The position numbers and the translations under genes were made by a program. The notes below the pieces were generated by a model that was not told where the DNA came from, ran no database searches, and was given only the letters and a program-made list of their open reading frames with translations. Positions 1-48,173 of a stretch of DNA of 48,173 nucleotides are shown here, one piece after another (position 1 is the first letter of the stretch; each line of letters starts with the position of its first letter). The DNA is from Bacilli bacterium (lineage in GTDB: Bacteria > Bacillota_I > Bacilli_A > RF39 > UBA660): NCBI GenBank assembly GCA_017940575.1, contig JAGAYJ010000003.1, positions 1 through 48,173 of the forward strand. Direction: 5' to 3'.

Positions 1-18
1 ATAAGTGAGGTGGTATTT

Positions 19-99
19 ATGACTAAAAGAGAAAATGCTTTTTTCTTTATAATCATACTCCTTATATTGTTATTATTTGTAATTGTTTATAAATATTAG
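19..99 (+). CDS. 26-residue hydrophobic membrane peptide, type I toxin-like
   Basis: Short ORF preceded by a strong ribosome binding site (GAGGTGG, 7-13) at good spacing. The peptide has a charged N-terminus (MTKREN), about 17 aliphatic or aromatic residues forming one membrane segment (residues 7-23), and a short YKY tail. I recognise no family. Size, composition and context resemble small membrane toxins of type I toxin-antitoxin pairs: a - strand small RNA with its own strong promoter ends just downstream and would be complementary to the 3' UTR of this mRNA. The promoter lies outside the window. It could also be an ordinary small membrane protein or the last gene of an upstream operon. 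Confidence 0.55.
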   Translation: MTKRENAFFFIIILLILLLFVIVYKY

Positions 100-101
100 A
101 A

Positions 102-186
102 TATAAAAAATAATCCTAGTGCCACAGGGGGTCACTAGGATCTTTACCCAAAAAGTAAGGAATACCTAAGACTTTTAGGTGTCCTC
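102..186 (-). ncRNA. candidate antisense small RNA, about 85 nt
   Basis: On the - strand a near-consensus promoter (TTGACT, 17 nt, TATAAT; plus-strand 193-221) fires into a region with no ORF. It contains a hairpin with ACCTAA/TTAGGT arms (164-180), a short TTAC/GTAA hairpin (144-158) and a 9-bp hairpin ATCCTAGTG/CACTAGGAT (113-141) followed on the - strand by a T-rich run, a plausible intrinsic terminator. The terminal loop is C-rich (ACCCCCTG). Transcript ends are inferred. It is convergent with the small peptide gene at 19-99 and divergent from tilS. It matches no RNA family I recognise; SRP RNA was considered and does not fit. Confidence 0.6.
113..141 (-). terminator. intrinsic terminator of the small RNA
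   Basis: Perfect 9-bp stem ATCCTAGTG/CACTAGGAT with an 11-nt loop, followed on the - strand by ATTATTTTTTAT. The stem could also form in + strand transcripts but lacks a T-run in that direction. Confidence 0.65.
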
Positions 187-192
187 AATTTA

Positions 193-221
193 ATTATATG
201 TCCAAATATATAAATAGTCAA
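193..221 (-). promoter_or_regulatory. promoter of the small RNA
   Basis: Read on the - strand: TTGACT, a 17-nt spacer, then TATAAT, among the best sigma-A type promoters in the window. It directs transcription leftward, away from tilS, with a start expected near 186. Confidence 0.75.
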
Positions 222-242
222 TAAATATACTGTATTTTAAAC

Positions 243-269
243 AAAAGGTAGAATAAATTACCTTTTTTT
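243..269 (+). terminator. intrinsic terminator upstream of tilS
   Basis: AAAAGGTA, 8-nt loop, TACCTTTT followed by further Ts. It lies between the small peptide gene and tilS, so it probably ends the peptide mRNA after it has crossed the whole antisense RNA region; it could alternatively be an attenuator for tilS. Confidence 0.6.
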
Positions 270-305
270 GATATACTTAATTATAGAGTAAAATGAGGTG
301 ATTGT

Positions 306-1634
306 ATGAATGGTGCATATGATTTTTTAATGAAAGAGGTACAAATAAAGTATGGAGATACAGTAGTTGCTGCTGTAAGTGGAGGACCTGATTCTATGGC
401 TTTACTTCATATGCTTTCTAGAATAAAAAAAGCAATAGATATAGAAGTAGTATGTGCTCATGTAAACCATAATACAGGTAGACCTGGTCAATTAGAAGAA
501 CAAAACTATGTTGAGTCATTTTGTCGAAATAATAACATCATATTTGAAGGAATGGTTATTGAAGAATATGGTGACGATAACTTTGAAAACGAAGCAAGAA
601 CTAAAAGATATAACTATTTTGAACAAGTAGTAAAAGAATATAACGCTAAATACTTACTTACTGCTCATCATGGGGACGATTTAATAGAAACAATTTTGAT
701 GAGGCTGACAAGAGGATCTACCTTAAGAGGATATAGCGGATTTTCCAAAATAGTTGATAGAGGTTTTTATAAAATCTTAAGACCATTTATTGAAGTAACT
801 AAGCAAGAATTGATAGATTATAATAAAAAGAATAAGATTCATTATTTTATAGATGAAACTAATTTAGAAGATATTCATACAAGAAACAGATTTAGAAAAT
901 ATATTGTGCCTGAACTTAAAAAAGAAGACTTTAATGTACATAAAAAATTCTATAAATTTTCAACTGTCTTACTTGAATATAATAATTATATAGATAAACA
1001 AGTAAAAGAGATTATTCCAAAAGTATATCCTCAAAATGTACTTAATATTGAAGAATTCTTAAAACTTGAACATGTAATAGCTATGAAGGTTATATACTAT
1101 ATATTAGAAAACATTTATCAAGATGATTTAATGCTTATTACTGATAATCATGCAGAGTTAATATATAATTTAATTACTTCTAAAAAACCTAATGCATATA
1201 TATATTTGCCTAATAATCTAAAAGCTGTAAGAAACTATAATATGCTTGAATTTGTAACTGAACCTATATCTGATAAAGAATATGAAATAGAAGTAATTAA
1301 CTATATTAATCTTCCTAATGGAAAAAATATAGAAGTATTAAATAAATCAGATCAAACTGATAACTTTATATGTAGATTATCTAGTGATGATGTGAAATTT
1401 CCACTACGTGTTAGAACAAGACAAGATGGAGATAGAATGCAAGTTAAAGGTATGCTTGGCAGTAAAAAAATAAATGATATATTCATTGATAAAAAAATAT
1501 CTATTCAAGAACGTAATATGTGGCCTGTAGTAGTTGATTCAAATAACACAATTGTTTGGCTACCTGGACTAAAAAAATCAAAATTTGATAAAACAAAATC
1601 AGAAAACTATGATATAATACTTAGGTACTATTAA
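306..1634 (+). CDS. tilS: tRNA(Ile)-lysidine synthetase TilS
   Basis: ATP-dependent enzyme that attaches lysine to C34 of the AUA-reading tRNA-Ile, changing its decoding and charging; cytoplasmic and normally essential. The PP-loop ATP pyrophosphatase motif SGGPDS is at residues 25-30, followed by family blocks such as TAHHGDDLIETILMRL (about 120-135), and the protein ends in the small substrate-binding C-terminal domain (RTRQDGDRM...). At 442 residues it is of normal length. The start is set by GAGGTG six nt upstream of the ATG. It lies 14 nt before ftsH; the hpt gene often found between tilS and ftsH in Firmicutes is absent here. Confidence 0.95.
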   Translation: MNGAYDFLMKEVQIKYGDTVVAAVSGGPDSMALLHMLSRIKKAIDIEVVCAHVNHNTGRPGQLEEQNYVESFCRNNNIIFEGMVIEEYGDDNFENEARTKRYNYFEQVVKEYNAKYLLTAHHGDDLIETILMRLTRGSTLRGYSGFSKIVDRGFYKILRPFIEVTKQELIDYNKKNKIHYFIDETNLEDIHTRNRFRKYIVPELKKEDFNVHKKFYKFSTVLLEYNNYIDKQVKEIIPKVYPQNVLNIEEFLKLEHVIAMKVIYYILENIYQDDLMLITDNHAELIYNLITSKKPNAYIYLPNNLKAVRNYNMLEFVTEPISDKEYEIEVINYINLPNGKNIEVLNKSDQTDNFICRLSSDDVKFPLRVRTRQDGDRMQVKGMLGSKKINDIFIDKKISIQERNMWPVVVDSNNTIVWLPGLKKSKFDKTKSENYDIILRYY

Positions 1635-1648
1635 GAAAGGAGATTACT

Positions 1649-3628
1649 ATGAAGAAAAATCAAACTAAAAAAACTATTTATTCATATGTATCTTTAGGTA
1701 TATTTATTGTTTTAGTATTAGTACTTATGAATTTTACTGGAACTAAAATTAATAAACTTACTTATAATCAATTTTATAAACAACTTGATAATGTAACAGA
1801 ACTTTCACTTACTCCAAGTAGTAATGGTGGAATTTATGAAATAGAAGGTAAATTAAAAGGCTATGATAAAAATGAGTATTTTTATTTAAAAGCACCTTTA
1901 TCTGATGAAGTTATATCTGATATTTTAGACTCATCAAAGGAGAATAATTTTAAAGTAACTACTAATTCAGATCCAGCTTCTAGCACTTTATTCTTATTTA
2001 TAATGAATATACTACCACTTGTTTTAATCGTTGGCTTAAGCATTTACTTTGTATCAAAACAAATGGGTAATGCTAATAAATCAATGGATTTTGGAAAAAG
2101 TAGAGCTCGTTTAAATGAAGATTCTAAGAAAGTTACATTTAAAGAAGTTGCTGGATTAGATGAAGAGAAAGAAGAAGTACAAGAATTAATTGACTTCTTA
2201 AAAAATCCAAAGAAATTTACAGCAATGGGTGCTAGAATTCCAAAAGGTGTTTTACTTCAAGGCCCTCCAGGAACTGGTAAAACTTTACTTGCTCGTGCTG
2301 TTGCAGGAGAAGCTAATGTACCTTTCTACTTTATAAGTGGTTCTGACTTCGTTGAACTATTTGTAGGTGTTGGTGCATCAAGAGTAAGAGATATGTTTAA
2401 ACAAGCTAAACATAACGCACCATGTTTAATATTTATAGATGAGATAGATGCTGTAGGTAGACAACGTGGAGCAGGCCTTGGTGGAGGTCACGATGAACGT
2501 GAACAAACTCTTAACCAATTACTAACTGAAATGGATGGATTTGGAGCAAATGAAGGTATAATTATTATTGCTGCTACAAATAGACCAGATGTACTTGATC
2601 CAGCACTACTTAGACCAGGTAGATTTGATAGACAAATTACAGTTAACTTACCTGATAAAAAAGGTAGAGAAGAAATTTTAAATGTACATGCTAAAGGTAA
2701 AATATTTAGTAAAGGTGTTAATTTATCTAATATTGCACAACGTACAATTGGTTTTAGTGGAGCTGACTTAGAGAATCTACTAAATGAAGCTGCACTTTTA
2801 GCTGTTAGACGTGGTAAAAAAGCAATTACTATGGCTGAAATTGATGAAGCTCACGATAGAGTATTAATGGGTCCAGCAAAAGTATCTCATAAATATACAG
2901 AACAAGAAAAAAGGACAGTTGCATACCATGAAGCTGGACATGCTGTTGTAGGACTTAAATTAGAAGGCGCTAATGATGTTCAAAAAATAACAATTGTTCC
3001 ACGTGGCCAAGCTGGTGGATATAACTTAATGCTTCCAAGAGAAGAAACTTATCTATCAACAAAAACTGAACTTTTAGAGTCAATTAGTGGACTATTAGGT
3101 GGTCGTGTAGCTGAGGAAATAGAGTTTGGTGAAATAACTACCGGAGCTCACAATGACTTTGAAAAAGCTACAAAAATTGCTCGTGCTATGGTTACTGAAT
3201 ATGGTATGAGTGATCTAGGACCAGTTCAATTTGAGCAACAAGAAGGTAGCGTATTCTTGGGAAGAGATTATAATAAATCAAGAAATTTCTCTAGCCAAGT
3301 AGCATTTGAAATAGATCAAGAACAAAGAAAAATTATTAATGAATGTTATGAAAAAACTAAAAAAATCATTTCTGAAAATAGAGATTTATTAAAACTTATT
3401 GCTGAAGCATTACTAGAAAAAGAAACAATTACTAAAGAAGAAATTGATTACTTAGTTGAACATGGAACATTACCTGATGAAGATAAAGAAGTAGATGCAT
3501 CTGACTTTGAAGAATTAAGCATTAATGATTTAGATATAAAAGAGTTAAGAGAATTTGCCTTAGAAAAAGGTATTGAAAATGCTAATGAACTAGAAAAAGA
3601 TGAATTAATTAAATTGTTAAGTGAATAA
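1649..3628 (+). CDS. ftsH: ATP-dependent zinc metalloprotease FtsH
   Basis: Membrane-anchored AAA+ protease that degrades misfolded membrane and regulatory proteins. Visible in order: first membrane segment (about 12-29), a roughly 80-residue outer domain, second membrane segment (about 113-135), Walker A GPPGTGKT (205-212), Walker B with DEID (264-267), the second region of homology around RPGRFDR, zinc motif HEAGH (427-431) and the third zinc ligand D503. SD AAAGGAG precedes the ATG. The last about 45 residues are unusual: after an acidic linker the segment around [22 protein letters not shown] resembles the helix-extended-loop-helix fold of Rho N-terminal/SAP domains. The gene ends in an intrinsic terminator. 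Confidence 0.96.
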
Positions 3629-3630
3629 AA

Positions 3631-3661
3631 AAAACGGTTTCAATTTTGAAATCGTTTTTTT
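3631..3661 (+). terminator. terminator after ftsH
   Basis: Stem of about 12 bp (AAAACGGTTTCA/TGAAATCGTTTT with one G-T pair) closing into a run of Ts three bases after the ftsH stop codon. Confidence 0.85.
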
Positions 3662-3665
3662 GTGC

Positions 3666-3696
3666 AAAAAAAGTCCCAGTGATTATTTCACTGGGA
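3666..3696 (-). terminator. terminator for the CotF-like genes
   Basis: Perfect 8-bp stem TCCCAGTG/CACTGGGA with a 7-nt loop, followed on the - strand by CTTTTTTT. It ends transcription coming from the - strand genes at 3783-4209, leaving a 3' UTR of about 90 nt, and faces the ftsH terminator. Confidence 0.75.
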
Positions 3697-3782
3697 GTAT
3701 AGTGTAAAAATAAGGATTTCAATATAAAATGGATTTACCTTAATCAAATTATATATTAATAATTTCTAATAGTTACCAAATT

Positions 3783-4025
3783 TTATTGCTTATTTATTTT
3801 TTCAATTGTTTTACTGATAGCATTAGTATTAACATTATTTGTTATATACCAACCTTCCTTAGTCATTTCATTATATGTAGCTTCTTGCATATTTAAAATG
3901 CAATTTAAAGAACTTTTAAGTAAATCTTTAACTTCTTTATTAGAAGCTTCTAGTGTTCCATGAACAAATACTTCAACAGTACTTTTAAGTACAAGCAAGT
4001 AGTTTTCAAATATTAGTTTATTCAT
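3783..4025 (-). CDS. CotF-like spore coat family protein (C-terminal half type)
   Basis: 80-residue protein strongly resembling the Coat_F domain: the run LLVLKSTVEVFVHGTLEAS, then NCILNMQEATYNEM and the aromatic GWY near residues 58-60, follow the family pattern seen in Bacillus CotF-type proteins. It is predicted to be all-helical and has no signal peptide. Its start codon overlaps the end of the preceding - strand gene by 8 nt, so the two are translationally coupled. Family membership is by motif recognition; a role in sporulation is not shown, since nothing else here is sporulation-specific and such proteins occur in non-sporing relatives. Confidence 0.7.
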   Translation of the reverse strand: MNKLIFENYLLVLKSTVEVFVHGTLEASNKEVKDLLKSSLNCILNMQEATYNEMTKEGWYITNNVNTNAISKTIEKINKQ

Positions 4026-4209
4026 TTGCTTTTTCCTCCAATAAATTAGTTAATTTTAACTTAAGTTCTTTATGCTTTTTTAAATCATTTTCTAAAAAAT
4101 TAATTAAAGTATCATCATCCATGGAATTAATAGATTCTTTTATAATTTCTATAATGCTTGATTCATGTCCTATAGCATCTTCAACATACAACAATTCTTT
4201 TTGTGTCAT
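4018..4209 (-). CDS. small CotF-associated helical protein (N-terminal half type)
   Basis: The start is placed at the ATG preceded by AGGGAGGAA at correct spacing (MTQKELLYVEDAIGHES...); an upstream in-frame ATG at 4257 has no ribosome binding site. The 63-residue product has the LLYVEDAIGHE pattern found in the first half of Coat_F-like proteins and a helical ENDLKKHKEL segment. It overlaps the next gene by 8 nt. Together the two products look like one four-helix coat-type protein made as two chains. Function unknown. Confidence 0.65.
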   Translation of the reverse strand: MTQKELLYVEDAIGHESSIIEIIKESINSMDDDTLINFLENDLKKHKELKLKLTNLLEEKANE

Positions 4210-4346
4210 ATTATTCCTCCCTTTATTAATATGGTACATAAAATAGATTTTAAACAATAAAGTAATAATATCAAAAATATCATAGCAATATTTTATAGAT
4301 TGTGTTAAAATGTTATATAGATATTAATTATGAAAATGGTGATTTT

Positions 4347-5132
4347 ATGGGAAAAATTATAGCACTTGTAAACCAAAAGGGTGGTGTTGGTAAAACTACA
4401 TCAAGTATTAACTTAGCGGCATCACTAGGATACTTAGGAAAAAAAGTATTATTAGTAGACTTGGATCCGCAAGGAAATTCAACAACTGGTGTAGGTATAA
4501 ATAAAACAAATTATACAAGCAGTATGTATGAACTTTTAAAAGATGAAGCGGAGCTTAAAGAAGTAATAATTAAAACTAAATTTAAAAACTTATATATAAT
4601 ACCAGCTACAATTAATTTAGCAGGTATTGATTTTGAGCTTAGTGAAATGCAATCAGAAGATAAAAATTTCTCAAAAGGAAAACAACTTAAAAAACATCTT
4701 GATGAGGTTAGAGAATCATTCGATTACATAATAATTGATTGTCCACCTTCGCTTGGAATTCTAACTACTAATGCACTTACTGCAGCAGACTCTGTTATAA
4801 TTCCAGTACAATGTGAATTTTTTGCACTAGAAGGTATCATGCAACTTTTAAATACAATTATGATGGCTCAAAGAACACTTAATCCAACTCTTGATATTGA
4901 AGGAGTTTTACTTACAATGTTAGATGGACGTACTAATTTAGGTTTAGAAGTTGTAGAAGAGATAAAAAGTTATTTTAAAGAAAGAGTATATGATACAATT
5001 ATTCCAAGACTTGTAAGATTATCTGAAGCACCAAGTCATGGAAAACCAATAATTGCATATGACTCACAAAATAGGGGATCAGAAGCATATTTGAATTTGG
5101 CTAAAGAGGTGATAGAAAGAAATGGAAAGTAG
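4347..5132 (+). CDS. parA: chromosome partitioning ATPase ParA (Soj)
   Basis: Walker-type ATPase that works with ParB in origin segregation and, in Bacillus, in control of DnaA. Deviant Walker A KGGVGKTT lies at about residues 9-16 of the 261-residue product, then LLVDLDPQGN and the Walker B-like YIIIDCPPSLG. I chose the internal ATG because GGTGA lies just upstream of it; the longer reading from 4302 has no ribosome binding site and adds 15 non-conserved residues. Its 3' end overlaps parB by 11 nt, the standard operon arrangement near the replication origin. Confidence 0.95.
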   Translation: MGKIIALVNQKGGVGKTTSSINLAASLGYLGKKVLLVDLDPQGNSTTGVGINKTNYTSSMYELLKDEAELKEVIIKTKFKNLYIIPATINLAGIDFELSEMQSEDKNFSKGKQLKKHLDEVRESFDYIIIDCPPSLGILTTNALTAADSVIIPVQCEFFALEGIMQLLNTIMMAQRTLNPTLDIEGVLLTMLDGRTNLGLEVVEEIKSYFKERVYDTIIPRLVRLSEAPSHGKPIIAYDSQNRGSEAYLNLAKEVIERNGK

Positions 5133-6000
5133 AAAAAGAGCCTTAGGAAGAGGATTAGAAGAATTATTTAATAATGAAAACTTAAACTTAGATAATTTTG
5201 AGGATGCCATTTATGAATCAACACCAAAAGATGAAATAAAAGAATTAAATATAGAGGATTTAAGGGTAAATCCATATCAACCAAGAAAAATATTTGATGA
5301 AGAAGCTTTAAAAGAATTAGCATCATCAATAAAAGAACATGGAGTATTTCAACCAATAATTGTTAAAAAAAGTATCAAAGGTTATGAAATAGTTGCTGGT
5401 GAAAGACGTTTTAGAGCATCTAAACTTGCAGGCTTAGATAAAATACCTGCAATTATAAGAGACTTTAATGATGAAGAAATGATGGAAATAGCACTGTTAG
5501 AAAACCTTCAAAGAGAAAACTTAAATGCTATTGAAGAAGCTGAAGCTTATAAATCATTAATTGAAAAGTTAGATTTAACACAAGAAGGACTATCTAAAAA
5601 AGTAGGAAAAAGTAGAAGCCATATAACTAATATATTAGGACTTTTAAGACTTCCAGAAAATGTTCAAGAAATGGTTAATGAAAATAAATTAAGCATGGCA
5701 CATGCAAGAGTATTAAGTAAACTTGAAAGCGTTGATTTAATTAATTCGCTTGCAAAAAGAATAGATGAAGAGAAAATGAGTGTTCATGAACTTGAAGATT
5801 TAACAAAGCAAGAAGAAGTAGTTAAGAAAAATACCATTACAAAAAAGGCTAAAACAAGTGAATATAAATATGTTGAAGATCTAATGAGAGATAAGTTAGA
5901 TACAAAAGTTAAAATCAGTGATAAAAAAATTGAGATATCATTTGTAAATAATGCTGATTTAAACAGAATCTTAGAAATATTAGATATAAAAGGTGATTAA
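5122..6000 (+). CDS. parB: chromosome partitioning protein ParB (Spo0J)
   Basis: Centromere-binding CTP-dependent clamp partner of ParA. The N-terminus RALGRGLEELF matches the ParA-contact segment; the ParB core follows (NPYQPRKIFDEEAL, then GERRFRASKLAG at about residues 93-104), then the helix-turn-helix region (SKKVGKSRSHITNILGLLRLP) and a C-terminal dimerisation domain. Length (292) is typical. The ribosome binding site GAGGTG sits inside the end of parA. No copy of the consensus parS palindrome was found by eye in the window, so its sites must lie elsewhere or be divergent. Confidence 0.95.
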   Translation: MESRKRALGRGLEELFNNENLNLDNFEDAIYESTPKDEIKELNIEDLRVNPYQPRKIFDEEALKELASSIKEHGVFQPIIVKKSIKGYEIVAGERRFRASKLAGLDKIPAIIRDFNDEEMMEIALLENLQRENLNAIEEAEAYKSLIEKLDLTQEGLSKKVGKSRSHITNILGLLRLPENVQEMVNENKLSMAHARVLSKLESVDLINSLAKRIDEEKMSVHELEDLTKQEEVVKKNTITKKAKTSEYKYVEDLMRDKLDTKVKISDKKIEISFVNNADLNRILEILDIKGD

Positions 6001-6001
6001 T

Positions 6002-6796
6002 TTGTTAGAAGTTTTATTAGATACAAAACTAATGCATTCTCTAGCTGTTATAATAGGCTTTAGTTTTATATATTTTGTTGTAAATAAAATTGTTAAAAGA
6101 ATGCTAAAAATAAAATCTAAAAAACTAATGGATAAAAAGCAAAAAACGGTAATTAGTTTAATAAATAATATAACTAAGTACTTTTTAATAATTGTTGGTA
6201 TTATTACTATATTATCCATTAATGGGTTTGATACAAGTAGTTTAATAGCATCTTTAGGAGTTGCTAGTGCTGTTGTTGCTCTAGCTTTCCAAGATACATT
6301 AAAAGATTTATTTGCAGGAGTATTCATTGTATTTGAAAATCAATATAATATAGGAGATACAGTTAAAATAAATGATTTTAAGGGTGAAGTGATATCTGTT
6401 GGTCTTAGAACTACTAAATTAAAAGCCTATACTGGAGAATACGCTTTTATTTCAAATAGAACAATAAATAGTGTAATAAACTATAGTATGAGTAAGTCTT
6501 TGGCAATCGTAAATGTAGATGTTGCTTATGAAGAAGACTTAAATAAGGTAAATAAAGTATTAGAAAAGTTATTTATGAAACTGCAAGATGAAATAATTGA
6601 TATAAAAGGTGAAATTGTAATAGATGGTGTTGATAATTTAGGAGAATCTGGTGTTACAATTAGAATTACTGCACCAACAACACCTCTTAAAAACTTTGAG
6701 GTTGAAAGAAAACTTAGAAAAGAAATAAAATGCGAATTTGATAGAGTAGGTATTACTATTCCATATAATCAGGTGGTGATTCATAATGGATTATAA
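6002..6796 (+). CDS. mscS: small-conductance mechanosensitive channel, MscS family
   Basis: Homo-oligomeric channel that releases solutes on hypo-osmotic shock. Membrane segments lie near residues 8-30 and 50-70; the pore helix is rich in Ala, Gly and Val (SLIASLGVASAVVALAFQDT) and is followed by the conserved loop FENQYNIGDTVKI opening the beta domain. Start choice: TTG at 6002 has AGGTGA six nt upstream, while the in-frame GTG at 5993 lies inside that site, so TTG is more likely (264 residues). It directly follows parB and overlaps the DUF951 gene by 11 nt. A similar parB-proximal position is common in Bacilli. Confidence 0.9.
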   Translation: MLEVLLDTKLMHSLAVIIGFSFIYFVVNKIVKRMLKIKSKKLMDKKQKTVISLINNITKYFLIIVGIITILSINGFDTSSLIASLGVASAVVALAFQDTLKDLFAGVFIVFENQYNIGDTVKINDFKGEVISVGLRTTKLKAYTGEYAFISNRTINSVINYSMSKSLAIVNVDVAYEEDLNKVNKVLEKLFMKLQDEIIDIKGEIVIDGVDNLGESGVTIRITAPTTPLKNFEVERKLRKEIKCEFDRVGITIPYNQVVIHNGL

Positions 6797-6962
6797 ATTA
6801 AATGATATTGTAATAATGAAAAAACCCCATCCATGTGGATTTAACGAATGGCAAATAATAAGAGTAGGAGCCGATATAAAAATTAAATGCACAAATTGTG
6901 GCAGAAGTATAATGATGCCTAGAATTGAATTCAATAAGAAATTAAAAAAAATAGTTAAGTAG
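6786..6962 (+). CDS. DUF951 family protein (YyzM-like)
   Basis: 58-residue protein with the family hallmarks: LNDIVIMKKPHPCG, then EWQIIRVGADIKIKC and CTNCGR, ending in MMPRIEF. A CxxC pair at residues 35-38 plus Cys18 suggests metal or redox chemistry, but the function is unknown. GGTGGTGA precedes the ATG inside the end of mscS, so translation is probably coupled. Its position between parB/mscS and ychF matches the Bacillus order in which yyzM precedes ychF. Confidence 0.9.
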   Translation: MDYKLNDIVIMKKPHPCGFNEWQIIRVGADIKIKCTNCGRSIMMPRIEFNKKLKKIVK

Positions 6963-6969
6963 GTGGCTT

Positions 6970-8496
6970 ATGGCTAAAAAGAAAAAAGATAAATTATATG
7001 GTCCAGTACTTGTTATTATGATAATGATACTTGGTGTTGGAGTACTAAGTTTTATTCTTAGTTTAATAGGATTTGATGCATCAAGAACTGTTATTTCAAA
7101 TGGTACTATGGAAACAACATTGGTAACAGTTAGAAATTTAATAAGTATAGATGGATTTAAATATTTAATTGGAAATACAGTTAAAAACTTTAGATCACTT
7201 GAACCTTTAGTATTGTTAATAATTTCATTACTTGGAATAAGTATAAGTGAAAAAAGTGGGTTTTTAAATGCATTATTTTCACCTCTTAAAAGAGTTAAAT
7301 TAAATATTGTTATTTTTTTAACAATATTATGTGGAATTGTTAGTACAGTAATTGGAGATTATAGTTATATATTTTTGCTTCCTTTAACTGGCGCTTTATA
7401 TAAATATTTAGGTAAAAACCCAATTTTGGGTATAATGACTATATTCTTGGGTATAACATTAGGTTATGGTGCTGGAGTTATATTTAACTATACAGATTAT
7501 TCACTATCTTTACTTACAATAGATGCAGCAAAAGCTGATATTGATGCTACATTTACATATGGACTTTATTCGAATATATATATGATGATTGTATCTACCT
7601 TTTTATTAGCTATAGTACTTACTATTTTAATTGATAAATTCTTAACAGTTAAATTAGCTAAAAGATATATAGCTACCGAAGAAGAACAAGAATTAGTTGT
7701 TGATAAGAAGGCTAAGAGAACATCAGTAATAGCTGGATTTATATACTTATTAATTGTAATTTATACTATATTACCTATAAAGCTTCCTTTTGCTGGAGTC
7801 CTTTTAGATAGTGAATCAACTAGATATATTGAAAGATTATTTGGTTCAGCTTCACCATTTGGAAATGGATTAGTATTATTACTTACACTTCAATTAATAA
7901 TATGTGGATATATTTATGGTAAAAAATCAGGTAATATTAAAACAAGTCATGAATTTAGTTTAGGTTTGTCAATGAACTTTGAAAATTTAGGATTTATGTT
8001 TGTATTAATGTTCTTTATATCATTACTTACAGGTATTATAGATTGGACAAATATAGGAGTTGTATTTGCATCTAAATTAATAGAACTTGTAGGTACACTT
8101 CAAATATCAGGTGTAATACTTATAATTATCTTCTTTATTGTCGTAATAATAATGAGTATATTATTACCTGGAACTGGCAAAAAATGGGAAATAGCATCAC
8201 CTGTTATTGTTCCGTTATTTATGCAATCAAATATAACTCCAAATTTCACACAATTTATATTTAAAGCAGCTGATAGTGTTGGTAAAGCTTTGACACCAAT
8301 TTATGTTTATTATATAATAATGCTTGCTTTCATTGAAAAATATCGTACAAATGAAAGAAAACAAGTAAGTATTTTTGGAATTCTTAAAGATATGTTACCA
8401 ATTATACTTATTATGGCTATTGTATGGTTACTTATCATTATTATATGGTATGTAATGGCTTTACCAATAGGTATAAAAACATATGCTGTATTATAG
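6970..8496 (+). CDS. AbgT-family membrane transporter
   Basis: 508-residue multi-pass membrane protein with roughly 11-13 hydrophobic segments. Diagnostic AbgT-type features are SLEPLVLLIISLLGISISEKSG near residue 80, the re-entrant-type segment around VSTVIGDYSYIFLLPL, and the C-terminal LLPGTGKKWEIASPVIVPLF. Characterised family members import p-aminobenzoyl-glutamate or export sulfonamides and folate catabolites; the substrate here is unknown. SD AGGTGG precedes the ATG, seven nt after the DUF951 stop. Its insertion between the DUF951 gene and ychF is not part of the usual Bacillus order. Confidence 0.75.
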   Translation: MAKKKKDKLYGPVLVIMIMILGVGVLSFILSLIGFDASRTVISNGTMETTLVTVRNLISIDGFKYLIGNTVKNFRSLEPLVLLIISLLGISISEKSGFLNALFSPLKRVKLNIVIFLTILCGIVSTVIGDYSYIFLLPLTGALYKYLGKNPILGIMTIFLGITLGYGAGVIFNYTDYSLSLLTIDAAKADIDATFTYGLYSNIYMMIVSTFLLAIVLTILIDKFLTVKLAKRYIATEEEQELVVDKKAKRTSVIAGFIYLLIVIYTILPIKLPFAGVLLDSESTRYIERLFGSASPFGNGLVLLLTLQLIICGYIYGKKSGNIKTSHEFSLGLSMNFENLGFMFVLMFFISLLTGIIDWTNIGVVFASKLIELVGTLQISGVILIIIFFIVVIIMSILLPGTGKKWEIASPVIVPLFMQSNITPNFTQFIFKAADSVGKALTPIYVYYIIMLAFIEKYRTNERKQVSIFGILKDMLPIILIMAIVWLLIIIIWYVMALPIGIKTYAVL

Positions 8497-8507
8497 GGGG
8501 AATTAAA

Positions 8508-9608
8508 ATGAGTTTAAAAGCAGGAATAGTTGGTCTACCAAATGTCGGTAAGAGCACATTATTTAATGCTATAACAAACCAAAAGATTTTAGCGGCTAAT
8601 TATCCATTCGCAACAATTGATCCAAATGTTGGTGTTGTAGTTGTTCCAGATGAGAGATTAGACTATTTAAATGATTTATATAAGCCAAAGAGTTTAGTAC
8701 CAACAACAATTGAATATACTGATATTGCAGGGTTAGTTAAAGGAGCATCACAAGGTGAAGGTCTTGGAAATAAATTTTTATCACATATTAGAGAAACTGA
8801 TGCGATTGTAGAAGTTGTTAGATGCTTTGAAAATAGTGATATTATCCACGTTGATGGAACAGTTGATCCTGTAAGAGATATTGAAGTTATCAATTTAGAG
8901 TTAATGCTTGCTGACTTGGAAGTAATTAATAATAGAATTGCAAGAATTGGAAAAAAAGCTCAAATGACAAAAGATAAAGAAGTCAGATTTGAAGTGGATA
9001 CTTTAAATAAAATAAAAGATGCACTTGAACATAGTATTAATATAAGACAACTTGATTTAACAGAAGATGAGTTAGAACTTATTAAAAGCTTCAACTTACT
9101 TACATTAAAACCAATTATATATATGGCGAATGTTGATGAAGAAGCATGTATATCTGATACAAACGAATATGTTGAAGCTGTCAGAGAACATGTAAAGAGC
9201 GAAAATGCTCTAGTTATTACAGTATGCGCTAAAATAGAAGAAGATTTATGTGAACTACCAGTTGAGGAAAGAGAAATGTTTCTTAGTGACTTAGGTATAA
9301 AAGATAGTGGTTTAAATAAACTAATAAAAGCTACATATAAATTACTTGGACTTTCTACATTCTTTACAGCAGGTACTGATGAATGTAGAGCTTGGACATT
9401 TAAAACAGGTTCTAAAGCACCTAAGTGTGCTGGAATTATCCACAGTGATTTTGAAAAAGGTTTTATTAGATCTGAAACTATTAGTTTTGAAGACTTAAAA
9501 GAATATGGTAGTGAACTTAAAGTTAAAGAAGCTGGTAAGCTTAGAATAGAAGGAAAGGAATACATTATGCAAGATGGTGATATATGCCATTTTAGATTTA
9601 ATGTATAA
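8508..9608 (+). CDS. ychF: ribosome-associated ATPase YchF (OLA1)
   Basis: Obg-related P-loop protein that prefers ATP and binds the 50S subunit. The start is at the ATG after AGGGGG; an upstream in-frame ATG at 8424 would lie inside the transporter gene. The 366-residue protein shows GLPNVGKSTLF (G1), DIAGLVKG (G3), a non-canonical G4 (MANVDEEA instead of NKxD) typical of the family, a coiled-coil insertion around residues 125-170 and the C-terminal TGS domain ending ICHFRFNV. Ribosome-stress roles are known for the family; nothing unusual is seen here. Confidence 0.96.
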   Translation: MSLKAGIVGLPNVGKSTLFNAITNQKILAANYPFATIDPNVGVVVVPDERLDYLNDLYKPKSLVPTTIEYTDIAGLVKGASQGEGLGNKFLSHIRETDAIVEVVRCFENSDIIHVDGTVDPVRDIEVINLELMLADLEVINNRIARIGKKAQMTKDKEVRFEVDTLNKIKDALEHSINIRQLDLTEDELELIKSFNLLTLKPIIYMANVDEEACISDTNEYVEAVREHVKSENALVITVCAKIEEDLCELPVEEREMFLSDLGIKDSGLNKLIKATYKLLGLSTFFTAGTDECRAWTFKTGSKAPKCAGIIHSDFEKGFIRSETISFEDLKEYGSELKVKEAGKLRIEGKEYIMQDGDICHFRFNV

Positions 9609-9616
9609 GGTGTTTT

Positions 9617-10249
9617 ATGAACGATTTACTTAAAAAAGTTTTTGCTTGGATGTCAATTGGACTACTTGTTACATTTGCAACAGGTTATGTAGTAGCTACA
9701 AACACAAATATGTTTTATTCAATGATTAATAGTTATTTATTATTAGCTATTATAGAAATAGTACTTGTAATAGTATTAAGTGCTAGAATTACAAAAATGA
9801 GTCCTACAAGTGCAAGAATAATGTTTTTACTTTATTCATTTGTATCAGGACTAACATTCTCATCAATCTTTGTAGTATATGAGATGTCTTCAATTATTTA
9901 TGTTTTCTTAATAACAGCCGTAGTTTTTGCAATACTTGCATTTATGGGATACAAAACAAATATTGATTTAACAAAATTTGGAACATATTTAATGATAGCT
10001 TTATTTGCAATCATTATCTGTACACTTATAAATATGTTTGTAGGTGGTTCTACATTTGCAATCATTATCTGTTCAATAAGTATTTTAGTATTCATGGGCT
10101 TTACTGCATATGATGTTCAAAAAATCTTATCATTACAAAGTGTTATTGAAGAAGATAACTTAGCAATTTATGGAGCTTTACAATTATACTTAGACTTTAT
10201 TAACTTATTCTTAGATATACTTAGATTATTTGGAAATAGTAAAGACTAG
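9617..10249 (+). CDS. Bax inhibitor-1/YccA family membrane protein
   Basis: 210 residues with seven predicted membrane helices and the family signatures GLTFSSIFVVYE, FTAYDVQKI and YGALQLYLDFINLFLDILRLFG. BI-1 proteins are pH-sensitive calcium leak channels; Bacillus YetJ is the structural model. It sits 8 nt after ychF with a weak upstream GGTG. The gene contains a 19-bp exact direct repeat (10003-10021 and 10054-10072) spaced 51 nt apart in the same frame, giving two FAIIIC segments. A terminator immediately follows. Confidence 0.88.
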   Translation: MNDLLKKVFAWMSIGLLVTFATGYVVATNTNMFYSMINSYLLLAIIEIVLVIVLSARITKMSPTSARIMFLLYSFVSGLTFSSIFVVYEMSSIIYVFLITAVVFAILAFMGYKTNIDLTKFGTYLMIALFAIIICTLINMFVGGSTFAIIICSISILVFMGFTAYDVQKILSLQSVIEEDNLAIYGALQLYLDFINLFLDILRLFGNSKD

Positions 10250-10264
10250 TAATTATAAAAAAGA

Positions 10265-10287
10265 ACTTTACATTGTAAAGTTTTTTT
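10265..10287 (+). terminator. terminator after the BI-1 gene
   Basis: 7-bp stem ACTTTAC/GTAAAGT with a 3-nt loop followed by seven Ts. Its 5' arm overlaps the -35 box of the rpsF promoter. Confidence 0.8.
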
Positions 10288-10295
10288 GTTATAAT
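10267..10295 (+). promoter_or_regulatory. promoter of rpsF-ssb-rpsR
   Basis: TTTACA (10267-10272), 17-nt spacer, TATAAT (10290-10295). The promoter elements are superimposed on the upstream terminator hairpin. The transcript would start near 10302, giving a leader of about 60 nt. Confidence 0.75.
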
Positions 10296-10301
10296 CTTAA
10301 A

Positions 10302-10361
10302 CGAGTATTAATTTACTCCTTGCAAGAAATTGCCGATATGACCAAAAGGAGGTGTGTGAGT
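10302..10361 (+). promoter_or_regulatory. rpsF leader, probable S6:S18 autoregulatory RNA
   Basis: The leader holds a GAGTA/TACTC hairpin (10303-10318) and a small perfect hairpin GCAA-GAAA-TTGC with a GNRA tetraloop (10322-10333) directly followed by CGA, just before AAAGGAGGTG. S6:S18-binding leaders with a required CCG element are known before rpsF operons in many bacteria; the GCCGATA here is consistent with that but was not aligned to a covariance model. Confidence 0.45.
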
Positions 10362-10652
10362 TTGAGAAACTATGAAATCATGTTCATCGTTAAACCTACA
10401 TTAAGTGAGGATGAAACTAAAAAAGTTGTTGAAAACTTTGGTAAAGTTTTAACTGATAACGGTGCTAAAATTACTGATCAAAAAGAAATGGGTCAAAGAG
10501 AATTAGCTTATGAAATCAAAAAATTCAAAAGCGGATATTATTACTTATACTTCGTAGAAGCTAGTAATGATGAAGCTATTAACGAATTTGATCGTTTAGC
10601 TGGAATTAGTAGTGATGTAATTCGTCATTTAATCACAAAAATTGAAGACTAG
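10362..10652 (+). CDS. rpsF: 30S ribosomal protein S6
   Basis: Small-subunit protein that pairs with S18 on the platform. The start is a TTG codon at 10362 (MRNYEIMFIVKP), eight nt after a near-perfect AAAGGAGGTG; longer readings from 10230 would start inside the BI-1 gene and the terminator. The 96 residues include ELAYEIKKFKSGYYYLYFVEA, typical of the family. First gene of the classical rpsF-ssb-rpsR operon. Confidence 0.95.
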   Translation: MRNYEIMFIVKPTLSEDETKKVVENFGKVLTDNGAKITDQKEMGQRELAYEIKKFKSGYYYLYFVEASNDEAINEFDRLAGISSDVIRHLITKIED

Positions 10653-10664
10653 TGAGGTATACTT

Positions 10665-11120
10665 ATGAATAGAGTAATGTTAATTGGTAGATTAACTGCA
10701 AAACCAGAACTTAGATATACAAATTCTAATGTTCCATTTGCTAGATTTACAGTTGCTGTAAATAGACAATTCAATAATCAAGATGGAAATAGAGAAGCTG
10801 ATTTCATTAACATTATAGCTTGGAGAAAACAAGCTGAAGTTATTTGTAATTACTTTGATAAAGGAAATCAAATTGCTATTGAAGGTCGTATTCAAACAGG
10901 AAGTTATGATGATAAAGATGGTAATAAGAGATATACAACAGATGTTGTATTAGATCAATTCCATTTCATAGAATCCAGAGCTCAAAGAGAAAATGGTGCA
11001 AGTAATAATAATGTAACACCATATGATTATCAAGAACCATCTAATGATGTAAATATAGATACTGATCCATTTGCTGACTTTGGCGATAGTGTTTCAATAG
11101 ATGATAACTTCTTAGATTAA
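10665..11120 (+). CDS. ssb: single-stranded DNA-binding protein SSB
   Basis: OB-fold protein that coats single-stranded DNA and recruits repair and replication partners through its C-terminal tip. The N-terminal domain is canonical (MNRVMLIGRLTAKPELRYT, then FINIIAWRKQAEVICNYF). After a short polar linker comes DPFADFG and the end IDDNFLD. The usual acidic tip ending in Asp-Asp-x-Pro-Phe is therefore not present in standard form. SD GTGAGGT precedes the ATG. It lies between rpsF and rpsR as in other Firmicutes. Confidence 0.95.
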   Translation: MNRVMLIGRLTAKPELRYTNSNVPFARFTVAVNRQFNNQDGNREADFINIIAWRKQAEVICNYFDKGNQIAIEGRIQTGSYDDKDGNKRYTTDVVLDQFHFIESRAQRENGASNNNVTPYDYQEPSNDVNIDTDPFADFGDSVSIDDNFLD

Positions 11121-11135
11121 TAAAGGAGGATAACT

Positions 11136-11354
11136 ATGGCAGAGTTTTATAGAAAAAAGAAAAAAATATGTCAAATGTGTGCTGGTAAAGATGTAAATTA
11201 CAAAGACGCAGACATTATTAAAAAATACGTAAGTGCTGATAAAGGTAAAATCTTACCAAGAAGAGTAACTGGTGCTTGCGCTAAACACCAAAGATATATA
11301 GCTAACGAAGTTAAAAAAGCACGTTTCATGGCTATTTTACCATTCGTTAAATAA
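11136..11354 (+). CDS. rpsR: 30S ribosomal protein S18, zinc-ligand (C+) type
   Basis: 72-residue partner of S6. It contains [18 protein letters not shown], the core S18 signature. Cys12 and Cys15 (ICQMC) together with the CAKH segment preserve the four potential zinc ligands of the C+ form, which Bacillus S18 has lost. AAAGGAGGA precedes the ATG and a terminator follows at once. Confidence 0.96.
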
Positions 11355-11379
11355 TAGACTATTAATTAGTCTATTTTTT
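11353..11379 (+). terminator. terminator after rpsR
   Basis: 9-bp stem AATAGACTA/TAGTCTATT with a 5-nt loop and a T-run; it overlaps the end of rpsR. Confidence 0.85.
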
Positions 11380-11382
11380 ATC

Positions 11383-11411
11383 TTGTATTACGTAAGTGTT
11401 TGATATATAAT
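11383..11411 (+). promoter_or_regulatory. promoter of the DUF4116-like gene
   Basis: TTGTAT, 17-nt spacer, TATAAT. The predicted start near 11418 lies after an upstream ATG at 11413, supporting the downstream start codon at 11443. Confidence 0.7.
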
Positions 11412-11442
11412 AATGAAAAAGTTAAATGTTTTGGGGGTTATT

Positions 11443-12216
11443 ATGAAGTCGGATTTTAATTATATTTTTATTTGGCGTGATGCTAACACTTTAGATTTGG
11501 GTAGCTTTTCTGATGATTTAGAAACTATGATATCTTTAGTTGATAAATATGGTAGTGAAGCTTTTCATGTTGCAAGCGACAGATTAAAGAAGCATAAAAA
11601 TTTTGTATTATATTCTGCTTTTAGAGATCCTTATGTATGGAATGAACTATATATTTTTAAAAATAAATTGGCTTTTGATAAAAGTGTAATAATTGCTACT
11701 ATAAATAGTGATGGTTTTTATGCAATGAAAGATAGTTTTTCTGCAAATGATCTTTATTCCATGATATTTAGTGATAAATATCTTAGCTGTGATTTAGATA
11801 TCTTGTTAGCAATTGCTGATGTGGATCCGGAAGAATTATTGATGTCTCTTAATGATAGTGTTAAAAGTAACAAAAAAGCAATGCTACTACTTTTAGAAAA
11901 ATGTGGATCTCTTCTTCAAGTTGCATCCGAACAGTTAAAAGATGATGAAGATGTAGTAATTGAGGCTATTTCAAGTGATATAGAGGCTTTCAAATTCGCA
12001 AGCTCTAGACTTAGATACAATAAAAAGATAGTTGCTTGTGCAATTAATAGTGTTGTTTATAATATGGGTAATTTTGATGAATCATATATTAATAATGTTC
12101 TAGATTTTCTAATTTATAATACTAATGATGAATGTGTTGATTTTATTAATGAGTATAGAAATAATGAATTAAAAAGTGATATTAATAAAGTTAAAAAAAA
12201 TAAAAGAAGATTTTAA
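11443..12216 (+). CDS. DUF4116-like helical repeat protein
   Basis: 257-residue soluble protein without membrane segments. It contains repeats of the pattern seen in DUF4116 proteins: SEAFHVASDRLKKHKNFVL, LLQVASEQLKDDEDVVIEAI and AFKFASSRLRYNKKIVACAI, each an x-A-S-x-x-L-x-x-(D/N)-x-x-V-V helical pair. Function unknown; the family is common in protists and scattered in gut Firmicutes. The start is set by TTGGGGGTT before the ATG. It has its own promoter and terminator, so it is a single-gene unit between two ribosomal operons. Confidence 0.6.
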   Translation: MKSDFNYIFIWRDANTLDLGSFSDDLETMISLVDKYGSEAFHVASDRLKKHKNFVLYSAFRDPYVWNELYIFKNKLAFDKSVIIATINSDGFYAMKDSFSANDLYSMIFSDKYLSCDLDILLAIADVDPEELLMSLNDSVKSNKKAMLLLLEKCGSLLQVASEQLKDDEDVVIEAISSDIEAFKFASSRLRYNKKIVACAINSVVYNMGNFDESYINNVLDFLIYNTNDECVDFINEYRNNELKSDINKVKKNKRRF

Positions 12217-12231
12217 TTCTTCTTTTTTTTT
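12202..12231 (+). terminator. terminator after the DUF4116-like gene
   Basis: AAAAGAAGA, 7-nt loop containing the stop codon, TCTTCTTTT and a long T-run. Confidence 0.8.
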
Positions 12232-12314
12232 AAATATTTATAATAGTTTTACAAAGTAATATAAGGCTTTACAATTGTTTACAAAAAATTTTTATGAAAA
12301 TATGTAAAAAATGC

Positions 12315-12343
12315 TTGATTTTAACGGCTTATTCGCGTATAAT
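12315..12343 (+). promoter_or_regulatory. main promoter of the S10-spc-alpha ribosomal operon
   Basis: TTGATT, 17-nt spacer, TATAAT. The first 83 nt of the gap (12232-12314) are AT-rich with no other recognisable signal. Transcription should begin near 12350. Confidence 0.75.
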
Positions 12344-12349
12344 TGACTA

Positions 12350-12477
12350 TGTGTGGAATGCATAGATGTGTGAGGTTGCCGATACACCAGGTTAAGTTGC
12401 AAGAAAATTTAAACTGAAATTCGGGTTTTTACACGGAGCAAGTCTATACTAGATATAGGCGAAAGGAGGATTACGAT
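12350..12477 (+). promoter_or_regulatory. rpsJ leader RNA, about 128 nt
   Basis: Untranslated, relatively GC-rich leader ahead of rpsJ. Visible elements are TGTGTGAGGTTGCCGATACA (a GTGT/ACAC hairpin), TTGCAAGAAA, and CTATA/TATAG arms just before GAAAGGAGG. It shares TTGCCGATA and TTGCAAGAAA with the rpsF leader, in opposite order. Structured leaders before rpsJ are usual for autoregulated S10 operons; the regulator is not identifiable from sequence alone. Confidence 0.5.
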
Positions 12478-12789
12478 ATGTCAAAGACTAAAATCAACAT
12501 CAAATTAAAAGCTTTTGAACATAAAAATCTTGATAAAGCTTGTGCTAAAATTGTTGATACAGTTAAAAGAACTGGCGGTGAAGTAAGCGGTCCAGTACCA
12601 CTTCCAACTGAAGTTGAAAAAATCACAATTTTAAGAGCTGTTCACAAATATAAAGATTCAAGAGAACAATTTGAAAAGAGAACACATAAAAGACTTATTG
12701 TTATCAACAATCCAAGTAAGGAAACAATTGATTCACTTACTCACTTAGAAATACCAAGTGGCGTTGATATTCAAATTAAACAAAATTAA
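12478..12789 (+). CDS. rpsJ: 30S ribosomal protein S10
   Basis: First gene of the long ribosomal operon. 103 residues, full length, with the conserved [20 protein letters not shown] and the C-terminal DIQIKQ strand. Besides its place in the 30S head, S10 (NusE) takes part in transcription antitermination with NusB. SD AAAGGAGG precedes the ATG. Confidence 0.97.
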
Positions 12790-12805
12790 TTAGGAGGAAT
12801 TATTT

Positions 12806-13546
12806 ATGAAAAAAGGAATCTTAGGTCGTAAATTAGGAATGACTCAAGTATTTACTAAATCTGGAAAATTAATTCCTGTAACTGTTGTTGAAGTTGAACC
12901 AAATGTTGTTACACAAATTAAAACAATCGAAAACGATGGTTATGAGGCAATTCAATTAGGATTTGATACAAAGAGAGAAAAGTTAGCGACTAAAGCTTCA
13001 GTTGGAATTACCAACAAAGCAAACACTACACCTAAGCGCTTCTTTAAAGAAATTAGAGGTGTAGATATTAACAATTATTCTTTAGGACAAGTTATCAGTG
13101 CTGATATCTTTGAAGAAGGAGAAGTTGTTGATGTTACTGGTACTACTAAAGGACATGGTTTCCAAGGTGTTATCAAAAGACATGGTCAATCAAGAGGACC
13201 TATGGGACATGGATCTCATTATCATAGAAGACCAGGTTCAATGGGAACAATGAGACCAATGCGTGTTTTCAAAGGTAAAAAATTACCAGGACACATGGGA
13301 ACACTTACTGTTACAATCCAAAACTTAGAAGTTGTTGCAGTAGATGTTGAAAATAATTGCATTTTAATCAAAGGTAATATACCTGGACCTAAAAAATCTT
13401 TAGTAATCATTAAATCAGCTGTTAAAAATGAAGGTAAAGTTAACGCTAAAGAAGAATTAAACACTTATAAAGTTGCTGAACCTGTAGTTGAAGCTGTAGA
13501 AGAAACTGTAGTAGAAAATACTGAAGCTGCAGTAGAAGAAAACTAG
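12806..13546 (+). CDS. rplC: 50S ribosomal protein L3 with acidic C-terminal tail
   Basis: Early-assembly 50S protein whose loop reaches the peptidyl-transferase centre. The family core is intact ([59 protein letters not shown]). The product has 246 residues against about 209 for typical L3: the last about 35 residues form a Val/Ala/Glu-rich acidic tail ([22 protein letters not shown]) with no counterpart in Bacillus. Low complexity suggests a disordered extension. SD TAGGAGGA precedes the ATG. Confidence 0.96.
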
Positions 13547-13557
13547 GAGGTAATTAA

Positions 13558-14181
13558 ATGTCAAAATTATCTGTATTAAATATTAAAGGTGAAAAGGTAA
13601 AAGATATTACTTTAAATGCTGAAGTTTTCGGAATTGTTCCAAACGATGCAGTATTATATGATGCAATTAGATTAATAAGAAATGCCTTAAGACAAGGTAC
13701 ACATGAGACTAAAACTCGTAGCGAAGTTAGTGGTGGTGGAATTAAACCATGGAGACAAAAAGGAACAGGTAGAGCTAGAGCAGGATCTACTAGAAGTCCA
13801 CTTTGGAGACACGGTGGTGTAGCATTCGGACCACATATGAGAAGCTACTCAATCAAAATGAATCGTAAAGAAAGAAGACTAGCTTTAAAATCAGCATTAG
13901 CTTATAAAGCAAGTGAAAACAATATTATCGTAATCGATTCTTTCAATATTGAAAATGCAAAAACTAGTGAAGCTAAAAAAGTATTAAATACATTAACAAG
14001 CGCTAAAAACATTTTAGTTGTAGTTGATGAATTAACTGAAAACATGATTTTAGCTACACGTAATTTACAAAACGTTATTTTACTAGAAGCTAGTGAAGTA
14101 AATACATATGATGTAGTTGCTGCTGATGTAGTTATTATGGAAGAAGCTGCTACTAAAAAAATAGAGGAGGTGCTTAAATAA
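13558..14181 (+). CDS. rplD: 50S ribosomal protein L4
   Basis: 207 residues. The exit-tunnel extension carries [40 protein letters not shown] and the following basic segment. In E. coli L4 is also the S10-operon regulator; no evidence bears on that here. AGGAGG precedes the ATG, and the stop codon overlaps the rplW start (TAATG). Confidence 0.97.
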
Positions 14182-14459
14182 TGAGTAACTATAGAGACAT
14201 AATTAAAGCGCCAATTATTACTGAAAAAAGCTCTGGTTTAGCTGCAAACAATGTTATTACATTCTCAGTTGATACAAGAGCTAATAAAACACAAATTAAA
14301 CAAGCTATTGAAAAAATCTTCAATGTTAAAGTTGAAAGTGTTAATACAGTAAACGTTAAACCTAAGAAAAAAAGAGTTGGACGTTACGTTGGAAAAACTA
14401 ATAAAGTTAAAAAAGCAATTGTTAAATTAAAAGAAGGAAGTTCAATCGAACTTAACTAA
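14181..14459 (+). CDS. rplW: 50S ribosomal protein L23
   Basis: 92-residue protein at the tunnel exit that docks trigger factor and SRP. It begins [20 protein letters not shown], and the [14 protein letters not shown] loop is conserved. Its start shares one base with the rplD stop, with GAGGAGGTG inside rplD, so the two are translationally coupled. Confidence 0.96.
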
Positions 14460-14475
14460 TTAGGAGAGGATAAAT

Positions 14476-15303
14476 ATGGCTATTAAGAAATTTAAACCAA
14501 TGACTAATGGTACTCGTGGAATGACTAAATTAGACAACTCTGAAATTACAAAATCAACTCCAGAAAAATCATTAGTTGTTACATTAAAGAAAAATGGTGG
14601 TCGTAATAACCAAGGTAAAATCACAGTTAGACACCATGGTGGTGGAGCAAAAAGAAAATACCGTATTATCGATTTCAAAAGAGATAAAGATGGTGTTGTT
14701 GGTACAGTTGCTTCAATAGAATACGATCCAAATAGAACAGCTAACATTGCTTTAATCCAATATGCTGATGGTGAAAAAAGATATATTATCGCTCCAAAAG
14801 GTTTAAAAGTTGGTAATAAAATTGAAAGTGGAGAAAATGCAGATATCAAAGTTGGTAATGCACTACCACTTAAAAACATACCAGAAGGAACAGTTGTTCA
14901 CAATATTGAATTAAAAGCAGGAAAAGGCGGACAAATGGCTCGTTCAGCTGGTTCAAGTGTTCAAATTTTAGGACATGAAGGAAAATATACATTACTTAGA
15001 CTTACAAGTGGTGAAGTTCGTAAAGTATTAAGCGAATGTAGAGCTACAATCGGTGAAGTTGGTAATGAAGACTATGAATTAGTTAACATAGGTAAAGCTG
15101 GTCGTAAAAGACATATGGGTATTAGACCTACAGTTCGTGGTTCAGTTATGAACCCTAACGATCACCCTCATGGTGGTGGTGAAGGTAGAGCACCAGTCGG
15201 ACGTAAAGGACCTGTTACTCCATGGGGTAAACCAGCGCTTGGATATAAAACACGTAAGAACAAAAAAGCTTCAGATAAGTTAATTGTTCGTCGTAGAAAA
15301 TAA
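14476..15303 (+). CDS. rplB: 50S ribosomal protein L2
   Basis: 275-residue universal protein near the peptidyl-transferase centre. Conserved blocks include [19 protein letters not shown], the central [12 protein letters not shown] and the C-terminal [19 protein letters not shown] containing the functionally important histidine. Full length, start confirmed by TAGGAGAGGA. Confidence 0.98.
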
Positions 15304-15321
15304 TGAGAGGATGATTTAAAA

Positions 15322-15594
15322 ATGGCTAGAAGTTTAAAGAAAAAACCTTTTGTTGATAGTTATCTAATCAAAAAAGTAGAAGCTTTAAAAGAATCTGGAA
15401 AAAATGAAGTTATTAAAACTTGGTCTCGCCGTTCAACAATTTATCCTATATTTGTCGGACATACATTTGCTGTTCATAATGGTAAAGAATTTATCCCAGT
15501 TTATGTAACAGAAGATATGGTAGGACATAAATTAGGAGAATTTTCTCTTACACGTAAATTTGGTGGACATGGCGACAACAAAATTAAGAAATAA
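15322..15594 (+). CDS. rpsS: 30S ribosomal protein S19
   Basis: 90-residue head protein with the typical [20 protein letters not shown] opening, the [22 protein letters not shown] signature region, and a [16 protein letters not shown] end. It follows rplB by 18 nt with GAGAGGATG upstream. Confidence 0.97.
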
Positions 15595-15619
15595 TTGATT
15601 GTCAGGAAGGAGGACTAAA

Positions 15620-15955
15620 ATGGAAGCAAAAGCGATTGCAAAAGGAGTTAGAATTGCACCTCGTAAAGCTCGTTTAGTTATAGATTTAATACGTGGTAAA
15701 AACGTAGTTGAAGCTGATAAAATTTTAAATAATTTAAATAAGGAAGCAGCTAGAATAAGTAAAAAAGTGTTAACTTCTGCTGTAGCAAATGCTGAAAACA
15801 ACTTAAGTTTAAATAAAGAAAACTTATATGTTAAAGCTTGCTATGTAAATGAAGGACAACCTTTTAAAAGAATGAAATTTGGTTCTCGTGGACACGTAGA
15901 TCCAATTAAGAGAAGAACAAGTCACATAACAGTAGTTGTAAGTGATGAAAAATAG
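15620..15955 (+). CDS. rplV: 50S ribosomal protein L22
   Basis: 111-residue tunnel-lining protein. The start is at MEAKAIAKGVRIAPRKARLV, preceded by GGAAGGAGGA; the upstream TTG at 15599 is rejected because it precedes that site. The C-terminal beta-hairpin contains PFKRMKFGSRGHVDPIKRRTSH, the macrolide-resistance loop region. Confidence 0.96.
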   Translation: MEAKAIAKGVRIAPRKARLVIDLIRGKNVVEADKILNNLNKEAARISKKVLTSAVANAENNLSLNKENLYVKACYVNEGQPFKRMKFGSRGHVDPIKRRTSHITVVVSDEK

Positions 15956-15970
15956 TAAGGAGGATAACTG

Positions 15971-16648
15971 ATGGGTCAAAAAGTTAGTCCAGTCGGACTT
16001 AGAATTGGTATCAATAAAACTTGGGAATCTAAATGGTATGCTGGAAACAAAGATTTCGCTAAATACCTTGAAAACGATAACAAAATCCGTAAGTTTTTAG
16101 AAAAGAAATTAAAAGACGCAGCAGTTTCAAGTATTTTAATTGAAAGAAATGCTAGTAAAACTGATATCATTATCAACACTGCTAAACCAGGAGTTATCAT
16201 TGGTCATGGTGGAGACGATATTGATAAACTTAAATTAGAATTATCTAAATTAGTTGGTGAAAATGTTCAAATTTCAATCATGGAAGTTAAAAACCCTGAT
16301 ATAGATGCAGCTTTAGTTGCTGAGAACATTGCTCATCAAATTGAAAACAGAGTTTCATTTAGAATTGCTCAAAAAAGAGCTATTAGAAACGCAATGAAAG
16401 CAGGAGCAAAAGGTATAAAAACATCTGTTTCTGGACGTCTTGGTGGAGCTGATATGGCTAGAACAGAAGGTTATACTGAAGGAAATACTCCACTTCATAC
16501 TTTAAGAGCTGATATTGATTACGCTCATAAAGAAGCTGATACTACTTATGGTAAAATCGGTGTAAAAGTATGGATTTACAAAGGAGAAATTCTTGCCTCA
16601 AAACAAAAAGGAGGTAATACAAATGGCACTAATACCAAAAAGAACTAA
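15971..16648 (+). CDS. rpsC: 30S ribosomal protein S3
   Basis: 225 residues with KH domain motif [15 protein letters not shown] and the C-terminal [22 protein letters not shown] at the mRNA entry site. The last residues ([14 protein letters not shown]) are polar and encoded by DNA that also carries the ribosome binding site and first 26 nt of rplP, a longer overlap than usual. Confidence 0.97.
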
Positions 16649-17048
16649 ATATAGAAGACCACATAAAATACGTTATGATGGTGTAGCTAAAGGTAATACA
16701 GAATTACACTTTGGTAGATATGGTTTACAAGCATGTGAAGGAGCTTGGATTACAACTAATCAAATCGAAGCTGCTCGTGTTGCTATGACTCGTTACATGA
16801 AACGTGGAGGAAAAGTTTGGATTAATATTTTCCCACACTTATCATTAACTAAAATACCTTTAGAGACTCGTATGGGTAAAGGTAAAGGTCAACCTGAAAA
16901 ATGGGTAGCAGTAGTTAAAAAAGGTAAAATTATGTTTGAAATAGATCAAGTAAGTGAAGAAATCGCAAGAGAAGCATTAAGACTTGCTGCACATAAATTA
17001 CCAATCAAATGTAAATTTGTTATGAAGGATGGTGAGGCTAATGACTAA
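16623..17048 (+). CDS. rplP: 50S ribosomal protein L16
   Basis: 141-residue protein at the A-site finger region. Starts [17 protein letters not shown] after AAAAGGAGGTAA; the earlier in-frame ATG at 16593 has no such site. [20 protein letters not shown] is the family signature. It overlaps rpsC by 26 nt and rpmC by 8 nt. Confidence 0.97.
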
Positions 17049-17244
17049 TAAGGAAATCAGAGAATTAACAACTGAAGAATTAAATAAAAAAATTGAAGAA
17101 TATAAAGAAGAATTATTTAACTTAAGATTTAGCCAAGCTACAGGTAATCTTGAAAAACCATCAAGAATTAACGAACTTAGAAAATTAGTTGCACGTATGA
17201 AAACAATTATTAGAGAACGTGAACTAAATGGGGAGGTTAAATAA
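17041..17244 (+). CDS. rpmC: 50S ribosomal protein L29
   Basis: 67-residue two-helix protein at the tunnel exit ([38 protein letters not shown]). The start ATG lies 4 nt after GGTGAGG within the end of rplP; an ATG at 17029 would put that site inside the coding frame. It ends in TAATG shared with rpsQ. Confidence 0.95.
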
Positions 17245-17501
17245 TGGAAAAAACTAACCACGAATTAGTTGGTAAAGTTGTAAGTGATAAATGTGATAAA
17301 ACAATTACTGTTTTAGTTGAAACTTACAAAAAAGACCCACTATATGGAAAAAGAGTTAAATATTCAAAAAAATACGCTGCTCATGACGAAAAAAATGAAG
17401 CTAAAGTTGGAGATAAGGTGCGTATAGTTGAAACTAGACCACTTTCTAAAAACAAACATTTCCGCTTAGTTGAAATCGTTGAAAAAGCGATAATCTTATA
17501 A
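17244..17501 (+). CDS. rpsQ: 30S ribosomal protein S17
   Basis: 85-residue OB-fold rRNA-binding protein with [17 protein letters not shown] and the [22 protein letters not shown] signature. One-base overlap with the rpmC stop. Confidence 0.97.
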
Positions 17502-17526
17502 TTGAAACTGGGAGGAGGATCAATAT

Positions 17527-17895
17527 ATGATTCAACAAGAAAGCCGTTTAAAAGTTGCTGACAACTCTGGTGCACGTGAAGTTAAAGTTATTCGTGTTCT
17601 TGGAGGAAGTAAAGTAAAATTCGGAAATATTGGTGATACTGTAGTAGTTACAGTAACAAAAGCTACTCCTAACGGAACAGTACCAAGAAGTAAAGTTTGT
17701 AAAGCTGTTGTTGTTAGAAGTAAAACTGGTTTAAGAAGAGAAGATGGATCTTATATTAAATTTGATGAGAACGCATGTGTAATTATCCGTGATGATAAGA
17801 GCCCAGTTGGAACTCGTATATTTGGACCAGTAGCACGTGAACTACGTGATAAAGATTTTATGAAGATTGTATCACTTGCTAAAGAAGTGTTATAA
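17527..17895 (+). CDS. rplN: 50S ribosomal protein L14
   Basis: 122 residues starting [19 protein letters not shown] with the conserved [22 protein letters not shown] region. L14 forms part of the intersubunit bridge and is the target of the RsfS silencing factor. Preceded by GGGAGGAGG. Confidence 0.98.
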
Positions 17896-17913
17896 ATCGA
17901 TTGGAGGAATAAC

Positions 17914-18222
17914 ATGAAATTAAAAACAGGAGATAAAGTAGTCGTTATTGCTGGTAAAGATAAAGGTAAAGAAGGAACAATTACTAAAACATTAAAAGAC
18001 TTAAATAAAGTTGTTGTTGAAGGTGTAAATGTTGCTAAAAAACATGTTAAACCAAACGGACAACAAGCTGGAAGCATTGTTGAAGTTGAAATGCCTATTC
18101 ATGCATCAAATGTTATGGTAGTAGATCCTAAAACTAAAAAAGGTACCAGAATAGGACACAATATAAACAAAGATGGTAAGAAAGTTAGAGTATCTAAAAA
18201 ATCTAACTCTAACCTTGATTAA
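17914..18222 (+). CDS. rplX: 50S ribosomal protein L24
   Basis: 102 residues with the KOW motif near the N-terminus ([20 protein letters not shown]), followed by [13 protein letters not shown] and the [13 protein letters not shown] block. Assembly initiator of the 50S subunit. TTGGAGGA precedes the ATG. Confidence 0.97.
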
Positions 18223-18239
18223 TTGGAAGGAGGGTATAT

Positions 18240-18779
18240 ATGAACCGCCTAAAAGCAAAATATAATGAGGAAATCGTACCAAGTTTAAAAGAAGAGTTTA
18301 AATATAAAAATATTATGGAAGTACCACGTTTAGAAAAAATCGTTGTTAACATGGGTGTTGGTGATGGTGCAGCTAATGCTAAATTCTTAGAAGCAGCAGT
18401 TGCTGACTTAGAAGCTATTACTGGACAAAAAGCAGTAGTTACTAAAGCTAAAAAAGCTATCGCTGGATTCAAAATCAGAGCTGGACAAGGTATTGGATGT
18501 AAAGTTACATTAAGAGGAGAAAATATGTATAACTTCCTAGATAAATTAGTAAGTATTACATTACCTCGTGTAAGAGACTTTAGAGGTATATCTCCAAAAG
18601 CTTTCGATGGTAAAGGAAACTATACTCTAGGATTAAATGAACAATTAATTTTCTCAGAAATCGTTTATGATAACGTTGTTAAAGTACGTGGAATGGATAT
18701 CGTTTTTGTTACAACAGCAAAAACAAACGAAGAAGGACTTGCTCTTTTAAAAGGTTTCGGTATGCCATTTAAAAAGTAA
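18240..18779 (+). CDS. rplE: 50S ribosomal protein L5
   Basis: 179-residue 5S rRNA-binding protein with [15 protein letters not shown] near residue 27, [25 protein letters not shown] and [14 protein letters not shown]. Normal length, SD GGAAGGAGGG. Confidence 0.98.
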
Positions 18780-18791
18780 TAGGAGGAAATT

Positions 18792-18977
18792 ATGGCTAAG
18801 AAAAGTATGATTGTTAAACAATCAAGAAAACAAAAATTTAAAGTACGTGAATATACTCGTTGTACAAGATGTGGTAGACCTCATTCAGTACTTAAAAAAT
18901 ATGGAATTTGCCGTATTTGTTTTAGAGAATTAGCTTACAAAGGACAAATTCCTGGTGTTACAAAATCAAGTTGGTAG
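18792..18977 (+). CDS. rpsN: 30S ribosomal protein S14, zinc-binding type Z
   Basis: 61-residue zinc form of S14. The four cysteines are C24, C27, C40 and C43 ([20 protein letters not shown]). This is the sole S14 seen in the window; zinc-independent paralogues, where they exist, are usually elsewhere. TAGGAGGA precedes the ATG. Confidence 0.97.
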
Positions 18978-18997
18978 AATGAAGGGAGGAAAAATTC

Positions 18998-19390
18998 ATG
19001 ACAGATCCAATTGCAGATATGCTTACAAGAATTCGTAATGCAAATCAAATGCGATATAAAGAAGTTGAAGTACCCGCTTCAAAAATTAAATTAGAAATTG
19101 CCAGAATATTAAAAGAAGAAGGATTTATCGCTGACTATAAAGTTAACAAAGAATCTGTTCAAGATATGATGGTTTTAAACTTAAAATATGGTGAAAATAA
19201 AGAACGTGTAATCACTGGACTTAAAAGAATTTCTAAACCAGGATTACGTGTATACGCTAAAAGTAATGAAATTCCAAAAGTATTAAATGGACTTGGAATT
19301 GCAATTGTTTCAACATCTAAAGGAATCATGACAGACAAAGAAGCTAGAAAAGAATCATTAGGTGGAGAAGTTTTAGCATACATTTGGTAG
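18998..19390 (+). CDS. rpsH: 30S ribosomal protein S8
   Basis: 130-residue central-domain organiser starting [18 protein letters not shown] and ending with the [20 protein letters not shown] signature. In E. coli S8 represses the spc operon; no target structure was identified here. SD AGGGAGGA. Confidence 0.97.
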
Positions 19391-19403
19391 AAAGGAAGAT
19401 TGT

Positions 19404-19934
19404 ATGAGCCGTATAGGTAATAGAATATTAACAATACCTGAAAACGTTACAGTTACTGTTGATGGATCAAAAGTTACAGTTAAAGGACCTAAAGGTGAAC
19501 TTTCTACTGTAGTTAATGAAAACATTACTGTATCAGTAAAAGAAAATACTATTGAAATTACAAGAACAAACGATAATTTCAAAAATTTCCATGGTACAGC
19601 TAATGCTAATATCAACAATATGTTAATTGGTGTAACTAAAGGTTATGAAAAACAATTAGAGTGTGTAGGAGTTGGATATAGATTCCAAGTAGCTGGTAAT
19701 AAAATTACTGTTAATGCTGGTTATTCACATCCTGTTGTTGTTGAAGTTCCTGCTGGTTTAACTGTAGAATCTCCAAGTAATACAGAACTAAACATTAAAG
19801 GAATTGATAAATGTCTTGTTGGTGAATTTGCTGCAAATATAAGAAAAATAAGACAACCTGAACCATATAAAGGAAAAGGTATACGTTATAAAGATGAACA
19901 TATCCGTCGTAAAGAAGGAAAGAAAGCAGCATAA
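19404..19934 (+). CDS. rplF: 50S ribosomal protein L6
   Basis: 176 residues with the duplicated L6 fold: MSRIGNRILTIPENVTVTV and, in the second repeat, the RQPEPYKGKGIRYKDEHIRRKEGKK signature (split here for length). Located by the sarcin-ricin region of the 50S subunit. Confidence 0.97.
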   Translation: MSRIGNRILTIPENVTVTVDGSKVTVKGPKGELSTVVNENITVSVKENTIEITRTNDNFKNFHGTANANINNMLIGVTKGYEKQLECVGVGYRFQVAGNKITVNAGYSHPVVVEVPAGLTVESPSNTELNIKGIDKCLVGEFAANIRKIRQPEPYKGKGIRYKDEHIRRKEGKKAA

Positions 19935-19960
19935 TGTAATTTAGTAAAGGAGAGTTAAAA

Positions 19961-20323
19961 ATGATTAAAAAAGAGTCAAGAAATGTAGCTCGTAAAGCTA
20001 GACATGCTCGTGTAAGATCTAAATTAAATGGTACAGCTATTTGTCCAAGATTAAACGTATTTAGATCAAACTCTAATATTTTTGCTCAAATTATCGATGA
20101 TGAAAAAGGAATTACATTAGTAAGTGCTTCATCTATAGATAAAGAGTTAAAATTAGAAAACGGTGGAAATAAAGAAGCCGCTACTAAAGTTGGAGAATTA
20201 ATCGCAAAAAGAGCTAAAGAAGCTAATATAAGTAAAGTCGTTTTCGATAGAGGTGGATACCTATATCATGGACGTGTAGAGGCATTAGCAGAAGCTGCAC
20301 GTGAAAACGGATTAGAATTCTAA
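19961..20323 (+). CDS. rplR: 50S ribosomal protein L18
   Basis: 120-residue 5S rRNA-binding partner of L5, with the basic N-terminus [35 protein letters not shown], and the end [29 protein letters not shown] precedes the ATG. Confidence 0.97.
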
Positions 20324-20336
20324 TAGGAGGGTAAAT

Positions 20337-20840
20337 ATGGAAAATAGAAAAAGAACACCACGCCCAAAACAATATGAAGAACAAGTAATCAATATTGGTA
20401 GAGTTACAAAAGTAACTAAAGGTGGTCGTCATTTCCGTTTTTCCGCAACAGTAGTTGTTGGAGATAGAAAAGGTAAAGTTGGTCTAGGTACTGGTAAAGC
20501 AAACGAAGTACCAGATGCAATTAAAAAAGCTGTTTCAGCTGCAACTAAAAACATTGTTAATGTTAAATTAGTTGATGATAGAACAATTTCCCATGAAGCA
20601 ATCGGTGTTAGAAGCGCTAGTAGAGTTTTACTTAAACCTGCTGTTAAAGGTACCGGAGTTAAAGCTGGTGGACCAGTCAGAGCAGTACTAGAACTTGCTG
20701 GTGTTAAAGATATCTTATCTAAATCACTTGGATCAAATACAAAAATTAACATGGCTTATGCTACACTTGAAGCATTAAGATCACAAAAAACAATTGAAGA
20801 AGTTGCAAAACTTCGTGGTAAGAAAGTTGAGGAGATTTAA
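20337..20840 (+). CDS. rpsE: 30S ribosomal protein S5
   Basis: 167 residues with the dsRBD-like core [40 protein letters not shown], and the [22 protein letters not shown] region. Fidelity protein of the decoding centre. Its stop shares a base with the rplO start, so no rpmD (L30) gene separates them as it does in many bacteria. Confidence 0.97.
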
Positions 20841-21283
20841 TGAACTTAAGTACATTATATCCATCAGAAGGTTCTACTAAAAGACGTAAAAGACTTGGAT
20901 GTGGACCAGGTTCTGGTAAAGGTAAAACTTGTGGTAAAGGACATAAAGGACAAAATTCTAGATCAGGTGGAGGAAAAGGTCCAGTTTTTGAAGGTGGACA
21001 ATTACCACTTTATAGAAGACTTCCTAAAAGAGGTTTCTCTAACGCAAGATTTAAAACAACTTTTGCTACATTAAATTTAAGTGATTTAAATAATTTTGAA
21101 GATGGTGCAGTTGTTACACCAGAATTATTAAAAGATATGGGAATATTAAAAAATCAATTAGATGGCGTTAAAATCTTAGGAAACGGAAAATTAGAAAAGA
21201 AATTAACTGTTAAAGCTAATAAATTTTCTAAATTAGCTAAAGAAGAAATAGAAAAAATGGGTGGAAAAGCAGAGGTGATTTAA
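20840..21283 (+). CDS. rplO: 50S ribosomal protein L15
   Basis: 147-residue late-assembly protein starting [20 protein letters not shown], with the [23 protein letters not shown] glycine-rich arm (in two halves here) and a C-terminal globular domain. The ATG overlaps the rpsE stop (TAATG) with GAGGAG upstream, indicating coupled translation. Confidence 0.97.
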
Positions 21284-21284
21284 A

Positions 21285-22559
21285 ATGTTTGCAACTGTTA
21301 AGCAAATATTTAATCCCGCAAATAAAGATTTAAGAAAGAAGATTTACTTCACATTCTTATGTTTATTTGTATTTAAATTAGGTACTACAATCGTAGTTCC
21401 AGGAATAGACAAAGAAAGTTTAGGAACAGGTAACTTAGGTATCTTAGAGCTTATGAATGTCATGGGCGGAGGTGCCTTAGAAAAATTCTCAATTTTTGCA
21501 TTAGGTGTTACACCTTATATCACTGCTCAAATAGTTATTCAACTACTTACTATGGATATAATTCCATATTTAGCAGAGTTATCTAAACAAGGTGGAACAG
21601 GTAGAGCAAAATTAAATCAAATTACTAGATATGTTGGTATAGCACTTGCATTTATACAAGGATATATGTTCTCATTTGCATTCGTTCAAAACGGAACTGC
21701 AATTGATTACTTAACATTTGCATTATTCTTAACAGCAGGTACTGCTCTTCTTTTATGGATAGGAGATCAAATAACTGCTAAAGGAATTGGAAATGGTATA
21801 TCATTAATAATCATGGCAGGTATTATAGCATCTCTTCCAAGTAGTTTCTTAACTGCATGGCAAAGTTTCGTTGTATCAGGTTCAACTCAAGTTGTAGCTT
21901 TAGGTATAACTAAATTTATCCTATTTGTTATTATTTATGTAGCAATTATATTAGGAGTTGTTTATGTTGAAAGTGCTGAGAGAAGAGTTCCAATTCAATA
22001 TGCTAACAAATCTAATGCCACTGCTTCTAAACAAAGTTATATTCCATTTAAATTAAATTCGTCTGGGGTAATTCCTGTAATATTTGCATCAGCACTTATT
22101 TCAGTACCTGGATTATTATCTAATTTTATAAAAAATGATTCATTCACTTTATTCGTTAATAAATATTTAACTACTGAGACAGTTACAGGATTTATAGTTT
22201 ATATAGCTTGTATCTTCTTATTCGCATACTTCTATACATTCTTACAATTAAAACCAGCTGAATTATCAGAGAATTTAGGTAAGAATGGTGGATTTATACC
22301 AGGTATTAGACCAGGGGAAGAAACAACAAACTATATTTCTAAAGTTTTAAAGAGAATTACAACAGTTGGTGCTTTAGCATTATCAATTATTGCAGCACTT
22401 CCAATTATTTTTGGAGCTGTAACTGGACTTCCATCAAGCGTTAGAGTTGGTGGTACTGGTTTATTAATCGTTGTTGGAGTTGCACTTGAAACTTATAGAC
22501 AAATTGAATCAGAGTTAATAACTCGTAAATATCAAAGAGGAATAAGAGGTAGAAGATAA
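21285..22559 (+). CDS. secY: protein translocase subunit SecY
   Basis: 424-residue channel-forming subunit of the Sec translocon with ten predicted membrane helices. Recognisable blocks are GGGALEKFSIFALGVTPYI in helix 2, the QITAKGIGNGISLII segment, and the cytosolic C5 region with NLGKNGGFIPGIRPG and RKYQRGIRGRR at the end. It works with SecA, encoded near the right end of the window. One base separates it from rplO, and its stop overlaps adk. Confidence 0.97.
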   Translation: MFATVKQIFNPANKDLRKKIYFTFLCLFVFKLGTTIVVPGIDKESLGTGNLGILELMNVMGGGALEKFSIFALGVTPYITAQIVIQLLTMDIIPYLAELSKQGGTGRAKLNQITRYVGIALAFIQGYMFSFAFVQNGTAIDYLTFALFLTAGTALLLWIGDQITAKGIGNGISLIIMAGIIASLPSSFLTAWQSFVVSGSTQVVALGITKFILFVIIYVAIILGVVYVESAERRVPIQYANKSNATASKQSYIPFKLNSSGVIPVIFASALISVPGLLSNFIKNDSFTLFVNKYLTTETVTGFIVYIACIFLFAYFYTFLQLKPAELSENLGKNGGFIPGIRPGEETTNYISKVLKRITTVGALALSIIAALPIIFGAVTGLPSSVRVGGTGLLIVVGVALETYRQIESELITRKYQRGIRGRR

Positions 22560-23182
22560 TGAATTTAATTTTAATTGCTCCTCCAGCTGCTGGTAAAGGA
22601 ACACAATCAGAATTTATTTGTAATCACTACAACTTAAATCATTTATCTACTGGTGATTTACTTCGTGAAGTTGCTAGTAAAGATGATCCTAAGAGTTTAG
22701 AGATTAAAGAATTAATGAATAAAGGTATGTTAATTAGTGATGAAATCATTTTAGATTTAATAGAGAATAAAATAAAAGAAAACGAAGGTTTCGTCTTTGA
22801 CGGATTCCCTAGAACTTTAAATCAAGCAGTTAGTTTTGATGAGTTACTTAAAAAACTTAACAAAAAAATAGATAAAGTTATCTATTTAACTGTTGATAAA
22901 GAAGTAGCATCACAACGTATTGCAGGTAGATACGTATGTCCTTCTTGTGGTTTAGTTTATAACTTTAAACCAAATGAAGAAATCACTCCATGTAAATGTG
23001 GTGAAGCTTTAATCAAAAGAAAAGATGACAATGTTGAAACTTTTGAAAAACGTTATGATGTTTATATGAATGAGACATTTCCAATTATAGATTTCTATAG
23101 AGAAAAAGGACTTATATCTGAAGTTGATAGTTCTAAAACACCAACTGAAGTCTTTGATGATATTAAAGCTGTTTTAGATTAA
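22559..23182 (+). CDS. adk: adenylate kinase with variant P-loop and zinc lid
   Basis: Interconverts AMP+ATP and 2 ADP. The 207-residue product has FDGFPRTLNQA and the lid with a four-cysteine zinc site (CPSCG, then CKCG). The P-loop reads APPAAGKGTQ where most family members have GPPGAGKGTQ: two glycines are replaced by alanine while the Lys-Gly-Thr end is kept. Position after secY is standard. The ATG overlaps the secY stop; AGAGGT upstream serves as ribosome binding site. I still expect an active enzyme. Confidence 0.95.
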   Translation: MNLILIAPPAAGKGTQSEFICNHYNLNHLSTGDLLREVASKDDPKSLEIKELMNKGMLISDEIILDLIENKIKENEGFVFDGFPRTLNQAVSFDELLKKLNKKIDKVIYLTVDKEVASQRIAGRYVCPSCGLVYNFKPNEEITPCKCGEALIKRKDDNVETFEKRYDVYMNETFPIIDFYREKGLISEVDSSKTPTEVFDDIKAVLD

Positions 23183-23183
23183 T

Positions 23184-23930
23184 ATGATAAGTATAAAATC
23201 TGAAAGAGAAATTGAACTTTTAAAAGTAGCTGGCGAGATAGTGGGTAAAACTCATCATTATCTTGAGCCATTTATCAAGCCAGGCATAACTACTAAAGAG
23301 TTAGATAGATTAGCTGAGGAATATATATTAAGTCAAGGTTGTACTCCATCATTTAAAGGTTTATATGGTTTTCCAGGATCTATTTGCATTTCAATTAATG
23401 AAGAAGTAGTACATGGAATTCCAGGTAATAGAAAACTTAAAAATGGTGATATAGTAACACTTGATATAGGAGCTTGTTATAAAGGTTATCATGGAGATTC
23501 TGCTTGGACTTATGCCGTTGGTAAAATAAGCCCTAAAAAGGAAGCTTTAATGAAACAAACTGAAGAAGCATTGTTTGCTGGTCTATCTGTTATCAAAGAT
23601 GGATGTCATGTAGGAGATATTGGACATGCTGTTAGTGAGTGTGCTCATAAATATCACTTAGGTGTTGTTGAGGAACTAGTAGGTCATGGAGTTGGTAGTC
23701 AAGTTCATGAAGAACCAGATGTTCCTAATTATGGAAAGAAAGGTACAGGTCCAGTTTTAAAAGAAGGTATGGTAATAGCTGTTGAACCAATGCTTAATAT
23801 GGGTACTAAAGAAGTATTTATGTTAGATGATGATTGGACAATAGTTACTGGAGATGATCTTCCATCTGCTCACTTTGAACATACTGTTTTAGTTGAGAAG
23901 GATGGATATACAATATTAACAAAGAGGTGA
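23184..23930 (+). CDS. map: methionine aminopeptidase, type I
   Basis: Removes N-terminal methionine from new proteins. The 248-residue product shows the metal ligands: [12 protein letters not shown] (two aspartates about 11 apart), the [12 protein letters not shown] histidine, EPM and the C-terminal FEHTVLV glutamate. No clear ribosome binding site is visible before the ATG, which follows the adk stop by one base, so translation probably depends on coupling to adk. The gene ends in TGA, the only clear TGA stop among the core genes and evidence that TGA is not a tryptophan codon here. Confidence 0.96.
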
Positions 23931-23934
23931 TTAT

Positions 23935-24201
23935 ATGCCAAAGAAGTTGAAATCACAAAAAGTAAATAATACTGAGGAAGTTAAAAAGAACAAAAATGCT
24001 ATCGAAGTAGACGGAAAAGTACTAGATGTTCTACCAGGTGGTCAATTTAGAGTTGAACTTCCAAATAAGTATGTAGTTGTGGCTCATGTATCAGGTAAGA
24101 TAAGACAAAATAACATTCGTATTTTACCAGGTGACACAGTTACAATGGAATTATCAGAATACGATTTAACAAAAGGTCGTATAATCTGGAGAAAAATATA
24201 G
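23935..24201 (+). CDS. infA: translation initiation factor IF-1 with N-terminal extension
   Basis: OB-fold factor that occupies the 30S A site. The core is canonical ([52 protein letters not shown]). At 88 residues it is about 16 longer than usual because of a Lys-rich N-terminus ([20 protein letters not shown]). The start is firm: GAGGTG lies 6 nt upstream of the ATG, and no other in-frame start exists before the core. Confidence 0.95.
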
Positions 24202-24280
24202 TACTATATGCACTCACATTTCTATTAAAATCCAAAAAATGCATTTTAATAGGCTATATAGTATTTACTAATATGTGAGT
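24202..24280 (+). promoter_or_regulatory. interleaved-stem RNA element before rpmJ
   Basis: Three perfect complementary pairs lie in the 95-nt infA-rpmJ gap. Stem A pairs TACTATAT (24202-24209) with ATATAGTA (24256-24263). Stem B pairs ACTCACAT (24212-24219) with ATGTGAGT (24273-24280). Stem C pairs CTATTAAAAT (24222-24231) with ATTTTAATAG (24243-24252). The order A-B-C-C'-A'-B' means A and B cross, giving either a pseudoknot or two exclusive folds. B' ends about 5 nt before the rpmJ AGGAGGG, so the fold could control ribosome access. Confidence 0.6.
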
Positions 24281-24296
24281 AATTAGGAGGGATAAT

Positions 24297-24410
24297 ATGA
24301 AAGTAAAAGCATCAGTTAAACCAAGATGCCCTAAATGTAAGGTTATCAAACGTAAAGGCAAAATTGAGGTTATTTGTGAAAACCCTAAACATAAACAAAG
24401 ACAAGGTTAA
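24297..24410 (+). CDS. rpmJ: 50S ribosomal protein L36, zinc type
   Basis: 37-residue zinc-ribbon protein with ligands C11, C14, C27 and H32 (CPKC ... CENPKH). The sequence is fully canonical. Preceded by AGGAGGG. It sits between infA and rpsM as in most bacteria, downstream of the interleaved-stem element. Confidence 0.97.
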
Positions 24411-24424
24411 TATAGGAGGTTAAT

Positions 24425-24790
24425 ATGGCACGTATTAAAGGTGTAGATATACCAGATAATAAAAGAATCGTAATTTCTATGACTTATATCTATGGTATTG
24501 GTAGAAGCTTATCTGAAAAAATATTAGCTGACGCTAAAATAGATGTAAATAGAAGAACTAAAGATTTATCAAATGACGAATTAAACTTAATTCGTGAACA
24601 ATTAGATAAATACACTATCGAAGGTGATTTAAGACGTGAAGTTAATATGAATATTAAAACTAAAATGGAAATCAATTCATATGAAGGAACTCGTCATAAA
24701 AAAGGATTACCTGTTAGAGGACAAAGAACAAATAGAAACGCACGTACTCGTAAGGGTAAAGGAAAAACAGTCGCTAATAAGAAAAAATAA
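24425..24790 (+). CDS. rpsM: 30S ribosomal protein S13
   Basis: 121-residue head protein starting [18 protein letters not shown], with [15 protein letters not shown] and the C-terminal [14 protein letters not shown] tail that contacts tRNA. ATAGGAGG precedes the ATG. Confidence 0.97.
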
Positions 24791-24814
24791 GGTTAAATAA
24801 AGGAGGTTATTAGT

Positions 24815-25198
24815 ATGGCTTATAAAGCAAGAAAACGTAAAGTTAAAAAGAATGTACCAGAAGGTAGAGCTTATATCCATTCAACTTTCAATAACACTAT
24901 TGTAACTATTAGTGATACTGAAGGTAATGCAATAAGCTGGGCTTCTGCAGGAACTTTAGGATTTAAAGGTAGTAAAAAATCAACTCCATTTGCTGCAGGT
25001 ATGTCAGCTGAAGCTGCAGGAAAAGCGGCTTTCGACATGGGAATGAGAAAAGTAGAAGTATATGTTAAAGGACTAGGATCTGGTCGTGAAACTGCAATTA
25101 GATCTCTACAAACTGCTGGTCTTGAAATATCATCAATCACTGATATAACACCTGTACCACATAATGGATGCCGTCCACCAAAACGTCCACGTGGATAA
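24815..25198 (+). CDS. rpsK: 30S ribosomal protein S11
   Basis: 127 residues with [38 protein letters not shown] and the end [26 protein letters not shown] precedes the ATG. There is no rpsD next to it, as in other Firmicutes. Confidence 0.97.
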
Positions 25199-25218
25199 TA
25201 GAAAAGGAGTGTGTTAAA

Positions 25219-26169
25219 GTGTTAAACTTTGAAAAACCAATTTACAAAATTACAGATTATGTAGAAAATAATAACTATGGTAAATTTGAACTAGAACCAC
25301 TTGAAAGAGGTTTTGGTATTACTTTAGGAAATGCACTTAGAAGAGTTATGTTATCAAGCATGCCAGGAAGCGCTATCGTTGCTGTTAAAATTGATGGTGT
25401 AATGCACGAATTCCAAACTATGGAAGGAGTTGTTGAAGATGTTACAACTATCATTTTAAACTTAAAAAATGTTGTTGTTAAAAACAATACTGATGGTGTA
25501 GTAACTGCTAAACTTTCTGTTAATGAAGAAAGAGTTGTTACAGCTGCTGATATCGTTACAACTGACGATGTTGAAATTGTTAATCCAGATCAAGTAATTG
25601 CTACTTTATCTAAAGGTGGAAAACTTGATATGGAATTATTAATTGCTAATGGACGTGGTTATGTTCCATCAACAGAAAACAAAAAATTTGTTGAAGACGC
25701 TAAAGTAGGATTTATTCCAATTGACGCTTTATATTCTCCAATTGAAAGAATTAGTTGTGATGTTGAGGATGCACGTGTTGGACAAGATTCAACTTATGAT
25801 AAACTTATTGTTAATGTTTACACAAATGGATCAATTCGCCCTGAAGAAGCTATGGCTTTAGGTGCTAAAATCTTAATAGAACATTTAAACATTATTACTA
25901 ATTTAAGTGAAATAGCTGATACTACAGGAGTAATGAATGCTAAACAAGAAGATTCAAAAATCAAAAAATTAGAAACTTCTATTGATGATTTAGACTTCTC
26001 TGTTAGAGCTTATAACTGTTTAAAAAGAGCAGGAATCAATACTCTTGGAGATTTAACTGAAAAAACTGAATTAGAAATGATGAAGATTAGAAATTTAGGT
26101 AAAAAATCTTTAAAAGAAGTTATTGATAAAATTAAAGATATGGGACTTAAATTCAGAGATGAAGATTAA
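25219..26169 (+). CDS. rpoA: RNA polymerase subunit alpha
   Basis: 316-residue subunit that dimerises to nucleate polymerase assembly. The N-terminal domain carries [28 protein letters not shown] (split by length); the C-terminal domain (from about residue 250) carries [19 protein letters not shown], the UP-element and activator-contacting module. Start: GTG at 25219, nine nt after AAAGGAG; upstream readings lie inside rpsK. Full length. Confidence 0.97.
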
Positions 26170-26180
26170 GGAGGTATAGT

Positions 26181-26537
26181 ATGGCTTATAGAAAATTAGG
26201 TCGTGATAATAAACACAGAAGAAGTATGTTAGCTAACCTTACTAGACAACTTATCATGAATGAAAAAATTGAAACTACTGAAACTAGAGCTAAAGAAGCA
26301 CGTAAGTTCATTGATAAAATGATTACTTATGGTAAAAAAGGTGATTTAGTTTCAAGAAGAAAAGCATTAGCTTTCATGCAAAATGATAAAGTTGCTACTA
26401 AAAAAGTTTTTGATGACTTAGCAAAACGTTTTGCTAACAGAAATGGTGGATATACAAGAATTCTTAAATTAGATGAACGTAGAGGCGATGACGCTTTAAT
26501 GGTTATCTTAGAATTAGTTGAAGAGGATGCTAAATAA
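26181..26537 (+). CDS. rplQ: 50S ribosomal protein L17
   Basis: 118 residues starting [20 protein letters not shown], with [24 protein letters not shown] at the end in two conserved halves. Last gene of the operon; the terminator hairpin includes its stop codon. Confidence 0.97.
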
Positions 26538-26550
26538 GCATTCTTTTTTT
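26524..26550 (+). terminator. terminator of the S10-spc-alpha operon
   Basis: AGGATGCT, 5-nt loop with the rplQ stop, AGCATTCT (one G-T pair) and a T-run. Confidence 0.8.
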
Positions 26551-26565
26551 GTTAACCAAAAAATG

Positions 26566-26593
26566 TTGACAAATATATAAAATGTGATAAAAT
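26566..26593 (+). promoter_or_regulatory. promoter of the unknown helical protein gene
   Basis: TTGACA, 16-nt spacer, TAAAAT, followed by AAAAAGGGG before the start codon. Confidence 0.7.
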
Positions 26594-26624
26594 AAATACT
26601 ATTATTATGAAAAAGGGGAATATT

Positions 26625-27143
26625 ATGAACGAATTAGATATTAAAAAACTTGTTGTCGAAGATGAAAATACATTCTTTAGTGATAAGAAGAATCAAAATT
26701 GTTTTTTATTAAAAGCTCTTACTAGAAAAGAATTACGTGATGAATATTATTCTAATATTGATCTTAATTATTATACTATGGATAATTATAATCGCTTGAA
26801 AAAATATTATTACAAGGTTTCTGATCAAATAGATAGATTATCTTATATTAATCAAAAACTTATGAATCATGGAATTATTTTAGATATATTAGTAAATCAA
26901 ATAGATTCTCTAGAAATTGATTGTATGATTAAAAAAGAAAAAATAAATGAGTTTAATAATAAATTATCACATATGTTATATTTAGGCATAATAAGTGAAA
27001 AAGAAGCCTTAAACAGAGGATTTACTCATAAACATATAAGAAGATTAAATCGCATGTCACAAAATCAAATAGAAATGGCATATGATTCATATTTAAATGG
27101 CTATGAGTTAGATAAGGAACATGTTAAAATAAAAAGATATTAA
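26625..27143 (+). CDS. hypothetical helical protein, 172 residues
   Basis: I do not recognise this protein. It is charged, rich in Asn, Lys, Tyr and Ile, predicted mostly helical with possible coiled coil between residues 55 and 115, and has no membrane segment or signal peptide. The start is placed at the ATG after AAAGGGG; the ATG at 26607 lies upstream of that site. It has its own promoter and terminator. Codon and base usage match the neighbouring accessory genes rather than the ribosomal genes. Confidence 0.65.
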   Translation: MNELDIKKLVVEDENTFFSDKKNQNCFLLKALTRKELRDEYYSNIDLNYYTMDNYNRLKKYYYKVSDQIDRLSYINQKLMNHGIILDILVNQIDSLEIDCMIKKEKINEFNNKLSHMLYLGIISEKEALNRGFTHKHIRRLNRMSQNQIEMAYDSYLNGYELDKEHVKIKRY

Positions 27144-27158
27144 AAGTATCTTTTTTTT
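27131..27158 (+). terminator. terminator after the unknown helical protein
   Basis: AAAAAGATA, loop containing the stop codon, TATC and eight Ts. Confidence 0.75.
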
Positions 27159-27224
27159 GTACGACAATTCTTTTAAATTCTTTACTTTTTTACTTATTTT
27201 TAATATAATTAAAGTGGTGATAAT

Positions 27225-27974
27225 ATGAAGGCACTTGTAACAGGAGCATCTAGTGGAATTGGTAAGGATATAGCTATTGCTTTATCTGAAATGGGATATG
27301 ATTTAATACTAGTTGCTAGAAGAAAAACAAAACTTGAACAATTAAAAAAACAATTACCTGGTAAAACTACAACTATTGTTATGGATTTATCTTCAACTGC
27401 TAATTGTATGAAACTATATGACAAAGTTAAAAAAGAAGATATTGAAGTTGTTGTTAATAATGCAGGATTTGGTTTATTTGGTGAATTTGATAAAACTAAT
27501 TTAGATAAAGAACTTGATATGATTGATACAAATATTAAAGCAGTGCATATCTTAACTAAACTTTTCTTAAAAGATTTCAAAGAAAAAGACTCAGGATATA
27601 TTTTAAATGTAGCTTCATCTGCAGGTTTCTTATCTGGTCCATTAATGGCAACTTATTACGCTACTAAGGGATATGTTTTAAAGCTAACTGAAGCTATATA
27701 CGAAGAGCTTAGAAGAGATGGTTCAAATGTATATATTGGTGCTTTATGTCCAGGACCTGTTGATACTGAATTTAATAAAGTCGCTAAAGTTAAATTTAGT
27801 ATAAAACCAATGACTAGTGAAAAAGTTGCTGAATATGCAGTTGATCAAATGTTAAAGAAAAAAACAATAATTATTCCTGGATTTAAAACAAAATTTGTTA
27901 GATTATCAGGATTACTTCCTAGGAAATTACTTTTAAGACTTAATTATAATGTTCAAAAAAAGAAGGATGATTAA
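27225..27974 (+). CDS. short-chain dehydrogenase/reductase
   Basis: 249-residue classical SDR with Rossmann nucleotide-binding motif TGASSGIG (6-13), VVNNAGFG, the catalytic serine in NVASSAG, the YxxxK pair in YYATKG, and PGPVDTEF. The arginines after beta-strand 2 (LVARRKTKL) suggest NADP(H) preference. The YqjQ/DltE-like subgroup fits best; the substrate cannot be told. Preceded by GGTGATA; its stop abuts the next ATG with no gap, so it is in one operon with the prepilin-like gene. Confidence 0.85.
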   Translation: MKALVTGASSGIGKDIAIALSEMGYDLILVARRKTKLEQLKKQLPGKTTTIVMDLSSTANCMKLYDKVKKEDIEVVVNNAGFGLFGEFDKTNLDKELDMIDTNIKAVHILTKLFLKDFKEKDSGYILNVASSAGFLSGPLMATYYATKGYVLKLTEAIYEELRRDGSNVYIGALCPGPVDTEFNKVAKVKFSIKPMTSEKVAEYAVDQMLKKKTIIIPGFKTKFVRLSGLLPRKLLLRLNYNVQKKKDD

Positions 27975-28589
27975 ATGAATAATAAAGGTTTAACTCTTGT
28001 TGAGGTAATAGCTACGTTAGTTGTATTATCTATAGTTGCACTTATAGTAACTCCTAATATAGCAGTTAGTATTAAAGATTATAAAAAAAGAACTTTAGAA
28101 TCACAATTAAGTGCTGTTGAAGGAGCAACAAAAAACTGGGTTGCTGATAATATTGATAAAGTAAATTGTACAGATGATGATAGTAGTGCACTTATGGTTG
28201 ATATTAATAAACTTCAAACAGATGCATATTTGGATGAAAAGTTGAAAAATCCAAATGGTGGTTATTTAGATAGTACTGATACATTTGGTTTAGTATCTTG
28301 TAAAACTGTTGTTGATGAAACTAATAACTTAGAGACCAATTATAAATATACATATGGTGCTTTTTTAAGTATTAATGATTATTTAGAACATATGGCTATT
28401 GAATATGTCAAAGATAATAATAATATAGATGCAACTGTAACAACATCTACTCTTCAAAATGAAAAATATGTTTATAGAACAATAAAGAATCTTGATGGTA
28501 TAAGTGTTTCTATTCCATCAAAAACTATAAGCGTTAAAGTAACTACTACAAATGACGGTAAATATAATTATGAAACTAAGATGAATTAA
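27975..28589 (+). CDS. orphan type IV prepilin-like protein
   Basis: 204 residues beginning MNNKGLTLVEVIATLVVLS: a short basic leader, a glycine-leucine cleavage site for prepilin peptidase after residue 5, Glu at +5, and a hydrophobic helix of about 20 residues, all hallmarks of class III signal peptides. The remainder is polar with two cysteines near 60 and 104 and no recognised domain. No prepilin peptidase, pilus ATPase or membrane platform is in the window. AAGGATGA lies before the ATG. It could be a pseudopilin of a Com-like system encoded elsewhere. Confidence 0.75.
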   Translation: MNNKGLTLVEVIATLVVLSIVALIVTPNIAVSIKDYKKRTLESQLSAVEGATKNWVADNIDKVNCTDDDSSALMVDINKLQTDAYLDEKLKNPNGGYLDSTDTFGLVSCKTVVDETNNLETNYKYTYGAFLSINDYLEHMAIEYVKDNNNIDATVTTSTLQNEKYVYRTIKNLDGISVSIPSKTISVKVTTTNDGKYNYETKMN

Positions 28590-28613
28590 AAAAGGTCAAA
28601 TTGATCTTTTTTT
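28588..28613 (+). terminator. terminator after the prepilin-like gene
   Basis: Short GGTCA/TGATC stem flanked by A-run and T-run directly at the stop codon. Confidence 0.65.
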
Positions 28614-28668
28614 ATGGAAAAAATATTTTATTTATACTATAATAGAAAATAGTATTTTGAGGTGAATT

Positions 28669-29271
28669 ATGAGTAAAAATAATAAAATAAATATTATCCC
28701 TAATTCGTATACTGCTATACTATGCTCAAACAATGTTGATAAGATTAAACTTGGAAATGCTATAAAGAATAAAAATGATTTGATTATTACAACAAATGCT
28801 AAGGATAATAGTGAAGAATTTGATAAAAAAATAGTGAATTTGCTTAAAATAAATAGTTTAATGTTATGTGATTTTAATACACTAAGTATTGGTGAGAGAC
28901 AAATGGTTCAAATATCTAAAGCATTAAGTTATAATTTTGATAGATTAATAGTTGTTGATGCTATTTCAAATGTCTCAACTATCAATAAAGAAAAAATATT
29001 AAAATACTTAAAAAAATATAATAATAAAACAATTATATATATTACAAGTAATAAAGAAGATATAGTATATTTTGAAAACTTTATATTATATGATAATAAG
29101 GTAATTCTAAATGATAAACTATCTAATGTGCTTGATAAGGAAAAAGAATTTAAACTAGCAGGATTTGATCTTCCTTTTATGCCACTTCTTTCTCTTAAAT
29201 TAAAATATTATAATTTACTTGATAGGCCAATTATTTCAATGGATAGGATGGTTGATAAATTATGGAAATAA
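28669..29271 (+). CDS. degenerate ECF transporter ATPase, EcfA1-like, without Walker A
   Basis: 200 residues at the conserved ecfA1 position between the alpha operon and truA. The ABC fold is recognisable from the signature LSIGERQ (72-78) and the Walker B strand LIVVDAIS (93-100), but the catalytic Glu after Asp97 is Ala. The Walker A loop reads CSNNVDKIKL (19-28): the lysine aligns but the glycines and Ser/Thr are gone. The switch histidine is also missing (ITSNKED). It is about 80 residues shorter than normal EcfA. It overlaps the next gene by 10 nt. Family assignment rests on motifs and synteny; transport is unlikely by itself. Confidence 0.7.
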   Translation: MSKNNKINIIPNSYTAILCSNNVDKIKLGNAIKNKNDLIITTNAKDNSEEFDKKIVNLLKINSLMLCDFNTLSIGERQMVQISKALSYNFDRLIVVDAISNVSTINKEKILKYLKKYNNKTIIYITSNKEDIVYFENFILYDNKVILNDKLSNVLDKEKEFKLAGFDLPFMPLLSLKLKYYNLLDRPIISMDRMVDKLWK

Positions 29272-30047
29272 TAATTAAGGATTTATCATATACATACTCA
29301 AAGGTTAACTATCAAGAAAAAAAAGTATTTAACAAATTGAATCTTAATATAAAAGAAAATATAAATTGTATTATAGGAATAAACGGTTGTGGAAAAACAA
29401 CACTTCTTGATTTAATTGCAGGTGAATTAAAGAGTGATGCAATAACAATTCCAAAAAGGGTTAAAATCGGATATGTTAAAGGAGAACCATTATTTGTAAC
29501 GGATACAGTTAGGGAAGAGTTAATATATTCAATGATGGAACATAATTATAAAATAAGCGAAAAAAGAATAATAGATGTACTTCTTATGGTTGGAATAGAT
29601 GATAGTTTAGTTGATTCAAAAATATCATCTTTATCGCTTTCTGATAAACGCCTTTTATCACTTGCAACAGCACTTATATATAATCCCAATTTAATACTAA
29701 TTGATAATTTTACAGAAGAGTTAGATGACTTTAATAAAAATAAAATAATTAAATTAATTAAAATGCTTAAAACACGTTTTAATAAGACGTTTATAATTGC
29801 CTCAAATGACCTAGAATTTGTTCATAAAGTTGCTGATGAAGTATTTGTAATAAGTAATAAAAAAGTAGCTTTAAAAGGCAATAAATATGATATCTTTAAA
29901 AAAGAAGAACAATTAAAAAAATATGGACTTAGTGTTCCAAATATTATTAAATTTGAAAATTTGACTTTAAAAAAGAAAAATATTAGACTGGGCTATAGAG
30001 ATGAGATTAACGATTTGATAAAAGATATATATAGACATTCTTATTAA
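29262..30047 (+). CDS. ECF transporter ATPase, EcfA2-like, catalytic Glu replaced
   Basis: 261-residue ABC ATPase with intact Walker A GINGCGKTT (39-47). The Q-loop is lost (GYVKGEP), the signature is degenerate (LSLSDKR, 124-130), the Walker B glutamate is Asn149 in LILIDNFT, and the H-loop histidine is replaced in IIASNDLE (Asn182). The gene lies where ecfA2 normally does, but ecfT, which usually follows, is absent and truA comes next. In a dimer with the upstream protein, one composite ATP site (this Walker A plus the other signature) could still bind ATP without ordinary hydrolysis. Confidence 0.75.
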   Translation: MEIIIKDLSYTYSKVNYQEKKVFNKLNLNIKENINCIIGINGCGKTTLLDLIAGELKSDAITIPKRVKIGYVKGEPLFVTDTVREELIYSMMEHNYKISEKRIIDVLLMVGIDDSLVDSKISSLSLSDKRLLSLATALIYNPNLILIDNFTEELDDFNKNKIIKLIKMLKTRFNKTFIIASNDLEFVHKVADEVFVISNKKVALKGNKYDIFKKEEQLKKYGLSVPNIIKFENLTLKKKNIRLGYRDEINDLIKDIYRHSY

Positions 30048-30056
30048 GGAGGAGTT

Positions 30057-30788
30057 ATGAGATATTTACTTACATTTTCATATGACGGTACTTTATTCTA
30101 TGGTTATCAAAAACAAAAGAATAAAAGAACTGTTCAAGAAGAAATAGAGAAAGTTTTATCTAAGATAAATAATGAATTTACTGCTATTTCAGCAAGTGGT
30201 AGAACAGATGCTCATGTACATGCAATAAATCAAAAAGCTCATTTTGACTCATCTAAAGAATATAATTTAGATAGACTTAAACATTCAATGAATAAGATGT
30301 TACCAAATGATATTTTCATTAAGAATATTGAAAGAGTTAATGATACATTTCATGCAAGATTTGATGTTATAAAAAAAGAATATGTTTATAAGATTAATAT
30401 TGGAGAGTATGACCCATTTTCAAGAGAATATATATATCAATATAATTGGAATTTAAATGTTGAAAAAATGCGTGAAGCAATTAATTATTTAAAAGGAACT
30501 CATAATTTTAAATCTGTAACTAAGACTATTAAAGAAGAAAAAGATTATGTAAGAACTATATATGATGCTAAAATTAATGTAAAGGATGATATTATTATTA
30601 TATCTTTTGTCGGTAGTGGTTTTATGAGATATATGGTTCGTAATATGGTAGGACTATTAATTGCAGTTGGCGAAGAGAAAATTAAACCTATTGATATTGT
30701 TGATATTTTAAATAAAGAAGATAGAATATTCGCTAAGAAAACTGCTCCAGCAGAAGGCTTGTATTTAACAAATGTATATTATGAGTAA
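30057..30788 (+). CDS. truA: tRNA pseudouridine(38-40) synthase TruA
   Basis: 243-residue enzyme that makes pseudouridine in the anticodon arm. It shows the opening YLLTFSYDGTLFYGYQKQ, the catalytic aspartate in SGRTDAHVHA (residue 51), and the C-terminal GSGFMRYMVRNMVG. SGRTDAHVHA differs from the common GRTDAGVHA by one residue. AAGGAGGAG precedes the ATG. Its place before rplM-rpsI is standard in Firmicutes. Confidence 0.96.
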   Translation: MRYLLTFSYDGTLFYGYQKQKNKRTVQEEIEKVLSKINNEFTAISASGRTDAHVHAINQKAHFDSSKEYNLDRLKHSMNKMLPNDIFIKNIERVNDTFHARFDVIKKEYVYKINIGEYDPFSREYIYQYNWNLNVEKMREAINYLKGTHNFKSVTKTIKEEKDYVRTIYDAKINVKDDIIIISFVGSGFMRYMVRNMVGLLIAVGEEKIKPIDIVDILNKEDRIFAKKTAPAEGLYLTNVYYE

Positions 30789-30813
30789 AAATTGATAAAA
30801 TACCTTATTTTTC

Positions 30814-30842
30814 TTGACAAATCACTAATATTTTAGTACAAT
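30814..30842 (+). promoter_or_regulatory. promoter of rplM-rpsI
   Basis: TTGACA, 17-nt spacer, TACAAT. Transcription should start near 30849, leaving a leader of about 83 nt. Confidence 0.8.
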
Positions 30843-30848
30843 TTAACT

Positions 30849-30931
30849 TGGTACATTTAATTAATCCCATCGAGATAAATATTGGGAACATTTATCTCAA
30901 AGAAATCTATTATTTAGAAAGGGAAATATTT
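30849..30931 (+). promoter_or_regulatory. L13 leader-type RNA with pseudoknot
   Basis: A perfect 9-bp stem GAGATAAAT (30872-30880) / ATTTATCTC (30890-30898) encloses the loop ATTGGGAAC. TGGGA in that loop (30883-30887) can pair with TCCCA just upstream (30865-30869), making an H-type pseudoknot. L13 leaders that regulate rplM-rpsI are known in Firmicutes; whether this one fits that model needs an alignment. Confidence 0.55.
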
Positions 30932-31366
30932 ATGAAAGATACATATATGCAAAGAAAAGAAGATGTAGTGCGTAATTGGTATGTAGTTGACGCTGAAGGA
31001 CAAAACTTAGGTCGTGTAGCTGCTCAAGTATCTATGGTACTTATGGGTAAAAACAAACCAACTTATACACCACATATCGATTGTGGAGATAACGTTATTG
31101 TTATCAATGCTTCAAAAGTTAACTTAACTGGTAAAAAATTAGATAATAAAATCTATTACAACCATTCAGGTTATACTGGAGGATTAAGAGAAAGAACTGC
31201 TCGCGAAATGAAAGAAAACTATCCAGTTGAAATGATTGAAAGAGCTGTTAAAGGAATGCTTCCAAAAGGAAGACTTGGACGTCAAATGTATAAAAAATTA
31301 TTCGTTTATGAAAATGGAGATCATCCACACATGGCTCAAAAGCCTGTTGAGATGAAATTAAAATAG
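30932..31366 (+). CDS. rplM: 50S ribosomal protein L13
   Basis: 144 residues starting [20 protein letters not shown] and containing [31 protein letters not shown] and [13 protein letters not shown]. The start follows AGAAAGGGAAA; the upstream in-frame ATG at 30848 would place the leader pseudoknot inside the coding region. Cotranscribed with rpsI. Confidence 0.96.
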
Positions 31367-31377
31367 GAGGTAACTAG

Positions 31378-31791
31378 ATGGCTAATAAAGTATTTACTGG
31401 TACAGGTAGAAGAAAATCTTCAGTTGCTCAAGTTAGAATGGTTCCTGGTAAAGGAAACATTACAGTTAATGGTAGAGATGTAAGAGACTTCTTCCCATAT
31501 GAAACTAATGTAATGGATTTAAAACAACCATTAGTTGCTACAAATAACGAAGAAACATTTGATATTGAAGTTAAAGTTAATGGTGGAGGATTCACTGGAC
31601 AAACTGGTGCTATTAGATTAGGTATCACTAGAGCATTACTTGAATATGATGCTGCTAATGAAGGAAAAGAAGATAGCTACAGAACAATCTTAAAAAGAGC
31701 TGGTTTCATTACAAGAGATTCAAGAATGAAAGAACGTAAAAAACCAGGACTTAAAGCAGCTCGTAGAGCTCCACAATTCTCAAAAAGATAA
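31378..31791 (+). CDS. rpsI: 30S ribosomal protein S9
   Basis: 137-residue protein whose C-terminal arm reaches the P-site tRNA; it ends in the canonical [37 protein letters not shown] is the family N-terminus. TAGGAGG precedes the ATG. The last codons, stop and terminator form the left copy of a 47-bp direct repeat that recurs at 32912-32958, marking an insertion immediately downstream. Confidence 0.97.
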
Positions 31792-31832
31792 TATTTGTAT
31801 ATATCAAAAAGTCAGTTTATACTGGCTTTTTT
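31786..31832 (+). repeat. 47-bp direct repeat, left copy (attL-like)
   Basis: Starts at the last codons of rpsI (AGATAA, with the stop) and runs through the terminator T-run. An exact second copy lies at 32912-32958 in the same orientation. Such a duplication of a gene's 3' end is what site-specific integration leaves. Confidence 0.85.
31806..31832 (+). terminator. terminator after rpsI (left repeat copy)
   Basis: AGTCAGT, TTAT loop, ACTGGCT with one G-T pair, flanked by A- and T-runs. Identical sequence recurs at 32932-32958. Confidence 0.85.
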
Positions 31833-31871
31833 GCATGCCATAAAAACCAATTTTAAAACGGAACTAGCGCC

Positions 31872-31904
31872 GTAGGCTACAAGTAGGCTACAGGTAGGCT
31901 ACAC
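31872..31904 (+). repeat. three tandem 11-bp repeats, left end of the element
   Basis: GTAGGCTACAA, GTAGGCTACAG, GTAGGCTACAC in perfect register. They resemble arm-type integrase binding sites and match the two units at 32845-32866. Confidence 0.8.
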
Positions 31905-31966
31905 GAACTTCGCAAACCATTTATTTATCTTAGACTAGTCGTGCAAGCTAGGTGAACAAAATATAT

Positions 31967-32003
31967 AAAAAAAAGAATAATTAATTTTTATTGTGAATTA
32001 TTC
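31967..32003 (-). terminator. terminator of the repressor pseudogene
   Basis: GAATAATT/AATTATTC stem (31975-31982 with 31996-32003) followed on the - strand by eight Ts. It overlaps the end of the extended HTH reading frame. Confidence 0.75.
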
Positions 32004-32251
32004 TTTTTATTTATATCTATTGGATTAAATAAATCTCTTATATCAATTCCTAATACCTCAGCAAAATTTCATAATGTTCCCAAGCTAAAAGTTTGATAAT
32101 ATTTTTCACTTTCTATATTCATTATAAAACCTTCACTATAGTTACATAATTCCGCAAATTTTGCTTGAGTTAATCCTTTAAGTTTTCTTTGCTTTTTAAG
32201 GTTTTTAGCTACAAGATAATATATATAATTTTCATCATTTTTATTTATCAT
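31988..32251 (-). pseudogene. XRE-family repressor interrupted by an in-frame TGA
   Basis: The frame opens with MINKNDENY after AAAGGTG and reads a classical Cro/CI helix-turn-helix: NLKKQRKLKGLTQAKFAELC, then NYSEGFIMNIE. It stops at TGA (32069-32071) right after SLGTL. The same frame continues to a TAA at 31988-31990 with NFAEVLGIDIRDLFNPIDI, the usual end of such domains, so the TGA stands where Trp or a similar residue would be: 60 residues are made, 87 were probably intended. Either a point mutation (TGG to TGA) or an origin in a host that reads TGA as Trp explains it. The truncated product keeps most of the HTH. Confidence 0.7.
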
Positions 32252-32284
32252 TAAAGCATCACACCTTTCACTATTTATATTTTC

Positions 32285-32322
32285 TCACCTATTCGGTGAA
32301 AATATACTCACTCATTCGTTGA
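32285..32322. promoter_or_regulatory. two 15-bp operator-like palindromes in the divergent promoter region
   Basis: TCACC-TATTC-GGTGA (32285-32299) is a perfect 5-bp inverted repeat; TCACT-CATTC-GTTGA (32308-32322) is a degenerate second copy centred 23 bp away, about two helical turns. They lie between the divergent repressor and zinc-ribbon genes, just upstream of a TATAAT at 32332-32337, and are probable binding sites for the repressor. Confidence 0.6.
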
Positions 32323-32360
32323 GGTTTGTGATATAATTAAATTGAAAGGAGTGAATCATT

Positions 32361-32771
32361 ATGAAAAAATGCAAATATTGCCAAACTGAAATCGACAAGA
32401 AAGCTAAAATATGTCCACAGTGTCATAAAAGTCAGGCTAATCCATTTTTTACTGCGCTAAGAATTATCTTAGGAATCTTTATAGTATTTATCGGAATTGG
32501 GGTTATAGCTGGTATAGGTAGCAATTCAGAAGAAAAAGATGAAGATAAGTGCTATATTACACTGGAAGAGTTTAACAAAATAGAAAATGGAATGACATAT
32601 GATCAGGTAAAAGATATTGTTGGATGCGAAGGCACAGTTAATTCAGATACTGAAATAATGGGTTCTAAAATGACAATCTATTCATGGTATGGTAAAGATG
32701 GAATATCGAATGCTAATGTAAATATTCAAGACAATAAATTAATTAATAAGACACAAATAGGATTAAAATAG
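32361..32771 (+). CDS. zinc-ribbon membrane protein with DUF3862/SmpA-like domain
   Basis: 136 residues. A zinc ribbon opens the protein (CKYC at 4-7 and CPQC at 18-21), then one membrane helix (about 32-52) and an outside domain starting ITLEEFNKIENGMTYDQVKDIVG, the typical opening of SmpA/BLIP-like folds in which a short helix precedes a small beta sheet. Expected topology is ribbon inside, domain outside. Function unknown; cargo of the small inserted element. GAAAGGAGTG precedes the ATG, and the promoter region contains the twin operators. Confidence 0.7.
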   Translation: MKKCKYCQTEIDKKAKICPQCHKSQANPFFTALRIILGIFIVFIGIGVIAGIGSNSEEKDEDKCYITLEEFNKIENGMTYDQVKDIVGCEGTVNSDTEIMGSKMTIYSWYGKDGISNANVNIQDNKLINKTQIGLK

Positions 32772-32844
32772 TCTGATTTTATAATAGTGACAGTAATAGG
32801 AAGAAAATTACTAAGATATTGCTAAGAGCGCATAATATTATTAT

Positions 32845-32866
32845 GTAGGCGACAGTTAGGCTACAA
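32845..32866 (+). repeat. two tandem 11-bp repeats, right end of the element
   Basis: GTAGGCGACAG and TTAGGCTACAA, one mismatch each from the left-end unit GTAGGCTACA(A/G/C), same orientation and same 11-bp period. Confidence 0.7.
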
Positions 32867-32911
32867 ATGCTCCGTAAAGCCCCATAAATAAAGGGATGCT
32901 AATTTAGTAAG

Positions 32912-32958
32912 AGATAATATTTGTATATATCAAAAAGTCAGTTTATACTGGCTTTTTT
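32912..32958 (+). repeat. 47-bp direct repeat, right copy (attR-like)
   Basis: Exact copy of 31786-31832 including the AGATAA that ends rpsI and its terminator. Distance between copies is 1126 bp. The 234-nt gap 32772-33005 otherwise holds the right 11-bp repeats and a promoter-like TATAAT before the next gene. Confidence 0.85.
32932..32958 (+). terminator. duplicated rpsI terminator
   Basis: Second copy of the rpsI terminator hairpin within the right repeat; it now ends transcripts of the zinc-ribbon gene. Confidence 0.8.
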
Positions 32959-33005
32959 CTATACTGGTAAATACCTATATGTTATAATAAATATGGAGTG
33001 ATTCT

Positions 33006-33461
33006 ATGAAGAAGAAAAGATTTATTTTTGTTTTTATATTTTTCTTAATTATAATTTGTGCATTTATCTGTGCAAATGTTTATAAATATAATAAAAACAA
33101 ACAAGAAGAAAAAAGATATATAGAAATAAGACAAAATGTAAAAGATGCTATAGAAATTCTTATTAAAGCGCAAATGCCATATTGTCCTATTGAATCTAAT
33201 GTTGATGAAGAATTATATGAAAAAGGTTTTGGTAAAATATATACTGCAGCTTCTTTAAATAGTATGGGGTTATTAAGTAAAAATGATGTTTTGGAACCAG
33301 ATGGTAAGTCGTATTGTGATGTTTATGGACGTGCCCAAGTTTATTTTAAAGACAAAAATGATCAAATGCATAATTGTAAGGTCACATATAAAATGTATTT
33401 AAAATGCTCAAAGTTCGAGGATAAAGGTTTTGTTAAGTGGGATGAATGGTTGGATGATTAA
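33006..33461 (+). CDS. hypothetical secreted or membrane-anchored protein, 151 residues
   Basis: Basic N-terminus (MKKKRF) and a strongly hydrophobic helix (about 7-26), then a soluble outer domain with four cysteines (in PYCPI, SYCDVYG, HNCKVTY and LKCSKFE) that could form disulfides. No family recognised; the layout around VKDAIEILIKAQMPY vaguely recalls pilin-like or prepilin-associated domains, which I do not claim. GGAGTG precedes the ATG. Immediately right of the inserted element. Confidence 0.6.
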   Translation: MKKKRFIFVFIFFLIIICAFICANVYKYNKNKQEEKRYIEIRQNVKDAIEILIKAQMPYCPIESNVDEELYEKGFGKIYTAASLNSMGLLSKNDVLEPDGKSYCDVYGRAQVYFKDKNDQMHNCKVTYKMYLKCSKFEDKGFVKWDEWLDD

Positions 33462-33496
33462 TTATTTAACCTTTAAGGTATTATTTTGTCTATAAT

Positions 33497-33525
33497 TTGA
33501 CTATGTGTTAATAAATTTTTATAAT
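33497..33525 (+). promoter_or_regulatory. promoter of the DUF3592 gene
   Basis: TTGACT, 17-nt spacer, TATAAT, followed by AAAAGGAGGAAT. Confidence 0.75.
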
Positions 33526-33556
33526 ATACTTAGAGATTTTTAAAAGGAGGAATAGA

Positions 33557-33970
33557 ATGCAAAAATTTGGCTGTTTAATAGTAGGAATTATATTTATTAT
33601 AGTAGGTGCGGTTTTATTTATAAAAAATGATTATTTAACTAAAAATTGTACTGAAGAGACAATTGCTACTGTAGTTGATATGCATGAAGAGTTAGATACT
33701 ACTTCAGATGATGTTACTAGATACTTATATTATCCAATTATTGAATATTTTGCTTCTGGTAAAAAAGTTGAAGTTAAAATGGATAGTGCCTCATCAACTC
33801 CAGCATATAGAATAGGTGAGAAAGTAACTATTCTATATAATCCTAAAAAAACAAATGAGTTTATTATTAAGGGAGATAAAATGTCTAATATATTCAGTAT
33901 AGGATTTATGGGACTTGGTGTAGTGGTAACTATTTTTGGTATTGTATTATTAGTAAAAAAAGAACAATAG
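33557..33970 (+). CDS. DUF3592 membrane protein
   Basis: 137 residues with a membrane helix at each end (about 5-22 and 112-132) and a beta-rich outside middle containing ATVVDMHEE, YPIIEYFASGKKVEVK and YRIGEKVTILYNPKKTNEFII, the DUF3592 pattern. Function unknown. Own promoter and terminator. Confidence 0.75.
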   Translation: MQKFGCLIVGIIFIIVGAVLFIKNDYLTKNCTEETIATVVDMHEELDTTSDDVTRYLYYPIIEYFASGKKVEVKMDSASSTPAYRIGEKVTILYNPKKTNEFIIKGDKMSNIFSIGFMGLGVVVTIFGIVLLVKKEQ

Positions 33971-33973
33971 AAT

Positions 33974-34002
33974 AAGACCAAGATTTATTTCTTGGCTTTT
34001 TT
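33974..34002 (+). terminator. terminator after the DUF3592 gene
   Basis: CCAAGA/TCTTGG stem with flanking A/T tracts and a 6-T run. Confidence 0.75.
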
Positions 34003-34028
34003 ATGATAAAATATAGTAGGTGATTTAA

Positions 34029-34898
34029 ATGACTTTAAGTAATGAGTGGAAAGATTATGAAATAATTGATACATCCAATGGTGAAAAGTTAGAAAGATGG
34101 AATGATATATATTTACTTAGACCAGATCCTCAAATAATATGGGACAATGGTAATTTAATAGATAAGTATGATAATATTAATGCTGTATACTATCGTAGTA
34201 ATAAAGGTGGAGGACATTGGGAAAACTTAAAATCTACACCTGCTCAATGGCAAGTTAATTATAAAAATTTAACTTTTAATATTAAACAAATGGGATTTAA
34301 ACATACAGGTCTTTTTCCAGAACAAGCAGCTAACTGGGATTTTATGATTGATAAGATTAAAAAATCTGGTCGAGATATAAAAGTATTAAATTTATTTGCA
34401 TATACTGGTGGTGCATCAGTTGCATGTCTTTATGCAGGAGCGTCTGTTGTGCATGTTGATTCATCTAGAGGAATGGTTGATTGGGCTAAAGAAAATGTTA
34501 AGGCGTCTGGACTAGAAGATAGACCAATTAGATATTTAGTTGATGATGTTGTTAAATTTGTTAAAAGAGAAATTAGACGTGGTAATAAATATGATGCTAT
34601 TGTAATGGATCCTCCAAGCTTTGGACGTGGTTCTAATGGCGAAGTATGGGATATAGAAAAAGACTTATTTAATTTAGTAAGTCTATGTACAGAAATTTTA
34701 TCAAGTGATCCATTATTCTTTATAATAAACTCTTATACTACTGGTTTATCTAAAGAAGTACTAGTAAATGTTTTAAAACTAACAATAGGTAAAATATATG
34801 ATGGTAATATATATTCTGATGAGATAGGACTACCTATTAAAGATAGTGATTTAGTTCTTCCTTGTGGAATATTTGCCAGATTCGAAAAAAAAGACTAA
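34029..34898 (+). CDS. class I SAM-dependent methyltransferase, RlmI/RlmK-like
   Basis: 289 residues with a Rossmann methyltransferase domain in the second half: VLNLFAYTGGASVACLYAGA (motif I), HVDSSRGMVDWAKENV (motif II) and the catalytic motif IVMDPPSFGRG. The family (Methyltrans_SAM) includes 23S rRNA m5C and m7G enzymes; the DPPSFGRG form and length match an rRNA methyltransferase-like protein lacking a PUA domain. The exact target is not assignable. AGGTGATTTAA precedes the ATG; the terminator at the end works in both directions. Confidence 0.8.
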   Translation: MTLSNEWKDYEIIDTSNGEKLERWNDIYLLRPDPQIIWDNGNLIDKYDNINAVYYRSNKGGGHWENLKSTPAQWQVNYKNLTFNIKQMGFKHTGLFPEQAANWDFMIDKIKKSGRDIKVLNLFAYTGGASVACLYAGASVVHVDSSRGMVDWAKENVKASGLEDRPIRYLVDDVVKFVKREIRRGNKYDAIVMDPPSFGRGSNGEVWDIEKDLFNLVSLCTEILSSDPLFFIINSYTTGLSKEVLVNVLKLTIGKIYDGNIYSDEIGLPIKDSDLVLPCGIFARFEKKD

Positions 34899-34910
34899 TT
34901 TAGTCTTTTT
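34886..34910. terminator. bidirectional terminator
   Basis: AAAAAAGACTA/TAGTCTTTTT hairpin serving the convergent methyltransferase and HTH genes. Confidence 0.8.
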
Positions 34911-35139
34911 TATATTCTATTATATCGGTAATTGAACAGTCTAGATAATTGCATATTCTAGTTAATACGGTTATATCAATTCTTTCAATTTCACCTGTCC
35001 AAATTCTTTTTAATACTTTATAATCAGTATTTGTATCACGCATTATTTTATTTTTACTAATATGCTTATCTTCAAGTAATTGTTCTAGTTTAAAAAGAAC
35101 ATGACCATTTTCCACTTTAACACTATATACTTTATTCAA
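34900..35139 (-). CDS. small XRE/Cro-type transcriptional regulator
   Basis: 79 residues. A helix-turn-helix of the HTH_26/YozG type is seen in FKLEQLLEDKHISKNKIMRDT, with the second helix around TDYKVLKRIWTGEIERIDI and the end LTRICNYLDCSITDIIEY, which matches the last helices of Cro-like domains. GGAAGAAGG precedes the ATG. It is divergent from a small basic protein whose promoter spacer carries a 20-bp palindrome, a likely operator. Confidence 0.8.
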   Translation of the reverse strand: MNKVYSVKVENGHVLFKLEQLLEDKHISKNKIMRDTNTDYKVLKRIWTGEIERIDITVLTRICNYLDCSITDIIEYKKD

Positions 35140-35185
35140 TCGGCCACCTTCTTCCTAATTAAATTTTATCAAAATCATTTGCTGG

Positions 35186-35214
35186 TTGACTATTGGCTAT
35201 ATAACCAATATAAT
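35186..35214 (+). promoter_or_regulatory. promoter with embedded palindrome
   Basis: TTGACT, 17-nt spacer, TATAAT. TATTGG-CTATATAA-CCAATA (35191-35210) is a 20-bp inverted repeat filling the spacer, so a bound protein would block polymerase. The divergent XRE protein is the natural candidate. Confidence 0.65.
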
Positions 35215-35230
35215 ATATATAGGAGGTTAT

Positions 35231-35404
35231 ATGGAATATAAAGAATTAATTAATATTGTGGAAAATAAAAGAAATGATTTATACAGAAAATATAAAAAAT
35301 CATATTTTTTTAAAAAAGTATATAAAATATATATTAATAAATATGATGAATTATTATTGGATTTATATATGAAGTATGAAAATAATTTAACTAGAAATAA
35401 GTAA
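35231..35404 (+). CDS. hypothetical basic helical protein, 57 residues
   Basis: Lys/Tyr-rich, predicted helical, no membrane segment: MEYKELINIVENKRNDLY ... KYENNLTRNK. No family recognised. The start is placed at the ATG after ATAGGAGG; the ATG at 35186 lies within the promoter. It may be controlled by the divergent regulator. Confidence 0.6.
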   Translation: MEYKELINIVENKRNDLYRKYKKSYFFKKVYKIYINKYDELLLDLYMKYENNLTRNK

Positions 35405-35431
35405 ATAACATATATTTTATTAGGTGATAAA

Positions 35432-36097
35432 GTGAAAAAATATAAAATATATGTTTTATTTTTGATTTTATTTATATTTCTAAGCCTTAATATTATAAAA
35501 GCAAGTAATAATAAACTACCCTTATTTGGAAAAGTTATATATCTAGATCCTGGTCATGGAGGACTAGACCCTGGTGCAATGTATGGTGGCATAAAAGAAA
35601 AAGATATTAATTTAGAACTTTCAAAAAGACTAGAAGATAGATTAATAAAAATGGGTGCAATTGTATATTTAACAAGAAATGGTGATTATGATTTATCAAG
35701 TATATATACAAATAATAGAAAAAGAAGTGACCTATCGAGAAGAACTAATATGATAAATAAATCTAATTGTGATATGTTTTTATCTATTCATTTAAATGCT
35801 GAAGATACTAATACTTGGAGAGGGGCACAAGTATTTTATGATGATATTAATAAAGAAAATAAAAAAATAGCAAATATATTTCAAACTCAGTTTAAAAGGA
35901 GTTTAGTAAGTAAAAGAAAGATAAAAAAGGTAAATGATTTATATTTGCAAAAACGTATAAAAAGGCCAGGAGTTCTTTTAGAAGTGGGATTTTTAAGTAA
36001 CGCAAATGAAAGATATTTGCTCAAAACTAAAACATATCAGGAAAAAATTGTAAATACCATAGTAAATAGCTTATTAATATACTTTAATGATGTATAG
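35432..36097 (+). CDS. N-acetylmuramoyl-L-alanine amidase, CwlD-like
   Basis: 221 residues with an N-terminal membrane anchor or signal (about 5-23) and an Amidase_3 zinc domain. Zinc ligands and catalytic residues are visible: H42 in LDPGHGGLDPGA, E56 in KEKDIN, H120 in SIHLNA, and the glutamate E184 in LLEVGFLSN. CwlD cleaves peptide side chains from spore-cortex glycan strands in spore-formers; in other Firmicutes this type is a general peptidoglycan amidase. GTG start with AGGTGATAAA upstream. Single-gene unit. Confidence 0.88.
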   Translation: MKKYKIYVLFLILFIFLSLNIIKASNNKLPLFGKVIYLDPGHGGLDPGAMYGGIKEKDINLELSKRLEDRLIKMGAIVYLTRNGDYDLSSIYTNNRKRSDLSRRTNMINKSNCDMFLSIHLNAEDTNTWRGAQVFYDDINKENKKIANIFQTQFKRSLVSKRKIKKVNDLYLQKRIKRPGVLLEVGFLSNANERYLLKTKTYQEKIVNTIVNSLLIYFNDV

Positions 36098-36137
36098 AAA
36101 TATGTTATAATATATTTGTAAAATTGGGAGGATGTCT

Positions 36138-37073
36138 ATGGGTAAGAAAACATTTAAAACACTTGATGAACAAGTCAAAATTTTAAGAGATAAAGGTCTT
36201 ATTATAACTGATGAAGATAAAGCCAAAGAAATTCTGTTTAGAGAAAATTATTTCTTCTTAAATGGCTATAGACATCTTTTCCAAAGAGAAGGAATAGATA
36301 AAAAATTTATAGCTGGAACAACATTTGAGGAATTGTATGGTACTTTCACATTTGATAGAAATATTCGTAATATAATGTTTAAATACATTTTAATTATTGA
36401 AAATAATATAAAATCAATAATTGGATATCAATTATCTAGAAAATATGGTTTTAAAGAAAAAGAATATTTAAATCCAAAAAATTATAATCAAGATAATATC
36501 AAAATTAGACAAGTGTATGATGTTTTAAACAAAGTTAAAAGACAACTTAGAGTTAATGGAAAGCAACATGCAGCAACTAACCATTATATTAATAATTATG
36601 GTTATATTCCAATGTGGGTTTTAGTTAAAGTATTATCTTTTGGAATTATATCTGAATTATATGGAATACTTAAAATTGAAGATCAAATTTCAATAGCAAG
36701 TTACTATAAACTTAATTCTTCTACTCTACAAACTTATTTGCAGCTCTTGTCTAATTTTAGAAATCTATGTGCTCATGAGGACATATTATATGATCATAGA
36801 TTTCAAAAAGTTATTCCTGATACAAAATATCATGAACGATTAAATATTGAAAAAGTAAGTGATGAATATAGATACGGAAAAAATGATTTATTTTCACTTA
36901 TAATAATTATGAAGGAAATGCTTTCTAATGATGAATTTAATGACATGTTATATCAAATAGGATATGAGGTAGATGTTTTAGATGGTAAAGTTGATACTGT
37001 TCCTTTAAAAGTAATATTAAATAAAATGGGATTCCCAAGTAATTTTAGAGATATAAAAGAAATGGAGTATTAG
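36138..37073 (+). CDS. Abi_2 family abortive-infection protein (AbiD/AbiF-like)
   Basis: 311 residues. The N-terminus KTFKTLDEQVKILRDKGL is the usual Abi_2 opening, followed by NYFFLNGYRHLFQ, FDRNIRNIMFKYILIIENNIKS and the key motif NFRNLCAHEDILYDHRF with Arg208 and His213, an RxxxxH HEPN ribonuclease motif. Known relatives stop phage growth by an unsolved, probably RNA-cleaving mechanism. The start after GGGAGG was chosen over the ATG at 36132, which overlaps that site. One nt before the thioredoxin-like gene, so likely cotranscribed. Confidence 0.85.
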   Translation: MGKKTFKTLDEQVKILRDKGLIITDEDKAKEILFRENYFFLNGYRHLFQREGIDKKFIAGTTFEELYGTFTFDRNIRNIMFKYILIIENNIKSIIGYQLSRKYGFKEKEYLNPKNYNQDNIKIRQVYDVLNKVKRQLRVNGKQHAATNHYINNYGYIPMWVLVKVLSFGIISELYGILKIEDQISIASYYKLNSSTLQTYLQLLSNFRNLCAHEDILYDHRFQKVIPDTKYHERLNIEKVSDEYRYGKNDLFSLIIIMKEMLSNDEFNDMLYQIGYEVDVLDGKVDTVPLKVILNKMGFPSNFRDIKEMEY

Positions 37074-37074
37074 T

Positions 37075-37755
37075 ATGAAAAAAAATATAGTTTTGGTTGT
37101 GGTAACTGTCTTAGCTACATTATCAATAATCTTATTAATGCCTAAGGATAAATTAAATAAAATGGATGCATTAAAATTTAAAGCAGAATATGAATCATTG
37201 AATAATAAAAAAAATGACAGTAATAAAGAATATGTTCCTGTTTCAATAAATAGTAAAAATCCATATGTTTATGCTACATATGATGAGGTAATGGATATAT
37301 TAAATGGAAAGACTGGAGTAATTTATTTTGGATTTCCAGAGTGTCCATGGTGCCGTAATATGGTGTCTGTATTATCTGATGCTGCTAAAGAAATGGGTAT
37401 AGATAAAATATATTATTTTAATGCTTTAGATATTAGAGATAAAAAATCACTAGATGAAAATGGTAAGATTATAACTGAAAAAGAAGGAACAGATGAATAT
37501 TATAACTTAGTAGATAAATTAAAAGATTATTTAACTCCATATGAAGGATTAAATGATGAATCAATAAAAAGATTATATTTTCCAACTGTTGTATTCGTAA
37601 AAGATGGAAATATAATAGGGACACATATAGGAACATTAGATTCTCAAGAAAATCCATATGTTGTTTTGAATGACAGCGAAAAAGAAGAGTTAAAAAGTAT
37701 TTATATGGATTATATTAATAAAGTATATGAAATAGTATGTGATGAAGCTTGCTAA
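37075..37755 (+). CDS. membrane-anchored thioredoxin-fold protein with CPWC motif
   Basis: 226 residues: a basic N-terminus and membrane helix (about 4-22), a linker, then a thioredoxin-like fold with active site C90-P-W-C93 (FGFPECPWCRN) and the cis-proline strand LYFPTVVFVKDG. It resembles bacteriocin-transport accessory (PedC/BrcD-like) and other extracytoplasmic disulfide proteins. A third pair of cysteines ends the protein (VCDEAC). Follows the Abi_2 gene with a GGAG four bases before its stop region. Substrate unknown. Confidence 0.75.
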   Translation: MKKNIVLVVVTVLATLSIILLMPKDKLNKMDALKFKAEYESLNNKKNDSNKEYVPVSINSKNPYVYATYDEVMDILNGKTGVIYFGFPECPWCRNMVSVLSDAAKEMGIDKIYYFNALDIRDKKSLDENGKIITEKEGTDEYYNLVDKLKDYLTPYEGLNDESIKRLYFPTVVFVKDGNIIGTHIGTLDSQENPYVVLNDSEKEELKSIYMDYINKVYEIVCDEAC

Positions 37756-37770
37756 GAGCTTCTTTTTTTT
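37744..37770 (+). terminator. terminator after the thioredoxin-like gene
   Basis: GAAGCT/AGCTTC stem with the stop codon in the loop and eight Ts. Confidence 0.8.
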
Positions 37771-37841
37771 GTTAGTAAATGTCGGTTTCTTTTTCTTCTT
37801 TTATAAATATATACTTCGTATATTTAACTAGGAGGATTAAT

Positions 37842-40415
37842 ATGGCAAATAAGGATACGGGTTTAACTTTAACTGAAGTTAAAAAGAATAGAGAAATATA
37901 TGGAACAAATGATATAAATGTAAGTAATCAAAATAGTTTTATTAAATTGCTCATTGAATCTTTAGGTGATCCTATTATTAGGATATTATTAATTGCTCTT
38001 GGAATAAAAACAGTCTTTTTAATTAAAGACTTTGATTGGTATGAAACAGTTGGTATTGTAATTGCAATATTTATAGCTTCTTTTGTATCATCAATATCTG
38101 AGTACGGAAGTGAAAAAGCCTTTTCTAAACTTCAAGAAGAATATCAAAAGATTAAATGCAAAGTTATAAGAGATGCTCATGTACATGAGATAAATATTTC
38201 TGATGTTGTTAAAGGAGATTTAATTGTACTTGAATCTGGAGATAAAATACCTGCAGATGGAGTTATATTAAGTGGAAAAATTACTGTTGATGAATCATCA
38301 TTAACAGGTGAAAGTATAGAAAAAAATAAAATAATTAGTGACAAAGTATTTAGAGGAAGTGTTGTCTATAGTGGAGAAGCTTTGATGACGGTGCTAGAAG
38401 TGGGTAAGAATACACTATATGGAAAAACTGCTTTGGAAGTTTCAGAAAAAAGTCCAATAAGTCCTCTTAAATTAAGACTGTTTAGACTAGCAAAACAAAT
38501 AAGTATAATTGGTTATGTTGGAGCTTTTTTAGTAGCAAGTTCATATTTATTCTCAGTAATAGTTATAAGCAATAATTTTAATATTTCAAGAATTATGGAA
38601 TTTATAAGTAACTTTCCAGTTTTATTTGGTCATATCTTATATGCCTTAACTTTAGCTGTTACTATTATAGTAGTTGCTGTACCTGAAGGTCTTCCTATGA
38701 TGATTACACTTGTATTATCATCAAATATGAAAAAAATGCTTAAAAATAATGTTTTAGTTAGAAAATTAGTTGGAATAGAAACAGCGGGTAATTTAAATAT
38801 ATTATTTACAGATAAAACAGGTACATTGACAAAAGGAAAATTAGAAGTAATAAGAATTGTTTCCGGAGATCTAATCGAATATGATAATGAGCTAGAACTT
38901 CAAGATAAATATCACGATTTAGTTAAGGATTCAATTGTTTATAATAATTCAAGTTACATAGATGATTCAAAGATTGTGGGTGGTAATAGTACAGATAGAG
39001 CATTATTAAATTTTATTAAAACTCCATATAAAAGCATTAAAAAAGTTGATGTTATTCCTTTTGACAGTAAAAATAAATATATGATTACCACTATTGAAAA
39101 AGATCATAAAATAAAACTTATTAAAGGAGCACCTGAAGTTATTTTAGATAAATGTACTTATTATTATGATAAATATGGTTCTAAAAAAAGATTAGTTAAT
39201 AAAGATAAAATAAATAGTTATATTGATAATATGACAAATAAAGGAATTAGAGTTGTAGTGATGGCAATTAATGATTCATATAGTGTAAATCCTTTTAAAA
39301 ATTTAGTATTAGTTGGAATCGCACTTATAAAGGATGAAATTAGAGAAGAAGCAAAAGTTGGAATTGAATTAATGAAGAAAGCTCATATAAATACAATAAT
39401 GATTACTGGTGATAATAAAAAAACAGCTAGAGAAATAGCTAATGAACTAGGTATGATTAATGATAAGTCAATTATTATTACAAGTAATGAGTTAAATAAT
39501 ATGAGTGATAATGAATTAAGAGAAATTTTACCTAATTTAAAAGTAGTAGCTCGCGCTTTTCCACAGGATAAAAGTAGACTTGTTAAAATAGCTCAAAGTA
39601 TGGATTTAATAGTTGGCATGACAGGTGATGGAGTAAATGATGCAGCTGCATTAAAGAAAGCTGATGTAGGATTTTCAATGGGAAGTGGTTGCGAGGTTGC
39701 TAAAGAAGCTAGTGATATAGTTATTAATGATGATAATTTTATTTCAATTACTAAAGCTGTTTTATTTGGAAGAACAATTTTTAAGAGTATTAGAAAATTT
39801 ATAATATTTCAGTTAACAGTTAATTTCTGCGCTATTTCTTTATCAGTTTTAGGTCCTTTTATAGGTATTAATACACCAATTACAGTTATTCAAATGTTAT
39901 GGGTTAATATGGTTATGGATACACTTGCTGGACTTGCTTTTTCTTATGAACCTCCAATATTAGAGTATATGGATGAATTACCTAAAAGCAAAAATGAATC
40001 AATAATTAATAAATATATGTTTAATCAAATAACTGTTATGGGTATTTATTCATCTTTAATGTGTATACTATTTTTAAAATTACCAATGATTAGAAATTTA
40101 TTTATAAGTAATGAATCCTTTATGACTGCATTCTTTGGTTTATTTATTTTTCTTGGTATTTTTAATTCTTTTAATGCCCGAACAACAAGAATTAATTTAG
40201 TAGCTAATATTTTAAAAAATAAAATGTTTATATTTATTATTTGTTTAATAGTTATTATACAATTATTGCTTATTTATTTTGGAGGCAGTATTTTTAGAAC
40301 AATAGGACTTAATTTAAAAGAATTATTTATAATAATTATACTTTCTATGAGTGTTATACCTGTTGATTGGGCAAGAAAGATTATTTTTAAGAAAAATAAT
40401 GAATTATTATTATAG
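37842..40415 (+). CDS. P-type Ca2+-transporting ATPase (P2 type)
   Basis: 857 residues. Domains in order: N-terminal cation ATPase region, actuator with TGES (155-158), the metal-site helix VPEGLP (280-285), phosphorylation site DKTGT (Asp324), nucleotide-binding domain with KGAPE, hinge TGDGVNDAAALKKADVG, then C-terminal membrane segments including NMVMDTLAGLAFSYEPP. The PEGLP and NMVMDTLAGLA motifs point to PMCA/SERCA-type calcium export. Start at the ATG after TAGGAGGA; the ATG at 37779 has no ribosome binding site. Confidence 0.9.
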   Translation: MANKDTGLTLTEVKKNREIYGTNDINVSNQNSFIKLLIESLGDPIIRILLIALGIKTVFLIKDFDWYETVGIVIAIFIASFVSSISEYGSEKAFSKLQEEYQKIKCKVIRDAHVHEINISDVVKGDLIVLESGDKIPADGVILSGKITVDESSLTGESIEKNKIISDKVFRGSVVYSGEALMTVLEVGKNTLYGKTALEVSEKSPISPLKLRLFRLAKQISIIGYVGAFLVASSYLFSVIVISNNFNISRIMEFISNFPVLFGHILYALTLAVTIIVVAVPEGLPMMITLVLSSNMKKMLKNNVLVRKLVGIETAGNLNILFTDKTGTLTKGKLEVIRIVSGDLIEYDNELELQDKYHDLVKDSIVYNNSSYIDDSKIVGGNSTDRALLNFIKTPYKSIKKVDVIPFDSKNKYMITTIEKDHKIKLIKGAPEVILDKCTYYYDKYGSKKRLVNKDKINSYIDNMTNKGIRVVVMAINDSYSVNPFKNLVLVGIALIKDEIREEAKVGIELMKKAHINTIMITGDNKKTAREIANELGMINDKSIIITSNELNNMSDNELREILPNLKVVARAFPQDKSRLVKIAQSMDLIVGMTGDGVNDAAALKKADVGFSMGSGCEVAKEASDIVINDDNFISITKAVLFGRTIFKSIRKFIIFQLTVNFCAISLSVLGPFIGINTPITVIQMLWVNMVMDTLAGLAFSYEPPILEYMDELPKSKNESIINKYMFNQITVMGIYSSLMCILFLKLPMIRNLFISNESFMTAFFGLFIFLGIFNSFNARTTRINLVANILKNKMFIFIICLIVIIQLLLIYFGGSIFRTIGLNLKELFIIIILSMSVIPVDWARKIIFKKNNELLL

Positions 40416-40433
40416 AAAATGTAGGTAATATGG

Positions 40434-40462
40434 TTGACTATACATTAAAAAGTAAATATAAT
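40434..40462 (+). promoter_or_regulatory. promoter of the AbiEi-like gene
   Basis: TTGACT, 17-nt spacer, TATAAT, then AGAGGGTGG before the ATG. Confidence 0.75.
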
Positions 40463-40479
40463 GATAGAGGGTGGTAAAT

Positions 40480-41028
40480 ATGATTTATTTATATACTGAC
40501 TTAACAAAAAAAGGATTAAGTGATTATCAAATAAAGAAATATGTAAAGGATAAAAAACTTTATATGATAAAAAAAGGTATTTATTCTACAAAGACAGATT
40601 ATAATTATCTTGAATTAATTGCGAAAAAACATCCTAATGCAGTTTTTACTCTTAGTACTGCATGTTATTGTTACGGTTTGATTAAAAATAGTAATCCACC
40701 TTATTATATTGCTACTAAGCAAAAAGATCGAAAAATTAATGATGATAATGTTAAGCAAATCTTTATGACCGATAGTTTATATAATATTGGTGCTAGTAAA
40801 ATAACTTATCAAGGATTTAATATTATGATATATGATTTAGAGAGGCTTTTAATAGAAGTTGTTAGAAATAAAGTAAATCTTGATTATGATATTTATCATG
40901 AAATTATTGAAAGTTATAAGAAAATTAAGAATTTGCTTAATAAAAACAAATTAAATGATTATATTGTTAATTTTAAAGATCAAAAAATAGTAACTAGAAT
41001 TAATAAAGAAGTATTTGAAAACATTTAA
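40480..41028 (+). CDS. AbiEi-like antitoxin-family protein without toxin partner
   Basis: 182 residues. The N-terminal winged-helix segment (GLSDYQIKKYVKDKKLYMIKKGIYS) and the following HPNAVFTLSTACYCYGL, with YDLERLLIEVVRNK, match AbiEi-type transcriptional regulators or antitoxins of type IV toxin-antitoxin systems. The nucleotidyltransferase toxin AbiEii normally follows, but a terminator and then agrA follow here, so this is an orphan. Start after AGGGTGG, downstream of the ATG at 40471. Confidence 0.75.
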   Translation: MIYLYTDLTKKGLSDYQIKKYVKDKKLYMIKKGIYSTKTDYNYLELIAKKHPNAVFTLSTACYCYGLIKNSNPPYYIATKQKDRKINDDNVKQIFMTDSLYNIGASKITYQGFNIMIYDLERLLIEVVRNKVNLDYDIYHEIIESYKKIKNLLNKNKLNDYIVNFKDQKIVTRINKEVFENI

Positions 41029-41043
41029 GATGTTTTCATTTTT
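41017..41043 (+). terminator. terminator after the AbiEi-like gene
   Basis: 8-bp stem GAAAACAT/ATGTTTTC with the stop codon in the loop and ATTTTT following. agrA begins 22 nt later without an obvious promoter, so some read-through is possible. Confidence 0.8.
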
Positions 41044-41064
41044 GTGTAAAGAAAGGGTGAATTT

Positions 41065-41778
41065 ATGGAGTTTGTTGTATGTGATGATGAAAAATCGTTT
41101 AGAAATAGAGTTGTAAAAGTAATCGACAAAATATATATGACTAATGATGAGTATTATAATATTAATGAATTCAGTAAATTTAATGAGGATTTTTCTAAAT
41201 TAATAAATGATGGAGTGCCTAAGATTTATATTTTAGATATTGATGTTGATGATGATATTTCAGGTATTGATATAGCAAGAAAAATTAGAAATGTAGATTG
41301 GCAAAGTATTATTATATTTATAACTTCACACAATGAATTAGGATATGAAGCGTTAAAAGCTCAAATAATGTTACTTGACTTTATATCTAAGTATGATGAT
41401 TGTGAAAATAATTTAGAATTGACTATTAAAAAAGCTATTACTAATGTTAATAAAAGAAGTACTTTTAATTTTAGTTTTGATGGTATATCTTATATTATTC
41501 ATATGGATGATATTTTATATATTATGAAGGATACTGTAGATAGAAAATGTATAATTAAAACAACTTATAATGAGATAGAGGTTAATAAGAGTCTTACTTA
41601 TTTTGATGATAAGTTAAGTGATGAATTTTATATGTCTCATAGAAGTTGTTATGTTAATACATCAAAAATATATAAGGTTGATTGGAAAGAAAATATTATT
41701 TATTTTGATAATGGAGATTATATTGATTTATTATCTAGAGATAAAAGAAAGGGTTTGAAAGAGTATGTTGGAAGTTAG
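41065..41778 (+). CDS. agrA: AgrA-like LytTR response regulator
   Basis: 237 residues. The receiver domain has the acidic pair DD (7-8), phosphoacceptor Asp58 in YILDID, and a conserved lysine in ISKYDD. The C-terminal LytTR DNA-binding domain (about 135-235) reads IIHMDDILYIMKD, then MSHRSCYVNTSKIYKV and LLSRDKRKGLKEYV. It should be phosphorylated by the adjacent AgrC and activate the agrBD promoter and target genes. AAAGAAAGGGTGA precedes the ATG. It overlaps agrC by 14 nt. Confidence 0.85.
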   Translation: MEFVVCDDEKSFRNRVVKVIDKIYMTNDEYYNINEFSKFNEDFSKLINDGVPKIYILDIDVDDDISGIDIARKIRNVDWQSIIIFITSHNELGYEALKAQIMLLDFISKYDDCENNLELTIKKAITNVNKRSTFNFSFDGISYIIHMDDILYIMKDTVDRKCIIKTTYNEIEVNKSLTYFDDKLSDEFYMSHRSCYVNTSKIYKVDWKENIIYFDNGDYIDLLSRDKRKGLKEYVGS

Positions 41779-43084
41779 TTGGTTTGTTGGGATGCTTATA
41801 TGTTTTATAATATACTGTTATTTATTTTGTAATTTTTTTAACATAAATTTTATAATTAAGATTAGAATTATTGTTTGTGCATTTATAATTGGCATAATAT
41901 ATTCTTTATGTAGTAAATATATGATTAGTGATTTACTTTGGTTAAGACCTATAATTGTGAATATATGTGCATTTATTATGCTGTTATTTTTATATAAAAA
42001 AACGTTTATAGAAACGCTAGTAGCTTTACTTTGCATTTTTATAATTATTAGCATCTCAGAATTACTTTTTAGTTTTATAATGGCTTTTTTAATGTGTAAA
42101 ATAATACCTATTGGTCCTGAATTTACTTCAAAATGGTATGGATATTTAATATCAAATATTATTGTGGTAATTATTACACAATTATTATCTAAAATACCAT
42201 ATATAAAATTATTTATAATAAGTATCATAAAATGGCATAATAAAAATGAAAAAAGAATTACAATCTTATATACTATTTTTTCAATGATTATTTTATTATT
42301 TTTTCTTTATAATAATTTTATTAATATTTTACCTAATCAATTATTATTGATAACTAATCTTTTTTGCGTTGCTGTTTTGTTTTTTATTGTTAATTTTTTT
42401 AAGGAAAAAGCAAATAATAATCGTATAATTAGTGAATATGATCAATTAATAGGATATGTTCAAAAATATGAAAAAGTAGTAGAAGATAAAAGTAAAAACC
42501 AACATGAATATAAAAATCAACTTGTAATGATTAAGAGTATGATAAATAAATCTAATAAGAAAGCTATTAATTATATTGATAGCTTATATAATGAATCTAA
42601 AGATGATAATGATATTGAACTTTTAAAGAAGCTTAAGTATTTACCAAGTGGTGGTTTAAAAGGATTAATATATTATAAGATAGAAGAAATGCAAGAAAAA
42701 GGAATAAATGTATTTGTAGATATATCTTCAGAACTTAAAAATGTTAAAGTTGATAAGAAAATTGATAAGAATTTAAAAGATATAAGTAAAGTAATTGGTG
42801 TTTATATGGATAATGCAATAGAGGCTGCTATTAATTCAAAAGAAAAATATACTGTACTTGAAGTATATTTAAGAGAGGGTGAATGGGTATTTAGTTTATC
42901 GAATACTTATTCAAATAAAGTAAATTTAACAATGGTTGATCAAGAAGGATATACAACCAAAGGTGAAGGTAAAGGATACGGTTTATCCCTTGTTAAAGAT
43001 ATTATTGAACACAATAAAGACTTGAGACAAGAAAGAGAACTTAATGGTATTTATTATACACAACGTTTATATATGAAAAAATAG
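41765..43084 (+). CDS. agrC: AgrC-like sensor histidine kinase
   Basis: 439 residues. About six membrane helices occupy the first 210, then a linker coiled coil and the HPK10-type kinase: phospho-His in NQHEYKNQLVMIKS, N-box VYMDNAIEAA, and the G-region TTKGEGKGYGLSLVKDI. It is expected to sense the cyclic peptide made from AgrD. The first codons lie inside agrA, so the two are coupled. The product ends at a bidirectional terminator shared with agrD. Confidence 0.85.
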   Translation: MLEVSWFVGMLICFIIYCYLFCNFFNINFIIKIRIIVCAFIIGIIYSLCSKYMISDLLWLRPIIVNICAFIMLLFLYKKTFIETLVALLCIFIIISISELLFSFIMAFLMCKIIPIGPEFTSKWYGYLISNIIVVIITQLLSKIPYIKLFIISIIKWHNKNEKRITILYTIFSMIILLFFLYNNFINILPNQLLLITNLFCVAVLFFIVNFFKEKANNNRIISEYDQLIGYVQKYEKVVEDKSKNQHEYKNQLVMIKSMINKSNKKAINYIDSLYNESKDDNDIELLKKLKYLPSGGLKGLIYYKIEEMQEKGINVFVDISSELKNVKVDKKIDKNLKDISKVIGVYMDNAIEAAINSKEKYTVLEVYLREGEWVFSLSNTYSNKVNLTMVDQEGYTTKGEGKGYGLSLVKDIIEHNKDLRQERELNGIYYTQRLYMKK

Positions 43085-43108
43085 AGCTTTAAAGCTCTAT
43101 TTTATTTT
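43076..43108. terminator. bidirectional terminator between the agr arms
   Basis: AATAGAGC/GCTCTATT stem with a 6-nt loop and T-runs on both strands; it ends agrAC transcripts on + and agrBD transcripts on -. Confidence 0.8.
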
Positions 43109-43224
43109 AATAATGATTTTGGACACTCTGGTTCATCATAAAACAACATTGCACATGCATTTGTACCAATTACTGCAAATAATCTTCCTAATCCAGCTAT
43201 AGCATTAGCGAATAAACTTAACAT
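43102..43224 (-). CDS. agrD: AgrD autoinducing peptide precursor
   Basis: 40 residues, found by reading downstream of agrB: AGAGGAGGTG precedes the ATG. The N-terminus MLSLFANAIAGLGRLFAVIG is an amphipathic membrane-binding helix, residues 21-29 are TNACAMLFY, and the C-terminus DEPECPKSLLK has the acidic-then-PKSL pattern of AgrD recognition tails. The predicted signal is a thiolactone closed on Cys24, with ring C-A-M-L-F or C-A-M-L-F-Y and exocyclic tail TNA. It lies 29 nt after agrB in the same transcript. Confidence 0.85.
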   Translation of the reverse strand: MLSLFANAIAGLGRLFAVIGTNACAMLFYDEPECPKSLLK

Positions 43225-43253
43225 TTTAGCACCTCCTCTTACTTGATATTTAT

Positions 43254-43865
43254 TTAAGCATTACTGCTTAAATCATAATTCAAATAGTTATTGTATGGTA
43301 ATTTAAAAATTTTATAAGTTATTGGATTTATGACCGCCACTTCAGAATATATTCCAAATAACAATAAATTACATATAGTAGAATCATTTAATACTAATGA
43401 TATTACTACTAAAACAATACAATTAACCACAGTTAAAGTTTTCCATATTATTCTTTTTTTCATATTTAATAATGGATGTTTAACTGTATCAGCAGGTGCA
43501 TATAAAAACATTGTTATAACTGCTATAATACCAAGAGTTGCTCTAATACCAATAGGTATTGCTATTATTTTGGCTAAAAATGGAAATATAACAAAAATTG
43601 TTATTGATGATATCCAACATTGCCAGCTCTTTTTAGCGTGTATTCCAAATCCTGTTGTTCTAAGTATATTAAATACAATCAACATAATAATCATTTCTTT
43701 AAAGATTCCAAGAAAGACTGTTAAAGCAAAAATAACTATTGTCTTTGTTAAAGTTAAATAAATACCTTCTAGACCATATCTTATTTCATCAAGCTTAACT
43801 GCATCAATCAATGAATTATTTTGACTGATTAATTTTAAACAAGTGTCTAGAAACACTTTTTTCAT
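43254..43865 (-). CDS. agrB: AgrB peptide-processing membrane protease
   Basis: 203 residues with about five to six membrane helices. The AgrB active-site signature is present: RTTGFGIHAKKSWQCW gives catalytic His76 and Cys83, and APADTVKHPL matches the conserved later block. AgrB cleaves the AgrD C-terminus and forms the thiolactone. GAGGTG precedes the ATG. It is transcribed toward agrAC rather than with it, unlike the staphylococcal agrBDCA order. Confidence 0.88.
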   Translation of the reverse strand: MKKVFLDTCLKLISQNNSLIDAVKLDEIRYGLEGIYLTLTKTIVIFALTVFLGIFKEMIIMLIVFNILRTTGFGIHAKKSWQCWISSITIFVIFPFLAKIIAIPIGIRATLGIIAVITMFLYAPADTVKHPLLNMKKRIIWKTLTVVNCIVLVVISLVLNDSTICNLLLFGIYSEVAVINPITYKIFKLPYNNYLNYDLSSNA

Positions 43866-43891
43866 AAAGCATACACCTCACTGCCACAACG

Positions 43892-43940
43892 ATTATAGAC
43901 TTAAAAAATAGTAAATATTGGCAGATGTGTATTAAACGTT
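43892..43940 (-). promoter_or_regulatory. agrBD promoter with possible AgrA-site repeats
   Basis: A TATAAT lies on the - strand at 43892-43897 without a good -35. Upstream, AACGTTTAA (43932-43940) and the weaker AATATTTAC (43911-43919) are spaced exactly 21 bp start-to-start, the spacing of LytTR direct repeats. Four further ATTGTA-like repeats lie upstream at 43969-44022. A weak -35 plus activator sites would fit AgrA control, but the second repeat is poor. Confidence 0.35.
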
Positions 43941-44136
43941 TTAAATTTATTTTAAATGGTAAATTCTGGAAAAAAAATACAATAAAAACTACAATTTGTG
44001 CGTAAAAAAATACAATTAATACAACATTTATAAATAATTGAGTTTTCATTTGATATAATTGACTTGCTTTCTTCGGCAGATTTATATTTATGATATTTGC
44101 TGTAAGAGAAGTATTTAGAATAGAAGGGAGAGTTGT

Positions 44137-44352
44137 ATGTTAAGAGGTAAAGTTAAATGGTTCAATAATGATAAAGGATTCGGTTTTATCGAATATAATG
44201 ATCATGAGGACATATTCGTGCATTATTCATCAATTTTATCAGACGGGTATAAAACTTTGGTTGAAGGTCAATATGTTGAATTTGAACTAGTAAGAACTGA
44301 TAAAGGCCTTCAGGCAAAAAATGTAGTAGAAATAAAAACTACACTAGTATAA
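44137..44352 (+). CDS. cspA: cold-shock protein (CspA family)
   Basis: 71-residue OB-fold single-stranded nucleic-acid-binding protein. RNP1 is KGFGFI (18-23) and RNP2-like DIFVHYSSI follows. It begins [20 protein letters not shown], fully canonical. GAAGGGAGAG precedes the ATG. TTGACT with TATATT 18 nt later (44059-44088) is a possible promoter. The rest of the 270-nt gap back to agrB is AT-rich with only the agrBD signals. Confidence 0.95.
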
Positions 44353-44366
44353 TGTGTAGTTTTTTT
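44334..44366 (+). terminator. terminator after cspA
   Basis: AAAAACTACAC/GTGTAGTTTTT stem of 11 bp with the stop codon in the loop. Confidence 0.85.
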
Positions 44367-44380
44367 GTATATTCATAAAC

Positions 44381-44408
44381 TTGTAATTTTTTTTGAAGGT
44401 GTTATAAT
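44381..44408 (+). promoter_or_regulatory. promoter of hpf
   Basis: TTGTAA, 16-nt spacer, TATAAT, then AAAGGAAGGA before the ATG. Confidence 0.7.
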
Positions 44409-44431
44409 ACTTATAAGAAAGGAAGGATGTT

Positions 44432-44959
44432 ATGAAGTTTAATATTAGAGGTAGTAAAATAGATGTTACCGATGCTATTAATAATTACATCGAAACTAAG
44501 CTAGCACGACTTAATAAGTATTTTAAAGATTCAGGAGATATTACTGCAAATGTACTTATTAAAACACAAGGGATTAATCAACGAATTGATGTTACAATAC
44601 CAATTAAAAGAGTAATTTTAAGATCAGAGGAAGTAGATAAAGATTTATATGCTGCAATTGATAAAGTTACTGATAAACTAGAAAGACAAATCAGAAAAAA
44701 TAAAACTCGTAATATGCGCGTTAAAGAGGCAATTGCCTTAGTAGATTTTGAAACAACTAAAGAAGAAGATATAGAAGAGAGCATAGTTAAGAGAAAAACG
44801 CTTAACTTAAAACCAATGAATGAAGAAGAAGCAATTTTACAAATGAATTTACTTGACCATCCATTCTTTGTATTTAAAAATGCTGATACTGATACTATGT
44901 CAGTTTTATATAAAAGAAAAGATGGAAATTATGGTATAATTGATATTGATGAGGACTAA
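44432..44959 (+). CDS. hpf: long-form ribosome hibernation promoting factor
   Basis: 175 residues. The N-terminal S30AE domain starts MKFNIRGSKIDVTDAINNYI and blocks the decoding region; a charged linker follows; the C-terminal domain (about 118-175, VKRKTLNLKPMNEEEAILQM) dimerises 30S subunits into 100S particles. Long HPF next to secA is the standard Firmicutes order. Own promoter and terminator. Confidence 0.95.
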   Translation: MKFNIRGSKIDVTDAINNYIETKLARLNKYFKDSGDITANVLIKTQGINQRIDVTIPIKRVILRSEEVDKDLYAAIDKVTDKLERQIRKNKTRNMRVKEAIALVDFETTKEEDIEESIVKRKTLNLKPMNEEEAILQMNLLDHPFFVFKNADTDTMSVLYKRKDGNYGIIDIDED

Positions 44960-44974
44960 ATTAGTCCTTTTTTT
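44952..44974 (+). terminator. terminator after hpf
   Basis: AGGACTAA/TTAGTCCT stem with a T-run, overlapping the stop codon. Confidence 0.8.
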
Positions 44975-45056
44975 CTTTTAAATTTAGCTAAATACTATTA
45001 TTTTCTCTCGTTTTTTGATAAAATTATATTGTATGGCAAATAAGGAGGATAAGACT

Positions 45057-47552
45057 ATGGGACTATTTAAAAAAATATTTGACCATGAATATAAAGAATT
45101 AGAAAAGTTTAAAAAGGATGCCGACAAGATAATGGAACTTGAAGGTGAAATTTCTGCATTAAAAGATAAAGAATTGACTTCTAAGACAGAAGAGTTTAAG
45201 AAAAGACTCGAAAACGGAGAGACTCTTGAAGATATTAAAATCGAGGCTTTTGCAGTTGCTCGTGAGGCTGCATATAGAGTTATTGGTGAAAAGCCATTCT
45301 ATGTACAAATCTTAGGTGGTCTTGCTATTCATGAAGGTAATATTGCTGAGATGAAAACTGGTGAAGGTAAAACTTTAACTGCTACTATGCCAGCATATTT
45401 AAATGCATTATCAGGTAAGGGAGTACACATTATTACAGTTAATGAATACTTAGCTGAACGTGATGCTAACTGGATGGGTAATATATATCGTTTCTTAGGA
45501 CTTACTGTTGGTATTAACTTTAGAGAAAGTACACCAAAAGAAAAACAAGAAGCTTATAATTGCGACATTATGTATACAACTAATAATGAACTTGGATTTG
45601 ACTATTTAAGAGATAACATGGTTGTTAGAGCAGAAGACAGAGTTCAAAGACCTCTTAACTTTGTTATTATCGATGAAGTTGACTCTGTTTTAATCGATGA
45701 GGCTAGAACTCCGCTTATTATTTCTGGTGGAGAAATGAAGTCAGCTAATTTATATATAGATGCTGATAGATTTGTTAAAAAATTAAAAGAAAATAATGGT
45801 TATTTATATGATGAAAAGGAAAAAGCTGTAACACTTGATGAAAAGGGTATTAAAGAGGCTGAGTCTTATTTCAAAGTAAGTAATTTATATGATTTAAATA
45901 ATACAAATTTAGTACATTATATTAATCAAGCATTACGCGCTAATTATGTCATGAAAAGGGATATGGACTATGTTGTTAGTGATGATGGTAAAATCGTTAT
46001 TGTAGACCCATTTACTGGGCGTTTAATGGCAGGTAGAAACTTCTCTGATGGATTACATCAAGCAATTGAAGCTAAAGAGGGTGTTGATATTCAGCAAGAA
46101 ACTAAAACACTTGCTACTATTACATTCCAAAACTTATTTAGAATGTATAATAAACTTGCTGGTATGACTGGTACTGCGAAGACTGAAGAGGAAGAATTTA
46201 GAGAAATTTATAACATGTATGTTATTGAAATTCCAACTAATAAACCAGTATCTAGAATTGATTATGGTGATTTATTATTTGCCACTAAGGCTGGTAAATA
46301 TAAAGCTATAGTTAATGAGATTAAGGAAAGACATGCTAAAGGACAACCAGTACTTGTCGGTACTATTGCTGTTGAGACAAGTGAACTTATAAGTTCTATG
46401 CTTAAAAAAGAACATATTCCACATGAAGTATTAAATGCTAAGAATAATGCACGTGAAGCAGAAATCATTGCTAAAGCTGGTGAAAAGGGTGCAGTTACTA
46501 TTGCAACTAACATGGCTGGTCGTGGTACAGATATCAAAATCAGTGATGAAATTAAAGAACTTGGTGGCTTATGTGTAATTGGTACTGAACGCCATGAATC
46601 AAGACGTATTGATAACCAACTTAGAGGACGTGCTGGTCGTCAAGGTGACCCAGGATTTTCTCAATTCTGTGTTTCATTTGAAGATGATTTAATGGTTCGT
46701 TTTGGAACTGATAGAGCTAAGGCATTATTAGCTAGTGTTGGATTTAGTGATGATGTTTCAATTAGAAATAAATTCTTATCAGGCTCTATTGAATCTGCTC
46801 AAAAAAGAGTTGAAGGAAATAACTTTGATATTCGTAAAAATTTACTTCAATATGATGATGTAATTAATCAACAAAGAGAATATATTTATAGTAAGAGAAA
46901 TGAAATATTAGATTCTGATTCTATACATGAAGTAGTTTTAGAAACATTTAAAACTTTTGTTACAAGTTTAGTTAATAATCATATTATGCCTGAGGGATAT
47001 TTAACTGATCAAGATATTACTGATATCTTAGAAGTATGTAATGAAAACCTACTTAAGAATGCAGTTTTATTTGATGATTTAAAGAAATTAACACCTGATG
47101 AAGTTATTGATTTCTTATATAATAAAATGCTTGCTGAATATGATGGAAAACTTACTGATATTCCAGAAGAAGTAACTAAGGAGTTTGAAAAAGCTATTAC
47201 TCTTAGAGTTATAGATACTCATTGGATGGAACATATTAATACAATGGCTAATTTAAGAGAAGGTATTGGTCTTAGAAGTTATGGCCAAGTAGATCCTTTA
47301 AGAGCTTATACTTCTGAAGGTTTTGAACTTTATGATGAGATGCTTGATAACATTGATAAAGATGTCACTTTATACTTGATGCGTTCTGAGATCAGACAAA
47401 ATGTTGAGAGAAAACAAGTTATTAAGGGTGAAGCTGTTAGAGATGTTAATAAAGAAAAAAAACAATCTCCAAAGAGAGTTCAAAAAGTTGGTAGAAATGA
47501 TTTGTGCCCATGTGGAAGTGGCAAAAAATATAAACAATGCTGTGGTAAATAA
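45057..47552 (+). CDS. secA: preprotein translocase ATPase SecA
   Basis: 831 residues. Motor of Sec export, working with SecY encoded in this window. Walker A MKTGEGKTL is near residue 100, the DEAD-like box is IDEVDSVLIDEARTPLI, and the second motor contains NMAGRGTDIKI and RQGDPGFSQF. The C-terminus carries a SEC-C zinc motif CPCGSGKKYKQCC that binds SecB or the ribosome. The start is at MGLFKKIF after AAGGAGGA; the ATG at 45015 has no ribosome binding site. The prfB gene that often follows is absent here. Confidence 0.97.
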   Translation: MGLFKKIFDHEYKELEKFKKDADKIMELEGEISALKDKELTSKTEEFKKRLENGETLEDIKIEAFAVAREAAYRVIGEKPFYVQILGGLAIHEGNIAEMKTGEGKTLTATMPAYLNALSGKGVHIITVNEYLAERDANWMGNIYRFLGLTVGINFRESTPKEKQEAYNCDIMYTTNNELGFDYLRDNMVVRAEDRVQRPLNFVIIDEVDSVLIDEARTPLIISGGEMKSANLYIDADRFVKKLKENNGYLYDEKEKAVTLDEKGIKEAESYFKVSNLYDLNNTNLVHYINQALRANYVMKRDMDYVVSDDGKIVIVDPFTGRLMAGRNFSDGLHQAIEAKEGVDIQQETKTLATITFQNLFRMYNKLAGMTGTAKTEEEEFREIYNMYVIEIPTNKPVSRIDYGDLLFATKAGKYKAIVNEIKERHAKGQPVLVGTIAVETSELISSMLKKEHIPHEVLNAKNNAREAEIIAKAGEKGAVTIATNMAGRGTDIKISDEIKELGGLCVIGTERHESRRIDNQLRGRAGRQGDPGFSQFCVSFEDDLMVRFGTDRAKALLASVGFSDDVSIRNKFLSGSIESAQKRVEGNNFDIRKNLLQYDDVINQQREYIYSKRNEILDSDSIHEVVLETFKTFVTSLVNNHIMPEGYLTDQDITDILEVCNENLLKNAVLFDDLKKLTPDEVIDFLYNKMLAEYDGKLTDIPEEVTKEFEKAITLRVIDTHWMEHINTMANLREGIGLRSYGQVDPLRAYTSEGFELYDEMLDNIDKDVTLYLMRSEIRQNVERKQVIKGEAVRDVNKEKKQSPKRVQKVGRNDLCPCGSGKKYKQCCGK

Positions 47553-47597
47553 AGCCTCAAAACCCCGTAAATAAAGGGTTTGCGAGGCTTTTTCTTT
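47552..47597 (+). terminator. strong terminator after secA
   Basis: Long hairpin: AAGCCTC and AACCC on one arm, GGGTT and GAGGCTT on the other, loop CGTAAATAAA, followed by TTTCTTTTT. Confidence 0.85.
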
Positions 47598-47715
47598 TTC
47601 TAAAAAATTGCAAAAATTGTAAAAAATACAGCACTATCTACACTTTATCTACACTTTTTTTGATAAGAAAAAGACTTTGAAATGTGATATAATATTATTA
47701 TGAGGAGTAGATAAA

Positions 47716-48173
47716 ATGAATGAATACATTAATTTAGATGAAAAGAATATTGAAGAAGAACATATATGCTGTGCAATTGGAGATCCTAAACATCAAGATG
47801 GCGTAGATAAAAAGAAAGAATGGATTAAAAGCAAATTAAAAGATGGGCATGTATTTAGAAAGCTAAATGCAAGGGGTAAAATCTTTATTGAATATGAACC
47901 AATAGAAACAGCTTGGGTTCCTATTAATGGTAAAAACTATATGCATATTTATTGTTTATGGGTTGCTGGTAGTTTTAAAGGAAAAGGTATTGGTAAAGAA
48001 TTATTAGAATATTCTATTGAAGATGCAAAGAATAAAAAAATGAGTGGTGTATGCACATTAGTATCACAAAAGAAGAAACCATTTATTGGAGATAAGAAAT
48101 TCTTTGAACACTATGGATTTAAAGTAGTAGATACAATTAATGATTATGAATTAATGGCATTACAATTTGATGA
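47716..48173 (+). CDS. GNAT family N-acetyltransferase, cut by the window end
   Basis: The first 152 residues are visible and the frame is still open at the window edge. It begins MNEYINLDEKNIEEEHICCA, and the acetyl-CoA-binding motif is GSFKGKGIGKELLEYSIEDAK (about 94-114), then FFEHYGFKVV. The layout with an N-terminal EEHICCAIGD and a long C-terminus resembles YoaP-type acetyltransferases, but the C-terminal domain cannot be seen. An extended -10 (TGATATAAT, about 47688) and GAGGAG precede the ATG. Confidence 0.8.
   Translation, partial: MNEYINLDEKNIEEEHICCAIGDPKHQDGVDKKKEWIKSKLKDGHVFRKLNARGKIFIEYEPIETAWVPINGKNYMHIYCLWVAGSFKGKGIGKELLEYSIEDAKNKKMSGVCTLVSQKKKPFIGDKKFFEHYGFKVVDTINDYELMALQFD

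Follow-up and report, generated by a model that had tools for sequence, protein, structure and literature searches.

EcfA1-EcfA2 ATPase pairs that outlast EcfT in gut Bacilli

What can the two ATPases of an ECF transporter be doing once their membrane partners are gone? The question is raised by two overlapping genes, derived from EcfA1 and EcfA2 (A1 and A2 in what follows), in a 48,173-nt contig of a Bacilli bacterium (JAGAYJ010000003.1, GenBank assembly GCA_017940575.1). The whole of this stretch is the window (G000:C26); its genome is a 1.02 Mb draft MAG, 89% complete. To our knowledge, ECF ATPases are known only as transporter motors. No description of such an EcfT-free ECF ATPase pair was found in a search of open-access papers.

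Locus and motif state of the pair

The genes around the pair are, in order, rpoA, rplQ, a 178-aa open reading frame (ORF), an SDR gene, a prepilin-like gene, A1, A2, truA, rplM and rpsI, with housekeeping names assigned from the sequences. EcfA1 and EcfA2 homologues are thus encoded side by side, as in ECF group II. The best match of A1 is EcfA1 (TIGR04520; 46 bits, second half only, profile positions 120-269) and that of A2 is EcfA2 (TIGR04521; 120 bits, nearly full length), both far below the NCBIfam equivalog cut-offs of 315 and 330 bits, respectively. The likeness to the group II module (EcfA1-EcfA2-EcfT plus S component) lies in sequence homology and in the shared order rplQ-...-ecfA1-ecfA2-truA. 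The A1 tail has the pattern PF(M/V)...V..LW common to solved EcfA1 (8bmr, 5d3m), and the nearest solved EcfA2 to A2 are 4mki and 4huq. Unlike that module, the window pair is without EcfT, S component, A1 P-loop, catalytic Glu, H-loop His and Q-loop acid. Matches of A2 to defence proteins (PADLOC mad3 and others) look generic for ABC proteins and were dropped. Features are collected in Table 1.

Table 1. Features of the A1-A2 locus (window coordinates)
Feature	Coordinates	Strand	Remarks
EcfA1-derived ORF (A1), 200 aa	28669..29271	+	N-terminal P-loop part shortened/lost; helical part, Walker-B region and C-terminal tail kept
A1 P-loop block remnant CSNNVDKIK, residues 19-27	28723..28749	+	From alignment
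A1 signature LSIGERQ, residues 72-78	28882..28902	+	Half that would complete the ATP site of A2
A1 Walker-B Asp97, then Ala98 where catalytic Glu expected	28957..28962	+	
A1 C-terminal tail KEKEF..LPFM..LSLKLKYYNL..MVDKLWK	29137..29268	+	Kept in nearly all relatives
A1 stop/A2 start overlap, 10 nt, ATGGAAATAA	29262..29271	+	
EcfA2-derived ORF (A2), 261 aa	29262..30047	+	Full length
A2 P-loop GINGCGKTT, residues 39-47	29376..29402	+	Intact
A2 signature LSLSDKR, residues 124-130	29631..29651	+	Weakened
A2 Walker-B Asp148 and Asn149	29703..29708	+	Catalytic Glu lost
A2 Asn182 at H-loop His position	29805..29807	+	
A2 C-terminal tail P226 ... GYRDEINDLIKDIYR	29937..30035	+	Kept in nearly all relatives
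ecfT slot (about 730 bp in relatives)	30048..30056	.	9-base gap only; truA starts at 30057

Intact copies of A1 have GPNGSGKST where the window protein has its P-loop remnant, so Walker A is lost from A1; that of A2 is intact. Neither subunit retains the catalytic Glu or the H-loop His, and the Q-loop acid is also gone. By sequence one composite site remains, formed by G39-T47 and D148 of A2 with S73 of A1. Judged by motifs, this site, from the A2 P-loop and the A1 signature, appears complete for ATP binding and the opposite site lost. The first-pass annotation had anticipated most of this: an A1 without Walker A but with a near-normal signature, an A2 with Walker A, replacement of both catalytic glutamates (Ala98 and Asn149), and EcfT missing from the ecfA1-ecfA2-ecfT position. 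Its description of the A2 signature as degenerate needs softening: because the Ser remains, we call that signature weakened, not lost.

The same substitutions, which the annotation had proposed to look for in relatives, are present in the sister species RGIG4963 (G002, roe deer rumen). Its A1 reads CTNNVDIIK, LSIGEKQ and D97-A98, and its A2 GANGTGKTT, LSLFDKK, D148-N149 and N182; the shared motif state is therefore not an assembly error. In the window genome, at 89% completeness, no EcfT was found by Pfam CbiQ or by a profile including eroded EcfT, and no S component by PF12822 or PF07456, the two S families covered. An EcfT elsewhere in the genome beside normal EcfA copies, which would have made the pair simple relics, was likewise not seen.

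Selection on the pair

We report dN/dS by NG86, since YN00 and ML estimates were saturated or unusable; the dS values are therefore minima and the dN/dS values maxima. Between window and sister the ratio is 0.15 for A2 (75% identity), 0.30 for A1 (61%) and 0.21 for truA (79%). Neither A1 nor A2 contains an in-frame stop, where neutral simulation at such distances gives a mean of 8-16, and none was found in RGIG4963 either. The pair shows no sign of a pseudogene (stops, frameshifts or dN/dS near 1). Together with a motif state fixed in the sister, these results bear out the earlier argument from open frames against random decay. At the same time both genes evolve faster than most in the window, A1 being among the fastest; most others are slower (dN 0.03-0.10 against the sister, outside the ribosomal block). 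A1 and A2 are thus under constraint and yet change quickly. A separate EcfT-less genus (G081, G169, G170), independent of the window clade, gave dN/dS of 0.15-0.24 for A1, 0.12-0.21 for A2 and 0.12-0.16 for truA, with an invariant A1 P-loop (GPNNCGKT) and almost no indels.

Against the same sister, the ribosomal-protein block and its neighbours (ssb, secY, adk, map, rpoA; 10665-26537 and 30935-31791) have a dS of 0.05-0.16, while genes flanking it on both sides have about 0.3-1.2. The low dS may reflect either strong codon constraint or recent recombination between species.

EcfT loss and residue conservation across the family

Genome size, habitat and class suggest that the family is an RF39-type lineage of gut Bacilli with small genomes. 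We used the EcfT family, A2 of the window and two families of S components to search 145 of its genomes (144 genera), and examined 103 loci, that of the sister included. EcfT is present in 51, eroded in 10, absent in 40 and cut by contig ends in two. Where it is absent, A2 runs almost straight into truA. The eroded forms at these 10 loci have roughly 210-240 aa; over all relatives that carry them, eroded EcfT proteins have about 190-240 aa and 4-6 hydrophobic segments. Such membrane proteins, of about 190-230 aa, stand beside degenerate ATPases at L020, L083, L089, L090, L108, L114, L123, L160 and L162. Since Pfam CbiQ alone overlooks diverged EcfT (e.g. in G004 and G007), a wider profile was built and searched. 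With this profile, which includes eroded EcfT, no EcfT was found elsewhere in the genome for 39 of the 40 EcfT-less genomes. The exception, G150, has a separate ECF module: this second locus (L133, G150:C13) has an S component and ATPase of its own, and its EcfT-like match is interrupted by a stop. Of the 51 EcfT-positive genomes, 30 have the S component PF07456, as against none of the other 52 (Fisher 1e-12); EcfT-positive genomes without it already have weaker motifs.

At almost every locus the end of A1 runs into the start of A2, with truA close by; A2 and truA are between -7 and more than 130 nt apart, and EcfT can sit between them. EcfT-less loci across some 40 genera have open frames. 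Still smaller pairs were recovered through the A2 tail in 13 more genomes, the shrunken forms having 149-172 aa (A1) and 181-205 aa (A2). G009, G113 and G070 keep the pair after losing both P-loops (A1 149-157 aa), which means that some lineages do without ATP binding; the two A1 tested, from G009 and G070, can still be matched to EcfA1 over its second half. Minimal pairs at L163, L168 and L170 (A1 149-157 aa, A2 181-185 aa, no P-loop) have conserved tails and truA still adjacent. Roughly a fifth of sampled genomes have no pair, and it is therefore dispensable.

A TruA tree calls for 11 changes in the EcfT-positive state (11-12 over bootstraps), at least six of these changes being forced by supported branches, and many pairs are retained after EcfT loss. 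G115, from a sister genus, joins the window and its sister species with strong support (100/92). That genome, also EcfT-less, has kept the A1 P-loop (GPNKSGKTT) and the A2 signature (MSSSEIR) and has lost the A1 signature (FNKEDIS); its A2 P-loop is absent. Sister EcfT-less lineages have thus kept opposite sites, G115 having the arrangement of the family majority and the window clade its mirror image. Phylogenetic pair tests of motif loss with EcfT loss favour this direction but have little power, with six supported pairs and a median p of 0.125 at best. From present-day states, without ancestral reconstruction, we infer that the S component went first, then active-site motifs, that EcfT then shrank and went, and that the ATPases shrank last.

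Residues were compared over alignments of distant proteins from draft genomes. Among 52 pairs with EcfT absent or eroded, the A1 P-loop Gly is kept in 49, the A1 Walker-B Asp in 50 and the A2 signature Ser in 51, the Ser of A1's own signature in only 26. The A1 catalytic Glu is found in two of them (D in 30, N in 17) versus 23 of 30 intact modules, and the A1 H-loop His drops from 23 of 30 intact modules to nearly none. What EcfT-less pairs conserve most are the C-terminal tails (Pro, Leu, Tyr and Trp of A1; Pro, Lys and Tyr of A2), alongside the A1 P-loop Gly-Lys, the A1 Walker-B Asp and the A2 signature Ser. In these alignments the pattern reads as ATP binding kept and hydrolysis lost.

The annotation had also proposed that the two subunits decay in a complementary way. 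In 40 S-less genomes with the A1 P-loop only, the A2 signature is better kept than that of A1 in 29 (Wilcoxon 1e-6, phylogeny ignored), under a split by lost P-loop that was chosen after seeing the data; over all EcfT-less genomes unsplit, P-loop and signature differences show no significant correlation (Spearman 0.12, p 0.39). The one-site pattern thus recurs in the family and is mirrored between sisters, but the rule is broken by an EcfT-positive clade (G034, G083, G095, G102) in which A1 has lost its P-loop and not kept its signature. A clade comprising L018, L092, L096, L099 and L101 keeps a diverged EcfT with an A1 that has neither P-loop nor good signature, and has no PF07456; this is a different route of module decay.

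Interpretation, alternatives and neighbouring genes

The loss of S component and EcfT, the motif states, the purifying selection and the recurrence can be read from the genomes themselves, and suggest a new, non-transport use of the surviving pair. Given the loss of EcfT, S component, Q-loop acid and catalytic residues, we regard a soluble heterodimer with one slowly hydrolysed ATP as the simplest model. A1 and A2, the ATPase pair left over from an ECF transporter after loss of the S component and EcfT, would still associate by way of the conserved C-terminal tails and would hold one ATP between the P-loop and Walker B of A2 and the signature of A1. With Asn149 in place of the general base Glu, and Asn182 in place of the H-loop His, very slow hydrolysis is to be expected. 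Recruited to a function with no need of EcfT, the dimer might then act on some partner as an ATP-stabilised or ATP-switched cytosolic clamp or scaffold, not as a transport motor; the pairing, the ATP binding and the slow hydrolysis are inferred, and the clamp or scaffold role is our guess. We think it rather probable that the window pair is such an EcfT-independent, poorly hydrolysing clamp or scaffold. The EcfT coupling helices end in arginines that contact aspartates of EcfAA' in a solved ECF complex (PMC4820897); we assume that the lost Q-loop acid is one of these aspartates. The same paper reports that EcfAA' closes fully on AMP-PNP in the absence of membrane subunits. AlphaFold2 models of the single chains, from two-sequence alignments (window and one relative), had pLDDT values of 36 and 41, too low for use; what speaks for the dimer is the conservation of tails and site.

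The broader proposal, to which we give even chances, is that many independent conversions in a large family of reduced-genome gut Bacilli turned ECF pairs into ATP-binding heterodimers that have one site, hydrolyse poorly, need no EcfT and share a non-transport role. The kept site would be interchangeable, as the window clade and its sister genus illustrate, and some lineages would later have been pared down to nucleotide-free mini-subunits keeping the C-terminal tails. Since three lineages have lost both P-loops, the constant requirement may be for the tails and the dimer core and not for ATP.

Slow erosion after loss of the S component and EcfT, with the apparent constraint left over from selection on folding or toxicity, would fit the graded series from intact modules through eroded and absent EcfT to shrunken pairs and none, as well as the speed of A1. 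We find it unlikely, given dN/dS of 0.12-0.30 with zero stops in two independent EcfT-less groups and open frames in so many genera, and since aimless erosion would not leave the tails and one composite site as the most conserved parts. Somewhat less likely still is a pair that remains a transport motor, EcfT having been replaced by an unrecognised membrane partner. The eroded EcfT of some relatives does show that extreme divergence of this subunit occurs, and MAGs are incomplete; against it stand the negative result of the eroded-EcfT profile in 39 of 40 EcfT-less genomes, the absent S component and the loss of Q-loop acid, catalytic Glu and His.

The frame overlap and the nearness of truA could also mean that the pair is kept only as a spacer or for translational coupling in truA expression, its protein sequence hardly mattering. 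This is very improbable, because conservation at the protein level extends far from the junctions (A1 P-loop, A2 signature) and because the A2-truA distance varies and EcfT may intervene.

The EcfT-independent heterodimer that we favour has partial counterparts. Heterodimeric ABC proteins with one degenerate site, such as TAP and type I exporters, are likewise asymmetric, with one site lost and one retained. There, however, the ATPases are parts of transmembrane transporters and ATP is hydrolysed at the retained site, whereas the retained site of the window pair also lacks its catalytic Glu, and the genome searches found no transmembrane partner. ABCE1, ABC-F and UvrA are likewise ABC ATPases without transmembrane domains; these are ancient families that keep their catalytic residues, unlike the present pair, which derives repeatedly from a transporter motor. 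A motor outliving its transporter many times, with the same residues kept and lost, offers a natural experiment on the use of an ABC dimer without hydrolysis or a membrane partner. If such genes are annotated as ATPases of vitamin transport, many uncultured gut Bacilli will be credited with a vitamin uptake that they do not have.

Three genes upstream of the pair deserve mention. The SDR gene (27225-27974) precedes A1 in most family loci checked, EcfT present or absent, and its product has 97% amino acid identity to the sister, far above A1 and A2; it is a possible functional neighbour. The 178-aa ORF after rplQ (26607-27143) is the region's fastest gene (42% identity to the sister) and has no NCBIfam match. 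Between SDR and A1, a protein with a prepilin-type N-methylation motif (27975-28589) is encoded, which occupies the same place in some relatives (L003, L006) and is absent in others.
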